DNA of 51,653 nucleotides. Source: Elusimicrobiota bacterium (lineage in GTDB: Bacteria > Elusimicrobiota > Elusimicrobia > UBA1565). A model generated the notes under the pieces. The model had not been told where the DNA came from. It searched no databases and saw nothing but the letters and a program-made list of their open reading frames with translations. The stretch is from contig JACRDO010000163.1 in assembly GCA_016212885.1 (NCBI GenBank), forward strand, positions 1 to 51,653. The letters run 5' to 3'. Both the position numbers and the translations under genes were made by a program. How positions within the stretch are numbered: position 1 is the first letter of the stretch; each line of letters opens with the position of its first letter. This document shows positions 1 to 51,653 of the stretch, in pieces.

Positions 1-109
1 ATTTGGGTCTCCTGCAATATGTGAAAAATGAGCCGCCTGCCGCTGCGACAGGTCAGCTCGGCCCTGACGCCTATTAAGATAGACGAAGATTGTTACGATT
101 TTATAACGA

Positions 110-640
110 TTAAAGGGGTTCGGCGGGCTGAAAAGACTTCAAAAAGCTTTTCCAAGCGTCGAGGCCGCGGGGCCCCTCGCGGTACATCCGGGAGGTGCTG
201 GTGAACCTCAGCTCCCAGAAGCCCTCTTTTTCCGGCAGGAGGACGAATTCCGAATAGACGTATTCTTGGATGGGATGGCCGGCCTTGGGGTCCCGGCGGC
301 GGATCTCGTAGCGGAAGCTGAGACGTTCGAGCGTCTTCCCGGCCGCCTGGACGGAGCCGGCCTTCTTGACCTTGCGGCCGAGCCTGCTCAACTCCGCGAG
401 GTAGTCTTCCGGGGAGCGCCGGCCGGCTTCCATGCCGGAATGGCGCGCGGCCTTGATCCGGATGAGGCCGCCGCTGAAGAGCGCGCCGCGCCCGGGCTCC
501 GTCAGCTCCGAGCGCGACCAGCCGTCGGGGATCTCACAATGGAAGAGCTTGTCCACGCCGTCACTCCTGGCGCCTGCCCAGGCGCCGAGGCTCGCCGTCA
601 GGATGCCGATGAGAAGCGCGCTAGTCGAGGTCTTTGGCAT
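110..640 (-). CDS. Secreted protein of unknown function
   Basis: The reading frame is open further upstream, but the ATG at 640 begins a typical signal peptide (MPKTSTSALLIGILTASLG, then A-rich cleavage region), so I place the start there, giving 176 residues. After export the protein should be periplasmic or surface-associated. The mature part (about residues 25-176) is a single small soluble domain with no membrane helix and no catalytic motif I recognise; it has alternating short strands and charged stretches, as in PsbP/DUF1795-like lipoprotein folds, but this resemblance is only an impression. It lies about 75 nt downstream of the HicA gene on the same strand and probably has its own expression. 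Confidence 0.6.
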   Translation of the reverse strand: MPKTSTSALLIGILTASLGAWAGARSDGVDKLFHCEIPDGWSRSELTEPGRGALFSGGLIRIKAARHSGMEAGRRSPEDYLAELSRLGRKVKKAGSVQAAGKTLERLSFRYEIRRRDPKAGHPIQEYVYSEFVLLPEKEGFWELRFTSTSRMYREGPRGLDAWKSFLKSFQPAEPL

Positions 641-714
641 GGAGCGCCGACACGCGGTAGGGGCCTCTCCGCGATGAAGTTCCAAACTAAGGCAGGCGGG
701 ATAAACCTGGAAAG

Positions 715-939
715 TTACAGGTTCCGAAGGATCTCCAGGAACTCTTGACGCGTGATGCCGAGGGTTTTGAGATTTTTCAAGATGATGAAGTCTGGAATAT
801 CGGGGTCCTGCGGAAATACGACCGGGCGCGTTAAATCGCCGCGCCAATAGACCCGGTGGTCGCCTTTCATCCGTTCAAACCGACAACCCACATGCCGCAC
901 GAATTTGTCAAACCGCTTCCAGTGAATTTCCACTGGCAA
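715..939 (-). CDS. HicA-like toxin of a HicBA pair
   Basis: A small protein of about 72-74 residues with the HicA double-stranded-RNA-binding-like pattern: a short helix (WKRFDKFVRHVGC), a central G-x-H core (KGDHRVYW, the expected catalytic His), strand (PVVFPQD), and a C-terminal helix (LGITRQEFLEIL). HicA toxins are ribosome-independent mRNA endonucleases. The frame has no ATG; TTG at 939 or GTG at 933 are the candidate starts. TTG begins 3 nt after the stop of the upstream HicB-like gene, which argues for translational coupling. The order antitoxin then toxin is the reverse of the commonest hicAB order but the same as in the second pair at 17720-18195. Confidence 0.7.
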   Translation of the reverse strand: MPVEIHWKRFDKFVRHVGCRFERMKGDHRVYWRGDLTRPVVFPQDPDIPDFIILKNLKTLGITRQEFLEILRNL

Positions 940-941
940 CC

Positions 942-1247
942 CTACGCGGGGAGGCTGACAGGCTGAGAGAACTGCCCAATGACTTGCGGGGGAATCCACG
1001 ATGGAAGAGCGCCCTTGTGCGGCCCGCGTTGGCGGGTCCATCCCAGTTCCTCCAGAGCTTGCTCCATGGTCCCATGCCGTACGGTTTCTTCAATGAAGAT
1101 TTGAATCAAATCTTTGGAGCGCCGCAACGCTTCGTCGAAGCTCTTGCCGCAGGTCGCCATATCCAAAGCGGGAGCATACGCAATGAACTTGCGGCCCTCG
1201 CGTAAAATGACGAACTGTATCTCCGCTTTGATTTCCGTTTTCTTCAT
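942..1247 (-). CDS. HicB-like antitoxin
   Basis: A HicB-type protein of about 101 residues: an N-terminal partial RNase-H-like fold (strand EIQFVILREGRKFIAYAPALDMATCGKSFDEAL) followed by a helical C-terminal part. HicB proteins neutralise HicA and often repress their own promoter. Two ATGs are possible, 1256 and 1247. The 1256 codon lies inside the TACAAT hexamer (1254-1259) that reads as the -10 box, so 1247, four to five nt downstream of the expected start of transcription, is preferred and would make the mRNA leaderless. The divergent ATPase gene begins about 120 nt away. Confidence 0.7.
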   Translation of the reverse strand: MKKTEIKAEIQFVILREGRKFIAYAPALDMATCGKSFDEALRRSKDLIQIFIEETVRHGTMEQALEELGWTRQRGPHKGALPSWIPPQVIGQFSQPVSLPA

Positions 1248-1316
1248 AATGGGCATTGTATCAAATCGGCCGTGTCTAACACCCAGTTGACCGGCTGCCT
1301 GGAGGATGATAAAATA

Positions 1317-1345
1317 ATGTGGTTTGTAACCACATATATTATAAT
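1317..1345 (+). promoter_or_regulatory. Palindrome and -10 box ahead of the ATPase gene
   Basis: An 8-bp perfect inverted repeat (ATGTGGTT-TGT-AACCACAT, 1317-1335) sits directly upstream of TATAAT (1340-1345), in a conspicuously AT-rich stretch of an otherwise GC-rich window. It would cover the -35 to spacer region of the ATPase promoter, which suits a repressor-binding site. Which protein binds is unknown; the adjacent HicB is a candidate by proximity only. Confidence 0.5.
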
Positions 1346-1367
1346 AAAGTATGTTGTTGAAAATAAC

Positions 1368-2672
1368 ATGCATATAGAAGAGATCAAACGGGTCATCGCG
1401 GACCAGAAGGAAGAGACGGACGCCCTCTTCAAGAGGGAGCGGATCATCGAAAGGCATGTCCCCACGGACAGGCTGCTCGGATTGCTGGCTCATCCCAACG
1501 TTCTTGTCCTCACGGGGGTCAGGAGATGCGGCAAATCCGTCCTGGCGTCGCTGCTGATGAGGGGGCGTCCCTGCGGAAGCCTCAATTTCGACGACGAGAG
1601 GCTTTCGGGCATGGACGGCGGGGACCTCGACAAGGTCCTTCAGGCTTTTCATGAGTTCCGCGGCCCGGAACCGGAGTATTTCATCTTCGACGAGATACAG
1701 AACGTCCCCTCCTGGGAACTCTTCGTCGCCAGGCTCAGGAGGACGAGGAAGGTGATCGTGACCGGCAGCAACGCCAAGCTCCTATCCGGAGAGCTCGCCA
1801 CCCACCTGACAGGCAGGCACGCGGATTTCATCTTGACGCCGTTCTCCTTCGCCGAATTCATGGACTTCAAGGGAGCGGCGCGCCGGGAGGATGACCTATG
1901 CTCCTCGTCGGGCATAGCCCGGACCCGGGCGCTCCTCGATGAGTATCTCGCGCTGGGGGGCTTCCCGGAAGCCCATAAGCTCGGCAGGGCCATGGTCCAG
2001 ACGATATATGGAGACGTCATCGCCAAGGACATCCTGCTGCGGCGCCGGATCAGGAACGCGGCCGCCTTCAAGGAGCTGGCCCGCTACTTGGTCTCGAACT
2101 TCGGCTGCGAGCAGACCTACGGCAAGCTCAAGAACGTCTTCTCGCTCAAGGATGTCCACACCGCGGCCAACTATGTCGGCCATCTGGCGTCGTCCCAGAT
2201 CGTCTTCATGATCGAGAGATACTCAGCGAAGCTCAAACAGCAGGCGATCGCTCCGAGAAAAGTCTATTGCATCGACACCGGGATCATCCATGCCGTCGCC
2301 TTCCAGACGTCGGAGAACAAAGGCAGGCTCATGGAAAACCTGACGGCCGTCGAGCTCCTCCGAAGAAAGCACGGCGGCGCCCTAGGCGCGGAGGTCTTCT
2401 ACTGGAAGGACCATCAAGGCAGGGAAGTGGATTTCGTGGTCAAGGAAGGCCGGAGGATCAGACAGCTGGTCCAGGTCTGTTTCCGCGCGGGAAAGACGCC
2501 CGCGATGGGACGGGAGATGGATGCCCTGTCGAGGGCGGGCCGGGAGCTCGGGTGCTCGAACATGCTGATGATCACTTGGGACGAGGAGGGCGGGGAAAGG
2601 GCGGGGTCCGCGGCCGTGAGGCTCATCCCCCTTTGGAAGTGGCTGTTGGAAGCGGGATCAGCCGCGCGATGA
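1368..2672 (+). CDS. AAA_14 / DUF4143 ATPase
   Basis: A 434-residue protein of the widespread ATP-binding AAA_14 + DUF4143 family. Visible motifs: Walker A GVRRCGKS (about residue 50), Walker B YFIFDEIQNV (about residue 105), sensor-like VIVTGSN, and in the C-terminal DUF4143/nuclease-like part ENLTAVELLRR followed by FYWKDHQGREVDFVV, the E...D..EVDF arrangement typical of the PD-(D/E)XK-like region of this family. Function of the family is poorly known; mobile, defence-related or stress roles have been proposed. The ATG at 1368 is chosen because the TATAAT box (1340-1345) lies inside the longer frame. The last residues (SAAR and the stop at 2670-2672) are provided by a glycosyltransferase gene fragment, so the 3' end was rewritten at a duplication joint, although the family's usual IPLWKWLLE ending is intact. 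Confidence 0.8.
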   Translation: MHIEEIKRVIADQKEETDALFKRERIIERHVPTDRLLGLLAHPNVLVLTGVRRCGKSVLASLLMRGRPCGSLNFDDERLSGMDGGDLDKVLQAFHEFRGPEPEYFIFDEIQNVPSWELFVARLRRTRKVIVTGSNAKLLSGELATHLTGRHADFILTPFSFAEFMDFKGAARREDDLCSSSGIARTRALLDEYLALGGFPEAHKLGRAMVQTIYGDVIAKDILLRRRIRNAAAFKELARYLVSNFGCEQTYGKLKNVFSLKDVHTAANYVGHLASSQIVFMIERYSAKLKQQAIAPRKVYCIDTGIIHAVAFQTSENKGRLMENLTAVELLRRKHGGALGAEVFYWKDHQGREVDFVVKEGRRIRQLVQVCFRAGKTPAMGREMDALSRAGRELGCSNMLMITWDEEGGERAGSAAVRLIPLWKWLLEAGSAAR

Positions 2673-2725
2673 GCCGGGCATGGCGCCGGAGCTCCCGCAG
2701 TTCCCGGAGCGCCGAGACTCGGTAG
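2659..2725 (-). pseudogene. Glycosyltransferase 3' fragment A
   Basis: This short stretch repeats the 3' end of the glycosyltransferase gene at 18263-18952: it matches from the CAGCCGCGCG near that gene's stop, then jumps at about 2701 to the GAGCGCCGAGAC segment, so it carries an internal deletion. It is followed by the same AGCCCGGAAGCGG-TATAAT promoter sequence that precedes the DGR target at 4179. It is non-coding debris marking a cassette joint. Confidence 0.75.
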
Positions 2726-2739
2726 AAGCCCGGAAGCGG

Positions 2740-2759
2740 TATAATCCGCCTCAGCCATG
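2740..2759 (+). promoter_or_regulatory. Orphan copy of the DGR-target promoter
   Basis: TATAAT (2740-2745), an 11-nt spacer and an ATG at 2757 are arranged exactly as at 4162, 11087 and 3483. No credible gene follows the ATG here; the reading frame overlaps antisense to the toxin pair below. I read it as a promoter left behind by loss of a target gene. Confidence 0.6.
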
Positions 2760-2817
2760 CCCGCGCCAATTTCTACCGATGTTACGGACTTCAAACATCC
2801 TTTATCCCGCCTACCTT

Positions 2818-2970
2818 CTACGACGATTTGCGCAGGGGCCGCGACGCGCGGAAGCTCTCGGCTTGCTTTCGCGACGCCGCGATCTTCTGGTCGGGGGTCA
2901 GTTCCTTCTCGTCCTGAAAATGCGCGTCCCGCAGATTCCGCAGCCACTGCAGGGCGTCAAAGTTCTTCAC
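2818..2970 (-). CDS. Small partner protein of a PIN-domain gene
   Basis: A 50-residue reading frame starts with GTG at 2968-2970 and overlaps the 3' end of the PIN gene by 14 nt. The product is entirely helical and charged (KNFDALQWLRNLRDAHFQ, then LTPDQKIAASRKQAESFRA), which matches the small proteins often encoded next to this kind of PIN gene, in which a conserved central segment is followed by a helix ending in AEEFR-like residues. It is probably the antitoxin of a type II pair, with the toxin gene first. No DNA-binding domain is visible. Confidence 0.6.
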   Translation of the reverse strand: MKNFDALQWLRNLRDAHFQDEKELTPDQKIAASRKQAESFRASRPLRKSS

Positions 2971-3421
2971 GGACCACCTCCATGGGGCTGAATATCTGCA
3001 GTTGCTTGTAGCCCAGCAGGACGTTGACCGCGTTGAATCGCAGGATTTTGTCGAAGCGGACGATGTGCTTGAAGTTCCAGCTGACCACGATATCCGCCCC
3101 GCTTACCGCGGCGACGGCGATGTGCCGCGCATCGTATTCGAAATTCTCCGTGAGGATGCCTTCGGAAATGTATTTTCGAGCCAACTCGATGGATTCGGGA
3201 GATTCTTGGACGCGCTGAACCGCGCCTTCCATCAGGTCATCGTAAACGGCCTGCACCTCCTGAGGGGCTTCCTTCAACTCGGTTTCGGTGATGTTGGATA
3301 CCATCGGGGCCAGCAGGCCCGATTGGATATCCCGCATCAGCGCCAATGACCACTTGCGGAACTCCTCGTCGCAGCATCCTCCGATGACCGAAGTGTCCAG
3401 ATAGACCAGCGGCGGCTTCAT
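2957..3421 (-). CDS. PIN-domain protein (VapC-like toxin)
   Basis: A 154-residue PIN-domain protein. The acidic residues expected for Mg2+-dependent RNase activity are visible: YLDTSVIGG at the N terminus, TETELKEA in the middle, and FEYDARHIAVAAVSGADIVVSWNFKHIV near the C terminus. It belongs to the PIN family that starts P-x-V-Y-L-D-T-S and ends with a long hydrophobic strand. ATG 3421 is preferred over the upstream codon at 3436 because TACAAT (3429-3434) overlaps the longer version and would place transcription start at or next to 3421. The gene overlaps a small helical partner gene downstream and lies between cassette joints of the DGR island. Confidence 0.8.
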   Translation of the reverse strand: MKPPLVYLDTSVIGGCCDEEFRKWSLALMRDIQSGLLAPMVSNITETELKEAPQEVQAVYDDLMEGAVQRVQESPESIELARKYISEGILTENFEYDARHIAVAAVSGADIVVSWNFKHIVRFDKILRFNAVNVLLGYKQLQIFSPMEVVREEL

Positions 3422-3482
3422 GTTGACATTGTACAACTCACGGGCGGCGCGCGCTAGTCGCAGTCCTAAGGCCCAGAAACGA

Positions 3483-3541
3483 TATAATCCGCCTCAGCCA
3501 TGACCAAGGCCTCCGGACCCGCGCCTTGCGGCACGGCGCCG
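3483..3541 (+). repeat. Orphan promoter fused to TR-flanking sequence
   Basis: TATAAT (3483-3488), 11 nt and ATG 3500 match the DGR-target promoter. The approximately 40 nt after the ATG match 17517-17558, just downstream of the DGR template repeat, with only a few differences. No conserved protein is encoded in either place. The arrangement suggests that a whole cassette between the promoter and the TR flank was deleted here, leaving both ends joined. Confidence 0.65.
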
Positions 3542-3547
3542 GCTTCT

Positions 3548-3895
3548 TTATTTTCTCGAAGCTTCCAGCGCGGAGAGCCGCTTGCCGTGGTCCTTCAGCC
3601 TGTCTTCGTGGTCCACGAGGATGGCGCCGTGGCTCAGGGCCTTCTATTCGTATCGCTTGCCTTTTACGACAGAGGTTTCGAATGCGGCGAGGAGTTCGCC
3701 GCGGAAGGAGCGGAGTTCTGAAAGGATTCTATCTTCAACCTTGTCCATGCGGATGTTCGCCTTTCCAATCTCGATCGCCAGGCGCTTGAAATCCTCTTTC
3801 ATTTCGGATCGGACCGCCGACAAATCCGACCTGACAGCCGCAATCTCGGACTTCAGCTCGGACTTGGTGGCGGGCTTGTCGCCGTTGTTCGGCAT
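3548..3895 (-). pseudogene. Coiled-coil protein, interrupted by a nonsense codon
   Basis: Read from ATG 3895 this is a shorter paralogue of the coiled-coil gene at 9209-9793: KPATKSELKSEIAAVRSDL, then RSEMKEDFKRLAIEIGKA and FRGELLAAFETSVVKGKRYE. After KRYE the paralogue has GAG but this copy has TAG (3644-3646); the frame then continues intact to TAA at 3548-3550 with the same C-terminal segment (HGAILVDHED). A single nonsense mutation has therefore removed about 31 residues. The first part may still be made. TATAAT-like sequence lies 6 to 7 nt upstream of the ATG. The gene and its upstream region are part of the same duplicated block as glycosyltransferase fragment B. Confidence 0.7.
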
Positions 3896-3948
3896 AACGC
3901 GATTATAGCAGTTCGCCCTGGAGCGGGTAAGGGTCATAAGGCCCACAT

Positions 3949-4145
3949 CAGCCGCGCGATGAGCCGGGCATGGCGCCAGAGCTCCCGCAGGCTCCGGAGC
4001 TTGGAGCGGCCGGTGCGGCGGGTCGTCAAGGGGAGAGGGACCTCGATGAGGCGGCGGCCCGCCCTCAGGAAGAGGACCGCGATCTCCGCGGAGGCCTCGA
4101 AGCCCTCGCTCTGAAAGCCGCAGGCTCGGAGCGCCGAGACGCGGT
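3949..4145 (-). pseudogene. Glycosyltransferase 3' fragment B
   Basis: About 197 bp match the C-terminal coding part of the glycosyltransferase at 18263-18952 (GFQSEGFEASAEIAVLFLRAGRRIVEVP... on the minus strand). The match begins near the stop codon and breaks off at GAGCGCCGAGACGCGGT, the same break-point as fragment A. It lies directly upstream of the promoter of the first DGR target. Confidence 0.8.
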
Positions 4146-4161
4146 GGGAGCCCGGAAGCGG

Positions 4162-4181
4162 TATAATCCGCCTCAGCCATG
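4162..4181 (+). promoter_or_regulatory. Promoter of DGR target 1 (near-leaderless)
   Basis: TATAAT at 4162-4167 is followed after 11 nt by the ATG at 4179. With transcription starting 6-8 nt after the -10 box, only about 4-5 nt of leader would precede the start codon, and no Shine-Dalgarno sequence is present. No good -35 box is visible. The same unit occurs at 2740, 3483 and 11087. Confidence 0.6.
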
Positions 4182-7100
4182 CCTTCGCCGGGGGACCCGA
4201 AGTTTCTCGAGCATTTCAAGAAAGCCGCGGCCCTCTACCAGAAAGGCCGTATCGAAGACGCCGTCCAGGAGTTCCGCGAGGCGATCCGGATCGACCCGAA
4301 CGTGGCCGAGGCTCGCTGCAACCTGGGCGTGGCCCTGGCCAAGCTCGGCAGAGACGACGAAGCCATCACCGAGCTGGAAGCCGCGCTCAGGATAGACCCC
4401 AAGCACGCCGCGTCGTGGTACAACCTGGGGATGCGGCTGGAGGCCAAGGGCCGCGGCGCTGAAGCGATCAAAGCCTACGCGAACTTCATCGCCAACGCTT
4501 CCGACAAGCGGCGCGGGTACGTCGATGACGCCAAGTCCCGCATTGCCGCCTTGAAGCGCGGCCAGGGGACCATGACCGAAGGCTCCGGGCCGGAGTCGAT
4601 GATCCTTGACCCCGCGGGCCATGATACCCCGACGATCCTTCCTGATGCATCGGCCTGGGTCCCTGGCGCCGTTATGGAGGATCTCTATGAAGTCCGTTCC
4701 GTGCTGGGAGAGGGGGGCTTCGGGTCCGTCTACAAGATCTATCATCAGGGCTGGGGGCTGGAACTTGCGGTGAAGTCGCCGCGCGAGGACCGGGTCGCGA
4801 ACCGCCGGGCTTTGGAAAGATTCGTTCAGGAGGCGAACACCTGGGTAGGCCTGGGGCTCCATCCGCATATCACGACCTGCTATTTCGTGCGCATCATCGG
4901 CGGGCTTCCCCGCATCTTCATCGAGCACATGGAAGGCGGGAGCCTGTCGGACTGGCTTCATGCCCGTAAAGTGGGCGACGCGAAGACGGCATTGGACATC
5001 GCCATCCAGATCGCGCGCGGCATGGAGTACGCGCATTCCAAAGGGCTTGTGCACCGGGACTTGAAGCCCGGCAACTGCCTCATGGCGCCCAGCGGGGCCC
5101 TCAAGGTGACGGATTTCGGCCTGGCTAAAGTGGGCGGAGCCGAGGACGAAGTGGATTCCGCGCCGGAGCTTGCCAGGGGCGCGAAAATAGCGAAGGTCCG
5201 GGAATCCACCATGACGGGCAGGATGGGCACGCCGGAATACATGGCGCCCGAGCAGTGGTATCAGGCCGGAAAAGCGACCCGGACCGCGGACATCTGGGCC
5301 TTCGGCGTGATCCTCTATGGGCTCTTCTGCGGCCGCAACCCCTTTAAGATATCGGATCAAGAGCCGTTGGACGTGTTCTACGCGCGAATGCTGGAAAGCA
5401 ACTGGGCCTACGCGGCGCCCGATAAGCTCGATACCGGCCTTCGGGTGATCATCGCCTCGTGCCTGAAGCCGGAGCCGGGGATGCGGCCCGGCGACTTCAA
5501 GCCCTTGCGCGAGCGTCTTGAGGAGGTCTACCAAAGGCTCGTAGGGGCGGCGTACCCTCGCGAAGAAGTGAGGAAGGCGCCGCTCCTGGCGGACGCGCTC
5601 AACAACCAGGGCGTTTCCATGGCAGACTTGGGGCGCAAATACGAGGCCGAACGCTTGTTCAACGAGGCGCTGAAGCTTGACCCGGCGCACCCGGGAGCGG
5701 TCCACAACCTCGGGCTCCTGCTGATGGAAGCGGGGAAAGCGAAGGAAGGCGACCTCCTCGCCCGCTTGAACTCATGCAAGAAAGCAAGGCCGGCGGATTG
5801 GGCCGTCTGCTACCTGCTCGGGCTCGCGCGCCTTCGAGGCAGCGACGCCGCATCCGCAGCCCGGGAGTTCGGCAAGGCGGCCGAGCTTTCGCGCGGAAAC
5901 TCGATGGCGATGAGGGCGCTGGAGAAGGCCAAGCGATGGGACTTCGGCTGGGCCGGGGCGCGGGAGCTGTTCGTGATGCTCCCGCGCGGCGTTGAGAGCG
6001 CCCAGAAGGCCGAAGCCGAGTTCAAAGCGTTGATCGGTCAAGCTCAGCAGGCCGCGGATTCCGGAAGATACGGTGATGCCTACGAGACGCTGGACAATGC
6101 CAGGCATATCGAGGGTTATGAGAGGTCTTCGATTGCGCTGGACTTGCTCCAGCGCATAGGCCTGAAAGGGAGGCGGAAAGGCCTGGTCGCGGGCTGGCAC
6201 AAGAGGACATTTGAGGGGAAGGCCGGCCCCGTATTGTCCGCGGCTTTTACGCCGGATGGGAAGCAGGCGGTTTCCGGCGGGGCTGACGGGACTCTGCGTG
6301 TTTGGCATGTCGACACGGGGCAATGCCTGCGCACGCTGAGAGGCCATAGCGGGGCCCTCCGGTGCGTCTGCATGACGCCGAGCGGGGCGTCCGTCGTTTC
6401 CGGAGGCGATGACGGCGATGTCCGGGTTTGGGATCTGAAGACAGGCGCTTGCGCCGTTCTCAAAGGCCACGCGGGCGTGGTGATCGGGATCGCCATGCTG
6501 CCCGATGGCGCAGTCCTTTCATTGGGAAAGGACAGATCCCTGATGCTTTGGAACATCAAGAGTTGGAAGGGCTTGGGGATTGTCGGGACATATGTGGAGC
6601 CGGTCAATGGCCTTTGCGTCACGCCGGAGGGACGCCAAGCCCTCACCATCAGCGCGGACAAGACCCTCGGGCTCTACGACATCAAGTCGAGGGAAAGCGC
6701 GAGGGCCGTCCCGCTGGAGAGGGCGTCCCTCAGCCTTGCGGTCTCGCCGAACGGCGAGTGCGTCTTATTCGGAAGCAAGTTCGGGAGCGTCTGCCTATGG
6801 GGCCTGGCCGCGGGAAAGAGCGTCGCTGAATTGAAAGGCCACGAAGGCTCGGTGAAGTGCGTGGATTTCCTGGATGACCGCTTCGCCCTGTCAGCAGGCG
6901 ATGACAGGGTCTTGAGGGTTTGGGACCTCCGCGAGGGGAGGCAGGTTGGGCAGTTCGAGGGACACGCCGGCTCCGTGAATTCAGCCTGCTTTGCGCCCGA
7001 TGGACGGTTCGCGCTTTCCGCGAGCGATGACGGGACTGTTCGGCTGTGGGAAATGGAATGGGATTTCGAATTTCCCGCGCGGTCTTGGGACGGGGAGGCG

Positions 7101-8750
7101 GATGCGTACCTTGAGAAATTCATCGCCTCGCGCGGCTGGCGGGCCTGGGTGGAGTCGAAGAGGCTCCTTGAGGAATTTTCGCGCCGGGGATTCGGGTGGC
7201 TGAGGCCGTGGGCCGTGAGACGGAGGTTGTGGGGCAAGGTGTTTCGCAGGTACGGTTTCAGGGCCGCGGGCGTCATGGCTGTTTTGGCGCTGGTTTTTTC
7301 TTTTACCGCCCGGTATTTGGCCTATAAAGACTCGACGCGGGCGTCGGCATCGGCGATGTCGGCAGGCAAAGCCCCATCGCATGAGGTCAAGCCGGGGGAG
7401 ATGGCTCTCATCCCCGCCGGCGAGTTCATCATGGGCTCGCCGGAAGGAGAGGGCGCTCCGAACGAGCATCCGCGCCACAAGGTGTATTTGGATGCGTTCC
7501 ACATGGACAAGTACGACGTGACCGTAGCCGAGTACCGCGAATTCACGCAGGCGGTCGGCCGACAAATGAGGCTCCAACCGTATTGGAACAAGGACAACCA
7601 GCCTGTGGTGAACGTGGACTCGAACGACGCGAGGTTGTACTGCGAATGGGCGGGCAAGCGCCTGCCGACCGAGGCGGAGTGGGAGAAAGCGGCCAGGGGC
7701 GGAACGGATAAGAGGTACGGCGCCGCGGACAGCGAGCGCGAGTTGGGCGACTACGCTTGGTTCCAGGTGAATTCAAGCAGCCAGACCCATCCCGTTGGGC
7801 AGAAAAATCCGAACGCATATGGCTTGTTCGACATGAATGGGAATGTTTGGCAATGGACCGCGGATTGGTACGATGAGAATTATTTCACGAAGAGCCCGGC
7901 CGGGAACCCGCAGGGTCCCCCATCCGGGAAGTTCCGCGCCCTCCACGGCGGCGCGTGGAGCAGCGGCTCGATAAGCCTGCGGCCTGCCGACAGGAACGCG
8001 CTCTTTGCCGACTACTGGATGGACGACATCGGGTTCAGGTGCGCGCGGGGGGGCGCGCAGGAGGCGAAGATCGAATGGGTGGGACTGCTGGGTGGGACTT
8101 TCATGATGGGATCGGAGGGCGGCGGCGCCGATGAGAGGCCCGCGCACCGGGTGAGGGTGAGGGCGTTCGAGATGGCGAAGAGCGAAGTCACGGTGAAGCA
8201 ATACAAGGCTTGCGTGGATGCCGGAGCCTGCGCGGCGCCGGGTACACGCGGGCTTTGCAACTGGGGCGCGGCAGGCAGGGAGAATCATCCGGTCAACTGC
8301 GTCGACTGGTTTGAGGCGAAAACGTTTTCCGAGTGGGCGGGGGGAAGGCTCCCCACGGAAGCCGAGTGGGAGTACGCGGCAAGAAGCGCGGGCAAGGACC
8401 GGAAGTATCCATGGGGGAACGAGGCGGCGACGTGCGGGAAGGCTGTGATGGCTGGATGCGGTCAGCTTTCGACATGGCCGGCGTGCTTCAAGCCTGGGGG
8501 AAACACGGAGCAGGGGTTGTGCGACATGGCAGGCAACGTTTGGGAATGGACACAGGATTGGTATCATGGCTCGTACAATGGAGCGCCAAGTGACGGCAGT
8601 GCGTGGGAGAGCCCAGCGGGCTCGGTCCGGGTGCTTCGGGGCGGCTCCTGGAACAGCGGCGCCGGGAGCGCCCGGGCGGCCAGCCGCAACGACGGCGGCC
8701 CGGGCTCCCGCAACGGCCGCCTGGGGTTCCGCCCGTCGAGGTCTCAATGA
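4179..8750 (+). CDS. DGR target 1: TPR-kinase-WD40 receptor with tandem FGE-sulfatase domains
   Basis: A 1523-residue multidomain protein. In order: TPR repeats (about 1-115); Hanks Ser/Thr kinase (about 165-450) with intact GEGGFGSV loop, AVK lysine, HRDLKPGN catalytic loop, DFGLAK and APEQW; a second TPR (about 467-530); a WD40 propeller (about 675-960); one membrane helix (about 1028-1047); then two FGE-sulfatase/SUMF1-type domains, 1072-1289 and 1298-1523. The kinase, TPR and WD40 parts should be cytoplasmic and the FGE domains outside. The FGE family has a C-type-lectin-like fold and is a common DGR substrate. The last 44 codons contain VR1, so the tip of the second FGE domain is hypervariable, while the first FGE domain is not. 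Paralogue: 11104-15324. Transcription is from the near-leaderless promoter just upstream. Confidence 0.9.
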   Translation: MPSPGDPKFLEHFKKAAALYQKGRIEDAVQEFREAIRIDPNVAEARCNLGVALAKLGRDDEAITELEAALRIDPKHAASWYNLGMRLEAKGRGAEAIKAYANFIANASDKRRGYVDDAKSRIAALKRGQGTMTEGSGPESMILDPAGHDTPTILPDASAWVPGAVMEDLYEVRSVLGEGGFGSVYKIYHQGWGLELAVKSPREDRVANRRALERFVQEANTWVGLGLHPHITTCYFVRIIGGLPRIFIEHMEGGSLSDWLHARKVGDAKTALDIAIQIARGMEYAHSKGLVHRDLKPGNCLMAPSGALKVTDFGLAKVGGAEDEVDSAPELARGAKIAKVRESTMTGRMGTPEYMAPEQWYQAGKATRTADIWAFGVILYGLFCGRNPFKISDQEPLDVFYARMLESNWAYAAPDKLDTGLRVIIASCLKPEPGMRPGDFKPLRERLEEVYQRLVGAAYPREEVRKAPLLADALNNQGVSMADLGRKYEAERLFNEALKLDPAHPGAVHNLGLLLMEAGKAKEGDLLARLNSCKKARPADWAVCYLLGLARLRGSDAASAAREFGKAAELSRGNSMAMRALEKAKRWDFGWAGARELFVMLPRGVESAQKAEAEFKALIGQAQQAADSGRYGDAYETLDNARHIEGYERSSIALDLLQRIGLKGRRKGLVAGWHKRTFEGKAGPVLSAAFTPDGKQAVSGGADGTLRVWHVDTGQCLRTLRGHSGALRCVCMTPSGASVVSGGDDGDVRVWDLKTGACAVLKGHAGVVIGIAMLPDGAVLSLGKDRSLMLWNIKSWKGLGIVGTYVEPVNGLCVTPEGRQALTISADKTLGLYDIKSRESARAVPLERASLSLAVSPNGECVLFGSKFGSVCLWGLAAGKSVAELKGHEGSVKCVDFLDDRFALSAGDDRVLRVWDLREGRQVGQFEGHAGSVNSACFAPDGRFALSASDDGTVRLWEMEWDFEFPARSWDGEADAYLEKFIASRGWRAWVESKRLLEEFSRRGFGWLRPWAVRRRLWGKVFRRYGFRAAGVMAVLALVFSFTARYLAYKDSTRASASAMSAGKAPSHEVKPGEMALIPAGEFIMGSPEGEGAPNEHPRHKVYLDAFHMDKYDVTVAEYREFTQAVGRQMRLQPYWNKDNQPVVNVDSNDARLYCEWAGKRLPTEAEWEKAARGGTDKRYGAADSERELGDYAWFQVNSSSQTHPVGQKNPNAYGLFDMNGNVWQWTADWYDENYFTKSPAGNPQGPPSGKFRALHGGAWSSGSISLRPADRNALFADYWMDDIGFRCARGGAQEAKIEWVGLLGGTFMMGSEGGGADERPAHRVRVRAFEMAKSEVTVKQYKACVDAGACAAPGTRGLCNWGAAGRENHPVNCVDWFEAKTFSEWAGGRLPTEAEWEYAARSAGKDRKYPWGNEAATCGKAVMAGCGQLSTWPACFKPGGNTEQGLCDMAGNVWEWTQDWYHGSYNGAPSDGSAWESPAGSVRVLRGGSWNSGAGSARAASRNDGGPGSRNGRLGFRPSRSQ
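8617..8740 (+). repeat. DGR variable repeat VR1
   Basis: Aligns without gaps to the template repeat 17336-17459 over 124 bp. All 17 differences fall on TR adenines (27 mutable adenines before the conserved 3' end); no other base differs. The last 20 bp before the stop region are identical and would act as the initiation-of-mutagenic-homing region. The VR codes for the C terminus of target 1, with 15 variable codon positions embedded in the constant RGGSW, ARAA and LGFRP framework. Confidence 0.95.
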
Positions 8751-8802
8751 ACACTTGGCCCTTGATCCCTTGGACCCTTGGCAAAACGCGAATGGAGCGC
8801 GG

Positions 8803-8828
8803 CCGGGCGCGCGCGAAGCCGCGCCCGG
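8803..8828 (+). other. GC-rich hairpin 62 bp downstream of VR1
   Basis: CCGGGCGCG (8803-8811) and CGCGCCCGG (8820-8828) form a perfect 9-bp inverted repeat with an 8-nt loop. DNA hairpins just downstream of a VR stimulate retrohoming in the Bordetella phage DGR, although there the hairpin is much closer to the VR. The same element with one mismatch follows VR2 at 15377-15402. It could also be a transcription terminator, but no U-tract follows. Confidence 0.5.
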
Positions 8829-8864
8829 ATGAGTGACATGAGCGCCCGTCATGGAGGAGGACGA

Positions 8865-9088
8865 ATGAAGCTCAAGGTCTTCACCCTGCGCATGAATCCG
8901 GCGACGGGAATTTTCGACGACCGGGAGCTCTGCGAATTCCAGCTGGGCAAGGACGTGCTCGAAGTCTCGGAGCATTTCCTCGTGCACGAGAAGACGCCGA
9001 CGCTCGTTCTTGTCCTCCGCTATCGGGAACTCCCCGACGGGGCAAGCCGGCCGCCGGAGACTGCGCGCAAGGATTGGCGCGCGCAGCG
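8865..9088 (+). pseudogene. Truncated HRDC-type DGR accessory gene
   Basis: The first about 74 residues match the N-terminal domain of the intact accessory protein at 15437 (MKLKVFTLRMNPATG, FLVHEKTPTL, RYRELPDGAS, RKDWRA). The match stops at about 9088, where an internal deletion of roughly 0.6 kb joins it to the end of an avd gene. The HRDC domain is lost, so the product cannot be functional in the usual way. Confidence 0.8.
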
Positions 9089-9138
9089 TGGACGAGGCCG
9101 GCCGCATGCTCGGCGGCTGGCTTAAGAGCCGCAAGTGA
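9089..9138 (+). pseudogene. Remnant 3' end of an avd gene
   Basis: The translation DEAGRMLGGWLKSRK followed by TGA corresponds to the last 15 or so residues of the intact Avd-type protein (16275-16319). Everything upstream in the gene was deleted in the event that also truncated the HRDC gene. The stop overlaps the start of the RT remnant exactly as in the intact cassette. Confidence 0.75.
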
Positions 9139-9205
9139 AGCGCGTCGGATATCTTTTCGAGCAGGTCGCCGATTTCCACGCCTTGTGCGCCGCGGCCCGC
9201 CGGGC
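9135..9205 (+). pseudogene. Remnant 5' end of a DGR reverse transcriptase
   Basis: Starting with GTG at 9135 (ATG in the intact gene) the frame reads KRVGYLFEQVADFHALCAAARRA, the first 24 or so residues of the intact RT at 16316. The match ends at about 9205, just before the stop codon of the convergent coiled-coil gene. No catalytic motif remains and there is no TR in this copy. Confidence 0.8.
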
Positions 9206-9208
9206 CCT

Positions 9209-9793
9209 TTATTTGCCTAAGGTTTTCAGCGCGGAGAGCCGCTTGCCGTGGTCTTTCAGCTTGTCTTCGTGGTCCACGAGGATGGCGCCGTGGGTCAGGG
9301 CCTTCTCCTCGTATCTCTTGCCTTTGACCACGGAAGATTCGAACGCTGCGAGGAGCTCGCTGCGGAAGGCGCGGAGTTCCGAACGGAATTCGGCCGTCGA
9401 CTTGTCGATGCGGGTGTTTGTCTTGTCGAATTCAACCGCGACTTTGGTCCGGAATGCCGTGAGATCTGATTGAAGAGTTCCGACATCGGCCTTGACGGCC
9501 GCAATCTCGGACTTCAACTCGGACTGGGTCGCCGACAAATCAGACCTCACGGCCGCAATCTCGGACTTCAACTCGGACTGGGTCGCCGACAAATCAGACC
9601 TCACGGCCGCAATCTCGGACTTCAACTCGGACCGGGTCGCCGACAAATCAGACCTCACGGCCGCAATCTCGGACTTCAGCTCGGACCGGGTCGCCGACAA
9701 ATCAGACCTTACGGCCGCAATCTCGGACTTCAGCTCGGACCGGACAGCCGACAAATCAGACTTGGTCGCGGGCTTGCCGCCGTTGCTCGGCAT
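9209..9793 (-). CDS. Coiled-coil protein with 18-residue repeats
   Basis: A 194-residue protein, almost entirely helical. After KPATKSDL it has five copies of an 18-residue unit of the type SELKSEIAAVRSDLSATR, then a further coiled-coil (TAFRTKVAVEFDKTNTRIDKS) and a C-terminal segment FESSVVKGKRYEEKALTHGAILVDHEDKL. No membrane segment or enzyme motif is visible; oligomerisation through the coil is the likely property. I do not recognise the family. Start ATG 9793 follows TATAAT (9800-9805) by only 6 nt, so the mRNA would be leaderless. A truncated paralogue lies at 3548-3895, each located directly beside a glycosyltransferase fragment, so it belongs to the ancestral DGR cassette or its flank. 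Confidence 0.7.
   Translation of the reverse strand: MPSNGGKPATKSDLSAVRSELKSEIAAVRSDLSATRSELKSEIAAVRSDLSATRSELKSEIAAVRSDLSATQSELKSEIAAVRSDLSATQSELKSEIAAVKADVGTLQSDLTAFRTKVAVEFDKTNTRIDKSTAEFRSELRAFRSELLAAFESSVVKGKRYEEKALTHGAILVDHEDKLKDHGKRLSALKTLGK
9498..9767 (-). repeat. Five tandem 54-bp repeats inside the coiled-coil gene
   Basis: Units begin at 9498, 9552, 9606, 9660 and 9714 and are nearly identical (differences such as CTGGG/CCGGG and CAAC/CAGC). They are in frame and encode the 18-residue coil unit, so copy-number changes by slippage or recombination would lengthen or shorten the rod without breaking the frame. The paralogue at 3548-3895 has only about one such unit. Confidence 0.85.
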
Positions 9794-9846
9794 AGCTGGA
9801 TTATAGCAGTTCGCCCTGGAGCCGGTAAGGGTCATAAGGCCCACAT

Positions 9847-10282
9847 CAGCCGCGCGACGAGCCGGGCATGGCGCCAGAGCTCCCGCAGGCTCCGGAGCTT
9901 GGACCGGCCGGTTAGGCGCGTCGTCAGGGGGGCCGGGACCTCGACGATGCGCCGGCCCGCCCTCAGGAAGAGGACCGCGATCTCCGCGGAGGCCTCGAAG
10001 CCGTCGCTTTGAAAGCCGCAATCCCGAAGCGCCGAGACGCGGTAGAGGCGGAACATGGGCGTGTACGCGGTCAAGCTTGCGCCGAACAGCGCGCGATAAG
10101 CGGCGTTCACGAGCACGCTGGGCAGGCGCCGCCTCAGGGGGACCGCTGAGATGTCCGAGAGGAACGGGGAAGCGCCCACGCAGTCCGCGTCCGGCCCCTG
10201 CTGGGCTTCGAGCAGGGCGCGGATGTGGCGCGGATGGAAGGTGAGGTCCGCGTCGATAGGGATGAGCCACTCGCCGCGCGCC
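9847..10282 (-). pseudogene. Glycosyltransferase 3' fragment C
   Basis: About 436 bp are close to identical to the C-terminal 145 or so codons of the glycosyltransferase at 18263-18952 (PSVLVNAAYRALFGASL, MFRLYRVSALR, ASAEIAVLFLRAGRR). The N-terminal catalytic half is missing; similarity ends at about 10282 and unrelated sequence follows. The 65 bp between it and the coiled-coil gene are nearly identical to 3895-3949, showing that the two genes were duplicated together. Confidence 0.85.
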
Positions 10283-10435
10283 GCGGAAGAGGTCGGCCAA
10301 GGACAGCCTCAGCGCGGCCGCCAGCCGCTCTATGGTGGCGAGGCATCTATCAACTCCGCCGATAAGCCTGCGACGAAACCAGTTTATCCGGACTACAATC
10401 GGCCGCTTTTTTGGGGGGTCGTCATGGGGCCGGGT

Positions 10436-10778
10436 CTATTCCGGAGTCGTATGGGGTTTGGATGAAAGCAGGCGCAGCATCTGGCGCACGGAGAGTATTT
10501 CCACGCCGAATGAAAGAAGAAGACCGGTCAGTTTGGGATTTCTTTTGAGATCGTCATCCCGGGTGGCGATGCGTCCGGCCTTCGCCAGTAAAGCGGCCTC
10601 CAAAAGGTGATCATCATGGGCATCCCGGCAGAATCGGACGGCTCCCGGAGGAGAGACCAGCAGGCTTTGGCCGGCGAGGAGCTCGATGTACTTGTCGATT
10701 TCCCCGGCTTGGAGCAGGCTTGCCCTTCGGCGTCAGGAACGCCGAAACCCAGACGCTGGAGTCCACCAGAACAATCAC
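10436..10778 (-). pseudogene. Frameshifted PIN-domain toxin gene
   Basis: GTG 10778 overlaps the stop of the antitoxin-like gene and starts a PIN domain (VLVDSSVWVSAFLTPKGKPA). After about 25 codons, near 10705-10725, the frame shifts by one base; the second frame continues EIDKYIELLAGQSLLVSPPG and then the well conserved FCRDAHDDHLLEAALLAKAGRIATRDDDL to TAG at 10436-10438. Compared with other members of this PIN family about 25-30 residues are missing at the same point, so a deletion probably caused the frameshift. The toxin should be inactive. Confidence 0.7.
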
Positions 10779-11008
10779 TTGGTCTTTTGGCGAACCAAGC
10801 GCATGGTCTTCGTAATGTCGGACTCAACCTCTTTGGAAGAGAATTTGGATGTGCGCTTATGTACGCTGCACAAGAGAGCGCCCAATTCCTTTTTCCATTC
10901 TGCGATGGGCGTAACCATCAAGCACACCTTCTCCTTTTCGGAAAGCCGCAGCGGGGTGAGAGGCTTGAGAATTCCGTGCTGGTATATGGCGTTAATCAAT
11001 TGGGTCAT
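10775..11008 (-). CDS. AF2212/DUF104-like antitoxin
   Basis: A 77-residue protein opening with LINAIYQHGILKPLTPLRLSEKEKVCLMV, the beta-rich signature of the AF2212/PG0164-like (DUF104) family, proposed VapB-type antitoxins. The C-terminal half is charged and likely wraps the toxin. It overlaps the following PIN gene by 4 nt, the usual organisation for such pairs. Its partner is broken (see 10436-10778), so this antitoxin may be an orphan. It lies in the gap between glycosyltransferase fragment C and the second DGR target. Confidence 0.75.
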   Translation of the reverse strand: MTQLINAIYQHGILKPLTPLRLSEKEKVCLMVTPIAEWKKELGALLCSVHKRTSKFSSKEVESDITKTMRLVRQKTK

Positions 11009-11086
11009 GGGAACGATTATAGGTTAACAGAAACCCGCCCCCGAATCAAGGGATAGTCATAAGGCCCAGATGTTGCCCAGAAACGA

Positions 11087-11106
11087 TATAATCAGCCTCA
11101 GCCATG
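11087..11106 (+). promoter_or_regulatory. Promoter of DGR target 2 (near-leaderless)
   Basis: TATAAT (11087-11092) precedes ATG 11104 by 11 nt, as in the other three copies of this promoter. The upstream AAGGCCCA-type sequence is shared with 3464, 3940 and 9838. No Shine-Dalgarno sequence is present. Confidence 0.6.
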
Positions 11107-14100
11107 CCCGCGTCCAGGGGCCCGAAGTTTCTCGAGCATTTCAAGAAGGCCGCGGCCCTCTATCAGGGAGGCCGCGTCGAAGACGCTGTCCGCGAGTTCC
11201 GCGAAGCGATCCGCATCGATCCTAACGTGGCCGAGGCGCGCTGCAACCTTGGCGTGGCCCTGGCGAAGCTCGGCAAAGACGACGAAGCCGTAGCCGAGCT
11301 GGAAGCCGCCCTCAGGATAGACCCCAAGCACGCCGCGTCGTGGTACAACCTCGGCATGCGGCTGGAAGCCAAGGGCCGCGCGGGCGAAGCGATCAAAGCC
11401 TACGCGAACTTCATCGCGAACGCTTCTGAGAAGCGGCTGAAATATATCGAGGACGCGAACTCGCGCATCGCGGCGCTGAGGCGGCTGCAGGAGCCCGGCG
11501 GCCAGACCATGACCATGGGCTCTGAGCCCAAAGCGATGAGCCTGGGCGGCGCTGAAGGCACGATGACCCTGGGCCCCAAGGGTGAAGGGACCCTGACGCT
11601 CGGGCCCGGGGGGCAGGCTCCGGCCGTCGCCTCCGGAGCCGGCTGGAGCGTCGGCGCAATCATCGAGGATCTCTACGAGGTCCGGAGCGTGCTCGGTGAA
11701 GGCGGGTTCGGGTCCGTCCACAAGGTATTCCACCGGGGCTGGGAGCTTGAGCTTGCGGTCAAGTCCCCGAGGGAGGACAAGGTCTCAAACCGCAGGGCCT
11801 TGGAGCGGTTCGTCCAGGAAGCCAACACCTGGGTCGGCCTGGGGCTCCATCCGCACATCACCACCTGTTTCTTCGTCCGCATCATAGGCGGCCTGCCGAG
11901 GATATTCATCGAGTACATGGAAGGGGGCAGCCTCTCGGACTGGCTCCATTCCCGCAAAGTCGGCGATGCGAAGACCGCGCTGGACATCGCCATTCAGATC
12001 GCCCGGGCCATGGAGCACGCCCACTCAAGAGGGCTGGTGCACAGGGACTTGAAGCCCGGCAACTGCCTGATGACGCCTGGCGGGATGCTCAAAGTCACTG
12101 ATTTCGGCTTGGCCAAGGTGGGAGAAGAGGAGGAGGAATCGGCCGAGGACCTGCCCAAGGGCGCGAAGATCGCGCGGGTGAAGGAAGCGACTCAAACAGG
12201 GAGGCTTGGGACCCCGGAGTACATGGCGCCTGAGCAGTGGTACCAGGCGGGCAAGGCGACCGGGGCCGCGGATGTCTGGGCTTTCGGCGTGATCCTGCAC
12301 GAGTTCGCCTTGGGCAAGAAGCCCTTTGAGATGAAGGACGACGAGCCGCCGGACGCCTTCTACGCGAGGATGCTTGAGAGCGAGTGGGCTTTGAAGATCA
12401 CCTCCAAGATGGACTCGGAGATGCGGGAGGTGATCGCTTCCTGCCTCTCGCCCGATCCTGGGAAACGGCCGCAGGACTTCAGGCCTTTGCGCGAGCGCCT
12501 TGAGAGGGCCTACCAGAGGCTGGTGGGTTCAGTTTATCCGCGCGAGGCGGTCAAAGAGACGCCGCTTCTGGCGGACGCGCTCAACAACCAGGGCGTATCC
12601 ATGTCTGACTTGGGCCGGGCCGATGAGGCTTTGAGGCTCTTCGAGGCTGCGCTCAAGATGGACCCGATGCATAAGGGGGCGGCGCATAACCGGCGTGTGC
12701 TTCTTGGCGAGTCGAAAGAGGCGCTGTTCGTCGCTCTTCCAAGGGGCGCTGAAGGCGCGCGGATGGAGGACTCGGCGTTCAGGGCTCTGCTCTCGCGGGC
12801 CGAGCAGGAGATCTCCTCCGGGGACTGGGGCAAGGCGTACCAGACTCTCGGCAAGGCTCGCGGCGTGCAGGGCTACGAGCGCTCGGCCAAGGCTTTGGAT
12901 TTGCTCCAGAGCCTCGGGTTGAGGGGAGTTCGCAAAGGCTTGAGGGCGGGCTGGCGGAAGGCGTTGTTTGCGAAATCAGAATCCGCGCTGTGCGCGTGCA
13001 TTACCGCGGATGGGAAGCGGATCTTGAGCGGGCATGAGGACAAGACCCTGAAGCTCTGGGACCTCTCCTCAGGCGGCCGGCTCTGGACCGTGGAGGCGCA
13101 CGCCGGGCCTGTGGCCGCGGTCTGCTTGACGCCGAACGGCAAGCATGCCCTGACCGGCGGCGCGGACCGGGCCGTGAAGCTTTGGGACGCGGAGACGAGC
13201 AGGTGCGTGCGCACCTTCTTGGGCCACGGCGGGAGCGTGAGCTCGGTCTGCGCCCTGCCCGACGGGGCCTCCGCTCTCTCCGCGGGCTTGGACAGGACCT
13301 TGAGGCTCTGGGACATTTGGACCGGCAAGCAGGTATTCTCTTTTGCGGCTCATCAAGGCGGGGTCCATTGCATCGCGGCGAGCCCGGATGGGAAGCTCGC
13401 TCTCACCTGTGGGAAAGACAAGTCTTTGAACGTCTGGAATATGCCCAAGGGCGCTCATGCGCGCAAGCTTGAAGGCCATACAGGCGCCGTGCTTTCAGCC
13501 TGCATCCTGCCGGATGGGAGGCATGCCCTGTCTGCGAGCGAGGACAAGACGCTCAAGCTTTGGGAGCTTTCGACCGGCCGGTGCGCAAGGACCTTCGAGG
13601 GGCACGAAGGCGCCGCGCGGAGCGTTTGCTCGACGCCGGACGGGAAATTCGCGCTGAGCGCAGGCGGGGACGGTAAGCTGAAGGCGTGGGACATTTCGAC
13701 GGGCGAGTGCGTCGGGACGTTCGATCAGGAAAGCATCCATTGCGTTTCCATGATGCCGGACGCAAGGCATGCGCTCTCAGCCGGCGAGGATGGGCTGGGG
13801 GTCTGGGAACTTGACTGGAAGTATTCCTTCCCGGAGCAATCGGACTGGGACCCGGGGGCCCGGCCTTATGCGGAGAGCTTCTTGGGAGCGCATAAGACTT
13901 GGACCGACGCGGATTTCAAGGGCCTGCTTGAGGAATTGGGGCGGCGCGGATTCGGTTGGCTCAAGCCGGATGGGGTGCGCAGGAAGCTTGAGAGGGCGAG
14001 CACGGATGGGTGGGGGGAGGAGGGGCCCAGGGCGCCCGTGCCCAAAGGGGTGTGGGCCGGCGCGGCAGCGGCAGCGGTCCTTGTGAGCGCTGCGTTCTTT

Positions 14101-15324
14101 TTCATGATGAGGCAGGCTCCGGAGGTGAAGGGGCCTGAGAAACCTCAAGCCCCTTCGTTCGACCAGGCGAGGCCGCTCCGGAGCAGGCCGGCTGAGGAGC
14201 ATCCGTCAAGCCTGGCCATGATCAAGACGGATAAGCCCGCGGCGAAGCCGGAGGCGATCCCGGAGCCTGCCGGGCCGAAATTGAACATGCATTTCATTTT
14301 CCCTGTCGCCTTCATCCCGGGCACTGCGAGGGTGAGCGGCGAAGGTGCGAAGAGGCTCAAAGAAGCTGCGCTCCTGGCGCCGGACTACCCGCAGGAGCAG
14401 GTGGAGGTCATTGGTTATGCGGGCCCGTCGGAGCCGGATGCCGAGGCCCTGGCCCGTAATCGCGCGCAGATCGCCGCGGATTACCTCGTCGGCAAGGCCC
14501 GGATTCCTTCCGGGCGGGTTCAAAGGCGTTCTGTCGTGAGCGGCGAGGGGGCGGGCAGAGCGGAGATCCAGCTTTTGAGCGAGGCGGGTGAGGCGGTTAG
14601 GGCTTCCGAGCCCGCGGCGGAGGGGGCGAAGTCTTCGCAGGGCAAGGCCGGGATCGTGTGGGTGAGGATACCGGGTGGGAGCTTTAGGATGGGAACGGGA
14701 AATGGTGACGAGGGTCCGGCGCATCAGGTAGCGGTGAAGCCTTTTCAGATGGCGAAAACGGAGGTTACTGTAGCGCAGTACAAAGCGTGCGTGGATGCGG
14801 GGGGGTGCACGGCGCCGGATACAGGCAAGTATTGCAACTGGGGTGTGAGCGGCAGAGAGAATCATCCGGTCAACTGCGTGGACTGGAACCAGGCTAAGAA
14901 GTTTTCCGAATGGGCGGGGGGGAGGCTTCCATCAGAAGCGGAATGGGAGTACGCGGCCCGGAGCGCCGGGAAGGACAGGGAATATCCTTGGGGTGATGAG
15001 GACGCGACCTGCGAGAGGGCGGTCATTTCAGGCTGTGGCAACGGAACAGCATCCATGTGCTCGAAATCTGCGGGCAATACCGCGCAAGGTTTGTGCGACA
15101 TGGCGGGCAATGTATGGGAATGGACACAGGATTGGTATCATGGCTCGTACAATGGAGCGCCAAGCGACGGCAGCGCGTGGTTGTCGCCTGCGGGCTCGGA
15201 CCGGGTGTTTCGGGGCGGCTCCTGGGGCATCGGCGCCGGGTTCGCCCGGGCGGCCCTCCGCCTCAACCCCGGCCCGGGCATCCGCTTCGGCCGCCTGGGG
15301 TTCCGCCCGTCGAGGTCTCAATGA
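11104..15324 (+). CDS. DGR target 2: TPR-kinase-WD40 receptor with OmpA-like and FGE-sulfatase domains
   Basis: A 1406-residue paralogue of target 1. Domains: TPR (1-115); Hanks kinase (about 188-470) with GEGGFGSV, AVKSP, HRDLKPGN, DFGLAK and APEQW all intact; TPR (about 480-540); WD40 propeller (about 622-909, at least six GH...WD units); membrane helix (about 982-1003); an OmpA/MotB-like peptidoglycan-binding-type domain (about 1060-1160, HFIFPVAFIPGTARVS, then EVIGYAGPSE and ALARNRAQIAADYL); and a single FGE-sulfatase domain (about 1183-1406) whose last 44 codons hold VR2. The cytoplasmic part is close to target 1, while the region between membrane and variable domain has been replaced. 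The TR, RT and accessory genes follow immediately downstream, so this is the cis target. Confidence 0.9.
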   Translation: MPASRGPKFLEHFKKAAALYQGGRVEDAVREFREAIRIDPNVAEARCNLGVALAKLGKDDEAVAELEAALRIDPKHAASWYNLGMRLEAKGRAGEAIKAYANFIANASEKRLKYIEDANSRIAALRRLQEPGGQTMTMGSEPKAMSLGGAEGTMTLGPKGEGTLTLGPGGQAPAVASGAGWSVGAIIEDLYEVRSVLGEGGFGSVHKVFHRGWELELAVKSPREDKVSNRRALERFVQEANTWVGLGLHPHITTCFFVRIIGGLPRIFIEYMEGGSLSDWLHSRKVGDAKTALDIAIQIARAMEHAHSRGLVHRDLKPGNCLMTPGGMLKVTDFGLAKVGEEEEESAEDLPKGAKIARVKEATQTGRLGTPEYMAPEQWYQAGKATGAADVWAFGVILHEFALGKKPFEMKDDEPPDAFYARMLESEWALKITSKMDSEMREVIASCLSPDPGKRPQDFRPLRERLERAYQRLVGSVYPREAVKETPLLADALNNQGVSMSDLGRADEALRLFEAALKMDPMHKGAAHNRRVLLGESKEALFVALPRGAEGARMEDSAFRALLSRAEQEISSGDWGKAYQTLGKARGVQGYERSAKALDLLQSLGLRGVRKGLRAGWRKALFAKSESALCACITADGKRILSGHEDKTLKLWDLSSGGRLWTVEAHAGPVAAVCLTPNGKHALTGGADRAVKLWDAETSRCVRTFLGHGGSVSSVCALPDGASALSAGLDRTLRLWDIWTGKQVFSFAAHQGGVHCIAASPDGKLALTCGKDKSLNVWNMPKGAHARKLEGHTGAVLSACILPDGRHALSASEDKTLKLWELSTGRCARTFEGHEGAARSVCSTPDGKFALSAGGDGKLKAWDISTGECVGTFDQESIHCVSMMPDARHALSAGEDGLGVWELDWKYSFPEQSDWDPGARPYAESFLGAHKTWTDADFKGLLEELGRRGFGWLKPDGVRRKLERASTDGWGEEGPRAPVPKGVWAGAAAAAVLVSAAFFFMMRQAPEVKGPEKPQAPSFDQARPLRSRPAEEHPSSLAMIKTDKPAAKPEAIPEPAGPKLNMHFIFPVAFIPGTARVSGEGAKRLKEAALLAPDYPQEQVEVIGYAGPSEPDAEALARNRAQIAADYLVGKARIPSGRVQRRSVVSGEGAGRAEIQLLSEAGEAVRASEPAAEGAKSSQGKAGIVWVRIPGGSFRMGTGNGDEGPAHQVAVKPFQMAKTEVTVAQYKACVDAGGCTAPDTGKYCNWGVSGRENHPVNCVDWNQAKKFSEWAGGRLPSEAEWEYAARSAGKDREYPWGDEDATCERAVISGCGNGTASMCSKSAGNTAQGLCDMAGNVWEWTQDWYHGSYNGAPSDGSAWLSPAGSDRVFRGGSWGIGAGFARAALRLNPGPGIRFGRLGFRPSRSQ
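15191..15314 (+). repeat. DGR variable repeat VR2
   Basis: Ungapped alignment to TR 17336-17459 shows 22 substitutions, every one at a TR adenine. Variable positions give hydrophobic and aromatic residues (F, G, I, F, L, L, P, I, F) where VR1 has mostly S, N, D and G. At the three TR GAC codons both VRs read GGC, and at the last AAC both read CGC. The constant 3' end is followed by the same stop and 3' flank as VR1. Confidence 0.95.
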
Positions 15325-15376
15325 ACACTTGGCCCTTGATCCCTTGGACCCTTGGCAAAACGCAAAGGGAGCGAGG

Positions 15377-15402
15377 CCGGGCGCGCGCGAAGCCGCGACC
15401 GG
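15377..15402 (+). other. GC-rich hairpin downstream of VR2
   Basis: CCGGGCGCG (15377-15385) pairs with CGCGACCGG (15394-15402) with one mismatch and the same 8-nt loop as the element after VR1, at the same distance from the VR end. Conservation in both copies could reflect recent duplication as much as function. Confidence 0.45.
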
Positions 15403-15436
15403 ATGAGCGACCGAAGCCGGGCATGAGGCGATATAG

Positions 15437-16045
15437 ATGAAGCTCAAAGTTTTCACCTTGCGCATGAAACCGGAAACCGGGATATTCGACGACAAGGAAC
15501 TTTCTGAATTCCAGCTGGGAAAGGACGTGCTCGAAGTCTCGGAACATTTCCTCGTCCACGAGAAAACCCCGACGCTCACCCTTGTCCTCCGCTACCGGGA
15601 ACTCCCCGACGGAGCAAGCCGGTCGCCTGAGGCAGTCCGCAAAGACTGGCGCGCGGAGCTGGACTTGGAGGGCAAGCGCATCTACGACGAGCTTCGCCTC
15701 TGGCGCGGCCGCAAGGCCAAGCGCGAAGGCATGCCGCCCTATCTCATCTTGAACAACCGCGAGCTCGCCGAGCTTGCGATGAAGAAGCCCGCGACGCTCG
15801 CGAATCTGCGCGACATCGAAGGGATCGGCGAGGCCAAGTCCGAGCGCTGGGGCGAAGAGATCCTGGCCTTGCTCGCGAGCCTCGCGCCGCCCCCTCCGGC
15901 GAAAGGAGAACGCCCCGCGCCTTCGGGGACGGCGGCTCCCATGCCGCCGAAAAATCCGGGGGGGGGGGTAATTCATGGCTTCCGTCGAGCTTCCCCTCTT
16001 CGTCCACTGGGAGAAGACGCTCAGGGATATCCTCTCGCGCACTGA
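15437..16045 (+). CDS. HRDC-domain DGR accessory protein
   Basis: A 202-residue protein. The N-terminal about 60 residues (KVFTLRMKPETGIFDDKELSEF, DVLEVSEHFLVHEKTPTL, YRELPDG) form a domain known to me from genes next to DGR reverse transcriptases; about residues 75-145 are an HRDC domain (YDELRLWRGRKAKREGMPPYLILNNRELAELAMKKP... IEGIGEAKSERWG), a helical nucleic-acid-binding module of RecQ helicases and RNase D. HRDC proteins are a recognised alternative or additional DGR accessory, presumed to act on template RNA or cDNA. The tail after residue 150 is Pro-rich, crosses an 11-G tract and overlaps avd by 71 nt. With one G fewer the frame would meet TAA immediately, so the last about 28 residues may be a slippage or sequencing artefact. 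Confidence 0.85.
   Translation: MKLKVFTLRMKPETGIFDDKELSEFQLGKDVLEVSEHFLVHEKTPTLTLVLRYRELPDGASRSPEAVRKDWRAELDLEGKRIYDELRLWRGRKAKREGMPPYLILNNRELAELAMKKPATLANLRDIEGIGEAKSERWGEEILALLASLAPPPPAKGERPAPSGTAAPMPPKNPGGGVIHGFRRASPLRPLGEDAQGYPLAH
15958..15968 (+). promoter_or_regulatory. Run of 11 G: Shine-Dalgarno for avd and possible slippage site
   Basis: Eleven consecutive G end 6 nt before the avd ATG at 15975, so the tract itself is the only Shine-Dalgarno-like sequence for avd. It also lies inside the HRDC frame: at G11 the frame runs on to 16045, at G10 it stops at TAA directly after the tract. Length variation would change both HRDC C terminus and, possibly, avd translation. Confidence 0.7.
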
Positions 16046-16319
16046 GAAGTTTCCCAAGCGCGTCCGCTTCACCCTCTCATCGCGCATAGACAACCTCGCT
16101 CTCGATATACTGGGGAACATCGTCGAAGCGCGCTACACCAAGGACAAGTCGGCTGTTCTGGCTCAGGCAAGTCTTGGCTTGGAGAAGCTCAGAGTCCTTC
16201 TTAGAATCTGCCACGACGAGCGGCATCTGGACCACAAAGGCTTTGAGCATGCCGCGCGAAACATAGACGAGGCCGGACGGATGCTCGGCGGCTGGATACG
16301 CAGCCGGAGCGTCCAATGA
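15975..16319 (+). CDS. avd: Avd-type accessory variability determinant (four-helix bundle)
   Basis: A 114-residue, basic, all-helical protein of the four-helix-bundle/Avd (bAvd) family: FVHWEKTLRDILSRTEKFPKRVRFTLSSRIDNLALDILGNIVEARY, then LEKLRVLLRICHDERHLDHKGFEHAARNIDEAGRMLGGW, with the conserved F-P-K-x-x-R and D-x-L-x-x-I-x-x-A-x-Y patterns. In studied DGRs Avd forms a positively charged pentameric barrel that binds the RT and TR RNA and is needed for mutagenic homing. It overlaps the RT start by 4 nt (ATGA), indicating translational coupling. A remnant of a second copy lies at 9089-9138. Confidence 0.9.
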   Translation: MASVELPLFVHWEKTLRDILSRTEKFPKRVRFTLSSRIDNLALDILGNIVEARYTKDKSAVLAQASLGLEKLRVLLRICHDERHLDHKGFEHAARNIDEAGRMLGGWIRSRSVQ

Positions 16320-17353
16320 AGCGAGTCGGATATCTTTTCGAGCAGGTCGCCGATTTCGGGGCTTTGTGCGCCGCTGCCAGACGCGCCGCGCGCGGCAAAG
16401 GAGAGACCCCCTCAGCCGCGTCCTTCACCTTCCACATGGAGACCGAGGTCCTCAAGCTTCAGCGCGAGTTGTTGGACGGCAGCTATCGGCCTCGGCCCTA
16501 TAGGACGTTTACCGTATCGGACCCCAAGCCCAGGACCATCTCGGCCGCGGAATTCAGGGATAGGGTGGCCCATCACGCCCTGTGCGCGGTCCTGGAGCCG
16601 CTATTCGAGCGCGCCGCGATATTCGATTCCTACGCGTGCCGGCCGGGCAAGGGCTCGCACGCGGCCATCCGCAGGGCGCAGGCTTTCGCGAGGCGCTTCG
16701 GCTATTTCCTCAAGCTCGACGTCCGCAAGTTCTTCGAGAACGCGGATCATGGGGTCATCAAGCGGAGCTTGGGGCGCCTGGTCAAGGACAAGCGGCTCTT
16801 GGCCTTGGCAGACGTGATCATAGACCACGGCGCGCCGGGCTCCGCTCCCGGCAAGGGGCTTCCCATCGGCAACCTGACCAGCCAGCATTTCGCGAACCAC
16901 TACCTGAGCTCGCTCGACCATTTCATCAAGGAAGGCCTGCGCGTGCGGGGCTACGTGCGCTACATGGACGACCAACTGTTGTTTTCGGACTCGAAAGATT
17001 CCCTGCGCGACGCGCATCGCCGCATCCGCGCCTTTGTGGAGGGGGAACTCAAGCTCGATCTCAAGTCCGAAGCGACCATCCTGGCTCCGGTTTCGGAGGG
17101 CGTTCCATTTCTGGGCCTGCGCTTGTGGCCGGGAGTCGTCCGTCTGGACGGCCCGGCCAAGCGCAGGCTGATCCGCAGCCTCAGGATGGGGGCGCAAGGC
17201 CTGGCGAGCGGGCGACTGGATGAGAACGATCTCGCAGCCTCCCTGAGGAGCCGCCTGGGCCACGCGGCTCACGCAGACACTCTCGGCCTTAGACGTTCAC
17301 TCGGAGATCTGATGGATCTTGGTTCGGAGGCGATACGGGCTCGAACCGGGTGA
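16316..17353 (+). CDS. Diversity-generating retroelement reverse transcriptase
   Basis: A 345-residue RT with the features of the DGR clade: YMDD catalytic motif (about residues 216-219, VRYMDDQLLF), LKLDVRKFFENADH with the first catalytic Asp, and GLPIGNLTSQHFANHYL (about 181-197), where the G-x-x-x-S-Q motif replaces the Q-G-x-x-x-S-P of group II intron and retroviral RTs. There is no maturase or endonuclease domain. It copies TR RNA into cDNA with errors at adenines, and the cDNA replaces VRs in the two receptor genes. The stop codon (17351-17353) lies inside the TR. A truncated 5' copy is at 9135-9205, so this is the only intact RT here. Confidence 0.95.
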   Translation: MKRVGYLFEQVADFGALCAAARRAARGKGETPSAASFTFHMETEVLKLQRELLDGSYRPRPYRTFTVSDPKPRTISAAEFRDRVAHHALCAVLEPLFERAAIFDSYACRPGKGSHAAIRRAQAFARRFGYFLKLDVRKFFENADHGVIKRSLGRLVKDKRLLALADVIIDHGAPGSAPGKGLPIGNLTSQHFANHYLSSLDHFIKEGLRVRGYVRYMDDQLLFSDSKDSLRDAHRRIRAFVEGELKLDLKSEATILAPVSEGVPFLGLRLWPGVVRLDGPAKRRLIRSLRMGAQGLASGRLDENDLAASLRSRLGHAAHADTLGLRRSLGDLMDLGSEAIRARTG

Positions 17354-17459
17354 ATCGGGGCGGCTCCTGGAACAACGACGCCGGGAACGCCCGGGCGGCC
17401 AACCGCAACAACAACGACCCGGGCAACCGCAACGACAACCTGGGGTTCCGCCCGTCGAG
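17336..17459 (+). repeat. DGR template repeat (TR)
   Basis: The 124-bp donor of VR1 and VR2. In the VR reading frame it contains twelve AAC/AAT codons and three GAC codons, 27 adenines in all, placed mainly at first and second codon positions so that adenine mutagenesis gives many amino acids but never a stop (NNC, NNT or GNC). The last 20 bp (from CTGGGGTTCC to GAG) have no mutable adenine except one and are identical in both VRs. The 5' end overlaps the last 18 nt of the RT gene. Unlike the VRs it is not followed by a stop plus 3' flank, but by unrelated sequence. Confidence 0.95.
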
Positions 17460-17700
17460 CTCACTGCCGTCGGCCCGATGCCTTGCGTCCAAGGACTCAG
17501 GGCCCGCGCCCAGGCCATGACCAAGGCCTCCGGCCCCGCGCCTTGCGGCACGCCGCCGCAGGGACGAAGAGCAAGAAGCGCCGCGCCTGCCGGTAGGGCT
17601 ATGGAACGGTCTCGAACGCCGGCGCGGCTTCCCGGGCGGTGCCCGGGGCCTGATGGGAAACCCCGCTGAGCTAAGCTATGGCGGCAAGACCGGCCGGCTG
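17460..17700 (+). ncRNA. Candidate template-RNA spacer downstream of TR
   Basis: About 240 nt without a convincing gene separate the TR from the HicB promoter. In the Bordetella phage DGR the sequence just downstream of TR is part of the template RNA and binds RT-Avd for cDNA priming, so this region is the natural candidate here. It contains a hairpin CCCGGGC-GGT-GCCCGGG (17631-17647). Part of it (17517-17558) recurs at 3500-3541. That it is transcribed as a functional RNA is inference. Confidence 0.45.
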
Positions 17701-17701
17701 A

Positions 17702-17722
17702 TATAATATGTCGAAACCAATG
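17702..17722 (+). promoter_or_regulatory. Promoter of the second HicBA pair
   Basis: TATAAT (17702-17707) ends one base before an ATG at 17708, and a second in-frame ATG follows at 17720. Since transcription should start about 6-8 nt after the hexamer, the ATG at 17720 is the workable start and the mRNA would be nearly leaderless. Confidence 0.55.
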
Positions 17723-17962
17723 AAGAAGAGCTACCATCTCACAGCCGCCATCTGGAAGGAAGGGAAGAGATTCGTCTCCAAATGTCCGGAGCTCGGCGTC
17801 GCCTCCTGCGGGACCACCCCTGAGAAGGCGCAGGCCGCGCTGGAGGAGGCGGTCGAACTCTACCTGTCCAACGCCAAGAAGCTCGGCTTGCTGGAAGACG
17901 TGGAGCCCGCGCTGTCCTCTGAAACCCGGTACACCGCGCCTCTCAACGTCGCGATAGCCTGA
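17720..17962 (+). CDS. HicB-like antitoxin
   Basis: An 80-residue protein with the compact HicB fold: strand (YHLTAAIWKEGKRFVSKCPELGVASCGTTPEKAQAALEEAVELYL), typical of the HicB/UPF0150 family in which a short sheet with a CPELG loop is followed by a helix. It should bind and inhibit the adjacent HicA-like protein. No ribbon-helix-helix domain is present, so autoregulation is uncertain. It overlaps the toxin gene by 3 nt (TGATG). The pair stands between the DGR template region and the glycosyltransferase, where other cassette copies carry the coiled-coil gene. Confidence 0.8.
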   Translation: MKKSYHLTAAIWKEGKRFVSKCPELGVASCGTTPEKAQAALEEAVELYLSNAKKLGLLEDVEPALSSETRYTAPLNVAIA

Positions 17963-18195
17963 TGCGGCTTCCGTCGCTTTCGTCGAAGCGGATCATCCGC
18001 GCCCTGCGGCGCGCGGGGTTCATCGAAGCCCCGGACCGCGGGAAGGGCAGCCATCGCGCATTCTTCAGGCAGGACACCGAAGGGCGCGTGCGGCTGGTCA
18101 TCGTGCCCCAAGGCAAGGACATCCCCCGCGGGACCCTTTTTGCGATTTTGGAGCAGGCGGGCTTGAGCAAAGAGGGGTTCCGCAAGCTTCTCTGA
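17962..18195 (+). CDS. HicA-like toxin
   Basis: A 77-residue HicA/YcfA-type mRNA interferase: SSKRIIRALRRAGFIEAPDRGKGSHRAFFR holds the helix and the G-S-H motif with the catalytic His, followed by the strand RLVIVPQGKDIPRGTL and the C-terminal helix AILEQAGLSKEGFRKLL, all canonical. Translation is coupled to hicB by the TGATG overlap. The organisation makes it a stabilising addiction module next to the DGR, but a role in maintaining the DGR is inference. Confidence 0.85.
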   Translation: MRLPSLSSKRIIRALRRAGFIEAPDRGKGSHRAFFRQDTEGRVRLVIVPQGKDIPRGTLFAILEQAGLSKEGFRKLL

Positions 18196-18262
18196 CGAAA
18201 AGCGTTTAGTGGATTATCCGGTTTTCCAGACAAATCGTATAGTGCGCTGAACGGTCGTCGGC

Positions 18263-18952
18263 CTATGAGGACAGCAGCCGCGCGACGAGCCGGGCATGGC
18301 GCCAGAGCTCCCGCAGGCTCCGGAGCTTGGAGCGGCCCCTCCTGCGGGTCGTCAGGGGCACCGGGACCTCGACGATGCGCCGGCCCGCCCTCAGGAAGAG
18401 GACCGCGATCTCCGCGGAGGCCTCGAAGCCCTCGCTCTGAAAGCCGCAGGCTCGGAGCGCCGAGACGCGGTAGAGGCGGAACATGGGCGTGTACGCGGTC
18501 AAGCTTGCGCCGAACAGCGCGCGATAAGCGGCGTTCACGAGCACGCTGGGCAGGCGCCGCCTCAGGGGGACCGCTGAGAGGCCCGAGAGGAACGGGGAAG
18601 CGCCCACGCAGTCCGCGTCCGGCCCCTGCTGGGCTTCGAGCAGGGCGCGGATGTGGCGCGGGTGGAAGGTGAGGTCCGCGTCGATCGGGATGAGCCACTC
18701 GCCGCGCGCCTCGGCCAGGGCGGTCTTGATCGCGGCGCCGATGCCCCGGTTGCTCTCATGCGAGAGCACGCGGAGCTCCGGGCGGCGCCTCGACATCTCC
18801 AGGAGCGCGGTCCCCGTCGAATCCGTGGAGCCGTCATCTACGGCCAGGACCTCATACGGGCGGCCCAGGGAGGCGAGCTCGGCGAACAGCTCGGATTCGA
18901 GGTCCTTGAGGCCCTCGGCCTCGTCGAAGCATGGGACCAGGACGCTGAGCAC
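18263..18952 (-). CDS. Family 2 glycosyltransferase (dolichyl-phosphate mannose synthase-like)
   Basis: A 229-residue GT-A fold enzyme starting at GTG 18952, one base after the stop of the upstream gene; the open frame extends further but the family N terminus VLSVLVPCFDEAEGL begins here. Motifs: VLAVDDGSTDST, NRGIGAAIKTAL, IDADLTFHPRHI with the metal-binding D-x-D, and a C-terminal amphipathic part (EVPVPLTTRRRGRSKL...LWRHARLVARLL). It transfers a sugar from a nucleotide donor to a lipid or polymer acceptor at the inner membrane face. It is the last gene of a polysaccharide operon with the epimerase and UDP-glucose dehydrogenase. Three truncated copies of its 3' half (2659, 3949, 9847) mark repeat joints of the DGR island. 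Confidence 0.85.
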   Translation of the reverse strand: MLSVLVPCFDEAEGLKDLESELFAELASLGRPYEVLAVDDGSTDSTGTALLEMSRRRPELRVLSHESNRGIGAAIKTALAEARGEWLIPIDADLTFHPRHIRALLEAQQGPDADCVGASPFLSGLSAVPLRRRLPSVLVNAAYRALFGASLTAYTPMFRLYRVSALRACGFQSEGFEASAEIAVLFLRAGRRIVEVPVPLTTRRRGRSKLRSLRELWRHARLVARLLSS

Positions 18953-18953
18953 C

Positions 18954-19880
18954 TTAAGAGGAGCGGAAGTACTCGATGGTGCGGCGCAGGCCTTCCTCGA
19001 GGGAAACCTTGGGCTTCCACTGGAGGGCCTTGCGCGCGAGCGCGATGTCCGGCCGGCGCACCCGGGGGTCGTCTGCGGGCAGGGGCTTGTAGGCGATGCG
19101 TGACTTCGACCTGGCCAGGCGCCGGATGGTCTCGGCGAGCTCGAGGATGGATATCTCCTGCGGGTTGCCGATGTTGACCGGAGCGTTGAGGCCCGAGCGC
19201 AGCAGGCGGAGGATGCCTTCGACGAGGTCGGAGATGTAGCACAGCGAGCGGGTCTGCGACCCCTTCCCATAGACGGTGATCGGCCGCCCTTTGAGCGCCT
19301 GGGTGATGAAGTTGGGCACGGCTCGGCCGTCCTTCTTGCGCATGCGCGGGCCGTAGGTGTTGAAAATGCGCGCGATGCGCACCTGCATGCCGTGATAGCG
19401 GCGGTAGGCCATGGCCAGGGCCTCGGCGAACCGCTTGGCCTCGTCGTAGACGCCCCGCGGGCCGATGGGGTTGACGTTGCCCCAGTAGCTTTCCGGCTGT
19501 GGGTTGATGATCGGGTCTCCGTAGACTTCCGAAGTCGAGGCCAGCATGAAGATGGCGCCCTTTTCCTTGGCCAAGCCGATGGCTTTGTGCGTGCCCAGCG
19601 CGCCGACCTTCAAGGTCGGTATGGGATATTGGGCGTAGTCGATGGGGCTGGCGGGGCTCGCGAAGTGCAGGACCGCGTCGAGCTTCCCCGGGACGTGGAT
19701 GTAGTTCGTGACGTCGTGCTTGACGAAGGCGAAGTCCGCCTTCCCGAAGAGATGCTCGATGTTCTCGATGCGGCCGGTCAGCAGGTTGTCCATGCCGATG
19801 ACCTGGTGGCCGCGCTGGAGCAGGGTCTCGGAAAGGTGGCTGCCGATGAACCCCGCGGCTCCGGTGATCAGGATCTTCAT
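18954..19880 (-). CDS. NAD-dependent epimerase/dehydratase, UDP-glucuronate decarboxylase-like
   Basis: A 308-residue extended short-chain dehydrogenase. The NAD-binding [10 protein letters not shown], the DNLLTG loop, [20 protein letters not shown], the catalytic Y-x-x-x-K ([11 protein letters not shown]) and [10 protein letters not shown] are those of UDP-glucuronate decarboxylases (UXS), which form UDP-xylose from UDP-glucuronate. The upstream gene makes UDP-glucuronate, supporting this assignment. ATG 19880 directly follows the previous stop (19882-19884), and the downstream glycosyltransferase starts one base after its own stop, so the three genes are one operon. Confidence 0.88.
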
Positions 19881-19881
19881 T

Positions 19882-21198
19882 TTATCCCGGCCGGCCGACC
19901 TGCCGGACCACGAAGCCGAGCTTCCGCAGGGCCGCGGCGTCGAGGCAGTTGCGGCCGTCCAATATGACCGGGGTCCGCATGAGCGAGTGGATGCGACTAA
20001 AATCCAGCTTCATGAACTGCGGCCATTCGGTCGCCACGACGAGGCAATCCGCGCCCTTCGCCGCCGCGTACGGGTCCCGGGCGAATTCGACGCCCTTGAG
20101 CAGCTTCTTCGCTTTGGGCGCGGCCACCGGATCAAAAGCCGCCACCTTCACTCTGCGTTCCTTGAGGCGCGCTATGATGTCCAGGCTCGGCGCAAATCGC
20201 AGGTCGTCGGTATTGGGTTTGAAGGCCAGGCCCAGGACCGCCACCCGCTTGCCCTCCAGATTCCAGAGCTCGCCCTCGACCTTGCGCAGCACCCAGTCCT
20301 TCTGGGTGTCGTTGATCTCCGAGACGGTTTCGAGCAGCTTGAAGTCGTAGCCCTTCTGCCTGGAGATCCAATGGAAGGCTTCGAGATCTTTCGGAAAACA
20401 AAACCCGCCGAATCCAAGCCCGGCGCGCAGGACGCGGGAGCCGATGCGCCGGTCGAGCCCCATGCCCTTGGCCACCAGCTCCACGTCCGCGCCGACCGCC
20501 TCGCAGAGGCGGCTGACGGCGTTGATGAAGGAGATCTTGGTGGCCAAGAACGAGTTCGAAGCGTGCTTGATGAGCTCGGCGCTCTTTAAGTCCGTCACGA
20601 GGACCGGGGCCCTGATCGGCGCGTAGACCTCCCGCAGGATCTGCTCGGCGCGGGGCGAAGAGACGCCGATGACGATCCGGTCGGGATGGAGCGTGTCCTC
20701 CACCGCGGAGCCCTCGGCTAAGAACTCCGGGTTGGAGACGACGTCATAGGGGACGCGCCCGCGGTTGACGCGGTCTATGGTCTTCCTGACCCATTCGCCC
20801 GTCTCGACGGGCACGGTGGACTTGTCGACGATGACCGTGTAGCCCTTCATCGCCTTGGCGATCTCGGCGGCGACCGCCTCCACGAAGAAGAGGTCGGCTG
20901 ACCCGTCGGGGCGTGGGGGCGTGCCGACCGCGATGAAGACGACGAGAGCCCGGCGGCCGCGGTAGTTGACGCCTTCGGCGATCGAGTGGGTGAAAACCAG
21001 ACGCCCCGCCTTGCGGTTGCGCCGGAGCATGGGCGCGAGGCCCGGCTCGTAGATGGGGCAGCGTCCGGCCCGGAGCGCGCGGATCTTCGCTTTGTCCGAG
21101 TCCACGCACACGATGCGATGGCCGAGCTCGGCCAAGGCGGCGCCCGTTACAAGGCCGACATAGCCGCAGCCGACGACGCAAAGGTCATAGCTTTTCAT
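19882..21198 (-). CDS. ugd: UDP-glucose 6-dehydrogenase
   Basis: A 438-residue member of the UDP-glucose/GDP-mannose dehydrogenase family, oxidising UDP-glucose to UDP-glucuronate with two NAD+. Visible: N-terminal Rossmann motif [37 protein letters not shown], the active-site Cys in [10 protein letters not shown], and [12 protein letters not shown] in the C-terminal domain. The start is set at ATG 21198 because homologous proteins begin just before the Rossmann strand; the longer frame adds 13 unlikely residues. First gene of the leftward operon; a divergent nucleotide-sugar dehydrogenase starts 81 nt away. Confidence 0.9.
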
Positions 21199-21279
21199 GG
21201 GCAGGACGATTGTACTGAGGTTGCGCGCAGGTTGCAAGCCGGGGGTCTAAAACATAGAATACCTTCGGCCTATAACGCC

Positions 21280-22575
21280 ATGAAATCACTGGAAAAGAAG
21301 ATTGGAAACGGCACGGCGCGCATCGGCGTGATCGGGCTCGGCTACGTCGGGCTTCCTCTCGCGATGGCCTTCGCCCGCAAGGGCCACCGCGTGGCCGGCT
21401 TCGATATCGACGGCCCGCGCGTCCGCCGGCTCCGCCGGGGAGAGTCCTACATCCTCGACGTCCCCTCCGCTGAGCTCAAAGAGGCGCTGCGCACGGGGCA
21501 TTTGCGCGCCTCGACCCGCTTCGAGGGCCTCTCGGGCTGCGATGCCGTCATCATCTGCGTCCCGACGCCGCTGCGCAAGACCAAGGAGCCGGACGTCAGC
21601 TTCATCCTCGAGTCGGCGAAGGCGGTCGCGCCGCGCCTCAAGCGCGGCATGCTCGTGGTCCTCGAGAGCACCTCCTATCCGGGCACGACCCGTGAGCTGG
21701 TCCTCCCGATCTTCGAGGCGCGCGGCCTCAAGGTCGGCAGGGACTTCCACCTCGCCTTCTCCCCGGAGCGCGTGGATCCCGCCAACCCGGAATACGGGGT
21801 CCAGAACACCCCCAAAGTGGTCGGCGGCATCACCCCGGCCTGCACGAAGGTTTCCGCCCTGCTCTATGGGCGCATCGCGCAGAAGGTGGTGCCGGTATCG
21901 AACGCCGAAGCGGCCGAGATGGCCAAGCTCCTCGAAAACACCTTCCGGGCCGTCAACATCGGCCTGGTCAACGAGATGGCCCTCATCTGCCACCGCCTGG
22001 GCCTGAACGTCTGGGAGATCATCGAGGCGGCCTCCACGAAGCCGTTCGGCTTCATGCCGTTCTACCCCGGCCCGGGCCTCGGCGGGCACTGCATCCCGGT
22101 GGACCCGCAGTATCTGGCTTGGAAGATGAAGGCGATGAACTTCGAGCCCCGCTTCATCGACCTGGCCGGGGTCGTAAACGCCTCGATGCCGGAGCACGCG
22201 GTCAGCCGCATGGCGGAGATGCTCAACGAGGGCCGCAAGGCGCTCAAGGGCAGCCGCATCCTCGCCCTGGGCATGGCCTACAAGCCGGAAGTCACCGACG
22301 TGCGCGAGTCTCCCTCCTTCGACGTCGTCAAGCTCCTTCTCGAGCGGGGAGCGAGGGTGGCGTACCACGACCCCTACGTGCCGGAAGCCGCCTTCGAGGG
22401 CCGCCGGCTGCGTTCGGCGCCGCTGACCCCGGCGGCGATCCGGGCAGCTGACCTCGTGGCGGTCCTGACCGCCCACCGGAAGGTCGATTACCCCCTGGTC
22501 GCCCGGCATGCCCGGCGGATCTTCGACGCGCGCAACGCGCTGAAGGGCTTGAAGGGGAATATCGTCAGGCTCTAG
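21280..22575 (+). CDS. UDP-N-acetyl-D-hexosamine 6-dehydrogenase (WbpA/WecC-like)
   Basis: A 431-residue nucleotide-sugar dehydrogenase of the branch that acts on UDP-GlcNAc or UDP-ManNAc: Rossmann motif GVIGLGYVGLPLAMAF, STSYPGTTRE, FSPERVDPAN and GPGLGGHCIPVDPQYL with the catalytic Cys, which differs from the [10 protein letters not shown] of the UDP-glucose enzyme next door. It would supply UDP-N-acetyl-hexosaminuronate for surface polysaccharide. ATG 21280 is chosen because the longer open frame lies antisense to the ugd start and lacks homology. TAGAAT (21255-21260) is a possible -10 box; TATAAC right before the ATG is another. Confidence 0.9.
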   Translation: MKSLEKKIGNGTARIGVIGLGYVGLPLAMAFARKGHRVAGFDIDGPRVRRLRRGESYILDVPSAELKEALRTGHLRASTRFEGLSGCDAVIICVPTPLRKTKEPDVSFILESAKAVAPRLKRGMLVVLESTSYPGTTRELVLPIFEARGLKVGRDFHLAFSPERVDPANPEYGVQNTPKVVGGITPACTKVSALLYGRIAQKVVPVSNAEAAEMAKLLENTFRAVNIGLVNEMALICHRLGLNVWEIIEAASTKPFGFMPFYPGPGLGGHCIPVDPQYLAWKMKAMNFEPRFIDLAGVVNASMPEHAVSRMAEMLNEGRKALKGSRILALGMAYKPEVTDVRESPSFDVVKLLLERGARVAYHDPYVPEAAFEGRRLRSAPLTPAAIRAADLVAVLTAHRKVDYPLVARHARRIFDARNALKGLKGNIVRL

Positions 22576-22580
22576 CATTA

Positions 22581-24437
22581 ATGGCCGAACCGATCAGCGA
22601 CAGGGACCGCCTTTGCCTCGAGGTCCTCAAGACCATCGGCAAGACGCTCAGCCAGATGAACCTCTACCACCCCTCCCATCCGGCCGTCAAGGCGATGCTG
22701 GAGGAGGGGGCCCGGGCTCTCTCGGCCCTGCTGGCCGAGATCCCGGAGGGGGAGTTGGCCTACACCCTCGACGCGGGGAAGGTCATCGCGAACGGGCGCA
22801 TCGTCGGCGCGGTCGCGGACTTGCCGAGCTCGATTGCGAACACCTTCTCGCGGTTCAAATTGAACAGCATCATCTTCCTGCGCGGCGTCAGCGCAGATGA
22901 GCTTTCCGCCTTCTGCCAGCTCGCGGCTCTGCGGCCCGACGCCGCGAAGGGCGTGGATCCGGCGGCGTACCTCTCCGAGCGGAGCGTGGCCGGCATCCGG
23001 CTCGCCGAAGCGCTCTACGCCAAGGTCGACCAGATGCCCGAGGAAGCGCCGGCCCAGGGGGGCGCAGGCGTTGAGGCCGCCCCCGCGGCCGAGCCGGCGC
23101 AGGAGGCTGAGCCGGTCGCCGAGGCGATCGAGAAGATGGCGGACGAGTCCCTCGAGAAGACGATCGAGCTCCTTGCCAAGCGCGCGGGCGCCGACTCCGG
23201 CCAATGCGCCCGCATCCGGGATTCCGTCATGCGGCGCGTGCGCGCCGAGCTCGAGGCTAGGGTCAGCGAGGCGACGCGCGAGCTCAAGAAGCAGACGACG
23301 GTCCTCGCCAACGAGCAGGCCCGCACGCAGGCCGTGCTCTCGAACATCGCGGAGGGCGTCGTGGTCGTCGACGACTCCGGGCGCGTGCTGATGATGAACT
23401 CCGCGGCCGAGGAGCTCTACGGCGCCAACTTGGCCGACCTCGCCGGCAAGCCCCTCTCCGAGCACGCCCGCGAGGAGCATCTGCTGGCGATGTCCAAGGA
23501 GACCTCGGTCCCGGAGGATAAGCCCGCCTCCGGAGAAGTCGCGATCGCAGCCAGGGAGGAGACGAAGCGCACCCTGCGCGCCTCGACCGCCATCGTCCAG
23601 ACCGAGTCCGGCAAGCCCGTGGGCATGGTCTCGGCCCTGAGCGATGCCGCCAAATTCCGCGAGCTTCAGAAGATGCAGCGGGAGTTCGTCGCGCACGTCA
23701 CGCACGAGCTCCGCTCTCCCCTGACCGCGATCCGCGCCGCGCTCGAGATACTCGAGGGGGAGCTGGCGGGCAAGCTCCCGCCCGAGGAATCGCGGATCAT
23801 GATGAACGCCCTCAAGAACACCGACCGCCTCGAGGACCTCGTCAACAGCATCCTGGACTTCTCGAAGATCGAATCCGGGCAGATGACGCTCTACCCGAAG
23901 CCCGGCCCTCCCGGCCAGCTCGCCCAGGAGGCCCTCGACAGCATGAGGCCTTGGGCGATGAAGAAGGGCGTCCAGCTCGAGCTCGCGGCCGAGGCGGTCC
24001 TGCCTACGATCTCCGCCGATCCCAAGCGCACGGTACAGGTCCTCATCAACCTGCTCTCCAACGCCATCAAGTTCACCCCCTCGGGCGGGCGCATCCGATT
24101 GAGCGTGGTCCCGGCCGCGGATCCGGCGAAGTTCGTCCAGTTCAGCGTCTGCGACACCGGCCCCGGGATCGCCAAGGCGGATCAGCAGAAGATCTTCCAG
24201 AAGTTCGTTCAGATCGCCGCGGGCGAGAAGCACGTGGGCGGCACCGGCCTGGGGCTCGCGATCGCCAAGGCCTTCGTCCATCTCCAGCAGGGCCAGATGT
24301 GGGTTGAAAGCGACGTCGGCAAGGGATCGACGTTCTTGTTCACTGTCCCGGTCTACGTTCCGCCGCCCGAAGACGCGGCGGCGAAGCCCAAGCCCAAGCC
24401 TAGGCCCTGGTGGAAGCGCCTGCTGGGCTACAAGTAG
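22581..24437 (+). CDS. Soluble PAS-domain sensor histidine kinase
   Basis: A 618-residue protein without signal peptide or membrane helix, so probably cytoplasmic. The N-terminal about 160 residues (LKTIGKTLSQMNLYHPSHPAV..., LDAGKVIANGRIVG) form a helical domain seen in front of various bacterial signalling modules; then an Ala/Glu-rich linker, a PAS domain (about 255-350), HisKA with the phospho-acceptor His375 (HVTHELRSPLTAIRAA), and an HATPase domain with N box (NLLSNAIKF, about 490), G1 (DTGPGIAKA) and G2 (GTGLGLAIAKAF). The C terminus is basic and Pro-rich. It starts 5 nt after the dehydrogenase gene and may be cotranscribed. No response regulator is adjacent; one is encoded at 50456. 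Confidence 0.88.
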   Translation: MAEPISDRDRLCLEVLKTIGKTLSQMNLYHPSHPAVKAMLEEGARALSALLAEIPEGELAYTLDAGKVIANGRIVGAVADLPSSIANTFSRFKLNSIIFLRGVSADELSAFCQLAALRPDAAKGVDPAAYLSERSVAGIRLAEALYAKVDQMPEEAPAQGGAGVEAAPAAEPAQEAEPVAEAIEKMADESLEKTIELLAKRAGADSGQCARIRDSVMRRVRAELEARVSEATRELKKQTTVLANEQARTQAVLSNIAEGVVVVDDSGRVLMMNSAAEELYGANLADLAGKPLSEHAREEHLLAMSKETSVPEDKPASGEVAIAAREETKRTLRASTAIVQTESGKPVGMVSALSDAAKFRELQKMQREFVAHVTHELRSPLTAIRAALEILEGELAGKLPPEESRIMMNALKNTDRLEDLVNSILDFSKIESGQMTLYPKPGPPGQLAQEALDSMRPWAMKKGVQLELAAEAVLPTISADPKRTVQVLINLLSNAIKFTPSGGRIRLSVVPAADPAKFVQFSVCDTGPGIAKADQQKIFQKFVQIAAGEKHVGGTGLGLAIAKAFVHLQQGQMWVESDVGKGSTFLFTVPVYVPPPEDAAAKPKPKPRPWWKRLLGYK

Positions 24438-24479
24438 CCCCGGGTGCGGGGAAGATTCGTCGGTAGATTTCAGGCATTG

Positions 24480-25078
24480 ACGCCCGCTCCCGGTTTCCAG
24501 AGGTAATCCCAGCGCTCGTTGAGTACCGCCAGGCGTACTGGAGTATCGCCTGCGCTCCCTCCGGCGTCTACCGCATCCCAGCCTGCTTGAGTCTCGAAGC
24601 GACGAGGTGTTTGCAGGCGCTTTCGACCACGCCCGAACCGATGAAGTATCCCGCCTTGCGGAAGTCCTTGTAGCGCATCCGGCGCAGGTTCGCTTGGAAA
24701 TAGTGGATGGCCCTACGCACGCATTCTCGCGCAGCTTCAGATTTCGGTTTCAGTCGCCGTAGGGCGCCCAGCGCCCTCCTACCACGTGTGTTGTAGAGCT
24801 TCCTGCTCCAACGCTCGGCCCATGCCTTCCCCTCAGGGGTTCTCCTCACCAAACACTGCACGGCTTGCCTCCCAGAGCTTCTCTGATGCGTGGTAGAAGT
24901 CGATAATCTCCACCCGGCCCTTCGGGAGCATCGCGTCCATCTCGTTCCATATCCAGTGCGCCCCGTCACCGATTGCTACGACTTCAGTCTCTTCGCTTGG
25001 CCCCATCTTCAACGCCTCGACATAAAGCCTACGGCTCAAGTCCTGCGCGTTTCCAGTCGTGCCCGCATACCGCGTCAT
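24480..25078 (-). pseudogene. Decayed ISKra4-like transposase
   Basis: The minus strand keeps recognisable blocks of an ISKra4-type DDE transposase: VVAIGDGAHWIWNEMDAMLP and EIIDFYHASEKLWEA, then, after a one-base frameshift near 24835-24845, TPEGKAWAERW, YFQANLRRMRYKDFRKAGYFIGSGVVESACKHLVASRLKQAGMR. There TGG has become TAG (24568-24570); downstream TPEGAQAIL continues and a further shift leads to LNERWDYLW. The N-terminal third is not recognisable. Several inactivating lesions mean it is an old insertion remnant. I found no clear terminal inverted repeats. Confidence 0.75.
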
Positions 25079-25176
25079 CTCACGTTCGGGGCCTTGGCCA
25101 CGTTGAGCGTCGTTGTCTCAATGACCTCTCTCGCCTAAGTTGCGCTAAGCCCTCCCATAAAAGTCGCAGTTTCTAA

Positions 25177-25224
25177 GCTCCTCGCGCTTGCGCGAGGAGC
25201 CCGAGCGGCCCCGCGGGCCGCTCG
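25177..25224. repeat. Two adjacent perfect hairpins
   Basis: GCTCCTCGCGC-TT-GCGCGAGGAGC (25177-25200) is an 11-bp perfect palindrome, followed after one base by CGAGCGGCCC-CGC-GGGCCGCTCG (25202-25224), a 10-bp perfect palindrome. They lie in a 300-bp gene-free region between the transposase remnant and comF. Neither is followed by a clear U-tract on either strand; they could be a bidirectional transcription stop or REP-like repeats. Confidence 0.6.
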
Positions 25225-25284
25225 TTCCGTTGGGGAATATCCACTTGTCTTCCATGCGCGTTCAATCAAGACGCCAAAAGTTTT

Positions 25285-25316
25285 CCACAGAACATCTCCC
25301 AGGAGATGTTCTGTGG
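25285..25316. repeat. 15-bp perfect palindrome
   Basis: CCACAGAACATCTCC and GGAGATGTTCTGTGG form a 15-bp perfect stem with a 2-nt loop, preceded by TTTT on the plus strand. In the comF (minus) direction the stem is followed by AAAACTTTTGGCG on DNA sense, i.e. read as a stem then ...AAAAC; a mid-strength terminator for comF is possible in the other orientation only weakly. Too GC-poor compared with the neighbours to be ordinary local sequence. Confidence 0.55.
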
Positions 25317-25376
25317 ATAAGTATGGGCGGGTTTCCCGGACACCTACAAATTTTCCTCACACCCGTAGCTCCTTCT

Positions 25377-26060
25377 TCATCCCCGCGCGAGCGCAAAGCC
25401 CCTGATTGACGACGCCCCGCCCGACCTGAGGGCCGTCGCGCAGGCTGAGAGCGTGGCCCCGCTCGTGCAGACGTCGTCGATGAGGACCAAGTCCAATCCG
25501 CGGACGTCGGCCTTCGACGCCGGCGCGAAAACCCCCTTCAGCCGCCCCGCGCGCTCGCGCCGGGAGAGCCGGGATTGAGCCCGCGTGTTCCGCAGCCGGC
25601 TGAGCGCGTCCAGCACCGGGAGCCCGCTCGCGCGGGAAACGGCCTCGGCGAGGAAGCGCGCCTGGTTGAACCCGCGCTGCCTCTGGCGCGCGGGATGCAG
25701 GGGGACCGGCACGAGGGCGTCGGCGCCTCCCAGTTCGTCGAAGAGGCGGAAGGCTCCGGCCATCCAGTCGGCCAGCGCTTTCCCGACCCAGAGGCGGCCC
25801 CCGTATTTGAAGGCATAGAGCAGCGGCGGCAGCGGCGTCCGGTAGGGAAAGACCGCGCGGACCAAGTCCACGGGCGAGAGGCCGCTGCGGCATCTTGGGC
25901 AGCAGGCTTCGGGCCCCTCCCAAGAGCGCCCGCAGCGCCTGCAGAGGGGGCCGTCCAGGCGCCGAAGGCGTCCCATGCAGGCTCCGCACAGCGGCCCTTC
26001 CAGAGGAAACGGCAGGCCCTCCCGGCAGGCCAAGCAGATGCGCGGCCAGAGCCAATGCAA
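25377..26060 (-). CDS. comF: ComF family phosphoribosyltransferase-like protein
   Basis: A 227-residue ComF protein: N-terminal zinc-ribbon-like Cys clusters (CLAC...CGAC and CRRCGRSW...CCPRC), the middle FPYRTPLPPLLYAFKYGGR, LVPVPLHPARQRQRGFNQA, and the C-terminal PRPP-binding motif LVLIDDVCTSGATL. ComF proteins take part in natural DNA uptake and single-strand DNA handling in competent bacteria; related GntX proteins are needed for DNA utilisation. There is no ATG in frame near the family start; TTG 26060 is the best start. TATTAT at about 26095 on the minus strand is a candidate -10. The type IV pilin-like genes at 34773-36321 could belong to the same uptake machinery, but this is only suggestive. 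Confidence 0.85.
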   Translation of the reverse strand: MHWLWPRICLACREGLPFPLEGPLCGACMGRLRRLDGPLCRRCGRSWEGPEACCPRCRSGLSPVDLVRAVFPYRTPLPPLLYAFKYGGRLWVGKALADWMAGAFRLFDELGGADALVPVPLHPARQRQRGFNQARFLAEAVSRASGLPVLDALSRLRNTRAQSRLSRRERAGRLKGVFAPASKADVRGLDLVLIDDVCTSGATLSACATALRSGGASSIRGFALARG

Positions 26061-26122
26061 GGCGACGTCTTTGATCCCAAGACCCCACAGAGGATAATAC
26101 GAGCGAGGAGCGATTTAGTTCC

Positions 26123-29100
26123 CTAAAATTGGAACGTCAGCATGGTGCCGAACAGGTAGGAGATGTATTCCTCTTCCTTGAGGTACTTGTGCCAGAAGCG
26201 GCTGACGGCTCCGTTGAGCGTCATGCGGAGATTCTTGGCGATCTCGTAGTCCGCGCTGGTGTTCAGGTTGAAGAGCTTCGAGTTGTCGGTGAGGGTCACC
26301 GGGGATTGGCGCATCGCGAGCGAAAGGGTCGTGGTCCAAATGACGCGGTTGGTGAAGGCCAGGGTCTTCTCCGAGAAGGGGATCCGCAGGCCCTTGGGCA
26401 GGGCGATGTCGGTGCGGACCAGCAGGCTCGGGGTGAGGACGGTCGTGTTCTGAGTCTGGACCCCTGTGCCGAGGGCCGTGATGTCCTGCTGGTAGTCCAG
26501 CTTGGGAGTGAATCGAAAGGTCCTCAAGTCGAAGGTCGACTGGATCGTCGCGTCCTTGTGGTCCGTGGTCTGGACGATCTGGTCGATACGGAGGTCCCTC
26601 TTGGCGCTGGTCCTGTGGTTGAAGCTCACCGCGGCGTCGTAGCGCTCCCTGATCAGCGCGCGGAGGTCCGTGCCGACCGCGCCGTCCGTGTCGAGGCTCT
26701 GGCCGACGTTCTCCGTCCTGTGCGCGGAATACTTCAGGTTGATCTGGCCGTTGCGCATCCAGCGGTCCGCGTAGAGGAGCCGCTCGATCTGGGACAGCGA
26801 GGCGATGAGGTCGGGCAGGGTGGTCGAGACCGTCTTGGATAGGGTCCCGGTGACCTCGGAGCGCTGGATGCTCTGGGTGTAGTTGTTCGTCACGGCGAAC
26901 GTCTTGAAAGCGGCTTTCCGGCCCGTGATGTCGTAGGCCTCCAGCGGGGACCAGCGCTGGCTGGAATTGAACGTGTCGCGCAGGGTCAGGTTCGCGCGCT
27001 GGGCCGCCGGGCTCCGCGCGCGCAAAGGGGTGCGGATCCAGAAGGCCCCGCGCGTGTTGAGCCCGCCTTCGACGTTGTTGTAGACGTCGCCGTCCTGGAG
27101 CTGGTAGCTGTTTGACAGCGAGGCGGAGCGCAGGAGCTTCGATTTCGGGATGATCTCGGAGGCCGCCAGGGTCAGGTTGATGCCGCCGCTCGCCTGCCGA
27201 TTGACGGTCTTGAAGGCTCCGATGCCGAAGGTGTCCGTCGAGCCCGTGAGGGTGTAGGTGGTGTAGCTGATGACGGCCAGCGTGTTGTTGACGATGCGGG
27301 TCGGCTGGAGGATGTAGTTCTCGGTGGTGGTCAGCGAGTAGTTGACGCTGGGGTTGAACCATCTGAGAAGCGGGAAGTTCGCGGTGAGGCCCGCGGTCTG
27401 GTTCATCGACTTCATGTAGCTGTCGCGGATCTCCGGGCCGCTCGAGAAGTCCCGGCGGTCCTCCTTGACCGTCGATATGGCGTAGTTTGGGTTGAAGGAG
27501 CTGCCGGCCCAGGGGGTGAAATTGAGCCTCGCCCCGTAGGCGTTGGTGAACTCGTCGGTGTCGTAGTTGCCGGGGAAGGAGCGGGCGAACTGGGACTCGA
27601 AGGAGACGGAGTTCTTCGCGCGGGAGGCGGTCAAGCCGATGCTCTGGGGCAGCCAGCGCTTCGCCGGCGGGGTGTAGTCCAGGCTGCCGGCGTAGGTCTT
27701 CCGGTCGTCGAGGCGGGTGAGCTCCTGGTAATCCTTGCGGTCCCGGGTGTGGGAGAGGCTCAGGCGCGGCCAGGCGCCGTAGGAGAAGGCGCCGTTCGCC
27801 GTGCCGTTGTAGGTGGTCACCTTGCCCTGCTGCATGAGGCTCACCAGGTTCGAGCGGTCCCCGACGGCGTTGGTGTTCGGCGTGACGGTGATCGTGCGCG
27901 CGAGCGTGAAATGCATCGGCAAGAAGGAGAGGCGGTCGAGGTTCAGGTAGGCGTTCTCCTGGCGGTTGTCCTGGTTCGAGACCACCGTGGTCGGGGTCTG
28001 GTAGCGGCGGTCCACGAAGCGGTGCTTCGCGCCGAGGGTCCCCCAGCCGGGGATGGTGAAGTCCGCCTGCAGCTTCTGGGCCTGGCCGGTCTGCTTGATC
28101 GGGTCCGCGAGGTGGATCTCGTCGAGCCAGAGGGCGCCGGCGGTCGTCGTGGCGCCGGAAGAGTAGACGCCCGCCGTGAGCACGGCGATCTGCTGGAGGT
28201 TGGGGCGGCCGGTCGAAACGACCACGGTCGCTCCCGGGCCCTGCCCCACCCGCCAGATGTCCGGGATCTGGTCGTTGTTGATATCGGCCTGTTCCGCCAC
28301 GATCTTCTGCCAGCCGGTGAAGGCGAGGGGCACCTGGATCTCGAAGTAATCCTTGTCCGAGCCCGCGCGCAGGAAGAAGGTCTTGTCCACATTGGTCGGG
28401 GTGGGGGAGATGTCCGTCCCCTGGGCGTTGCCGTAAAGCAGGAAGGTGAAGCTCCTGTGCTGGCTGATGTCCAGCGCGCGGGAGAAGGTGCGCTTGGTGT
28501 AGACCGTGGCCCCGGCCGGGAGGTTCGAGAAGCGCAGCTCGAGGGCCCCCTCCGCGATGTTGCTCGAGTTCGACTGCCGCTTGATCTCGTCCGCGCTGCC
28601 GTAGAGGTCGTAGAAGATCGCCTCCGCGTCGCCCCCGGCCCGGTAGATCGGCAGGTAGCCGGGGTCGTCGGCGTTGTTGACGGACTTGACTGTGACGGTC
28701 CCGCCGCCGACCGCTCCGGTGGCGGGGTCCCCGGCTTGGCCGCGCTGCCAGGTATTCCCGATCGCGGCGATGCGGGCGAACTGGAGGAACCCGGAGGAAG
28801 CGCCCCCGGCGCCCTGATGCACCGTGATGCGCAGCTGCTTGATCGCATTCCACTTGACGTCCGCTCGAGCGATGCTGATGGGAATCTGGAAGGTGTGCCA
28901 GCCGGCGAAATCGAGAGCGGTGCGCGTCGAGCCGGAGGTGACGTCGTAGAGCTTCTTTCCGTCGCCTAGGGCCGCGTAGCCGAAGTCTCCGCCTGAGAGG
29001 TCGGCCGGATCGAGGCGTCCGTTGCGGTTTAAGTCCTCGGAGTCGATGCGGCCGTTGCCGGCCCCGTACGTCGCGTCGGTCTTCCCAGCGGGGGCGTAGG

Positions 29101-32100
29101 CCCAGCCCTTGTCCTCGTCGGGCTGGAGGATGCCGTCGCAGTTGAGGTCCTCGGTCTTGGGCGCGTTTTGGATGATCCGGTTGTCGGCGCAGGTCAGGGT
29201 CATGCCGCCGGCGCCGTCCGCGTCCTCGCTGATGCCGCCGAGGTGGAAGTTGATCTCGTTTAAGGACTTCGAGCTCTGGTTGACCACGACCTCGAGCATC
29301 GTCTTCTGGGAGAAGTCGAGGCCCGTCGCAGAGAAGGGGTAGACGATGGAAACCTCTTTCGTGGAGGACTGGACGGTGAAGTTGTAGTTGAGGTTCAGTA
29401 TCTTCTGCGTCTCGTCGGGACCTACGGGCGCGTTGGTGTTGATGTCCCGGATCTTGACGTCGCCGGTGACCCACGTGAGCCCCCCGCCTCCCGGCTTCGA
29501 CGCCTCCCCCGCGGGGTTGGATGCGATCTGCCAGGAGGCGTCGATCATGGGCGCGTTGTCGTCCTGCTTGACGCCCTCCATGTTGTCGATGAGGGCCAGC
29601 TTGGAGAGGTTCGGATTCATATGGCTGCGCGCGAGCTCCCCGGCGAAGGTGCCCTGCAGGAAAGGCAGGAACTTCACGTTCTTGAGCTGCATGTCCGCCT
29701 CGTAGACGAGCAGGCTCTTGGCCAGCTCGGTCACGGTGGGCACTGTTGGGGGCTTCGAGCCGGTCTGGTAGAGCAGGGTGGAGCCGATCGAGAAGTGCTC
29801 GTTGAAGTCGTAGCCGATGCGGGTACCGAGCAGGCTCTCGGTCGCGGAGCCGACGAAGGGGGCCACCTCGTAGCTCACGTCGATGACCGAGCTCTCCTTG
29901 ATGCGGTCCTCGTTGAAGAAGGTGATGAACCCGGACTCGTAGTCCACGAAGTAGTCCGAGTTGCGGTTCAGCCGGACCCCGTCGATGAGGACCACCTCCG
30001 ACTGGAGGACCAGGTTCGGCTCCAGGTAGAAGGTCTTCATGCGGAAGCGGAGCTCCAGCTGGAAGAGGCGCTTGGTGATGGGGGTGGGCGAGTAGACTTC
30101 ATGGTCCGGCGTGGTGCTGCTGTAGACCTCCGCGAAGGGCTCCTCCAGCCGGAACACGCCGTTCTCGAAGTCCACGGTGATCGTGTCCGGATACTTCTGC
30201 ATCGGGTTCAGGCTGGGCCCGACCGGGTTGCGGTTGAGGTCCAGGACATTCAGGGCGAAGTTGCCCCGGCCGTCGTCGCGCATGATCTGGCTGCGGCCGA
30301 TGTTGTAGAAGGTCTTCAGCTCGCGATCATAGCCTGCCTGGCTCTCCGCCCGCGTGGAAATCTCGACATGGATGGTGACGGTGGAGTACGAGAGCGTGGA
30401 GAAATCCACGTTGTAAATAAGAGTGCTTTTTGTGATTTCGCTGGTTGCGGCGCCTGTGCTGATGAAGATTCCGAGTGGGAACGGGGTGGGGGAGATCGAG
30501 ACCGTTGTGGATGAAACATCACATGACGAAATATGGATACTCTCTTCAGATCCACCGATCGTGATGGCGGAGGTTACTGGAGCGGTCGCTGCATACAAAA
30601 GAGTGAAGACCTCGGGCGAACCTATGGCGGTTGAGATTTTGATTTCAGCAGTTGAAATTCCGATCGTTTGGAAAGTCCTGGTGGCGAGCGGAGTCGTGCC
30701 TGATGAGATTTTGAAGTTGTAGATCGTGGTGACCGGCGTCATGGGAAGGGCCGCGTCGGCGAAGGTCTTGATCAGCTTGTTGCGCCCCGTGCCTCCCGAC
30801 GTGCCGCTCGCGGTAGAGGTCTGCACCGAAATGGACGTGCCGCTCGCGTCCGTGAAGTCCACGGCCACCACGTCCTGCGCATCGAGGGAATTTCGGAAAG
30901 TCAGGATGCCTTTTGCGTAGTCCACCGTGTAGTCGGCGCCGGGGATCAACTGAGTGAAGGTGCCGGTGTAGGTAACGGTGCTGTAACTAAGGTCATCCAC
31001 CGTCAAGGTAACCTCTCCAACGTTCTGCTGGCCCGCGACCTTTCGGGAGAGGTACACCTTCTCGCTGCCGGCCTTAATCGGCAGGCGGGCGAGATTGTCG
31101 AAGCTGATATCGTAGTACTGGCGGCGGATATAGGAGGTGTCCAGTATGTCCATGTTGGTGAGCTGGGTGTTGCCCCTGAACTGCTTGGTCTTCGTCGTCC
31201 CCTTGGTGCGGCTGCCGATGAAGATGGCCGAGAGCTTCTTGTACTTGAGCTGGATGCGGATGCCGAAGAGCTGCTTGTTGTAGCTGACGAACTCGGTCGC
31301 CGGAAGGGAGAGGTCGATGTCGCCGAAGGAGGCGTTCTGGACCACCTCGTTGGGGTCTCCGGTGTAGACAACGGAGATGTCCTGCTTGTTCGCCTTGGTG
31401 TCGTCGTAGTCGACGTTCACCGTGATCTTCGGGCCGACCTTGCCCTGCATGCGCAGCTGCAGCTGCTGCTGGATGTCGATGAGGTTCGTGGATTTCGGGC
31501 GCTTGGAGATGCTCTGGTCGCCCAGGTAGCGCTTCTCGGTGAAGGAGAACCCGATGACCTTGCGGCCGGTGATGGAGAGGCTGGTGCCGTAGGTCGGCAG
31601 CTCGATCTCCGGGCGGGGCGGCGCGGGAGCCGCGCTCGAGCCGGCCAGTTCGTAGGGGGATGGGGGCGGAAGGGTCGGCAGCTCGATCTCCTCGCGCGGG
31701 AGCACTCCGTATTCGACGTCCTCGCGCATCTTGTCCCAGCGCGAGGGGTCGAACTTGAAGGGCTCGAAGGTTTTCAGGAACTCGGCGAAGTCCTTCGGCG
31801 CCGCGCAGGAGGGCGCGGTCTCGAATATGCGCGCGGGGTCCTTTCGTTCGAGGAGAAGGAAGGGGCCGGCGGAGCGGAACATCTCCGGAAGAGCCTCCGG
31901 GGGCCGGGCCGCAGGCTGTTCGGCCGGCGCCGCGGCTTCTTTTTCCGGCTGAAGCGCTGGGGCGGGCCGCTCGGGGGCTTGAGAGGCGAAATCCGGGTCG
32001 TAGGGGAAGGAAAATTGGGCTTGCGCGTCGGCGCACGCCAGCGCGCCCGATAGGACGGAGAGGGCCAGAAAGGCCGGCAGCTTCCGAGAGGATGTTCCGG

Positions 32101-32104
32101 TCAA
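26123..32104 (-). CDS. Giant SprA-like outer-membrane protein
   Basis: About 1993 residues from TTG 32104 (MTGTSSRKLPAFLALSVLSGALACADAQAQ region: a good signal peptide). The ATG at 32218 lies upstream of a near-perfect promoter (32182-32210) and cannot be the start. The N-terminal half has the repeated SprA patterns: YGTSLSITGRKVIGFSFTEK, QQLQLRMQGKVGPKITVNVDYDD, VVYTGDPNEVVQNASFGDIDLSLP, NKQLFGIRIQLKYKKLSAIFIGSRTKG. The C-terminal two thirds are amphipathic strands ending in LTFQF, as expected of a very large beta barrel. SprA/Sov is the translocon of the type IX secretion system in Bacteroidota; homologues exist in other phyla. About residues 461-565 are Ser/Thr-rich with visibly lower GC than the rest. 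A role as secretion channel is inferred from homology only. Confidence 0.8.
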   Translation of the reverse strand: MTGTSSRKLPAFLALSVLSGALACADAQAQFSFPYDPDFASQAPERPAPALQPEKEAAAPAEQPAARPPEALPEMFRSAGPFLLLERKDPARIFETAPSCAAPKDFAEFLKTFEPFKFDPSRWDKMREDVEYGVLPREEIELPTLPPPSPYELAGSSAAPAPPRPEIELPTYGTSLSITGRKVIGFSFTEKRYLGDQSISKRPKSTNLIDIQQQLQLRMQGKVGPKITVNVDYDDTKANKQDISVVYTGDPNEVVQNASFGDIDLSLPATEFVSYNKQLFGIRIQLKYKKLSAIFIGSRTKGTTKTKQFRGNTQLTNMDILDTSYIRRQYYDISFDNLARLPIKAGSEKVYLSRKVAGQQNVGEVTLTVDDLSYSTVTYTGTFTQLIPGADYTVDYAKGILTFRNSLDAQDVVAVDFTDASGTSISVQTSTASGTSGGTGRNKLIKTFADAALPMTPVTTIYNFKISSGTTPLATRTFQTIGISTAEIKISTAIGSPEVFTLLYAATAPVTSAITIGGSEESIHISSCDVSSTTVSISPTPFPLGIFISTGAATSEITKSTLIYNVDFSTLSYSTVTIHVEISTRAESQAGYDRELKTFYNIGRSQIMRDDGRGNFALNVLDLNRNPVGPSLNPMQKYPDTITVDFENGVFRLEEPFAEVYSSTTPDHEVYSPTPITKRLFQLELRFRMKTFYLEPNLVLQSEVVLIDGVRLNRNSDYFVDYESGFITFFNEDRIKESSVIDVSYEVAPFVGSATESLLGTRIGYDFNEHFSIGSTLLYQTGSKPPTVPTVTELAKSLLVYEADMQLKNVKFLPFLQGTFAGELARSHMNPNLSKLALIDNMEGVKQDDNAPMIDASWQIASNPAGEASKPGGGGLTWVTGDVKIRDINTNAPVGPDETQKILNLNYNFTVQSSTKEVSIVYPFSATGLDFSQKTMLEVVVNQSSKSLNEINFHLGGISEDADGAGGMTLTCADNRIIQNAPKTEDLNCDGILQPDEDKGWAYAPAGKTDATYGAGNGRIDSEDLNRNGRLDPADLSGGDFGYAALGDGKKLYDVTSGSTRTALDFAGWHTFQIPISIARADVKWNAIKQLRITVHQGAGGASSGFLQFARIAAIGNTWQRGQAGDPATGAVGGGTVTVKSVNNADDPGYLPIYRAGGDAEAIFYDLYGSADEIKRQSNSSNIAEGALELRFSNLPAGATVYTKRTFSRALDISQHRSFTFLLYGNAQGTDISPTPTNVDKTFFLRAGSDKDYFEIQVPLAFTGWQKIVAEQADINNDQIPDIWRVGQGPGATVVVSTGRPNLQQIAVLTAGVYSSGATTTAGALWLDEIHLADPIKQTGQAQKLQADFTIPGWGTLGAKHRFVDRRYQTPTTVVSNQDNRQENAYLNLDRLSFLPMHFTLARTITVTPNTNAVGDRSNLVSLMQQGKVTTYNGTANGAFSYGAWPRLSLSHTRDRKDYQELTRLDDRKTYAGSLDYTPPAKRWLPQSIGLTASRAKNSVSFESQFARSFPGNYDTDEFTNAYGARLNFTPWAGSSFNPNYAISTVKEDRRDFSSGPEIRDSYMKSMNQTAGLTANFPLLRWFNPSVNYSLTTTENYILQPTRIVNNTLAVISYTTYTLTGSTDTFGIGAFKTVNRQASGGINLTLAASEIIPKSKLLRSASLSNSYQLQDGDVYNNVEGGLNTRGAFWIRTPLRARSPAAQRANLTLRDTFNSSQRWSPLEAYDITGRKAAFKTFAVTNNYTQSIQRSEVTGTLSKTVSTTLPDLIASLSQIERLLYADRWMRNGQINLKYSAHRTENVGQSLDTDGAVGTDLRALIRERYDAAVSFNHRTSAKRDLRIDQIVQTTDHKDATIQSTFDLRTFRFTPKLDYQQDITALGTGVQTQNTTVLTPSLLVRTDIALPKGLRIPFSEKTLAFTNRVIWTTTLSLAMRQSPVTLTDNSKLFNLNTSADYEIAKNLRMTLNGAVSRFWHKYLKEEEYISYLFGTMLTFQF

Positions 32105-32181
32105 TGGATTTCGCGGCTCACCCCCTCGGCGCGGGGGCCTGCGCAGCGGCGCGATAGAACGCGCGCAAGCGGACGCGACGT

Positions 32182-32210
32182 TAAGTATAACGGGCGTATC
32201 CCGAACTGTC
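32182..32210 (-). promoter_or_regulatory. Near-consensus sigma-70 promoter of the SprA-like gene
   Basis: On the minus strand TTGACA (32205-32210) and TATACT (32182-32187) are separated by exactly 17 bp. Transcription should start near 32175, which places the TTG start (32104) about 70 nt downstream and excludes the ATG at 32218. This is the strongest promoter in the window by eye. Confidence 0.85.
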
Positions 32211-32219
32211 AAGGACAAG

Positions 32220-32453
32220 CTTTTGCCCCGGCGCGAGGGCGGCGCGCAAGACGTCCTCCTCTCGCGCAGTCCTCGCGACGCTCAGGCCCGGCGCGAGGGC
32301 GTCCCCATGACTTTAACAGGGCTGCGTCGCAACGTCAATATCGCGACTGTTAAGAAACCGACATCCCGCTCGCCTAATAGGACTTTAACAGGGTTTGGGG
32401 CAGGCGTCAATTCACAGCCGCGCGAGCGGCCGCATCACGGCTGTTACAGGGGG
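32220..32453. other. Gene-free region with short direct repeats
   Basis: No credible gene. It contains CCCGGCGCGAGGGCG twice (about 32227 and 32287) and GACTTTAACAGGG twice (32309-32321 and 32381-32393). It separates the SprA-like promoter from the end of the Ig-like membrane protein gene. Function unknown. Confidence 0.5.
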
Positions 32454-32915
32454 CTAATCCGGATCCGAATTCGAGCCCAGGGCGATCAGGGTGTAGGAAT
32501 ACTGCCCCGGCTCGGGCGGCAGGATGGTGATGGATTTCTCTTCGCCGGGGTCAGCTGTGAGGCCCTTGTCGTCCTTGATCAGGACCTTCTTCGCGTTGGC
32601 GACTTCCCATTTCAGGGTGATGGCTTCTCCCGCCGGGACCGTGGTCCTGTCCGTGCTGAAGTGGAGGATGACCGGCGCCGGGGGCCCTGAGGTAGGGTTC
32701 TTCGCGGTCCATTGCCAGGCGAAAACGACAACGGCGAGGCCGGCGAGGGCCAAGGCCGCCTGGGGGGCCCAGGAGGGCTGCAGCGCCAGGGGGCGCGAGA
32801 GGATCCTGCGCATCGTCTTCTCGGCCAGAAAAGGGGGCGCCGCATGGGGGGCCGTCCGGCGCAGGACGAGCCTCATGGCCTTCATGAAGGCGCGGTATCC
32901 GTGCAGATTCTTCAT
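32454..32915 (-). CDS. Small membrane protein with extracytoplasmic Ig-like domain
   Basis: A 153-residue protein with a basic N-terminal cytoplasmic part (MKNLHGYRAFMKAMRLVLRR), one membrane helix (about 48-68, AALALAGLAVVVFAW) and an extracytoplasmic Ig/PKD-like beta domain (VILHFSTDRTTVPAGEAITLKWEVANAKKVLIKD). The topology and position immediately after an ECF sigma gene resemble an anti-sigma factor, but the ZAS zinc-binding motif (H-x3-C-x2-C) is absent, so this is only a possibility. It has its own ECF-type promoter (32931-32959) overlapping the end of the sigma gene. Confidence 0.6.
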   Translation of the reverse strand: MKNLHGYRAFMKAMRLVLRRTAPHAAPPFLAEKTMRRILSRPLALQPSWAPQAALALAGLAVVVFAWQWTAKNPTSGPPAPVILHFSTDRTTVPAGEAITLKWEVANAKKVLIKDDKGLTADPGEEKSITILPPEPGQYSYTLIALGSNSDPD

Positions 32916-32930
32916 AGTCCGTCCCTATTA

Positions 32931-32959
32931 GATATACGCGCGGGCGCGCCCAAAGTTAC
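32931..32959 (-). promoter_or_regulatory. Putative ECF-sigma promoter (GTAACTTT-N14-GTATATC)
   Basis: On the minus strand GTAACTTT (32952-32959), 14 nt, GTATATC (32931-32937). The same pair of blocks with the same 14-nt spacing occurs at 34729-34757 in front of the Hint gene (GTAACCTT-N14-GTATATC). AAC in the -35 block is typical of ECF promoters. The neighbouring sigma factor is the obvious candidate to read them. Confidence 0.6.
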
Positions 32960-33552
32960 AGGCCCCCCAACGATTTTCCGAACCGCTTCCAAAGGAGCAG
33001 CTTCGCCCGATGCAGCCTCACCTTGACGCTGGCCATGGACAAGCGCAGCACGCGCGCGATCTCGTCGTAGCGCATCTGCTTGAGATAGCGCAGCACGAAG
33101 GGCGCCTTGAGCGTGTCGGGCAGGCACGCCACCAGGCTGTGGGCCAGGCGTTCGGCCTCCTCCCGCTCCAGGCCCGCATCGACGAGCGCCTCCCGCGACG
33201 GGAATTCCCTCGTCCGCTCCTCCCCCTCGTCGGAAACGGGCCAGTCCAAAGAGAAGAATCGGAGGACCTTCTTCTTCCGGAACCGGCTCCGGCAGAGGTT
33301 GAGCGCGATGGTGTAGAGCCAATTGGACAGCTTGTGGCCTTCCTTGTAGCGGGCGAGGTGCTGGTAGAGCTTCAAGAAGGCTTCCTGGGTGATGTCCTCC
33401 GCGTCCTGCCGGCTGCCCGTCATGCGCAGGCAGAGGTCAAAGATGTCGTTCTGGTATTTCTCGATGATCCTGCGGAAAGCCTCGGGACGCTCTTTGCGGG
33501 CGTCCTCTATGAGGCCCGCGTCCTCCCGGGTGCTTTCCTTGTCGGAAGTCAT
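32956..33552 (-). CDS. ECF (RpoE-like) sigma factor
   Basis: A 198-residue group 4 sigma factor. Region 2 (about 25-95): FRRIIEKYQNDIFDLCLRMTGSRQDAEDITQEAFLKLYQHLARY, then NWLYTIALNLCRSRFRKKK; region 4 (about 135-195): LPDTLKAPFVLRYLKQMRYDEIARVLRLSMASVKVRLHRAKLLLWKRF with a clear helix-turn-helix. It directs RNA polymerase to a small regulon, probably including the next gene and the Hint gene. The gene ends inside the downstream promoter. Upstream of its ATG lies an inverted repeat shared with another locus (33565-33596). Confidence 0.9.
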   Translation of the reverse strand: MTSDKESTREDAGLIEDARKERPEAFRRIIEKYQNDIFDLCLRMTGSRQDAEDITQEAFLKLYQHLARYKEGHKLSNWLYTIALNLCRSRFRKKKVLRFFSLDWPVSDEGEERTREFPSREALVDAGLEREEAERLAHSLVACLPDTLKAPFVLRYLKQMRYDEIARVLRLSMASVKVRLHRAKLLLWKRFGKSLGGL

Positions 33553-33564
33553 GGGGCGCTACGC

Positions 33565-33596
33565 GTACCAAACATCCAAAATCCGCAGGTTTGGAC
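33565..33596. promoter_or_regulatory. Inverted repeat ahead of the sigma factor gene
   Basis: GTACCAAAC (33565-33573), 15 nt, GTTTGGAC (33589-33596): an imperfect inverted repeat just upstream of the sigma factor ATG (33552). A matching element with perfect arms and the same 15-nt spacer is at 41999-42031, upstream of the kinase gene ending at 40262. TACAAT-like sequence lies beside it (about 33599-33604 on the minus strand). It looks like a shared operator. Confidence 0.55.
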
Positions 33597-33619
33597 GTAT
33601 TGTACCACAAGAGAAAAGG

Positions 33620-33649
33620 AAAGGCGGGGATCTCGCGGCCCCCGCCTTT
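33620..33649 (-). terminator. Rho-independent terminator after the Hint gene
   Basis: AAAGGCGGGG and CCCCGCCTTT (33620-33629 and 33640-33649) form a 10-bp perfect stem with a 10-nt loop. In the minus direction it is followed by CCTTTTCTCTTG, a pyrimidine-rich tract. It lies 20 nt past the stop of the Hint gene. Confidence 0.75.
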
Positions 33650-33668
33650 CGGAGCTCAAGGGATCGTC

Positions 33669-34703
33669 CTACCTCGCCTTCTTGGCCGCTTTCGCCGGAG
33701 GAACCAGGTACAGCTGGTGCCCCTTGGCGACGCGGAGAGCGCCGTTGATCAAGATCGTCTTGGCCGCGCTCTGCTTGCCGGTCTGGCGGACCGCGCTGAT
33801 CGCGTAGCGCTTCTGCTTCGGATCGAAGGACAGGACCCTCTCGCCCGCCTTGATCTGCTCGATCGCCAGCTCGCGGCCGTCGGCCATCGCGACCTTCATC
33901 CCCGCGGCCAGGCCGTGGTCCTTGTGATCCTTCAACTCGTTCTGGTTGTGGACCAGGTAGTTCTCGGCGAAGAAGTCGTGCGGCTCGTCCGTGATGAGGT
34001 TGTAGACGTCCACCGCCTGATCGATCTCCGCCAGGGAGCTGATCGTCACCCGCTCGCCGTTCGCGTTGAGCAGCTCATCGCCGAGCTTCATGTCGTTGGA
34101 AAGGGACCACTGCCCGTTGACCATGAGGATGTGCCCGGGGGTGATCTTGAGGGCGTCGTTGACGATGTAGTGCGTCTCGCTCCGGTTCTTGGTCGTCTTG
34201 ACGACCGCGGCGCCGACGTACTTCCCCTTTTCCGCATCGTAGGACATGACCTTGTCGCCCACCTGCACGTCCTCGATGTTCTTGTAGCCGCCCTCCGCCA
34301 TGAGGATCTTCGTCCCCTTCAGGAAGCAGTGCATGCCCACCGTGCAGGACAGGGTCTTGGACATGCCCTCGCTGGTGTGGAAGGCGGCGTAGAAGGTCCG
34401 GTCGCAGCCGCTGCAGATGCCCGGATTCCACTGCTGGGCGCCGTCGGAGGTCCTGGTCCCGAGGCCGTCGATGACGACGCGGGACGCGGTGCCGAGGGAC
34501 CAGCTCATGGTCACGTAGCCGTAGGGGCTGGCGCAGCGGAGGTTCGAGGGGCCGCACGAGAAGGTCATGTTCTGCGGCGGCGGCGGCTGCTGCACGGAGA
34601 CCTTCAAGGTCTTCTTCGTGGATTGCGACTGCGCGATATGGACGCAGAGCCCTGCCAGGCATGCCGCGGCCCCGAGCAGGCCCCATATGTGTAATTTCTT
34701 CAT
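33669..34703 (-). CDS. Secreted Hint-domain (intein/hedgehog-type) protein
   Basis: A 344-residue exported protein with signal peptide (MKKLHIWGLLGAAACLAGLCVHIAQSQS), a Cys-rich beta domain (about 45-122) and a Hint self-processing domain from Cys126 (MHCFLKGTKILMAEGGYKNIEDVQVGDKV) through ITPGHILMVNG (block B His) to FFAENYLVHNQ (about 253-263). A second, partial Hint-like repeat follows (MKVAMADGRELAIEQIKAGERVLSFD, then LRVAKGHQLYLV), in which the Cys is replaced by Met. Hint domains cleave at their N-terminal Cys and can join or release the flanks; here that would release the N-terminal domain. It has an ECF-type promoter and a good Shine-Dalgarno (AAGGAG, 8 nt before ATG), in contrast to the leaderless genes. 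Confidence 0.8.
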   Translation of the reverse strand: MKKLHIWGLLGAAACLAGLCVHIAQSQSTKKTLKVSVQQPPPPQNMTFSCGPSNLRCASPYGYVTMSWSLGTASRVVIDGLGTRTSDGAQQWNPGICSGCDRTFYAAFHTSEGMSKTLSCTVGMHCFLKGTKILMAEGGYKNIEDVQVGDKVMSYDAEKGKYVGAAVVKTTKNRSETHYIVNDALKITPGHILMVNGQWSLSNDMKLGDELLNANGERVTISSLAEIDQAVDVYNLITDEPHDFFAENYLVHNQNELKDHKDHGLAAGMKVAMADGRELAIEQIKAGERVLSFDPKQKRYAISAVRQTGKQSAAKTILINGALRVAKGHQLYLVPPAKAAKKAR

Positions 34704-34728
34704 AGCCGTTTCTCCTTGCTCCCTACTT

Positions 34729-34757
34729 GATATACGCTCGGCGGGGCGGAAGGTTAC
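34729..34757 (-). promoter_or_regulatory. Putative ECF-sigma promoter of the Hint gene
   Basis: On the minus strand GTAACCTT (34750-34757), a 14-nt GC-rich spacer and GTATATC (34729-34735), matching the element at 32931-32959 in both blocks, spacing and the following AGGGA. The TSS would lie about 20 nt upstream of the Hint ATG. Confidence 0.6.
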
Positions 34758-34772
34758 GCCGGAGGGCCGGGA

Positions 34773-35210
34773 TTATTGCCAAAGCGGGGGGTTGGTGCAG
34801 GTGGGGGGGCCGCAGTCGCTCGCGTCCGGACAGAGCTTGATCTGGATCTTGCACGGCGGGACCGCCACGTCGGCGCATACGGTGAACGTATAGCGCCGAG
34901 TGACGGGCCCGGTCGCCGGATCCGGGTACTTGATGATCCAGTTGTCGTTGAGGCACGTGCTGATGTCCGGACTGGCGCAGGGAGTTGGTCCAGTCGCGAA
35001 GGAACTGGCGGGACCGGTGGTCCGGGAGAGGCAGGAGACGACCTTGGCCTGCAGGGCGGACAGGATGGCCCTGTTCTCATCGCTCTCGGTGATGGACTTG
35101 GCCGTCATGGCGCGCGAGAGCGTCCATTGGAGCAGCATGACCGAGATCCAGGCCAGGGTGAAGAGCATGATCAGGACATGGAGCAGGACCACGCCGCGCG
35201 CGTTCCTCAT
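34773..35210 (-). CDS. PilX-like pilus assembly / pseudopilin-cluster protein
   Basis: A 145-residue protein with an N-terminal hydrophobic helix (GVVLLHVLIMLFTLAWISVMLLQWTLSRAM) preceded by a short basic leader, the arrangement of PilX/GspK-like minor components, and a C-terminal half with several Cys (PTCTNPPLWQ end). It overlaps the preceding pilin-like gene by 4 nt (ATGA), so translation is coupled. It probably sits in the inner membrane with the C-terminal domain in the periplasm or in a pilus tip. I see no classic prepilin-peptidase site (GF-x4-E). Confidence 0.65.
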   Translation of the reverse strand: MRNARGVVLLHVLIMLFTLAWISVMLLQWTLSRAMTAKSITESDENRAILSALQAKVVSCLSRTTGPASSFATGPTPCASPDISTCLNDNWIIKYPDPATGPVTRRYTFTVCADVAVPPCKIQIKLCPDASDCGPPTCTNPPLWQ

Positions 35211-35854
35211 TGGGTCGCCAAGGGAAGGCTTACGCCGGTGTTCACGTCGGCGTAGACCGGCACGGCCGACATCTTCGACGCGTCCTTGGTGGGGTCGAAG
35301 TAGACCCGGACCTTCACCTCGATGTAGTTGTTCCTGGTCCGGTTGAAGAAAGATGTCCCGGGGATGTTGACGGCTTGGAAGCGGCTCGTGGGGCCCCCGG
35401 CCAGCGTCGCCGTGAAGGTGTTGGGCAGAGGGTTCGGGGTGCCGCAGGCGACGGCTGGGACGTCGCCTTTGCCCCAATAAGCATACATCACCGGGGGCGG
35501 GCCGGCGTTCACGCAGAAACGGAAGTGGCGCTTGTTCGCGTCCGGGCCCCAGACCTTGGTGTTGTCCGCCGGGTCCACGTTCTTGTAGCCGTACAGCTCG
35601 TTGCTCCCAACGCCCACGACCGGGGAGACGATGGTGGTCGCCTCGGAGAGCTCCCCCAGGATCTTCTTGCGCGTGAGATCGGCCTGGCCCTGGACCGTGA
35701 CCTCCTGGATGGCGAGGCCCTTCTGCCGCAGGAGGGTGCCCTCGAAGGCGGCCAGCCCGGCCATGATCACGGCCATGAGGGCCACCACAAGGATCAGCTC
35801 CATCAGGCTGAAGCCTTTCTCGCCCAGGGGAGGGCTCAACCGGGATCGTTCCAT
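35207..35854 (-). CDS. Type IV pilin-like / minor pseudopilin
   Basis: A 215-residue protein with the prepilin peptidase site KGFSLMELILVVALMAVIMAGLAAFEGTLL; cleavage after Gly and N-methylation of Phe are expected. The C-terminal globular domain has the size of PilW/GspJ minor pilins. ATG 35854 overlaps the end of the previous gene by 19 nt. It is the second of three consecutive pilin-like genes, so a type IV pilus or type II secretion tip complex is likely; the assembly ATPase and platform genes are not in the window. Confidence 0.8.
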   Translation of the reverse strand: MERSRLSPPLGEKGFSLMELILVVALMAVIMAGLAAFEGTLLRQKGLAIQEVTVQGQADLTRKKILGELSEATTIVSPVVGVGSNELYGYKNVDPADNTKVWGPDANKRHFRFCVNAGPPPVMYAYWGKGDVPAVACGTPNPLPNTFTATLAGGPTSRFQAVNIPGTSFFNRTRNNYIEVKVRVYFDPTKDASKMSAVPVYADVNTGVSLPLATQ

Positions 35855-36321
35855 GTCATCGTGATGTCCACCCGGCGGCGGCTCATGCCGTCCACCGTCT
35901 CCGGCGTGACGGTGTAGGTGATCCTGGCGCTCACCGGCGCATCGTAGAGGGTGGATGGGAGTATGGTAGAGACGTCGTGCCTGCAGTTCTCGGACAGGGC
36001 CCATTCGCCGCAAAGGTCCTTGGGGGTGCCGCCGACGTTGTAGCGCCATGCCCCGCCCGGGGCGCCGTCCGTGGTGATGTTGGGGTCCGGCGTCACGTAG
36101 CTCTTCAGGTCATCCATCAGCAGGCGGGAGTACAGCTGCATCTGGCTGCGGTACTTGTCCTTGCTCAATTTGAACTTGCTCATCAGGCAGACGGAAAACG
36201 AGGCGGTCACCCCTATCGCCAGCAGCAAGGCCGCGATGACGACCTCGACCAGGGTGAAGCCTTTACAGCCCCGGGTTCTTCGGGGGAGGTATGAATTCAA
36301 AGCCGTAGGTAAAATGCCCAC
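35836..36321 (-). CDS. Type IV pilin-like / PilV-type minor pilin
   Basis: A 161-residue protein with the cleavage site CKGFTLVEVVIAALLLAIGVTASFSVCLMSK, characteristic of PilV/GspI-like minor pilins. The start is GTG 36321 (leader of about 20 residues) or an internal TTG at 36300 giving 13; both overlap the preceding gene. The C-terminal domain has two Cys that may form a disulfide. The order of the cluster (PilV-, PilW-, PilX-like) matches minor-pilin operons. Confidence 0.8.
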   Translation of the reverse strand: MGILPTALNSYLPRRTRGCKGFTLVEVVIAALLLAIGVTASFSVCLMSKFKLSKDKYRSQMQLYSRLLMDDLKSYVTPDPNITTDGAPGGAWRYNVGGTPKDLCGEWALSENCRHDVSTILPSTLYDAPVSARITYTVTPETVDGMSRRRVDITMTWNDPG

Positions 36322-37234
36322 ATTTTGTAACCTTTATGGTGCACACGCCGATCAGAAGGGAATTCCCCTCGTCGTAGTCCTGGGTGTATACGCAGTCGTA
36401 ATTCAGCACGGGCGTGGTGTTGCACATGCCGGTGCCGGAGGTGGTCCGCTTGTCCCCTTTCAACGGCGGTATGCCTCCTACGGGCTCGGGGGCCACGATT
36501 TCCTTTTGGCGCTTACTGTCGAAGGTGATGTAAGGGGGGGAGCAAACGGAGCAAGCGGAGTCGCATAGGGGGCAGATATCGGCGGGTTTGATCGTGAACA
36601 TGGTCTTGGTGCCGCTGGAGTTGTAGAGCTTCCAGCTGATCTCGATCTGGTTGTTGATGTAGACACTGCAGGTTTGGGGGGTCGTCTTGCACGCCCCCGT
36701 GCTCTTGACGCATTTCTTGACGGTCAAAAGGCAGGCGATCTCCAGGGGCCAGTCGTAGATGCAGTTGGCGCCCGTATCGGGCGGGAAATCCTTCCAGCAG
36801 AGCCTATCGGCCTTGATGTCGCCGTTCACATAGAGCTTCGCGTAGCGGGTGCTTCCCAGGGTGTCGGTCCCGGCTCCCAGCTTGACTGGCATGGCGAAAT
36901 CGCTCCTCACCAGGACTTGGTTGTCGTTGTTGCAATCGCCCGAGGGTTGGACGATGTACCGCGGGCCCGATCCGATGCTCTGGTCTTTTTTGAATCCGGT
37001 GCAGGTTGTCCCGGTCAGGGTAGTGTTGCCTTTCGTCTTCGCGAAAGTCGTCTTCCCGGTCGTGGTCAGGGAGAGGAATCTTCCGTTGCCGTCCGGATAG
37101 TAGGTGGTGAGCTTGGCCGACTGCTGGGTCGCCAGGCCCAGGTCCCCGCGCAGGCAGAAAAGAAGCAGGGCGATCAGGCCGAGGCGCGCGACAGGCCGCG
37201 GGATCTGGATGCGCAGGAAGATCTCGCGGGTCAT
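36263..37234 (-). CDS. Secreted Cys-rich protein of the YYP family (large)
   Basis: A 323-residue exported protein: basic N terminus (TREIFLRIQIPRPVARLG), hydrophobic signal (LIALLLFCLRGDLGLA), then LTTYYPDGNGRFLSLTTTGKTTFAKTKGNTTL, a block shared with the next two genes. The C-terminal half contains about 14 Cys. I do not know the family; the shared block and position ahead of minor pilins suggest a component displayed or exported by the pilus-like machinery. It starts one base after the upstream stop. Confidence 0.65.
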   Translation of the reverse strand: MTREIFLRIQIPRPVARLGLIALLLFCLRGDLGLATQQSAKLTTYYPDGNGRFLSLTTTGKTTFAKTKGNTTLTGTTCTGFKKDQSIGSGPRYIVQPSGDCNNDNQVLVRSDFAMPVKLGAGTDTLGSTRYAKLYVNGDIKADRLCWKDFPPDTGANCIYDWPLEIACLLTVKKCVKSTGACKTTPQTCSVYINNQIEISWKLYNSSGTKTMFTIKPADICPLCDSACSVCSPPYITFDSKRQKEIVAPEPVGGIPPLKGDKRTTSGTGMCNTTPVLNYDCVYTQDYDEGNSLLIGVCTIKVTKCGHFTYGFEFIPPPKNPGL

Positions 37235-37235
37235 G

Positions 37236-37616
37236 TCAATCCGGGTCCCAGCTGCAGCGGGAGTTGGTCTTCAGGAATATGCAGTGGGTGACTTTGAGGT
37301 TGCCTGCCACGCGGAGCTGGGGGTAGTACGTGTCGAAGCTGCTGGTTCCCATGCCCACGTTGCCGTTCGACGCGTCGATGGAGGCCTGGGCCCCCAAGGA
37401 GATCGCCTCCTTGGTGCCGATGGTGACGCCCTTGGCCACGACGAGCTGACCGTAGATCCCGGAGGGCGAGGGGAGGTAGTTCGTGGTCAGGGGCTCGTCG
37501 ACAGGCCCCGCCGCGATCGGGAAGGCCAGGCAGATGAAAACGGGAAGGACCCAGCGCGCGGCGCGCGGGGTCAAGGCCAGCCGGATCCTGAACTCATGGG
37601 TGATCCGGGAGTTCAT
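37236..37616 (-). CDS. Secreted protein of the YYP family (short)
   Basis: A 126-residue exported protein. ATG 37616 overlaps the previous stop by the ATGA arrangement and is preferred to GTG 37625. The N terminus (THEFRIRLALTPRAARWVLPVFICLAFPIAAG) is clearly homologous to the next upstream gene (THEIRIRIVLTQRKARWALFALLCLAFPKFAG), followed by LTTNYLPSPSGIYGQLVVAKGVTIGT and a C-terminal GNLKV...CIFLKTN segment. Function unknown. Tandem duplication of an ancestral gene is evident. Confidence 0.65.
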   Translation of the reverse strand: MNSRITHEFRIRLALTPRAARWVLPVFICLAFPIAAGPVDEPLTTNYLPSPSGIYGQLVVAKGVTIGTKEAISLGAQASIDASNGNVGMGTSSFDTYYPQLRVAGNLKVTHCIFLKTNSRCSWDPD

Positions 37617-38023
37617 TCGGGCCACCTGCAGCGGTAGTTCTGGTTGGAGTTGTTGCTGCCCATCTGGTTGTTCTGGAGCCAGATGCAGCCGTCCACCCAG
37701 AGGGTCCCGTAGATCCGGAGCCTATACTTGGTGTCCGGGCCCTTGCCGATGCTGACCGGAGTCTTGTCGTGTGGGGTGGCATCCGGCTTTGTCATATCGG
37801 GATTCCCGAAAACGACGTTCCCGCTGTCGGTCGCGAGCATGGTTTTGCCTGTGGTGGTCAGGGTCTTGTAGGTCGCCGAGGCCGGGGGATAGTACATCGT
37901 CAGGGTGGAGACGTCGCCGGTGCCCGCGAATTTGGGAAAAGCCAGGCACAGCAAAGCGAAAAGCGCCCAGCGCGCCTTGCGCTGCGTCAAGACGATGCGG
38001 ATCCTGATCTCGTGCGTCACCAT
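37613..38023 (-). CDS. Secreted protein of the YYP family (first gene of operon)
   Basis: A 136-residue exported protein starting at ATG 38023; the ATG at 38044 lies directly against the -10 hexamer and is less likely. Features: signal peptide after THEIRIRIV, the block LTMYYPPASATYKTLTTTGKTMLATDSGNVVFG, and a C-terminal IYGTLWVDGCIWLQNN segment. It heads a leftward operon of three YYP proteins and three pilin-like proteins. No enzyme motif is visible; repeated short strands suggest a fibrous or tail-like structure. Confidence 0.65.
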   Translation of the reverse strand: MVTHEIRIRIVLTQRKARWALFALLCLAFPKFAGTGDVSTLTMYYPPASATYKTLTTTGKTMLATDSGNVVFGNPDMTKPDATPHDKTPVSIGKGPDTKYRLRIYGTLWVDGCIWLQNNQMGSNNSNQNYRCRWPE

Positions 38024-38044
38024 ATGGAGCCGGGGTTCACCCAT

Positions 38045-38073
38045 AGGATATCAGCCCTCCGACGCGCTGTCAA
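38045..38073 (-). promoter_or_regulatory. Sigma-70 promoter of the secreted-protein/pilin operon
   Basis: On the minus strand TTGACA (38068-38073), 17 bp, TATCCT (38045-38050). It reads into the operon 38023-34773. The opposite strand carries the lptF promoter within 25 bp, so the two divergent promoters overlap. Confidence 0.75.
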
Positions 38074-38089
38074 GGGGGAGTCCAATTGG

Positions 38090-38109
38090 TATAATCGGCG
38101 ACGACGATG
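38090..38109 (+). promoter_or_regulatory. Extended -10 promoter of lptF
   Basis: TGG-TATAAT (-10 at 38090-38095) is followed after 11 nt by ATG 38107, the same spacing as in the DGR-target promoters. A short leader of about 5 nt without Shine-Dalgarno is expected. Confidence 0.6.
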
Positions 38110-39192
38110 TGCCTGCTGACGCGCTACCTTCTGCGCTCCTGCGTCCCGACCTTTCTCCTGGGCCTGGGGGCCTTCCTTTTCGTCCTGCTGATGCAGTACT
38201 TTCTGAAGCTCTTCAACCTCGCGCTGATGAAGGGCATCTCCTTCTTCTGGATCCTCTCCTGCTTCGCCCGGCTCCTGCCCTATTTCCTGAGCCTCGCCCT
38301 GCCCATGGCCTTCCTCGTGGCCCTGCTGCTGACCCTCGGCGCCCTCTGCGAGTCGGGCGAGGTGATGGCGATGCGGGCTTCCGGCTTCTCGTTCAACGAG
38401 ATATTGGCCCCCTACCTCCTGTTCGCCGCGGCCCTGAGCGCCCTGCTCTTCTTCGTCAACCACCAGGCGAGCCCCGACGGCTTCCACTCGTTCCGCAACG
38501 CCTACTCCCAGGCGGCTGAAAGGGTGGCGCGCGTGAATCTGGAGCCGCGCACCTTCTTCCCGCTCGGGGATTGGCGCTTCTACGCGGAGGAGGTCGGCAG
38601 GAACGGCGAGGTCGGGGGTGTCCGTCTCGTCAAGCTGAGGGGGCAGTACCAGCGCATGCGGGTCTGGGCCCGGCGCGGCCGGGCCGTGGTCGAGCCGGGG
38701 CGAGGGGTCTCGCTCGAGCTGCGCTCGGGCTCCCTGCAATGGCCCAACGAGGTCCCCGGCGGCATCACCACGGCAACCTTCGGCCGCTACCATCTTTTCG
38801 TCCCCTTCGTGGACTACAAGAAGGTCCATCGCGACCCGGACATGCAGGAGCTCAATACCGCCAAGCTGCGCGACATCCTGCGCGCAGGCCCCATGGAGCC
38901 TGCGCGCAGGCGCGAATATACGGCCGAGGCGGCCCTGCGCAGCGCCGGCGCCGCGGCGCCGCTCGCGCTCTTCTGGGTCGCCTGCCCCCTTGGGCTGCGC
39001 CTCGAGCGCAAGAGCCGCGCGGTCGGCTTCGCCTTGAGCCTGCTCGTGATCTTCGCCTTCTACGGCCTGCTGGCCCTCGGCATGGGCTTGGGCCGGCGGG
39101 ACCTGGCCATGTCCCCCTGGGGGCCGTGGATCCCGGACGCGGCGAGCGTGCTCGCTGGCCTGCCGCTCTGGCGCAACCTCAAGCGCGCATGA
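38107..39192 (+). CDS. LptF-like lipopolysaccharide export permease (YjgP/YjgQ family)
   Basis: A 361-residue inner-membrane protein with the family layout: membrane helices in the N-terminal part (FLLGLGAFLFVLLMQYFLKL, LPYFLSLALPMAFLVALLLTLG, with the conserved GEVMAMRASGFS), a periplasmic beta-jellyroll (about 145-270), and three C-terminal helices. LptF and LptG form the membrane part of the LptB2FG ABC transporter that extracts LPS. It overlaps the second permease gene by 4 nt (ATGA). The presence of the pair supports a diderm envelope with LPS. Confidence 0.85.
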   Translation: MCLLTRYLLRSCVPTFLLGLGAFLFVLLMQYFLKLFNLALMKGISFFWILSCFARLLPYFLSLALPMAFLVALLLTLGALCESGEVMAMRASGFSFNEILAPYLLFAAALSALLFFVNHQASPDGFHSFRNAYSQAAERVARVNLEPRTFFPLGDWRFYAEEVGRNGEVGGVRLVKLRGQYQRMRVWARRGRAVVEPGRGVSLELRSGSLQWPNEVPGGITTATFGRYHLFVPFVDYKKVHRDPDMQELNTAKLRDILRAGPMEPARRREYTAEAALRSAGAAAPLALFWVACPLGLRLERKSRAVGFALSLLVIFAFYGLLALGMGLGRRDLAMSPWGPWIPDAASVLAGLPLWRNLKRA

Positions 39193-40265
39193 CCCTGCTC
39201 GGACGCTACGCGACGCGGCGGTTCCTGGCCCCGTTCTTCTTCGGGCTTGGCGCGTTCGCGCTCGCCGTCTTCCTCGCCGACGTCTTCGACAAGATGAACC
39301 GGATCTTCGTCACGAAGGCCCCGCTCTGGGTCGTGGCCGAGTATCTGGGGCTTTCCTTCCCGTATTGGGCTGTCCGCGTGGTCCCCATGGCGACCCTGCT
39401 CGCCGCCATCTTCGCCGTGACCGGCTTGCTGCGCAGCGGGGAGTTCATCGGCGTGCAGTCCTCCGGGGTGCGCCCGCTCGACTTCTTCAAGCCCCTGCTC
39501 TGGATGGCCCTCCTCATCGCGGCGGCCGCCTTCCTCCTCCAGGAGACCCTGCTTCCCGCCTGCTGCAGCCGCGCGCAGGCTCTCTGGCGGGAGCGCATCC
39601 ACCCCGAGTGGGAGTGGAACCAGTATAACGACGTCGTGCTCGTCGGCGGGCAGGACCAATTCGTGACCACGGAGCGCTTCTTCGTCCGGGAGGGCGTGAT
39701 GGAGCGTCCGGTGCTCGACGACTACGGCCCCAACGGGGTCGAGCGGCAGATCGACGCCAAGCGCGCCCGCTGGAGCGCCTCGTCCTCGCGGTGGGTGTTC
39801 GAGGAAGGGGTCGAGCGGCGCTACGAAGCCGGCCGCGTCGAAACGGAGACGCCTTTCAGGAATCTGAAGAGCGCCTTCTCGGCGCCGCCGAAGGAACTCA
39901 TGCCGCGCGTAAGGAGCCCGGAGGAGATGAGCCTGCGCGAGCTGCGCCTCGAGCTCAAGCGGGCCCGGCGCCTCGGAGAACCTCAGCACCCGCTCAAGAC
40001 GGCCCTGCAGGCGAAGCTCGCCTACCCGTTCACGAACATCGTGCTCTGCGCGCTGGGACTGCCGGTCGCGCTGCGCCTGGGCCGCGCGAGCCGCCCCGCC
40101 AGCTTCGCCGCGGCTCTCGTCTTGTGCTTCCTCTATCTGTGGCTCATCGAGACCGGCCGCAGCCTGGGCGGCGCCGGGCGGCTCGCAGCCGCGCCCGCGG
40201 CCTGGCTGCCGCATCTCGTCTTCGGGGCCGCGGCCCTGCAGCTGTGGCGGTCGTCAAAAATCTAG
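39189..40265 (+). CDS. LptG-like lipopolysaccharide export permease (YjgP/YjgQ family)
   Basis: A 358-residue paralogue of the preceding protein: FLAPFFFGLGAFALAVFLADVFDKMN, FPYWAVRVVPMATLLAAIFAVTGLLRSGEFIGVQSSGVRPLDFF (family GE motif), a periplasmic jellyroll and C-terminal helices (YPFTNIVLCALGLPVALRLGR). Translation is coupled to the first gene. The stop overlaps by 4 nt the convergent kinase gene. Which of the two permeases is LptF and which LptG is assigned by order only. Confidence 0.85.
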   Translation: MTLLGRYATRRFLAPFFFGLGAFALAVFLADVFDKMNRIFVTKAPLWVVAEYLGLSFPYWAVRVVPMATLLAAIFAVTGLLRSGEFIGVQSSGVRPLDFFKPLLWMALLIAAAAFLLQETLLPACCSRAQALWRERIHPEWEWNQYNDVVLVGGQDQFVTTERFFVREGVMERPVLDDYGPNGVERQIDAKRARWSASSSRWVFEEGVERRYEAGRVETETPFRNLKSAFSAPPKELMPRVRSPEEMSLRELRLELKRARRLGEPQHPLKTALQAKLAYPFTNIVLCALGLPVALRLGRASRPASFAAALVLCFLYLWLIETGRSLGGAGRLAAAPAAWLPHLVFGAAALQLWRSSKI

Positions 40266-41899
40266 CCCTGCGTCTGCGTCCTCGGCGGGTTCGTAGCGGG
40301 GCTGTCCGGCAGGACCGCGATGGCGCCGAAGAGGTCGGCCGCCTTTTGAAAGCGGGCCGGAGGGTCCGGCTGGAGGGCCTTCTTGACGACGATATCCAGG
40401 GCCCTGGGCAGCTCGGGGACGATCTTGGTGGGCGGATGGAAGCTCATCTCCCGCTTTTGGGCGAGGAAGTTGGGGCCCTCGAAGGGCAGGCGGCCGGTCG
40501 ACATCTCGTAGAGCATGACTCCGAGCGAATAGAGGTCCGAGGCGGGGACCACCATGCCGAGCTCCTGCTCGGGCGCCATGTACGGGGGGCTGCCGCGGGC
40601 TTCGGCCCAGCTGAGCTTGGCCATGGTCTTCTTCGCCTGGAGGCTGATGCTGAAATCCATGACCTTGACGACCCCTTGGGGGCTGACGATGATGTTCGAG
40701 GGCTTGAGGTCCCCGTGGATGATGCCCTGCAGGTGGGCGTGGTCCACGGCAGCTGCGACCTGCTGCAGCACGCCCTTGATCGAGCGCATGGAGATCCTCT
40801 TGCCCGCGTCAAGGAACCGGCTGAGCGGCCTGCCCGGGCAGTACTCCTCGATCATGTAGATGCGCTCACCCTCCAGGAAGATCGAGAAGATCTCGGCGAG
40901 GCTGGGGTGCTTGAGGGTCGTGACGGTCCGTGCCGAGGCCAGGAACCGCTCCACGTCCTTCTCGCTCTGGTGCACCTCCTCGCGGACCTGCTTCAAGACC
41001 ACCTTCCGGTTGTGCTCGATGTCGTAGGCTTCGTAGACCGTGGCCATTGCGCCGCGGCCGATTTGGGAATCGATCCGGTAGTTGCCCCCGATGACGGCGC
41101 CCACGGCGCCGGCCGTTTCCGTCGAGGTCACGGGGCGGGGGTAGGGCGTCGGCGTGCTCGGCCAGCCCAGCAGAGGCATTCCCGGGGTCTGGGCGGGGAT
41201 CAAGCTCGGCGGCGCGGCGCGGCCTCCCGGGCCGTGCACCGGAACGGCCGTCATGGTCAGCGCCTGGCGCCTGCGCTTGAGGCGCCAGATGAAAAAAGCG
41301 AAGGCGATGAGGCCGCCGGCCGCGCCGGCCGAGATGAAGATCACCCAGCGCTTGTCCGTTTGGGACTGCTGGATGCTGCGCCAGGCCGCGTCCTCCTGGA
41401 CTATGGCCTGGCTGACGCCGCTCTTGAAGTCCCGGATGTCCTTGGCGAAATTGTCGAGGTTGAAGACCGTCTCGATTTCGGTCGCGGAGGGGCGCGCCTT
41501 GTTGCCGGAGACGATCTCCTGGAGGACCTGGGTGCCCATGTGCCATTGCTCGAGCTTCTTGATCTGATTGAACGATTCCTCCAACTCGTTGAGCTTGACC
41601 GTGCGGTCGTGGATCTCTTTGAGCAGCGCCTCCCGCTCGGTCCGGAGGGTCTCGATATCGATCTCGGGGGAGTAGCGCTTCTGAAATTTCTTGAGCTTCT
41701 CGACCGACCCCTCGGTCTCCTTCATGCAGCGCTCGATCTCCCCCTGGGCCCTCCGGGATTGGTTGGGGCTCGGGGCCGCATTGGCGGGGGCCGGCTGGGG
41801 CGCGGCGGCGCGCTTCGGCTTGGCCGGGGCCGCGAAGGTCCCGGCGGCGCACGCCGCAGACAGGCAAACAATAATCAACCGCGAAGAGGCCTTTCTCAT
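40262..41899 (-). CDS. Membrane Ser/Thr protein kinase with periplasmic coiled coil
   Basis: A 545-residue protein: signal peptide (RLIIVCLSAACAAGTFAAP), a periplasmic coiled-coil (about 50-175, EIERCMKETEGSVEKLKKF and onwards), a membrane helix (about 183-205, WVIFISAGAAGGLIAFAFFIW), a Pro-rich linker and a Hanks kinase (about 271-525). Kinase motifs: IGRGAMATVY, VVLKQV lysine, HGDLKPSN (Arg of HRD replaced by Gly), DFSIS (Gly of DFG replaced by Ser) and MAPEQ. The catalytic Asp residues remain, so activity is plausible but the RD-type activation-loop control is lost. Topology suggests an envelope sensor. An inverted repeat at 41999-42031 precedes the gene. Confidence 0.85.
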   Translation of the reverse strand: MRKASSRLIIVCLSAACAAGTFAAPAKPKRAAAPQPAPANAAPSPNQSRRAQGEIERCMKETEGSVEKLKKFQKRYSPEIDIETLRTEREALLKEIHDRTVKLNELEESFNQIKKLEQWHMGTQVLQEIVSGNKARPSATEIETVFNLDNFAKDIRDFKSGVSQAIVQEDAAWRSIQQSQTDKRWVIFISAGAAGGLIAFAFFIWRLKRRRQALTMTAVPVHGPGGRAAPPSLIPAQTPGMPLLGWPSTPTPYPRPVTSTETAGAVGAVIGGNYRIDSQIGRGAMATVYEAYDIEHNRKVVLKQVREEVHQSEKDVERFLASARTVTTLKHPSLAEIFSIFLEGERIYMIEEYCPGRPLSRFLDAGKRISMRSIKGVLQQVAAAVDHAHLQGIIHGDLKPSNIIVSPQGVVKVMDFSISLQAKKTMAKLSWAEARGSPPYMAPEQELGMVVPASDLYSLGVMLYEMSTGRLPFEGPNFLAQKREMSFHPPTKIVPELPRALDIVVKKALQPDPPARFQKAADLFGAIAVLPDSPATNPPRTQTQG

Positions 41900-41998
41900 C
41901 GTGGGCCGCGGCGCAAGCGCCGCCGCAGAGTACAGTTTATGGGTTGAGCGGAACGATTGTCAAGCGTCCCGGACTTCCAAACGGCGTAGTTTCGGGAC

Positions 41999-42031
41999 GT
42001 ACCAAACCAACAGACTCTGGATGTTTGGTAC
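41999..42031. promoter_or_regulatory. Perfect inverted repeat upstream of the kinase gene
   Basis: GTACCAAAC (41999-42007), 15 nt, GTTTGGTAC (42023-42031), flanked on both sides by GGGACGTA-like sequence. It matches the element at 33565-33596 in arms and spacing, including the CAAACATCC extension on the same relative strand. Both are upstream of minus-strand regulatory genes. Confidence 0.6.
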
Positions 42032-42087
42032 GGGACGTATTGAACCTACGTCGTGTGGAAGGTTCAAGAAAGCATAAGACAAGGGAT

Positions 42088-43386
42088 TTAGGACTTCTTG
42101 CCCTCAGGCTTGTTGCGGGGGCCTTCGTCCTTCCCGCCGAAGAGCACCGCGAAGCGGAACGCGGCGGCCGCGTTGTTGCGAACCTTCTTCTGCTCGCCTT
42201 CCGATTCGATGGTCGTGCGCTTGGCGCTCACTTGCAGGCCCAGGTCGAAGATGACGTGCGCCAGATTCAGGCCGACTCCGGCCGTGTAGGCGGCGCCGGA
42301 GCCCGTGTCCGAGAGGTTCTTCTTCAATCCCGCGCGCAGGGGAATGTTGATCCAGGTGCGGTTGAAGATGTCGATCTCGGTGCCGAGCGAGAGGTAGCGC
42401 GAATGGCAGCCGTCGATATCCGTGTTGTTCTTGGTCATGTCCAGGTCCGCGGCCACGTGCCAGAACTTGAACGGGCTCAGGGCCGCTCCCATGCGGACCT
42501 GCCCCTGCAGGGTGTACTTGTCCCGCTCTCCGGCGCCCTTCGCCCCGTCGGGCTGGGAGAACCTGGGGCCGTTGATGTTGCGGCCCACCAGGCCCACGCG
42601 CGGCCGCCACGGCAGCTTTGACCAGGTCTCGCGCATGTCCCAGAGCAGGCCCAGGTCCACGGCCGGCTGGAAGCTGGTTTTGGTGTTGTCCTTGAACTTG
42701 CCGAAGGAGCCGCCGCCTGCCTTGTCGGCGACTGCGCGGAACTCGGCGTAGCCGACTTTTCCAGAAATACCCTTGAGATTTCCGCCGATGCTGAGTCCGG
42801 TCTCCTTGATCTCTTGGCCGTAGCCCACGCCGAGTTCGGTGAAGTTGCCGCCGCGCAGCGCCAGCGAGGATTTGTTGTCCCAGACGCAGTTGGCTGTGAC
42901 AACCGGGTAGCAAATGTTGGTATTGGTGATGTCCAGGTTCTTCGACGTGACGCCCATGTAGGTCTCGTTGAATGCGAATACGACAAGGCGCTTGATCTTG
43001 ACCCCGACTCCGCCGCCGAAGTCTACCTGGGCTCCATTGCCCGGGTTGTGGAGACGGCTGTGGGCCTCGTTGAACCGCTGCGAAGTGCATAGCTTCGGGT
43101 CGCCCCGCTTGCAGTCCTCGCTGACCTGGTACACGTCGTTTGCGCCCTGGAGCACGGTGCCTGTGAACTCCCCGCGTATGCCGATTGGCACGGCAAGGCC
43201 CGTGGTGTTGTAGGGCTGGCCCAGGCCTCCGGGGTTCCAGTAGAAGGCCTCCGGCCCCTGGGCCACGGCCACGCCCGCTCCGCCCATGCCCATGGCTCTG
43301 GGACCGAAGTCATGCCACGGAGTGGCTCCCGCGGATCCCGCCGACAGCGCAAGCAGCGCGGACAGCAGCATGCTTTCAGCCTTCAT
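42088..43386 (-). CDS. PorV/TraF-like outer-membrane beta barrel
   Basis: A 432-residue exported protein with signal peptide and the N-terminal hallmark GPRAMGMGGAGVAVAQGPEAFYWNPGGLGQP, shared by PorV/PorQ, TraF-like and FadL-like barrels. The rest is amphipathic strands and the last part (YTAGVGLNLAHVIFDLGLQVS, AFRFAVLFG) closes the barrel. PorV is a type IX secretion partner of SprA in Bacteroidota, which is notable given the SprA-like gene at 26123-32104, but the genes are 10 kb apart and this family has other members. A good Shine-Dalgarno (GGGAGGT) precedes ATG 43386. Confidence 0.7.
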   Translation of the reverse strand: MKAESMLLSALLALSAGSAGATPWHDFGPRAMGMGGAGVAVAQGPEAFYWNPGGLGQPYNTTGLAVPIGIRGEFTGTVLQGANDVYQVSEDCKRGDPKLCTSQRFNEAHSRLHNPGNGAQVDFGGGVGVKIKRLVVFAFNETYMGVTSKNLDITNTNICYPVVTANCVWDNKSSLALRGGNFTELGVGYGQEIKETGLSIGGNLKGISGKVGYAEFRAVADKAGGGSFGKFKDNTKTSFQPAVDLGLLWDMRETWSKLPWRPRVGLVGRNINGPRFSQPDGAKGAGERDKYTLQGQVRMGAALSPFKFWHVAADLDMTKNNTDIDGCHSRYLSLGTEIDIFNRTWINIPLRAGLKKNLSDTGSGAAYTAGVGLNLAHVIFDLGLQVSAKRTTIESEGEQKKVRNNAAAAFRFAVLFGGKDEGPRNKPEGKKS

Positions 43387-43402
43387 CTCATGACCTCCCG
43401 AT

Positions 43403-43678
43403 TCACTCTTGCGCGCGAATCAGCGCGATCTCGAACCCTTTGAACTTCTTGCCGAGCACCCGGTACATGACCTCGATGGAGACCGCCCCGCCGATCACGA
43501 CGCCGGAGAGGCCCGCGATCGGGCTGATCTGCTCCGGCCTCAGCCTCAGCGCCGCGGAAATGACCGCGAGCGCCAGTCCCGCCGCCACTCCGCAGAGCAG
43601 CGAGAAGACCACCGCCCTCCATAGGAAGGCCCACCAGACTTTGAGGGCGACGGCGCGCGTCGGCTCGATGCGCTCCAT
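43403..43678 (-). CDS. Small two-helix membrane protein
   Basis: A 91-residue protein starting at ATG 43678, 5 nt after the metK stop: two hydrophobic helices (WWAFLWRAVVFSLLCGVAAGLALAVISAAL and ISPIAGLSGVVIGGAVSIEVMYRVLG) and a short charged C-terminal end (KKFKGFEIALIRAQE). No known family motif; small double-helix inner-membrane proteins like this are common and uncharacterised. It is cotranscribed with metK by position. Confidence 0.65.
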   Translation of the reverse strand: MERIEPTRAVALKVWWAFLWRAVVFSLLCGVAAGLALAVISAALRLRPEQISPIAGLSGVVIGGAVSIEVMYRVLGKKFKGFEIALIRAQE

Positions 43679-43683
43679 GGGGG

Positions 43684-44898
43684 TCACACCAAGGCCGCGG
43701 CTTTGCGCGCCGCCCGCGTGCGCGCGCCCAGGCCGGCCGCATCCCGAAGAGCCTCGGCCACATCCGTCCTCTCCCACTCGAAGCCCGGCTCGGTGCGGCC
43801 GAAGTGCCCGTAGGCGGCCGTCTGGCGGTAGATCGGGCGGCGCAGCTTCAGGCTCGAGATGATGCCGCGCGGGGTGAGCTGGAAGTGCTTGCGGATGAGC
43901 CCCTCGATCCTGCGCTCCTCCACCGCGGCCGTGCCGTGGGCGTCGACGTAGAGGCCCACCGGCTCCGCCACGCCGATGGCGTAGGCGAGCTGGTCCGTGC
44001 ATTCGTCGGCGAGGCCCGCGGCGACGACGTTCTTCGCGATGTGGCGGGCCATGTAGCAGGCCGAGCGGTCCACTTTCGTCGGGTCCTTGCCCGAGAACGC
44101 CCCGCCGCCGTGCGGCGCCCAGCCGCCGTAGGTGTCGACGATGATCTTGCGGCCGGTGACCCCCGTGTCCGAGACCGGGCCTCCGACCACGAATTTCCCG
44201 GTCGGGTTGATGAAGAAGCGCGTCTTGTCGTCGATGAGCCGCTTGCCCAGCACGGGGCGCACGATGACGTCGATGATCTCCCTGCGGGACTTCTCGGTGA
44301 TCTTCTGCCCGGTCTTGTCGAGGATATCCTCGGTGTGCTGGGTCGAGAGCACCACGCTGTCGCAGCGCAGGGGCCGCCCGTCGAGGTACTCCACGGTGAC
44401 CTGGCTCTTGCCGTCTGGGCCCAGATAGTCCAACTCGCGGGAGCGGCGGATCTCGGCCAAGCGGCGCGTGAGCTTGTGGGCCAGCATGATCGGCAGGGGC
44501 ATGAGCTCCGGGGTCTCCCGGGTGGCGTAGCCGACCATCATGCCCTGGTCCCCGGCCCCGCCGGCGTCCACGCCCTGGGCGATGTCCGGGGACTGGCGGC
44601 CGATGCCGTTGAGCACGCCGACCGTGGAAGAGGTGAAGCCGAAGCGGACGTCGTCGTAGCCGATCTCGGCCAGGACCCGGCGGACCAGCTCGTCGACGTC
44701 CACGAAGGTCTTGGTCGTGATCTCGCCGCCTACGATGACGAGGCCCCGGGTGCAGAAGGTCTCGCAGGCCACCCGGGCCATCGGGTCGTCCTTGAAGATC
44801 TCATCGAGGACCGCGTCGGAGATCTGGTCGCAGATCTTGTCGGGGTGCCCCTCGGTCACGGATTCGGAAGTGAAATAGCACCTGCCATGGCGATGCAT
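43684..44898 (-). CDS. metK: S-adenosylmethionine synthetase
   Basis: A 404-residue MetK that makes S-adenosylmethionine from methionine and ATP. Signatures: [41 protein letters not shown], the hexapeptide loop [12 protein letters not shown], and the P-loop-like [16 protein letters not shown]. Length and domain order are standard. The start is ATG 44898 with AGGAG 7 nt upstream; the longer frame would begin inside an inverted repeat (44911-44987). Housekeeping gene. Confidence 0.95.
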
Positions 44899-44910
44899 GT
44901 CGTTTCTCCT

Positions 44911-44987
44911 GGGGTCAGGTCTGGACATTAGACATTGTGAGCAATAGGAGCCGGTCATGTCAATGTCTAATGTCCAGACCTGACCCC
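44911..44987. repeat. 27-bp perfect inverted repeat (REP/MITE-like)
   Basis: Arms 44911-44937 and 44961-44987 are perfect 27-bp inverted copies beginning GGGGTCAGGTCTGG, around a 23-nt loop. The GGTCAGGTC...GACCTGACC palindrome resembles repeats found with REP-associated tyrosine transposases (RAYT) in many genomes. It fills nearly the whole space between metK and the phosphoglucomutase gene, both read leftward, and could fold as a large RNA hairpin between them. Confidence 0.75.
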
Positions 44988-44989
44988 GC

Positions 44990-46387
44990 TTATAGGTGCG
45001 CGTTGACCCACTTGGCGGCCATCTCCAGCAGGGTCTGCGTCCTCTTCGGCGAGTCCGATTCGGCGTAGGTGCGGATCAGCGGCTCGGTGCCGGATGGGCG
45101 CATGAGCAGCCAGTGGTCGTCTTCGAGGATGACCTTGATGCCGTCATCGCTCAGCGTGGCCTTGATGGAAGTGCCGGCGATCTTCTGTGGCAGCTTCTTC
45201 TGGATCTTCGCCGCGAAGGCCGCCTTGTCCGCCACCGGCTTGCCGACCTGGAAGTCCACGCGGCGGAAGCTGGAGGGCCCGTATTTCTTCTCGATCTCGG
45301 CCCAGAGCTCGGAAGGCTTCTTTTTCCGCTTGACGATCATCTCGAGGAACGCCAGGGAGGCGAGCAGGCCGTCGCGCTCAGGGATGCCCCCCTTCCAGGC
45401 GTAGCCGCCGGACTCCTCGCCGCCGAAGGCCGCCTGGCCCTGCGCGAGATGGTCCGCGATGTGCTTGAACCCTACGGGGACCTCCGCGAAGGGCAGGTTG
45501 TAGGCTTTGGCGATCCGTCCGGAAAGGTAGCCCATGGAGACCGACTGGACGATCTTCCCCCTGATCCCGCGCGTCCCGATGAGGTACTCGAGCAGCATGG
45601 GGTAAATCTGGCAGGGCGAGAGGTAGCGGCCCTTGTCGTCGATGGCGGCGAAGCGGTCTCCGTCTCCGTCGAGCGCGATGCCTGCCGCGGCGCCCTCCTT
45701 GAGGACCCGCTGCTTGAGGGCCTGGAGGTTCTTCTCGATCGGCTCCGGGTTCGCGCCGCCGAAAAGCGGGTCGCGGCCCGCGTTCATCTCGATGATCCGC
45801 TTCTGCCCCCGGGCCATCTCCCCGAGCAGCCCCCCCGCGGTCCCGTGCATGTAGTCGATGACCGCGGGCCCTGGAAGCCTTGAGATGAAGCCGGCGGGGT
45901 TGATGCGCGAGCGCAGGTAATCCAGGTAGTCCTTCTTGTAGGACTTGACGGCGGGCTCGCCCCCGCGCGCGGGGTTGGCGCGGTCTAAGAGCGATTCCAC
46001 CTCGGCCGTGACCGTTTCCGGCGCGGCGCGGCCCTCCAGCTTGATCTTCACGCCGTTGTAGGCCGGAGGATTGTGGCTGGCCGTCACGACGACGCCGACC
46101 GATTTCAGCTTGTGCGAGAGGTAGCTCACGGCCGGCGTGGGCAGGGCTTGCGCCAGCAGCACGGCCGAGTGCCCGTTGGCCTCCATCACCCGCGCGATCT
46201 CGTCTGCGAAGGCCTCGGACTGGAACCGCCAGTCGTAGCCGACGATCACGGTGTGCTTCGCCCGGGTCTTGGGCGGCTTCGTCTTGAGGTAGTCCGCGAT
46301 GGCCTGGGCCACCTTGCGGACGCTCTCGTAGGTGAAGTCGCGGGCCATCATCCCGCGCCAGCCGTCCGTGCCGAATTTTATTTCCAT
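44990..46387 (-). CDS. Phosphoglucomutase/phosphomannomutase
   Basis: A 465-residue alpha-D-phosphohexomutase: [15 protein letters not shown] at the N terminus, the phosphoserine loop [15 protein letters not shown], the metal loop [11 protein letters not shown], the sugar-binding GEESGGYAW and the C-terminal phosphate-binding [15 protein letters not shown]. It interconverts hexose-1- and 6-phosphates; the sequence alone does not tell glucose from mannose. Together with the nucleotidyltransferase 60 nt upstream and the dehydrogenases at 19882-22575 it would feed nucleotide-sugar synthesis. A Shine-Dalgarno AGGGGG precedes the ATG. Confidence 0.92.
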
Positions 46388-46402
46388 GGCGTTTTCCCCC
46401 TA

Positions 46403-46443
46403 AAACCCCCGCCCGCGCTTCACGCTCTGGCGCGCGGGGGTTT
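46403..46443 (-). terminator. Terminator-like hairpin after the nucleotidyltransferase gene
   Basis: AAACCCCCGCGCGC and GCGCGGGCGGGGGTTTT (minus strand) pair into a GC-rich stem with an 11-nt loop ending in TTTT, just after the stop at 46447. It is usable as a Rho-independent terminator between the nucleotidyltransferase and mutase genes. Confidence 0.65.
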
Positions 46444-46446
46444 CCT

Positions 46447-47526
46447 TCATAGCTGTGAATACTGCTTCACGACGGAGCCGTCGCCCAGGGCCCGGCCGGG
46501 GCCTATGGACGCGTTGGGCTCCACGACGCAGGCGTGGCCGACGACGCAGCCTGAAAGCCGCGCCCCGCGGCCGATGCGCGAGCGGCCGAGGATTACACAG
46601 TCCGAAAGCCAGGCTCCGCGCTCGACGACGCAGCCGGGGCCGATGCAGACCGAGCCTGAGAAGCGCACAAGGGGCGCCACGGACGCGCCGGCGCCCACGA
46701 GCACATGGCCGTCCCCTTCATGCGCGGCATCCGCGGCCAAGCGCGCCTTGGCCTCCCACAGGAACGCGCCCCGGCGCCGCAGGCGCGCTTTCCTGAATAA
46801 AGCGGCGCCCGCGCCGGCTTCGCAGAGGATGTCCAAATGGACCTGGAGGTATTTCTCGACTGTCCCGATGTCCATCCAGTAGCCGCCCGTCACGCAGCCG
46901 TAGAAGGGGCGGCCGGCCTCCAGCAGGGATGGGAAAAGGCCCCGCTCGAGCGAGTAAGGCTTTCCCGGAGGGATGCGCCCCACCACCGAAGGCTCGAAGA
47001 CGTAGGCGCCGGCGTTGACGGTGCGGCAGGAGATTTCGTCGAGCGAAGGCTTCTCGATGAAGCGCAGGATTCGGCCGTCCTTCGCGGTTTCGACGAGCCC
47101 GTAGAGCGTCGGGTCCTTGACTCGGACGAGCGCGATGGAGGCCTCGGCCCGCTTGGCCCGGTGGGCGCGCAGAAGGGCGGTGAGATCGAGGTCATGGAGG
47201 ACGTCTCCGTTCAATACGAGGAAGGCCTCCGCGGGGTCGAGCGCCGCGGCGGAGTTCCGGACCGCTCCTCCGGTGCCGAGCGGGCTTTTTTCGCAGGCAT
47301 ACCGTATCCTCAAGCCGAACCTGCGCCCATCGCCGAAGGTCCGCGGGAAGGCTTCGGACCGGTAGGCGGTGGCCACGACCGCCTCGCGGATCCCATGTCG
47401 CCTCAAAAGGGCGAATTGATGGGCTAGAAAGGGGAGATTCGCCACGGGCAGGAGCGGCTTGGGCGTTTGGCAGGTAAAGGGGCGCAGCCTCAAGCCCTGG
47501 CCGCCCGTGAGGATGAGCGCTTTCAT
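46447..47526 (-). CDS. Sugar-1-phosphate nucleotidyltransferase with left-handed beta helix
   Basis: A 359-residue protein of the mannose-1-phosphate guanylyltransferase / glucose-1-phosphate nucleotidyltransferase type: GGQGLRLRPFTCQTPKPLLPVANLPFL (nucleotide-binding signature), LGTGGAVRNS, NGDVLHDLDL (metal-binding Asp), FIEKPS and GYWMDIGT, then a C-terminal hexapeptide-repeat region (VRFSGSVCIGPGCVVERGAWLSDCVILG...). It makes NDP-sugars from sugar-1-phosphates. A GDP-mannose or dTDP/CDP-type product cannot be decided. Its partner mutase is encoded downstream. Confidence 0.88.
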   Translation of the reverse strand: MKALILTGGQGLRLRPFTCQTPKPLLPVANLPFLAHQFALLRRHGIREAVVATAYRSEAFPRTFGDGRRFGLRIRYACEKSPLGTGGAVRNSAAALDPAEAFLVLNGDVLHDLDLTALLRAHRAKRAEASIALVRVKDPTLYGLVETAKDGRILRFIEKPSLDEISCRTVNAGAYVFEPSVVGRIPPGKPYSLERGLFPSLLEAGRPFYGCVTGGYWMDIGTVEKYLQVHLDILCEAGAGAALFRKARLRRRGAFLWEAKARLAADAAHEGDGHVLVGAGASVAPLVRFSGSVCIGPGCVVERGAWLSDCVILGRSRIGRGARLSGCVVGHACVVEPNASIGPGRALGDGSVVKQYSQL

Positions 47527-47577
47527 GGGTGCTCTGAGCGGGCGATATCGCGTGATTTGGCCGGGCGATCTTGGCCC

Positions 47578-48171
47578 TCAGAAGGAGATGCCGACGCCAA
47601 GGGTGATGTCCAGGCCGTCGAGATCGACGAGGGTTGCGCTGGCCCCGCCAAAAGGAGCCGGGATCGGGGTGAAGCCCCTAATAAACCGGTAGCCGACGCC
47701 AAGCTTGATCTGAGCATCCTTGTTCTGCGTAGGACCGTACAGGACCATGACCAGAGGCTCTATGAAAGGACTGGTCAGGCTGCTGACGCCGGGGATGTTG
47801 CTGGAAAAGATGGCTGCGCCCGCCCAGAGGCCCAAGTTCATCCCCACTTCCTCGTTGTCGCTCGTGTAAATTCGCTGGTAGGCTGCGAGTCCTTGGCTGA
47901 GTGCAAAGACATCGCCGGCCACCATCGCGCCGGCCACGGCCTCTTGTCCCCGGCCATGGAGAACCTCTGCCCGATAACCCAAGCTCAGGAAATCATCAAT
48001 CTTGAAATTGAATCCAAAATTCACTCCTTCCCCTCGGAACCGGCTGTCCCTGGGTTGATAGAAACTTGGCATCGCGTCGAATCCTTTTTCGGCCGCAGCC
48101 GCGTGGGACGGCCAGAAGGCCGGAAAAATAAGCGATCCGGCGATGACAGCTCCCTTTAGCTTCGTTCCCAC
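47578..48171 (-). CDS. Small outer-membrane beta-barrel protein, copy 1
   Basis: A 197-residue exported protein starting at GTG 48171 with a strong Shine-Dalgarno (AGGGGGG). After the signal peptide come FDAMPSFYQPRDSRFRGEGVNFGFNFKIDDFLSLGYRAE and, at the end, LGVGYRFIRGFTP...DLDGLDITLGVGISF. Alternating hydrophobic residues and a terminal Phe fit an eight-strand barrel of OmpW/OmpA size. It is a clear paralogue of the next gene (shared FYQPRDSRF, SPFIEPLV, GVGYRF, DFDGLDIT). Specific function unknown. Confidence 0.75.
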   Translation of the reverse strand: MGTKLKGAVIAGSLIFPAFWPSHAAAAEKGFDAMPSFYQPRDSRFRGEGVNFGFNFKIDDFLSLGYRAEVLHGRGQEAVAGAMVAGDVFALSQGLAAYQRIYTSDNEEVGMNLGLWAGAAIFSSNIPGVSSLTSPFIEPLVMVLYGPTQNKDAQIKLGVGYRFIRGFTPIPAPFGGASATLVDLDGLDITLGVGISF

Positions 48172-48208
48172 TGACCCCCCTTTGGTTGAACTGAGAAAAT
48201 AGCCTCAT

Positions 48209-48240
48209 TAGGCCGCCCCACCACACGGTGGGGCGGCCTA
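48209..48240 (-). terminator. 14-bp perfect hairpin between the two barrel genes
   Basis: TAGGCCGCCCCACC and GGTGGGGCGGCCTA (48209-48222, 48227-48240) form a perfect 14-bp stem with a 4-nt loop. On the minus strand it lies 42 nt after the stop of the 48282-48866 gene and is followed by ATGAGGCTATTTTC, so it can terminate or partly attenuate transcription into copy 1. Confidence 0.75.
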
Positions 48241-48281
48241 AATCCGGCCGAAACCAACCTACCCAATCAGAATAAGCTGGT

Positions 48282-48866
48282 TCAGAAGGCCAGGCCGACT
48301 CCGAAGGTGATGTCCAACCCGTCGAAGTCCTTCAAGCGCGCACCGCCAGCAAACGCATTCGCAGCGGTGAAGTTCCGGACGAACCGGTAGCCGACGCCGA
48401 ACTTGACCGAGGTCTCCACCTTTCCCCCGCTGGTGTACGCTACCTTGACCAGAGGCTCGATAAAGGGGCTGGTCTGAGCGCCGACAGTGCCAAGGCCTGT
48501 GGGCAATGAGGCTGAGCCCAGCCATAAGCCTAGAGCGCCTGCGAATTTGTTCTCATCAGCGTTGAATACCTGATAGAAGGCATCGATTCCCTGGCTGGTC
48601 ATCTGGGCATTGCCTGTCAGCGTCGCGCCGCCCACTGCTTCTTCGCCCTTCACGTTCATTTCCTCTACCCGGTATCCCAAGGTGAGTTTATCATCAATCT
48701 TGAAATTGATGCCCACATTGGTCCCCATGCCTTGGAAGCGGCTGTCCCTGGGTTGATAGAAGTTTCCCATGATGTCGAATCCCAACCCGACTCCCGCATG
48801 CGCTGGCTGAGAGCTAACAAACGCCAGAGCCAGCAACGCAATAACGACCTTCACTTGCTTTTGCAT
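48282..48866 (-). CDS. Small outer-membrane beta-barrel protein, copy 2
   Basis: A 194-residue exported protein: signal peptide MQKQVKVVIALLALAFVSSQPAHAG, then LGFDIMGNFYQPRDSRFQGMGTNVGINFKIDDKLTLGYRVEEMN, and a C-terminal FGVGYRFVRNFTAANAFAGGARLKDFDGLDITFGVGLAF. Same family as copy 1, with somewhat lower GC at the 5' end. It is driven by a strong promoter (48978-49005) with a 105-nt structured leader, unlike the leaderless genes, which suggests high expression. Confidence 0.78.
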   Translation of the reverse strand: MQKQVKVVIALLALAFVSSQPAHAGVGLGFDIMGNFYQPRDSRFQGMGTNVGINFKIDDKLTLGYRVEEMNVKGEEAVGGATLTGNAQMTSQGIDAFYQVFNADENKFAGALGLWLGSASLPTGLGTVGAQTSPFIEPLVKVAYTSGGKVETSVKFGVGYRFVRNFTAANAFAGGARLKDFDGLDITFGVGLAF

Positions 48867-48907
48867 TCACACTCTCCTATGCTGTATAGCGCTTTCGTTT
48901 TTTACTC

Positions 48908-48953
48908 AGGCGGCGATAAGCTGCGCACAACTTGCTTGGCTTATCATCCGCCT
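48908..48953 (-). promoter_or_regulatory. Stem-loop in the leader of barrel copy 2
   Basis: AGGCGGCGATAAGC (48908-48921) and GCTTATCATCCGCCT (48939-48953) pair with a one-base bulge around a 17-nt loop, in the middle of the predicted 5' untranslated region. It could stabilise the mRNA or take part in attenuation; no known riboswitch is recognised. Confidence 0.5.
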
Positions 48954-48971
48954 TTGCCAGCGCACAGCGGG

Positions 48972-49005
48972 AGGAAATATATACATTTCCTAAATTTGTT
49001 GTCAA
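48972..49005 (-). promoter_or_regulatory. Strong promoter with palindromic operator
   Basis: On the minus strand TTGACA (49000-49005), 16 bp, TATATA (48978-48983). A palindrome AGGAAAT-N6-ATTTCCT (48972-48991) spans the -10 region and part of the spacer, a typical place for a repressor site. It drives the barrel gene 48866-48282. Confidence 0.7.
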
Positions 49006-49059
49006 GCGAAATCTTTTCCGGGGGAAGCGGATGGCCGTTTTCCTCGCGATAATGGTAAG

Positions 49060-50028
49060 ATGGGACGTGGAACCATGGCCGTTTCGACGGCTTGCGAAGA
49101 ATCCCTCTCCCGCGTGCGGGCCTCCATCGACCGGCGCGTCGCCGCGCTCGGCGGGCGCATCGGCGACCACCTGGCCGCTTTCGTGGGCCGGCCCGGGAAG
49201 ATGCTCCGCGCGCGCTATGCCCTGCGCCTGGGCTGCGCGCTGGGCGTCGAGGCCCGCGCCGCGGAGCGGGCGGCCTGCGCCGCGGAGCTCATCCACAACG
49301 CCTCCCTGCTCCACGACGACTGCGTGGACGGCGCCGCGCTTCGCCGCGGCTCTGCGACGCCCAACGGGCTCTTCGGCGCCACCGCGGGCATCCTCCTCGG
49401 GGACCTGGCCTTCGCCGAAGGCTTGGACGAGGCTTCCGACCTCTCCGCCCGCGCCTCGCGCAGGCTGGTGGACACCGCGCGGGAGATGGTCGCAGGCGAG
49501 CTCCAGGAGGAGTTCCTCCGCGGAAGCCTGAACGTCTCCGCGCAGGGGTACTTCGGCATCGTCTCCCGCAAGTCCGGCGCGCTCTTCGAGTGGATCGGCG
49601 CGGCGCTCTCCGAGGCCAGCCCGCTCGAGCACCCCCGCCAGGCTCCTCCCCGGATCGGACGCTCGGCCGGAATCATCCTGCAGATCGTTGACGATATCCA
49701 TGATTTCACGCTGGACCGCGAGACCGCGGGCAAGGAGCCCGGGCAGGATTTCATGCTCGGCCGGCTGACCCTCCCCTCCATCCTGGCCCTGGATGATGAA
49801 GTCCTTAGGCCGCGCTTCCTGGAGCTCTGGAACCGGAGCCCGCGGGGAAGGGAGGCCGTCGCGGAGATGGTCGCCCTGCTTCGAGACCGCGGCTGCTTCG
49901 AGGCCGCGAGGGCCAAGGGCCGCGAGTTCTTAGACCATGCCCTGCCGCTGGCCGCCTCGCTTCCGGTCAAGGACGAGGCGGCCCGGCTCTCCGAGTTCCT
50001 GGAGGCGCTCTTCCGGAGGGAATTCTGA
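49060..50028 (+). CDS. Polyprenyl diphosphate synthase
   Basis: A 322-residue trans-isoprenyl diphosphate synthase. First Asp-rich motif LLHDDCVDGA (DDxxD, residues 86-90), followed by RRGSATPNG; second motif ILQIVDDIHDFTLD (about 211-215) followed by GKEPGQDFMLGRLTLP. It elongates an allylic diphosphate for quinone side chains or carrier lipid. ATG 49060 lies 6 nt after GATAAT (49048-49053), giving a leaderless mRNA; ATG 49075 is an alternative. The gene overlaps the next by one base (TGATG). Confidence 0.88.
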   Translation: MGRGTMAVSTACEESLSRVRASIDRRVAALGGRIGDHLAAFVGRPGKMLRARYALRLGCALGVEARAAERAACAAELIHNASLLHDDCVDGAALRRGSATPNGLFGATAGILLGDLAFAEGLDEASDLSARASRRLVDTAREMVAGELQEEFLRGSLNVSAQGYFGIVSRKSGALFEWIGAALSEASPLEHPRQAPPRIGRSAGIILQIVDDIHDFTLDRETAGKEPGQDFMLGRLTLPSILALDDEVLRPRFLELWNRSPRGREAVAEMVALLRDRGCFEAARAKGREFLDHALPLAASLPVKDEAARLSEFLEALFRREF

Positions 50029-50459
50029 TGGGCCGCTATCAGAGCCTCATCCGGCGGGCGTGGCTCAGCGGCGAGTACCGGGCCGGGAAGGCGGGCGGCG
50101 AGGACCCTGTCCGCGAAGACGGCCGGGCCCTGCGCTCTTTCATCCGGTCGAAGATGGAGTGGATCGTCGAGAGGGAGGCTCCCGGGGATGCGGCGCGCGC
50201 GGGCGCCCTGAGGCTTTCGCGCGGGGTCCGGTTCCGGCCGGAGGGGCCCGGCGGCCTGCTCTATGAGACCCGTTCGGAGAAGGTGTTCCGGCTCAGCGCG
50301 ACCGGCGCCGCCCTCATCCGGGAGATCGCGCGAGGGGCCGGCAGGGAGGAGGCCGTGGCGAGGCTCAAGTCCCGCTTCCTGGACCCGGACGGCTCGATCG
50401 AGCGCGAGGCCCAAGCCTTCATCGAGGACCTGCTGTCGCGGGGATTGATCGCGTCATGA
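50028..50459 (+). CDS. PqqD-like (RRE-fold) protein
   Basis: A 143-residue protein. About residues 65-143 match the PqqD family: VRFRPEGPGGLLYETRSEKVFRLSATGAALIREIARG, then LKSRFLDPDGSIEREAQAFIEDLLSRGLI, the winged-helix fold that acts as peptide-recognition element in ribosomal-peptide modification. The N-terminal 60 residues are charged and helical. No precursor peptide or radical-SAM partner is next to it in this window, so its role here is open; isolated PqqD-like proteins also occur in polysaccharide clusters. Translation is coupled on both sides (TGATG and TCATGATG). Confidence 0.75.
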   Translation: MGRYQSLIRRAWLSGEYRAGKAGGEDPVREDGRALRSFIRSKMEWIVEREAPGDAARAGALRLSRGVRFRPEGPGGLLYETRSEKVFRLSATGAALIREIARGAGREEAVARLKSRFLDPDGSIEREAQAFIEDLLSRGLIAS

Positions 50460-51160
50460 TGGAGAACCAGCCGCCGCTCGCGCAGAAGATCCTCATCGTC
50501 GACGACAGCGAGGACTGGAACGAGCTCGTCAAGCTCTGGCTCAAGAACGCGGGCTACCAGGACCTGCTGGTCGCGGCCGACGGCGCCGGCGCCGTCGCCC
50601 TGGCGCGCAAGGCGGTGCCCGACTGCATCCTCTTAGACCTCGTGCTCCCGGACATGGACGGGCTGGAGGTCTGTAAGACGATCCGCTCCATCCCGGCCCT
50701 TGGCAAGACCCCGATCGTGATGCTGACCGCCCACCGCAAGGACAAGATCATGGGCCTGGAGTACGGGGCCGATTATTTCGTTCAGAAGTCCGAGAACCCC
50801 GCGGAGCTCCTGGCGACCCTGCGGGCGGTCTTCCGCCGCCGCGAGCTCGACCAAAACATCTATCGCAAAGGGGACGTCGCGCTCAATCTCGGCAACCGCG
50901 AGGTCTTCTTCCACGACGTGCACGTGATCACCCTGACCCCGAAGACCTTCGAGCTCTTCTACATCCTGCTCGAGCGCAGCCCCGAGCCGGTCCACAAGGA
51001 GATCCTCTACTCCGCGGTGGAGGGCCGAAAGCGCCCGGAGCTCTCCCGCGCGCTGGACATCCTGATGAACCGCCTTCGCAAGAACCTGCCGGTCATGCTC
51101 CAGAGGCGCATCAAGGCGGTCAAGGGCTTCGGGTACGTGTACATCCGCAAGACGGATTGA
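50456..51160 (+). CDS. OmpR-type response regulator
   Basis: A 234-residue two-component regulator. Receiver: ILIVDDSEDW, phospho-acceptor Asp61 (ILLDLVLPDMDG), Thr91 (VMLTAH) and Lys111 (YFVQKSE). C-terminal winged helix (about 140-234): ITLTPKTFELFYILLERSPEPVHKEILYSAV, then RALDILMNRLRKNLPVMLQRRIKAVKGFGYVY, the usual recognition-helix and wing, though the helix has NRLRKNL in place of the common SRLRKKL. ATG 50456 overlaps the previous gene by 4 nt. No histidine kinase is next to it; the soluble kinase at 22581 is one candidate partner. Confidence 0.88.
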   Translation: MMENQPPLAQKILIVDDSEDWNELVKLWLKNAGYQDLLVAADGAGAVALARKAVPDCILLDLVLPDMDGLEVCKTIRSIPALGKTPIVMLTAHRKDKIMGLEYGADYFVQKSENPAELLATLRAVFRRRELDQNIYRKGDVALNLGNREVFFHDVHVITLTPKTFELFYILLERSPEPVHKEILYSAVEGRKRPELSRALDILMNRLRKNLPVMLQRRIKAVKGFGYVYIRKTD

Positions 51161-51209
51161 CTTTGAACGATGAGCAACCATGCCCGGAAATAAGCTCGGA
51201 AGGGATCGA

Positions 51210-51367
51210 CTTCCGAGCTGCTTCCGAGTTCTTCGCGGGAAGCCGCCGCGCTGTGGAAGACCTCGGACCGCACCGCAAGGACGCGATTGCGCAAACTGGT
51301 TGATGAGGCAGTGCTAGTGGAGGTGGGAACCGGCCCCAAGGATCCCCGGCGGACGTACGTGCTTTGA
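51210..51367 (+). pseudogene. C-terminal winged-helix fragment
   Basis: A frame ending with TGA at 51365-51367 reads EAAALWKTSDRTARTRLRKLVDEAVLVEVGTGPKDPRRTYVL, a typical winged helix at the end of Fic-type or transcriptional regulator proteins. No start codon or upstream domain in the same frame is apparent, so it is probably a remnant. The remaining 51368-51653 shows no gene that I can support. Confidence 0.4.
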
Positions 51368-51653
51368 GGAAGGCCGGTGATTGTTCTGGCACAAGGGTTC
51401 GACATCGTATGACAATCTTCGTCGTGGTTGCTTTCAATCAGGCAATTCATGCATAGGCTCTATAGCAAGATTTGGGATGCGGCAGAGGCAAGCCCAGACT
51501 GAGGACGCGAGACTATACTATGAAGCCGTCGTTTCTGCGCGCGCCGCGAAGATTTGTATCGGAAGACACTGGATACGGCGCGCATATTTCTTGTAGCTCT
51601 GAGCGGTGAGCTCTGAGCCACGACTTTATGAAGACCGTTGACGACAGCTCACG

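Follow-up and report, generated by a model that had tools for sequence, protein, structure and literature searches.

The locus analyzed here is a diversity-generating retroelement (DGR) of an Elusimicrobiota genome and, judged from its sequence, one of an already known kind. It was found in the window, i.e., the whole stretch of 51,653 nucleotides that was analyzed, to which all coordinates refer unless a contig is named (+ is the forward strand). Taken as a whole, the locus is best explained as a DGR predicted to serve two likely kinase receptors in the window and one gene elsewhere, with inferred roles for an RNA, a repeat array and a lectin head beyond the membrane, and we put the probability of this explanation at about 0.87. 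The DGR assignment is based on the TR/VR pattern, the reverse transcriptase (RT), Avd, HRDC and a lectin-fold target, and agrees with the interpretation given in an earlier sequence-only reading. That reading covered the core of the DGR but omitted the RNA 3' of the TR, the array, a decayed second cassette and the kinase targets. The adenine-only pattern in three VRs, the genes for RT, Avd and HRDC, and a CTT array downstream of VR1 and VR2 were observed directly.

The TR (17336-17459, +) contains 28 adenines and 96 other bases and was found to align without gaps to VR1 (8617-8740, +) and VR2 (15191-15314, +), with 17 and 22 differences, respectively. All 39 differences were located at TR adenines (17/28 and 22/28 adenines changed) and none at the 96 other bases, just as had been claimed for this 124-bp match. 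Under an even spread of differences along the 124 positions, such an adenine-only pattern would have a chance of 1e-11 for VR1 and 6e-15 for VR2. Both VRs of the sequence-only reading were recovered, and a third one, VR3, was found on another contig of the same genome (C27:54268-54391), with 12 of 28 adenines and 0 of 96 other bases changed. The 96 constant columns agreed between the TR and each of the three VRs. VR3 and VR1 were identical in all 96 non-adenine columns, while 49/60 bases matched in their upstream and 20/60 in their downstream flanks. Because these columns match despite the diverged flanks, VR3 is the strongest case in the sequences for rewriting in trans. A fourth VR is probably hidden from view, since contig C19 stops just short of the VR expected on it and C27 runs for a mere 190 bases past VR3. 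The TR frame has 12 AAC/AAT and three GAC codons, translated as 12 N and three D, a codon content that had been given correctly before. The true start of the repeat is probably 17335 or 17334, one or two bases before 17336. Position 17335 is A in the TR and VR3 and G in VR1 and VR2, VR1 differs from the T of the TR at 17334, and TAC was present at the probable start in seven of eight aligned TRs. The last 21 bases, where an IMH and IMH* would lie, were constant; the base that follows them reads C in the TR and G in each VR.

The final codons of the RT gene (16316-17353, +), including its stop codon, fall within the TR. The RT was identified by profile, structure match, tree and comparison with BPP-1, and the motifs reported for it earlier, YMDD and G-x-x-x-S-Q, were present as YMDD at residue 216 and IGNLTSQ at residue 184. 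Its top match among solved structures was 8ub7 (4.5e-53), followed by a group II RT (2.2e-22), and BPP-1 Brt matches 8ub7 across its full 328 residues (765.5 bits). An RT phylogeny had been proposed as a check; in one with 86 RTs, all taken from loci with a TR/VR pair and lacking a non-DGR outgroup, the RT grouped with full support in an eight-row clade of Elusimicrobiota DGR RTs. Both accessory proteins named as neighbours of the RT were found by profile search, Avd at 15975-16319 (+; NF033474, 3.8e-27, over its cut-off; bAvd, 4.3e-17) and the HRDC protein at 15437-16045 (+; PF00570, 1.2e-18).

VR1 and VR2 are located at the C-terminal ends of two large proteins. Target 1 (4179-8750, +; 1523 aa), annotated by Pfam, hydropathy for the helix and kinase motifs, has the order TPR, Ser/Thr kinase, TPR, WD40, predicted membrane helix and two FGE/lectin-fold stretches; hydropathy also flagged residues 756-783, within its WD40 part. 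Target 2 (11104-15324, +; 1406 aa), annotated by Pfam and hydropathy, has the order TPR, Ser/Thr kinase, WD40, predicted membrane helix (14050-14106, +; residues 983-1001, hydropathy 2.05), OmpA-like domain and FGE/lectin fold. The lectin fold of the targets was matched by the Pfam FGE family (8e-54 and 2.8e-112) and by variable protein 1 of Treponema denticola (2y3c, 8.3e-17). The assignment of membrane sides rests on hydropathy and on an OmpA match barely above its cut-off (28.3 bits versus 27.2). The targets look like membrane kinases with a hypermutable lectin head, and their combination of TPR, kinase, WD40, membrane helix and lectin fold is unusual. As for a possible defence role of the kinases, both have mad6 as their best PADLOC match (about 1e-66, covering the kinase part); the mad6 model of NCBIfam scored far below its cut-off on them.

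The region carries remains of earlier units. A decayed copy of HRDC, Avd and the start of RT is located between the targets (8865-9209, +), with stretches 85% and 79% identical to the intact cassette; its HRDC frame stops early, and Avd and RT are cut. Since this RT copy is decayed, all three VRs would depend on a single RT and TR. Older tandem units have left remains at 2657-4181, with repeats of the target start (2728, 3471 and 4150, also found at 11075) and of the glycosyltransferase gene end (2657 and 3945, also at 9843 and 18271). A fragment in these older cassette remains (3497-3541, +) is 95.6% identical to 17514-17558 of the RNA region described below.

A covarying RNA of 176 nt starts at the 3' end of the TR (17457-17632, +). 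It is predicted to match the BPP-1 spacer RNA in role, which reportedly holds the RT-Avd complex and primes cDNA synthesis. The interval scored 162.7 bits with model R1, of which it is a training row. Changes on both sides of a pair were found for 16 of 48 pairs in eight sequences, for a structure derived from the same alignment, and none of 500 shuffles scored as high; fitting 16 sequences to the model gave 42 of 48. R1 and R2, both built from this RNA, matched the same place in many viral DGRs, and all 17 viral R1 matches with a detected TR started -8 to +5 nt from the TR end. The viral tally lists 47 matches with two (L087 and L088) left out, keeps near-identical loci, and includes a second set that shares contigs with the first (e.g., L239 with L207). 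A search outside the model for the hairpin GGTA...GAA in 24 sources found the RNA in seven of the eight loci of the training clade and gave three further hits. A structured RNA was found 3' of the TR, but the fold of the window's own RNA was not significant taken alone, being no better than shuffles (z -0.60); of the three sequences tested, the other two, from relatives, folded better than shuffles (z -3.39 and -2.77). As read from A2, the window's RNA has two broken pairs. Rfam gave no match at E up to 1 in 15300-18300 of the window or at the corresponding RNA in L081, L093, L094, L085, L089 and L090; the RT-14 cut-off was not reached by the window's RNA, and control genomes likewise gave nothing. 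In phage loci such as L148, RT-14 (RF02921) covers the R1/R2 interval 3' of the TR. The idea of a wholly unknown RNA was rejected, because RT-14 and Phage_DGR are already known to Rfam from the corresponding site in phages, and only the spread to the Elusimicrobiota clade is new.

Behind the stop codons of both window targets we found an array of four CTT units, one every 7-8 nt (8752-8781, +, CTT at 8754, 8761, 8769 and 8777; 15326-15355, +, CTT at 15328, 15335, 15343 and 15351). Comparable viral arrays consist of CTG or CTT, mostly in four units. For equal-length flanks of 70 nt, at least three CTG/CTT units were present in 53/111 viral VR flanks, 0/111 TR flanks and 4/1007 random flanks. 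The period was detected in 44/69 VR versus 3/69 TR flanks of a first set (TR/VR pair in 81 of 90 loci; near-copies and flanks below 50 bases dropped) and in 20/42 versus 0/42 of a second (pair in 56 of 74 loci). These counts use the best pair per locus with near-identical flanks removed, and the sets share some contigs. Array units differ between lineages, reading CNCTTNN in Elusimicrobiota and ATCTGNN or AACTGNN in phages, and at locus L078 the array is blurred. The idea that the array pairs with the RNA downstream of the TR was rejected, since CAGAT was found within 160 bases behind the TR in 9/52 array loci, 11/59 others and 95/555 controls.

A hairpin of the BPP-1 type (GC-rich, 4-nt loop) was found behind none of VR1, VR2 and VR3 and in none of seven close relatives, while the same search returned an 8-bp stem in BPP-1. 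The claim that everything needed for retrohoming is present therefore goes too far. The flank of VR3 has neither array nor hairpin, which may mean that both are dispensable or that VR3 is no longer rewritten. Fewer than three units were present in 58/111 viral VR flanks, the array being found in only 13/42 of the second set, and BPP-1 has none; together with the bare VR3 flank, these observations speak against the explanation we favour. So do the weak fold and broken pairs of the window's RNA, the blurring in L078 and the reliance of the membrane sides on hydropathy and the borderline OmpA match.

The array may help to tell target from template. We lean slightly towards regarding it as a DGR target tag missed so far, usually made up of four units of 7-8 nt immediately after the VR, keeping phase with the hairpin, with letters following the RT lineage, alone replacing the hairpin in the window's clade, and serving as a mark by which the RT-Avd-RNA complex would tell target from template. 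Its reader would perhaps be the ring-shaped oligomer of Avd. No description of the array was found in the literature searched. If this is true, the tag would allow silent targets to be found from sequence alone. It is improbable that the array is instead a common gene 3' end, such as a terminator or duplication leftover, carried along outside the DGR. Such an origin would fit its position behind both stop codons, and the two arrays of the window are not independent, since VR1 and VR2 are duplicates (57/60 downstream bases identical). However, at least three units were found behind only 2/1182 other stop codons (6/2189 with the random flanks), and the period behind 46/765 and 19/418 other stop codons of the same viral loci in the two sets. 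In 23/27 cases, moreover, 7-9 nt separate the last unit from the inner six stem pairs that follow it, which puts the array in phase with a hairpin type known to matter in BPP-1. On the RT tree the array letters are clustered, with 22 changes versus 42.6 in shuffles, while the period is constant.

Tandem duplications are abundant in the region, as would be expected if the TR and VRs were plain repeats. Divergence through ordinary mutation or gene conversion is nevertheless refuted by the adenine-only pattern, in which all 51 differences of the three VRs are confined to 28 of 124 positions, and we consider it exceedingly improbable. We also find it unlikely that the DGR was recently silenced, leaving a pattern that reflects only past activity at a decaying locus. 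The decayed neighbouring cassette, the older units reduced to scraps and the state of the window's RNA would agree with silencing, as would the lack of an RT at 1e-30 in one genome of the same genus and six further genomes of the family. In contrast, the reading frames of RT, Avd and HRDC remain open, the RT motifs are present, and the constant columns are preserved in all three VRs, including VR3, whose gene has otherwise diverged.

According to the explanation of an operating DGR, one template would be copied with errors at its adenines, and the mutated copies would be written into the terminal parts of two probable kinase receptors and one further gene elsewhere in the genome. The RNA would act as the BPP-1 spacer RNA reportedly does, binding the RT-Avd complex and priming cDNA synthesis, and the array would be a target-side mark drawing the complex to VR1 and VR2 and sparing the TR, either as a substitute for the hairpin of phage DGRs or alongside it. 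Kinase and WD40 would be cytoplasmic, with the variable lectin head on the far side of the membrane; a change in the head would then alter the stimulus to which the kinase responds. The entry of mutated cDNA into the target is described as incompletely understood in the available part of one source (PMC12875486), and the sparing of a nearly identical template belongs to the same question. An array found only at targets, with a set period, usual number and phase, offers a concrete, removable element in lineages with and without the hairpin, and the locus has what would be a hypermutable head on an apparent membrane kinase. The literature search returned no DGR study for Elusimicrobiota; its one match was, to judge by title and opening of the abstract, a survey of the microbiome of a fungus.

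The DGR of Bordetella phage BPP-1 resembles the window in having Avd, adenine-only TR/VR differences, a structured RNA 3' of the TR (Rfam Phage_DGR, RF03022, 2355-2487; found by neither R1 nor R2) and an RT 37.4% identical over 94%. It has a hairpin and no array behind its VR, whereas the window has the array and no hairpin, a TR that follows and overlaps the RT gene, and HRDC. The Treponema denticola DGR shares HRDC as an accessory gene, remote targets that could be served by a single RT and TR (PMC4891356, available part) and, by sequence match, the lectin-fold variable protein; the same part names no kinase target, and the window also has Avd. For the nine DGRs of Thiohalocapsa PB-PSB1, the available part of the report describes STAND NTPase and MoxR-associated systems and, apart from a kinase domain in a figure key, no kinase-WD40-membrane target; like the window, they show duplicated units with decayed parts, and their lectin-fold (also FGE) targets are proposed as sensors (PMC10907252). 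Kinase-lectin targets are also reported for cyanobacterial DGRs, with a Ser/Thr kinase, a C-terminal lectin domain carrying the VR and remote targets, and with WD40 and TPR among the less common features, as far as the available part of the source extends (PMC7517822). According to that part they are mostly predicted to be cytosolic, whereas the window targets have a predicted membrane helix between kinase-WD40 and lectin head, where target 2 adds an OmpA-like domain.

The TR (17336-17459) aligned without gaps to both VR1 (8617-8740) and VR2 (15191-15314). Of 28 template adenines, 17 were changed in VR1 and 22 in VR2, and none of the 96 other bases was changed in either, so that the sequence-only reading of a gapless match with substitutions at TR adenines alone is borne out. 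The same reading described a complete DGR with two VRs. The DGR is real, but the number of VRs was too low: when the whole genome (3.83 Mb in 174 contigs, 92% complete) was searched with a masked pattern, a third was identified, VR3 (C27:54268-54391), with 12 of 28 adenines and 0 of 96 other bases changed. A second pattern, taken from the 3' part of the repeat and run over the whole genome, revealed no VRs or TRs beyond the same four places. The VR3 gene has the FGE lectin-fold domain as its sole Pfam domain. Compared to VR1, VR3 was identical at 49 of 60 upstream bases, 20 of 60 downstream bases and all 96 non-adenine columns. Constant columns that remain intact despite diverged flanks are as expected from rewriting off one template.

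The RT was 70-80% identical to RTs from other families of the class and 37.4% identical to the BPP-1 Brt. Its best match among solved structures was 8ub7, which BPP-1 Brt matches over its full length. Genome G234 and the window genome belong to the same order. Target 1 (4179..8750) and target 2 (11104..15324) both contain the kinase motifs AVKS, HRDLKPGN and DFG, TPR and WD40 repeats with a single predicted membrane helix (Pfam; hydropathy), and a C-terminal FGE lectin fold carrying the VR; target 2 additionally has an OmpA-like domain. A second hydropathy-flagged stretch in target 1 lies within the WD40 part, and we take it for propeller strands. The membrane side on which the target domains lie is a prediction. 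A third kinase-WD40-FGE gene, 86% identical over residues 1-1353, was found on contig C19, where the contig end cuts it just before the expected start of the VR (G000:C19:48010-48535); the assembly seems to break at VRs. Among nine targets scanned in relatives, FGE was found in eight and a kinase in one.

A cut copy of HRDC-Avd-RT (8865-9209) is located between the two targets. The repeat at the start of the target is present in four copies (2728, 3471, 4150, and 11075), as is the end of a glycosyltransferase gene (2657, 3945, 9843, and 18271). It is likely that the locus arose by repeated tandem duplication, with all RT cores lost except one. Duplication and decay of DGR parts are described for Thiohalocapsa in passages of PMC10907252. 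Behind the DGR RNA, the region 17708-18195 holds a HicA toxin gene (PF07927, 1.8e-14) and a weak HicB-like frame (UPF0150 0.001, below its cut-off).

The stretch behind the TR (17457-17632) was conserved between the window and seven close relatives, for which RNAalifold gave 52 pairs. In A2, an unfitted alignment of this RNA, both sides had changed at 16 of 48 pairs, and 93.5% of cells could pair, against only 36-43% when the alignment was slid. The single-sequence fold was better than shuffles for two relatives, and no better for the window's own RNA. A model built from these eight sequences (R1) matched 18 of 90 viral DGR loci (E up to 0.01), starting at most 8 bases from the TR end in each of the 17 where a TR was detected, and four of 10 loci of more distant Elusimicrobiota RTs (L084, L085, L089, and L090). 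Within the phylum R1 matched 14 of 340 genomes, seven of these being training genomes. Strong, full-length matches of 149 and 135 bits were found in G198 and G213 (L130, G198:C33:7518-7705; L131, G213:C11:50611-50781); the surrounding 14-15 kb retrieved contained neither RT nor Avd nor HRDC. In front of L130, a TR seems to be reduced to its final bases.

A second model of 16 rows (R2) matched 49 of 81 first-set viral loci with a TR, the set from which five of its training rows were drawn, and 34 of 56 second-set loci. Matches with a TR were located within 20 bases of its end in 43 of 50 and 34 of 41 cases, respectively. Among those farther away, the match of L084 lies 5' of its TR. One locus, L272, had three R2 matches on the same strand about 300 bases apart (4208, 4512, and 4816) ahead of one RT, as though a series of templates followed one another. 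Rfam RT-14 spans the interval of the model match in two of four loci (L148 and L253) and in 11 of 29 further loci (L139 and L223 being copies and L143 tested twice), and Rfam Phage_DGR covers the corresponding interval in BPP-1. Therefore, the RNA of the window clade seems to represent a branch, missed by the Rfam models, of a known class. According to passages of PMC12875486, the BPP-1 spacer adopts a fold, recruits bRT-Avd and has an internal adenine from which cDNA is primed; the RNA studied here would have the same role.

Both VR1 and VR2 are followed by four CTT units spaced 7-8 bases. As the two VRs are duplicates, their arrays were counted once; an equal number of units was found in 6 of approximately 14,716 other windows of this sequence, including the array of the other VR. 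Six of the seven relatives had three or four units behind the VR, the array of L078 being blurred, and VR3 was without one. Eighteen (18) FGE paralogs or remnants from the window's genome, from its family and from G213 were likewise tested, and two of them had at least three CTT units. These were L101 (G189:C183), an FGE gene with a four-unit array in a genome with no RT at a threshold of 1e-30, and L135 in G213, where HRDC is kept. Both may be silent targets. At L026 (G000:C139), in the window's own genome, ATCTG occurs twice behind an FGE paralog, together with a GC-rich inverted repeat, a target side resembling the phage type.

In the first viral set the 7-8-nt period was found in 44 of 69 VR flanks vs. 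3 of 69 TR flanks (shuffles 18/345, other stop-codon flanks 46/765, random stretches 23/631), and 126 of 151 gaps between CTGs were 7 or 8. The same test in the second set gave 20 of 42 VR flanks and 0 of 42 TR flanks (shuffles 26/420, other stop-codon flanks 19/418, random stretches 20/377), with 45 of 59 such gaps compared to 13 of 254 in controls. Over equal lengths of 70 nt, at least three CTG or CTT units followed 53 of 111 VRs (40/69 and 13/42) and no TR (0/111). Among the controls, this occurred behind other stop codons in 2 of 1182 cases and in random stretches in 4 of 1007. Exactly four units were counted in 35 of the 53 arrays. A hairpin of six pairs with a 4-nt loop was located behind 49 of 111 VRs, in 7 of 111 TR flanks and in 10 of 993 random stretches. 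Where array and hairpin occurred together, the inner six pairs started 7-9 bases past the triplet of the last unit in 23 of 27 loci. The letters of the array were clustered when mapped onto a tree of 86 RTs, with 22 changes vs. 42.6 in shuffles, a kind of clustering that near relatives inflate.

The presence and placement of the array are counted, and its role is something we infer. The Avd oligomer forms a ring. We found no description of the array in the mostly open-access literature searched, and it may be described elsewhere. The covered passages of PMC3240598, PMC12875486, PMC10907252, PMC4372165, PMC6642488, and PMC8144416 that deal with repeats, hairpins, the IMH or motifs mention no such array.

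In BPP-1, efficient homing needs a hairpin behind the VR, and the hairpins of this kind reported for phage DGRs are separated from it by 4 to 34 bp, as stated in passages of PMC3240598. No BPP-1-type hairpin was found behind VR1-VR3 or in the seven relatives. Altogether, the DGR analyzed here is real and, as a member, new by its parts. It is also a variant that is new by its target side: whereas BPP-1 has a hairpin behind the VR, the DGR of the window has a CTT array there instead.
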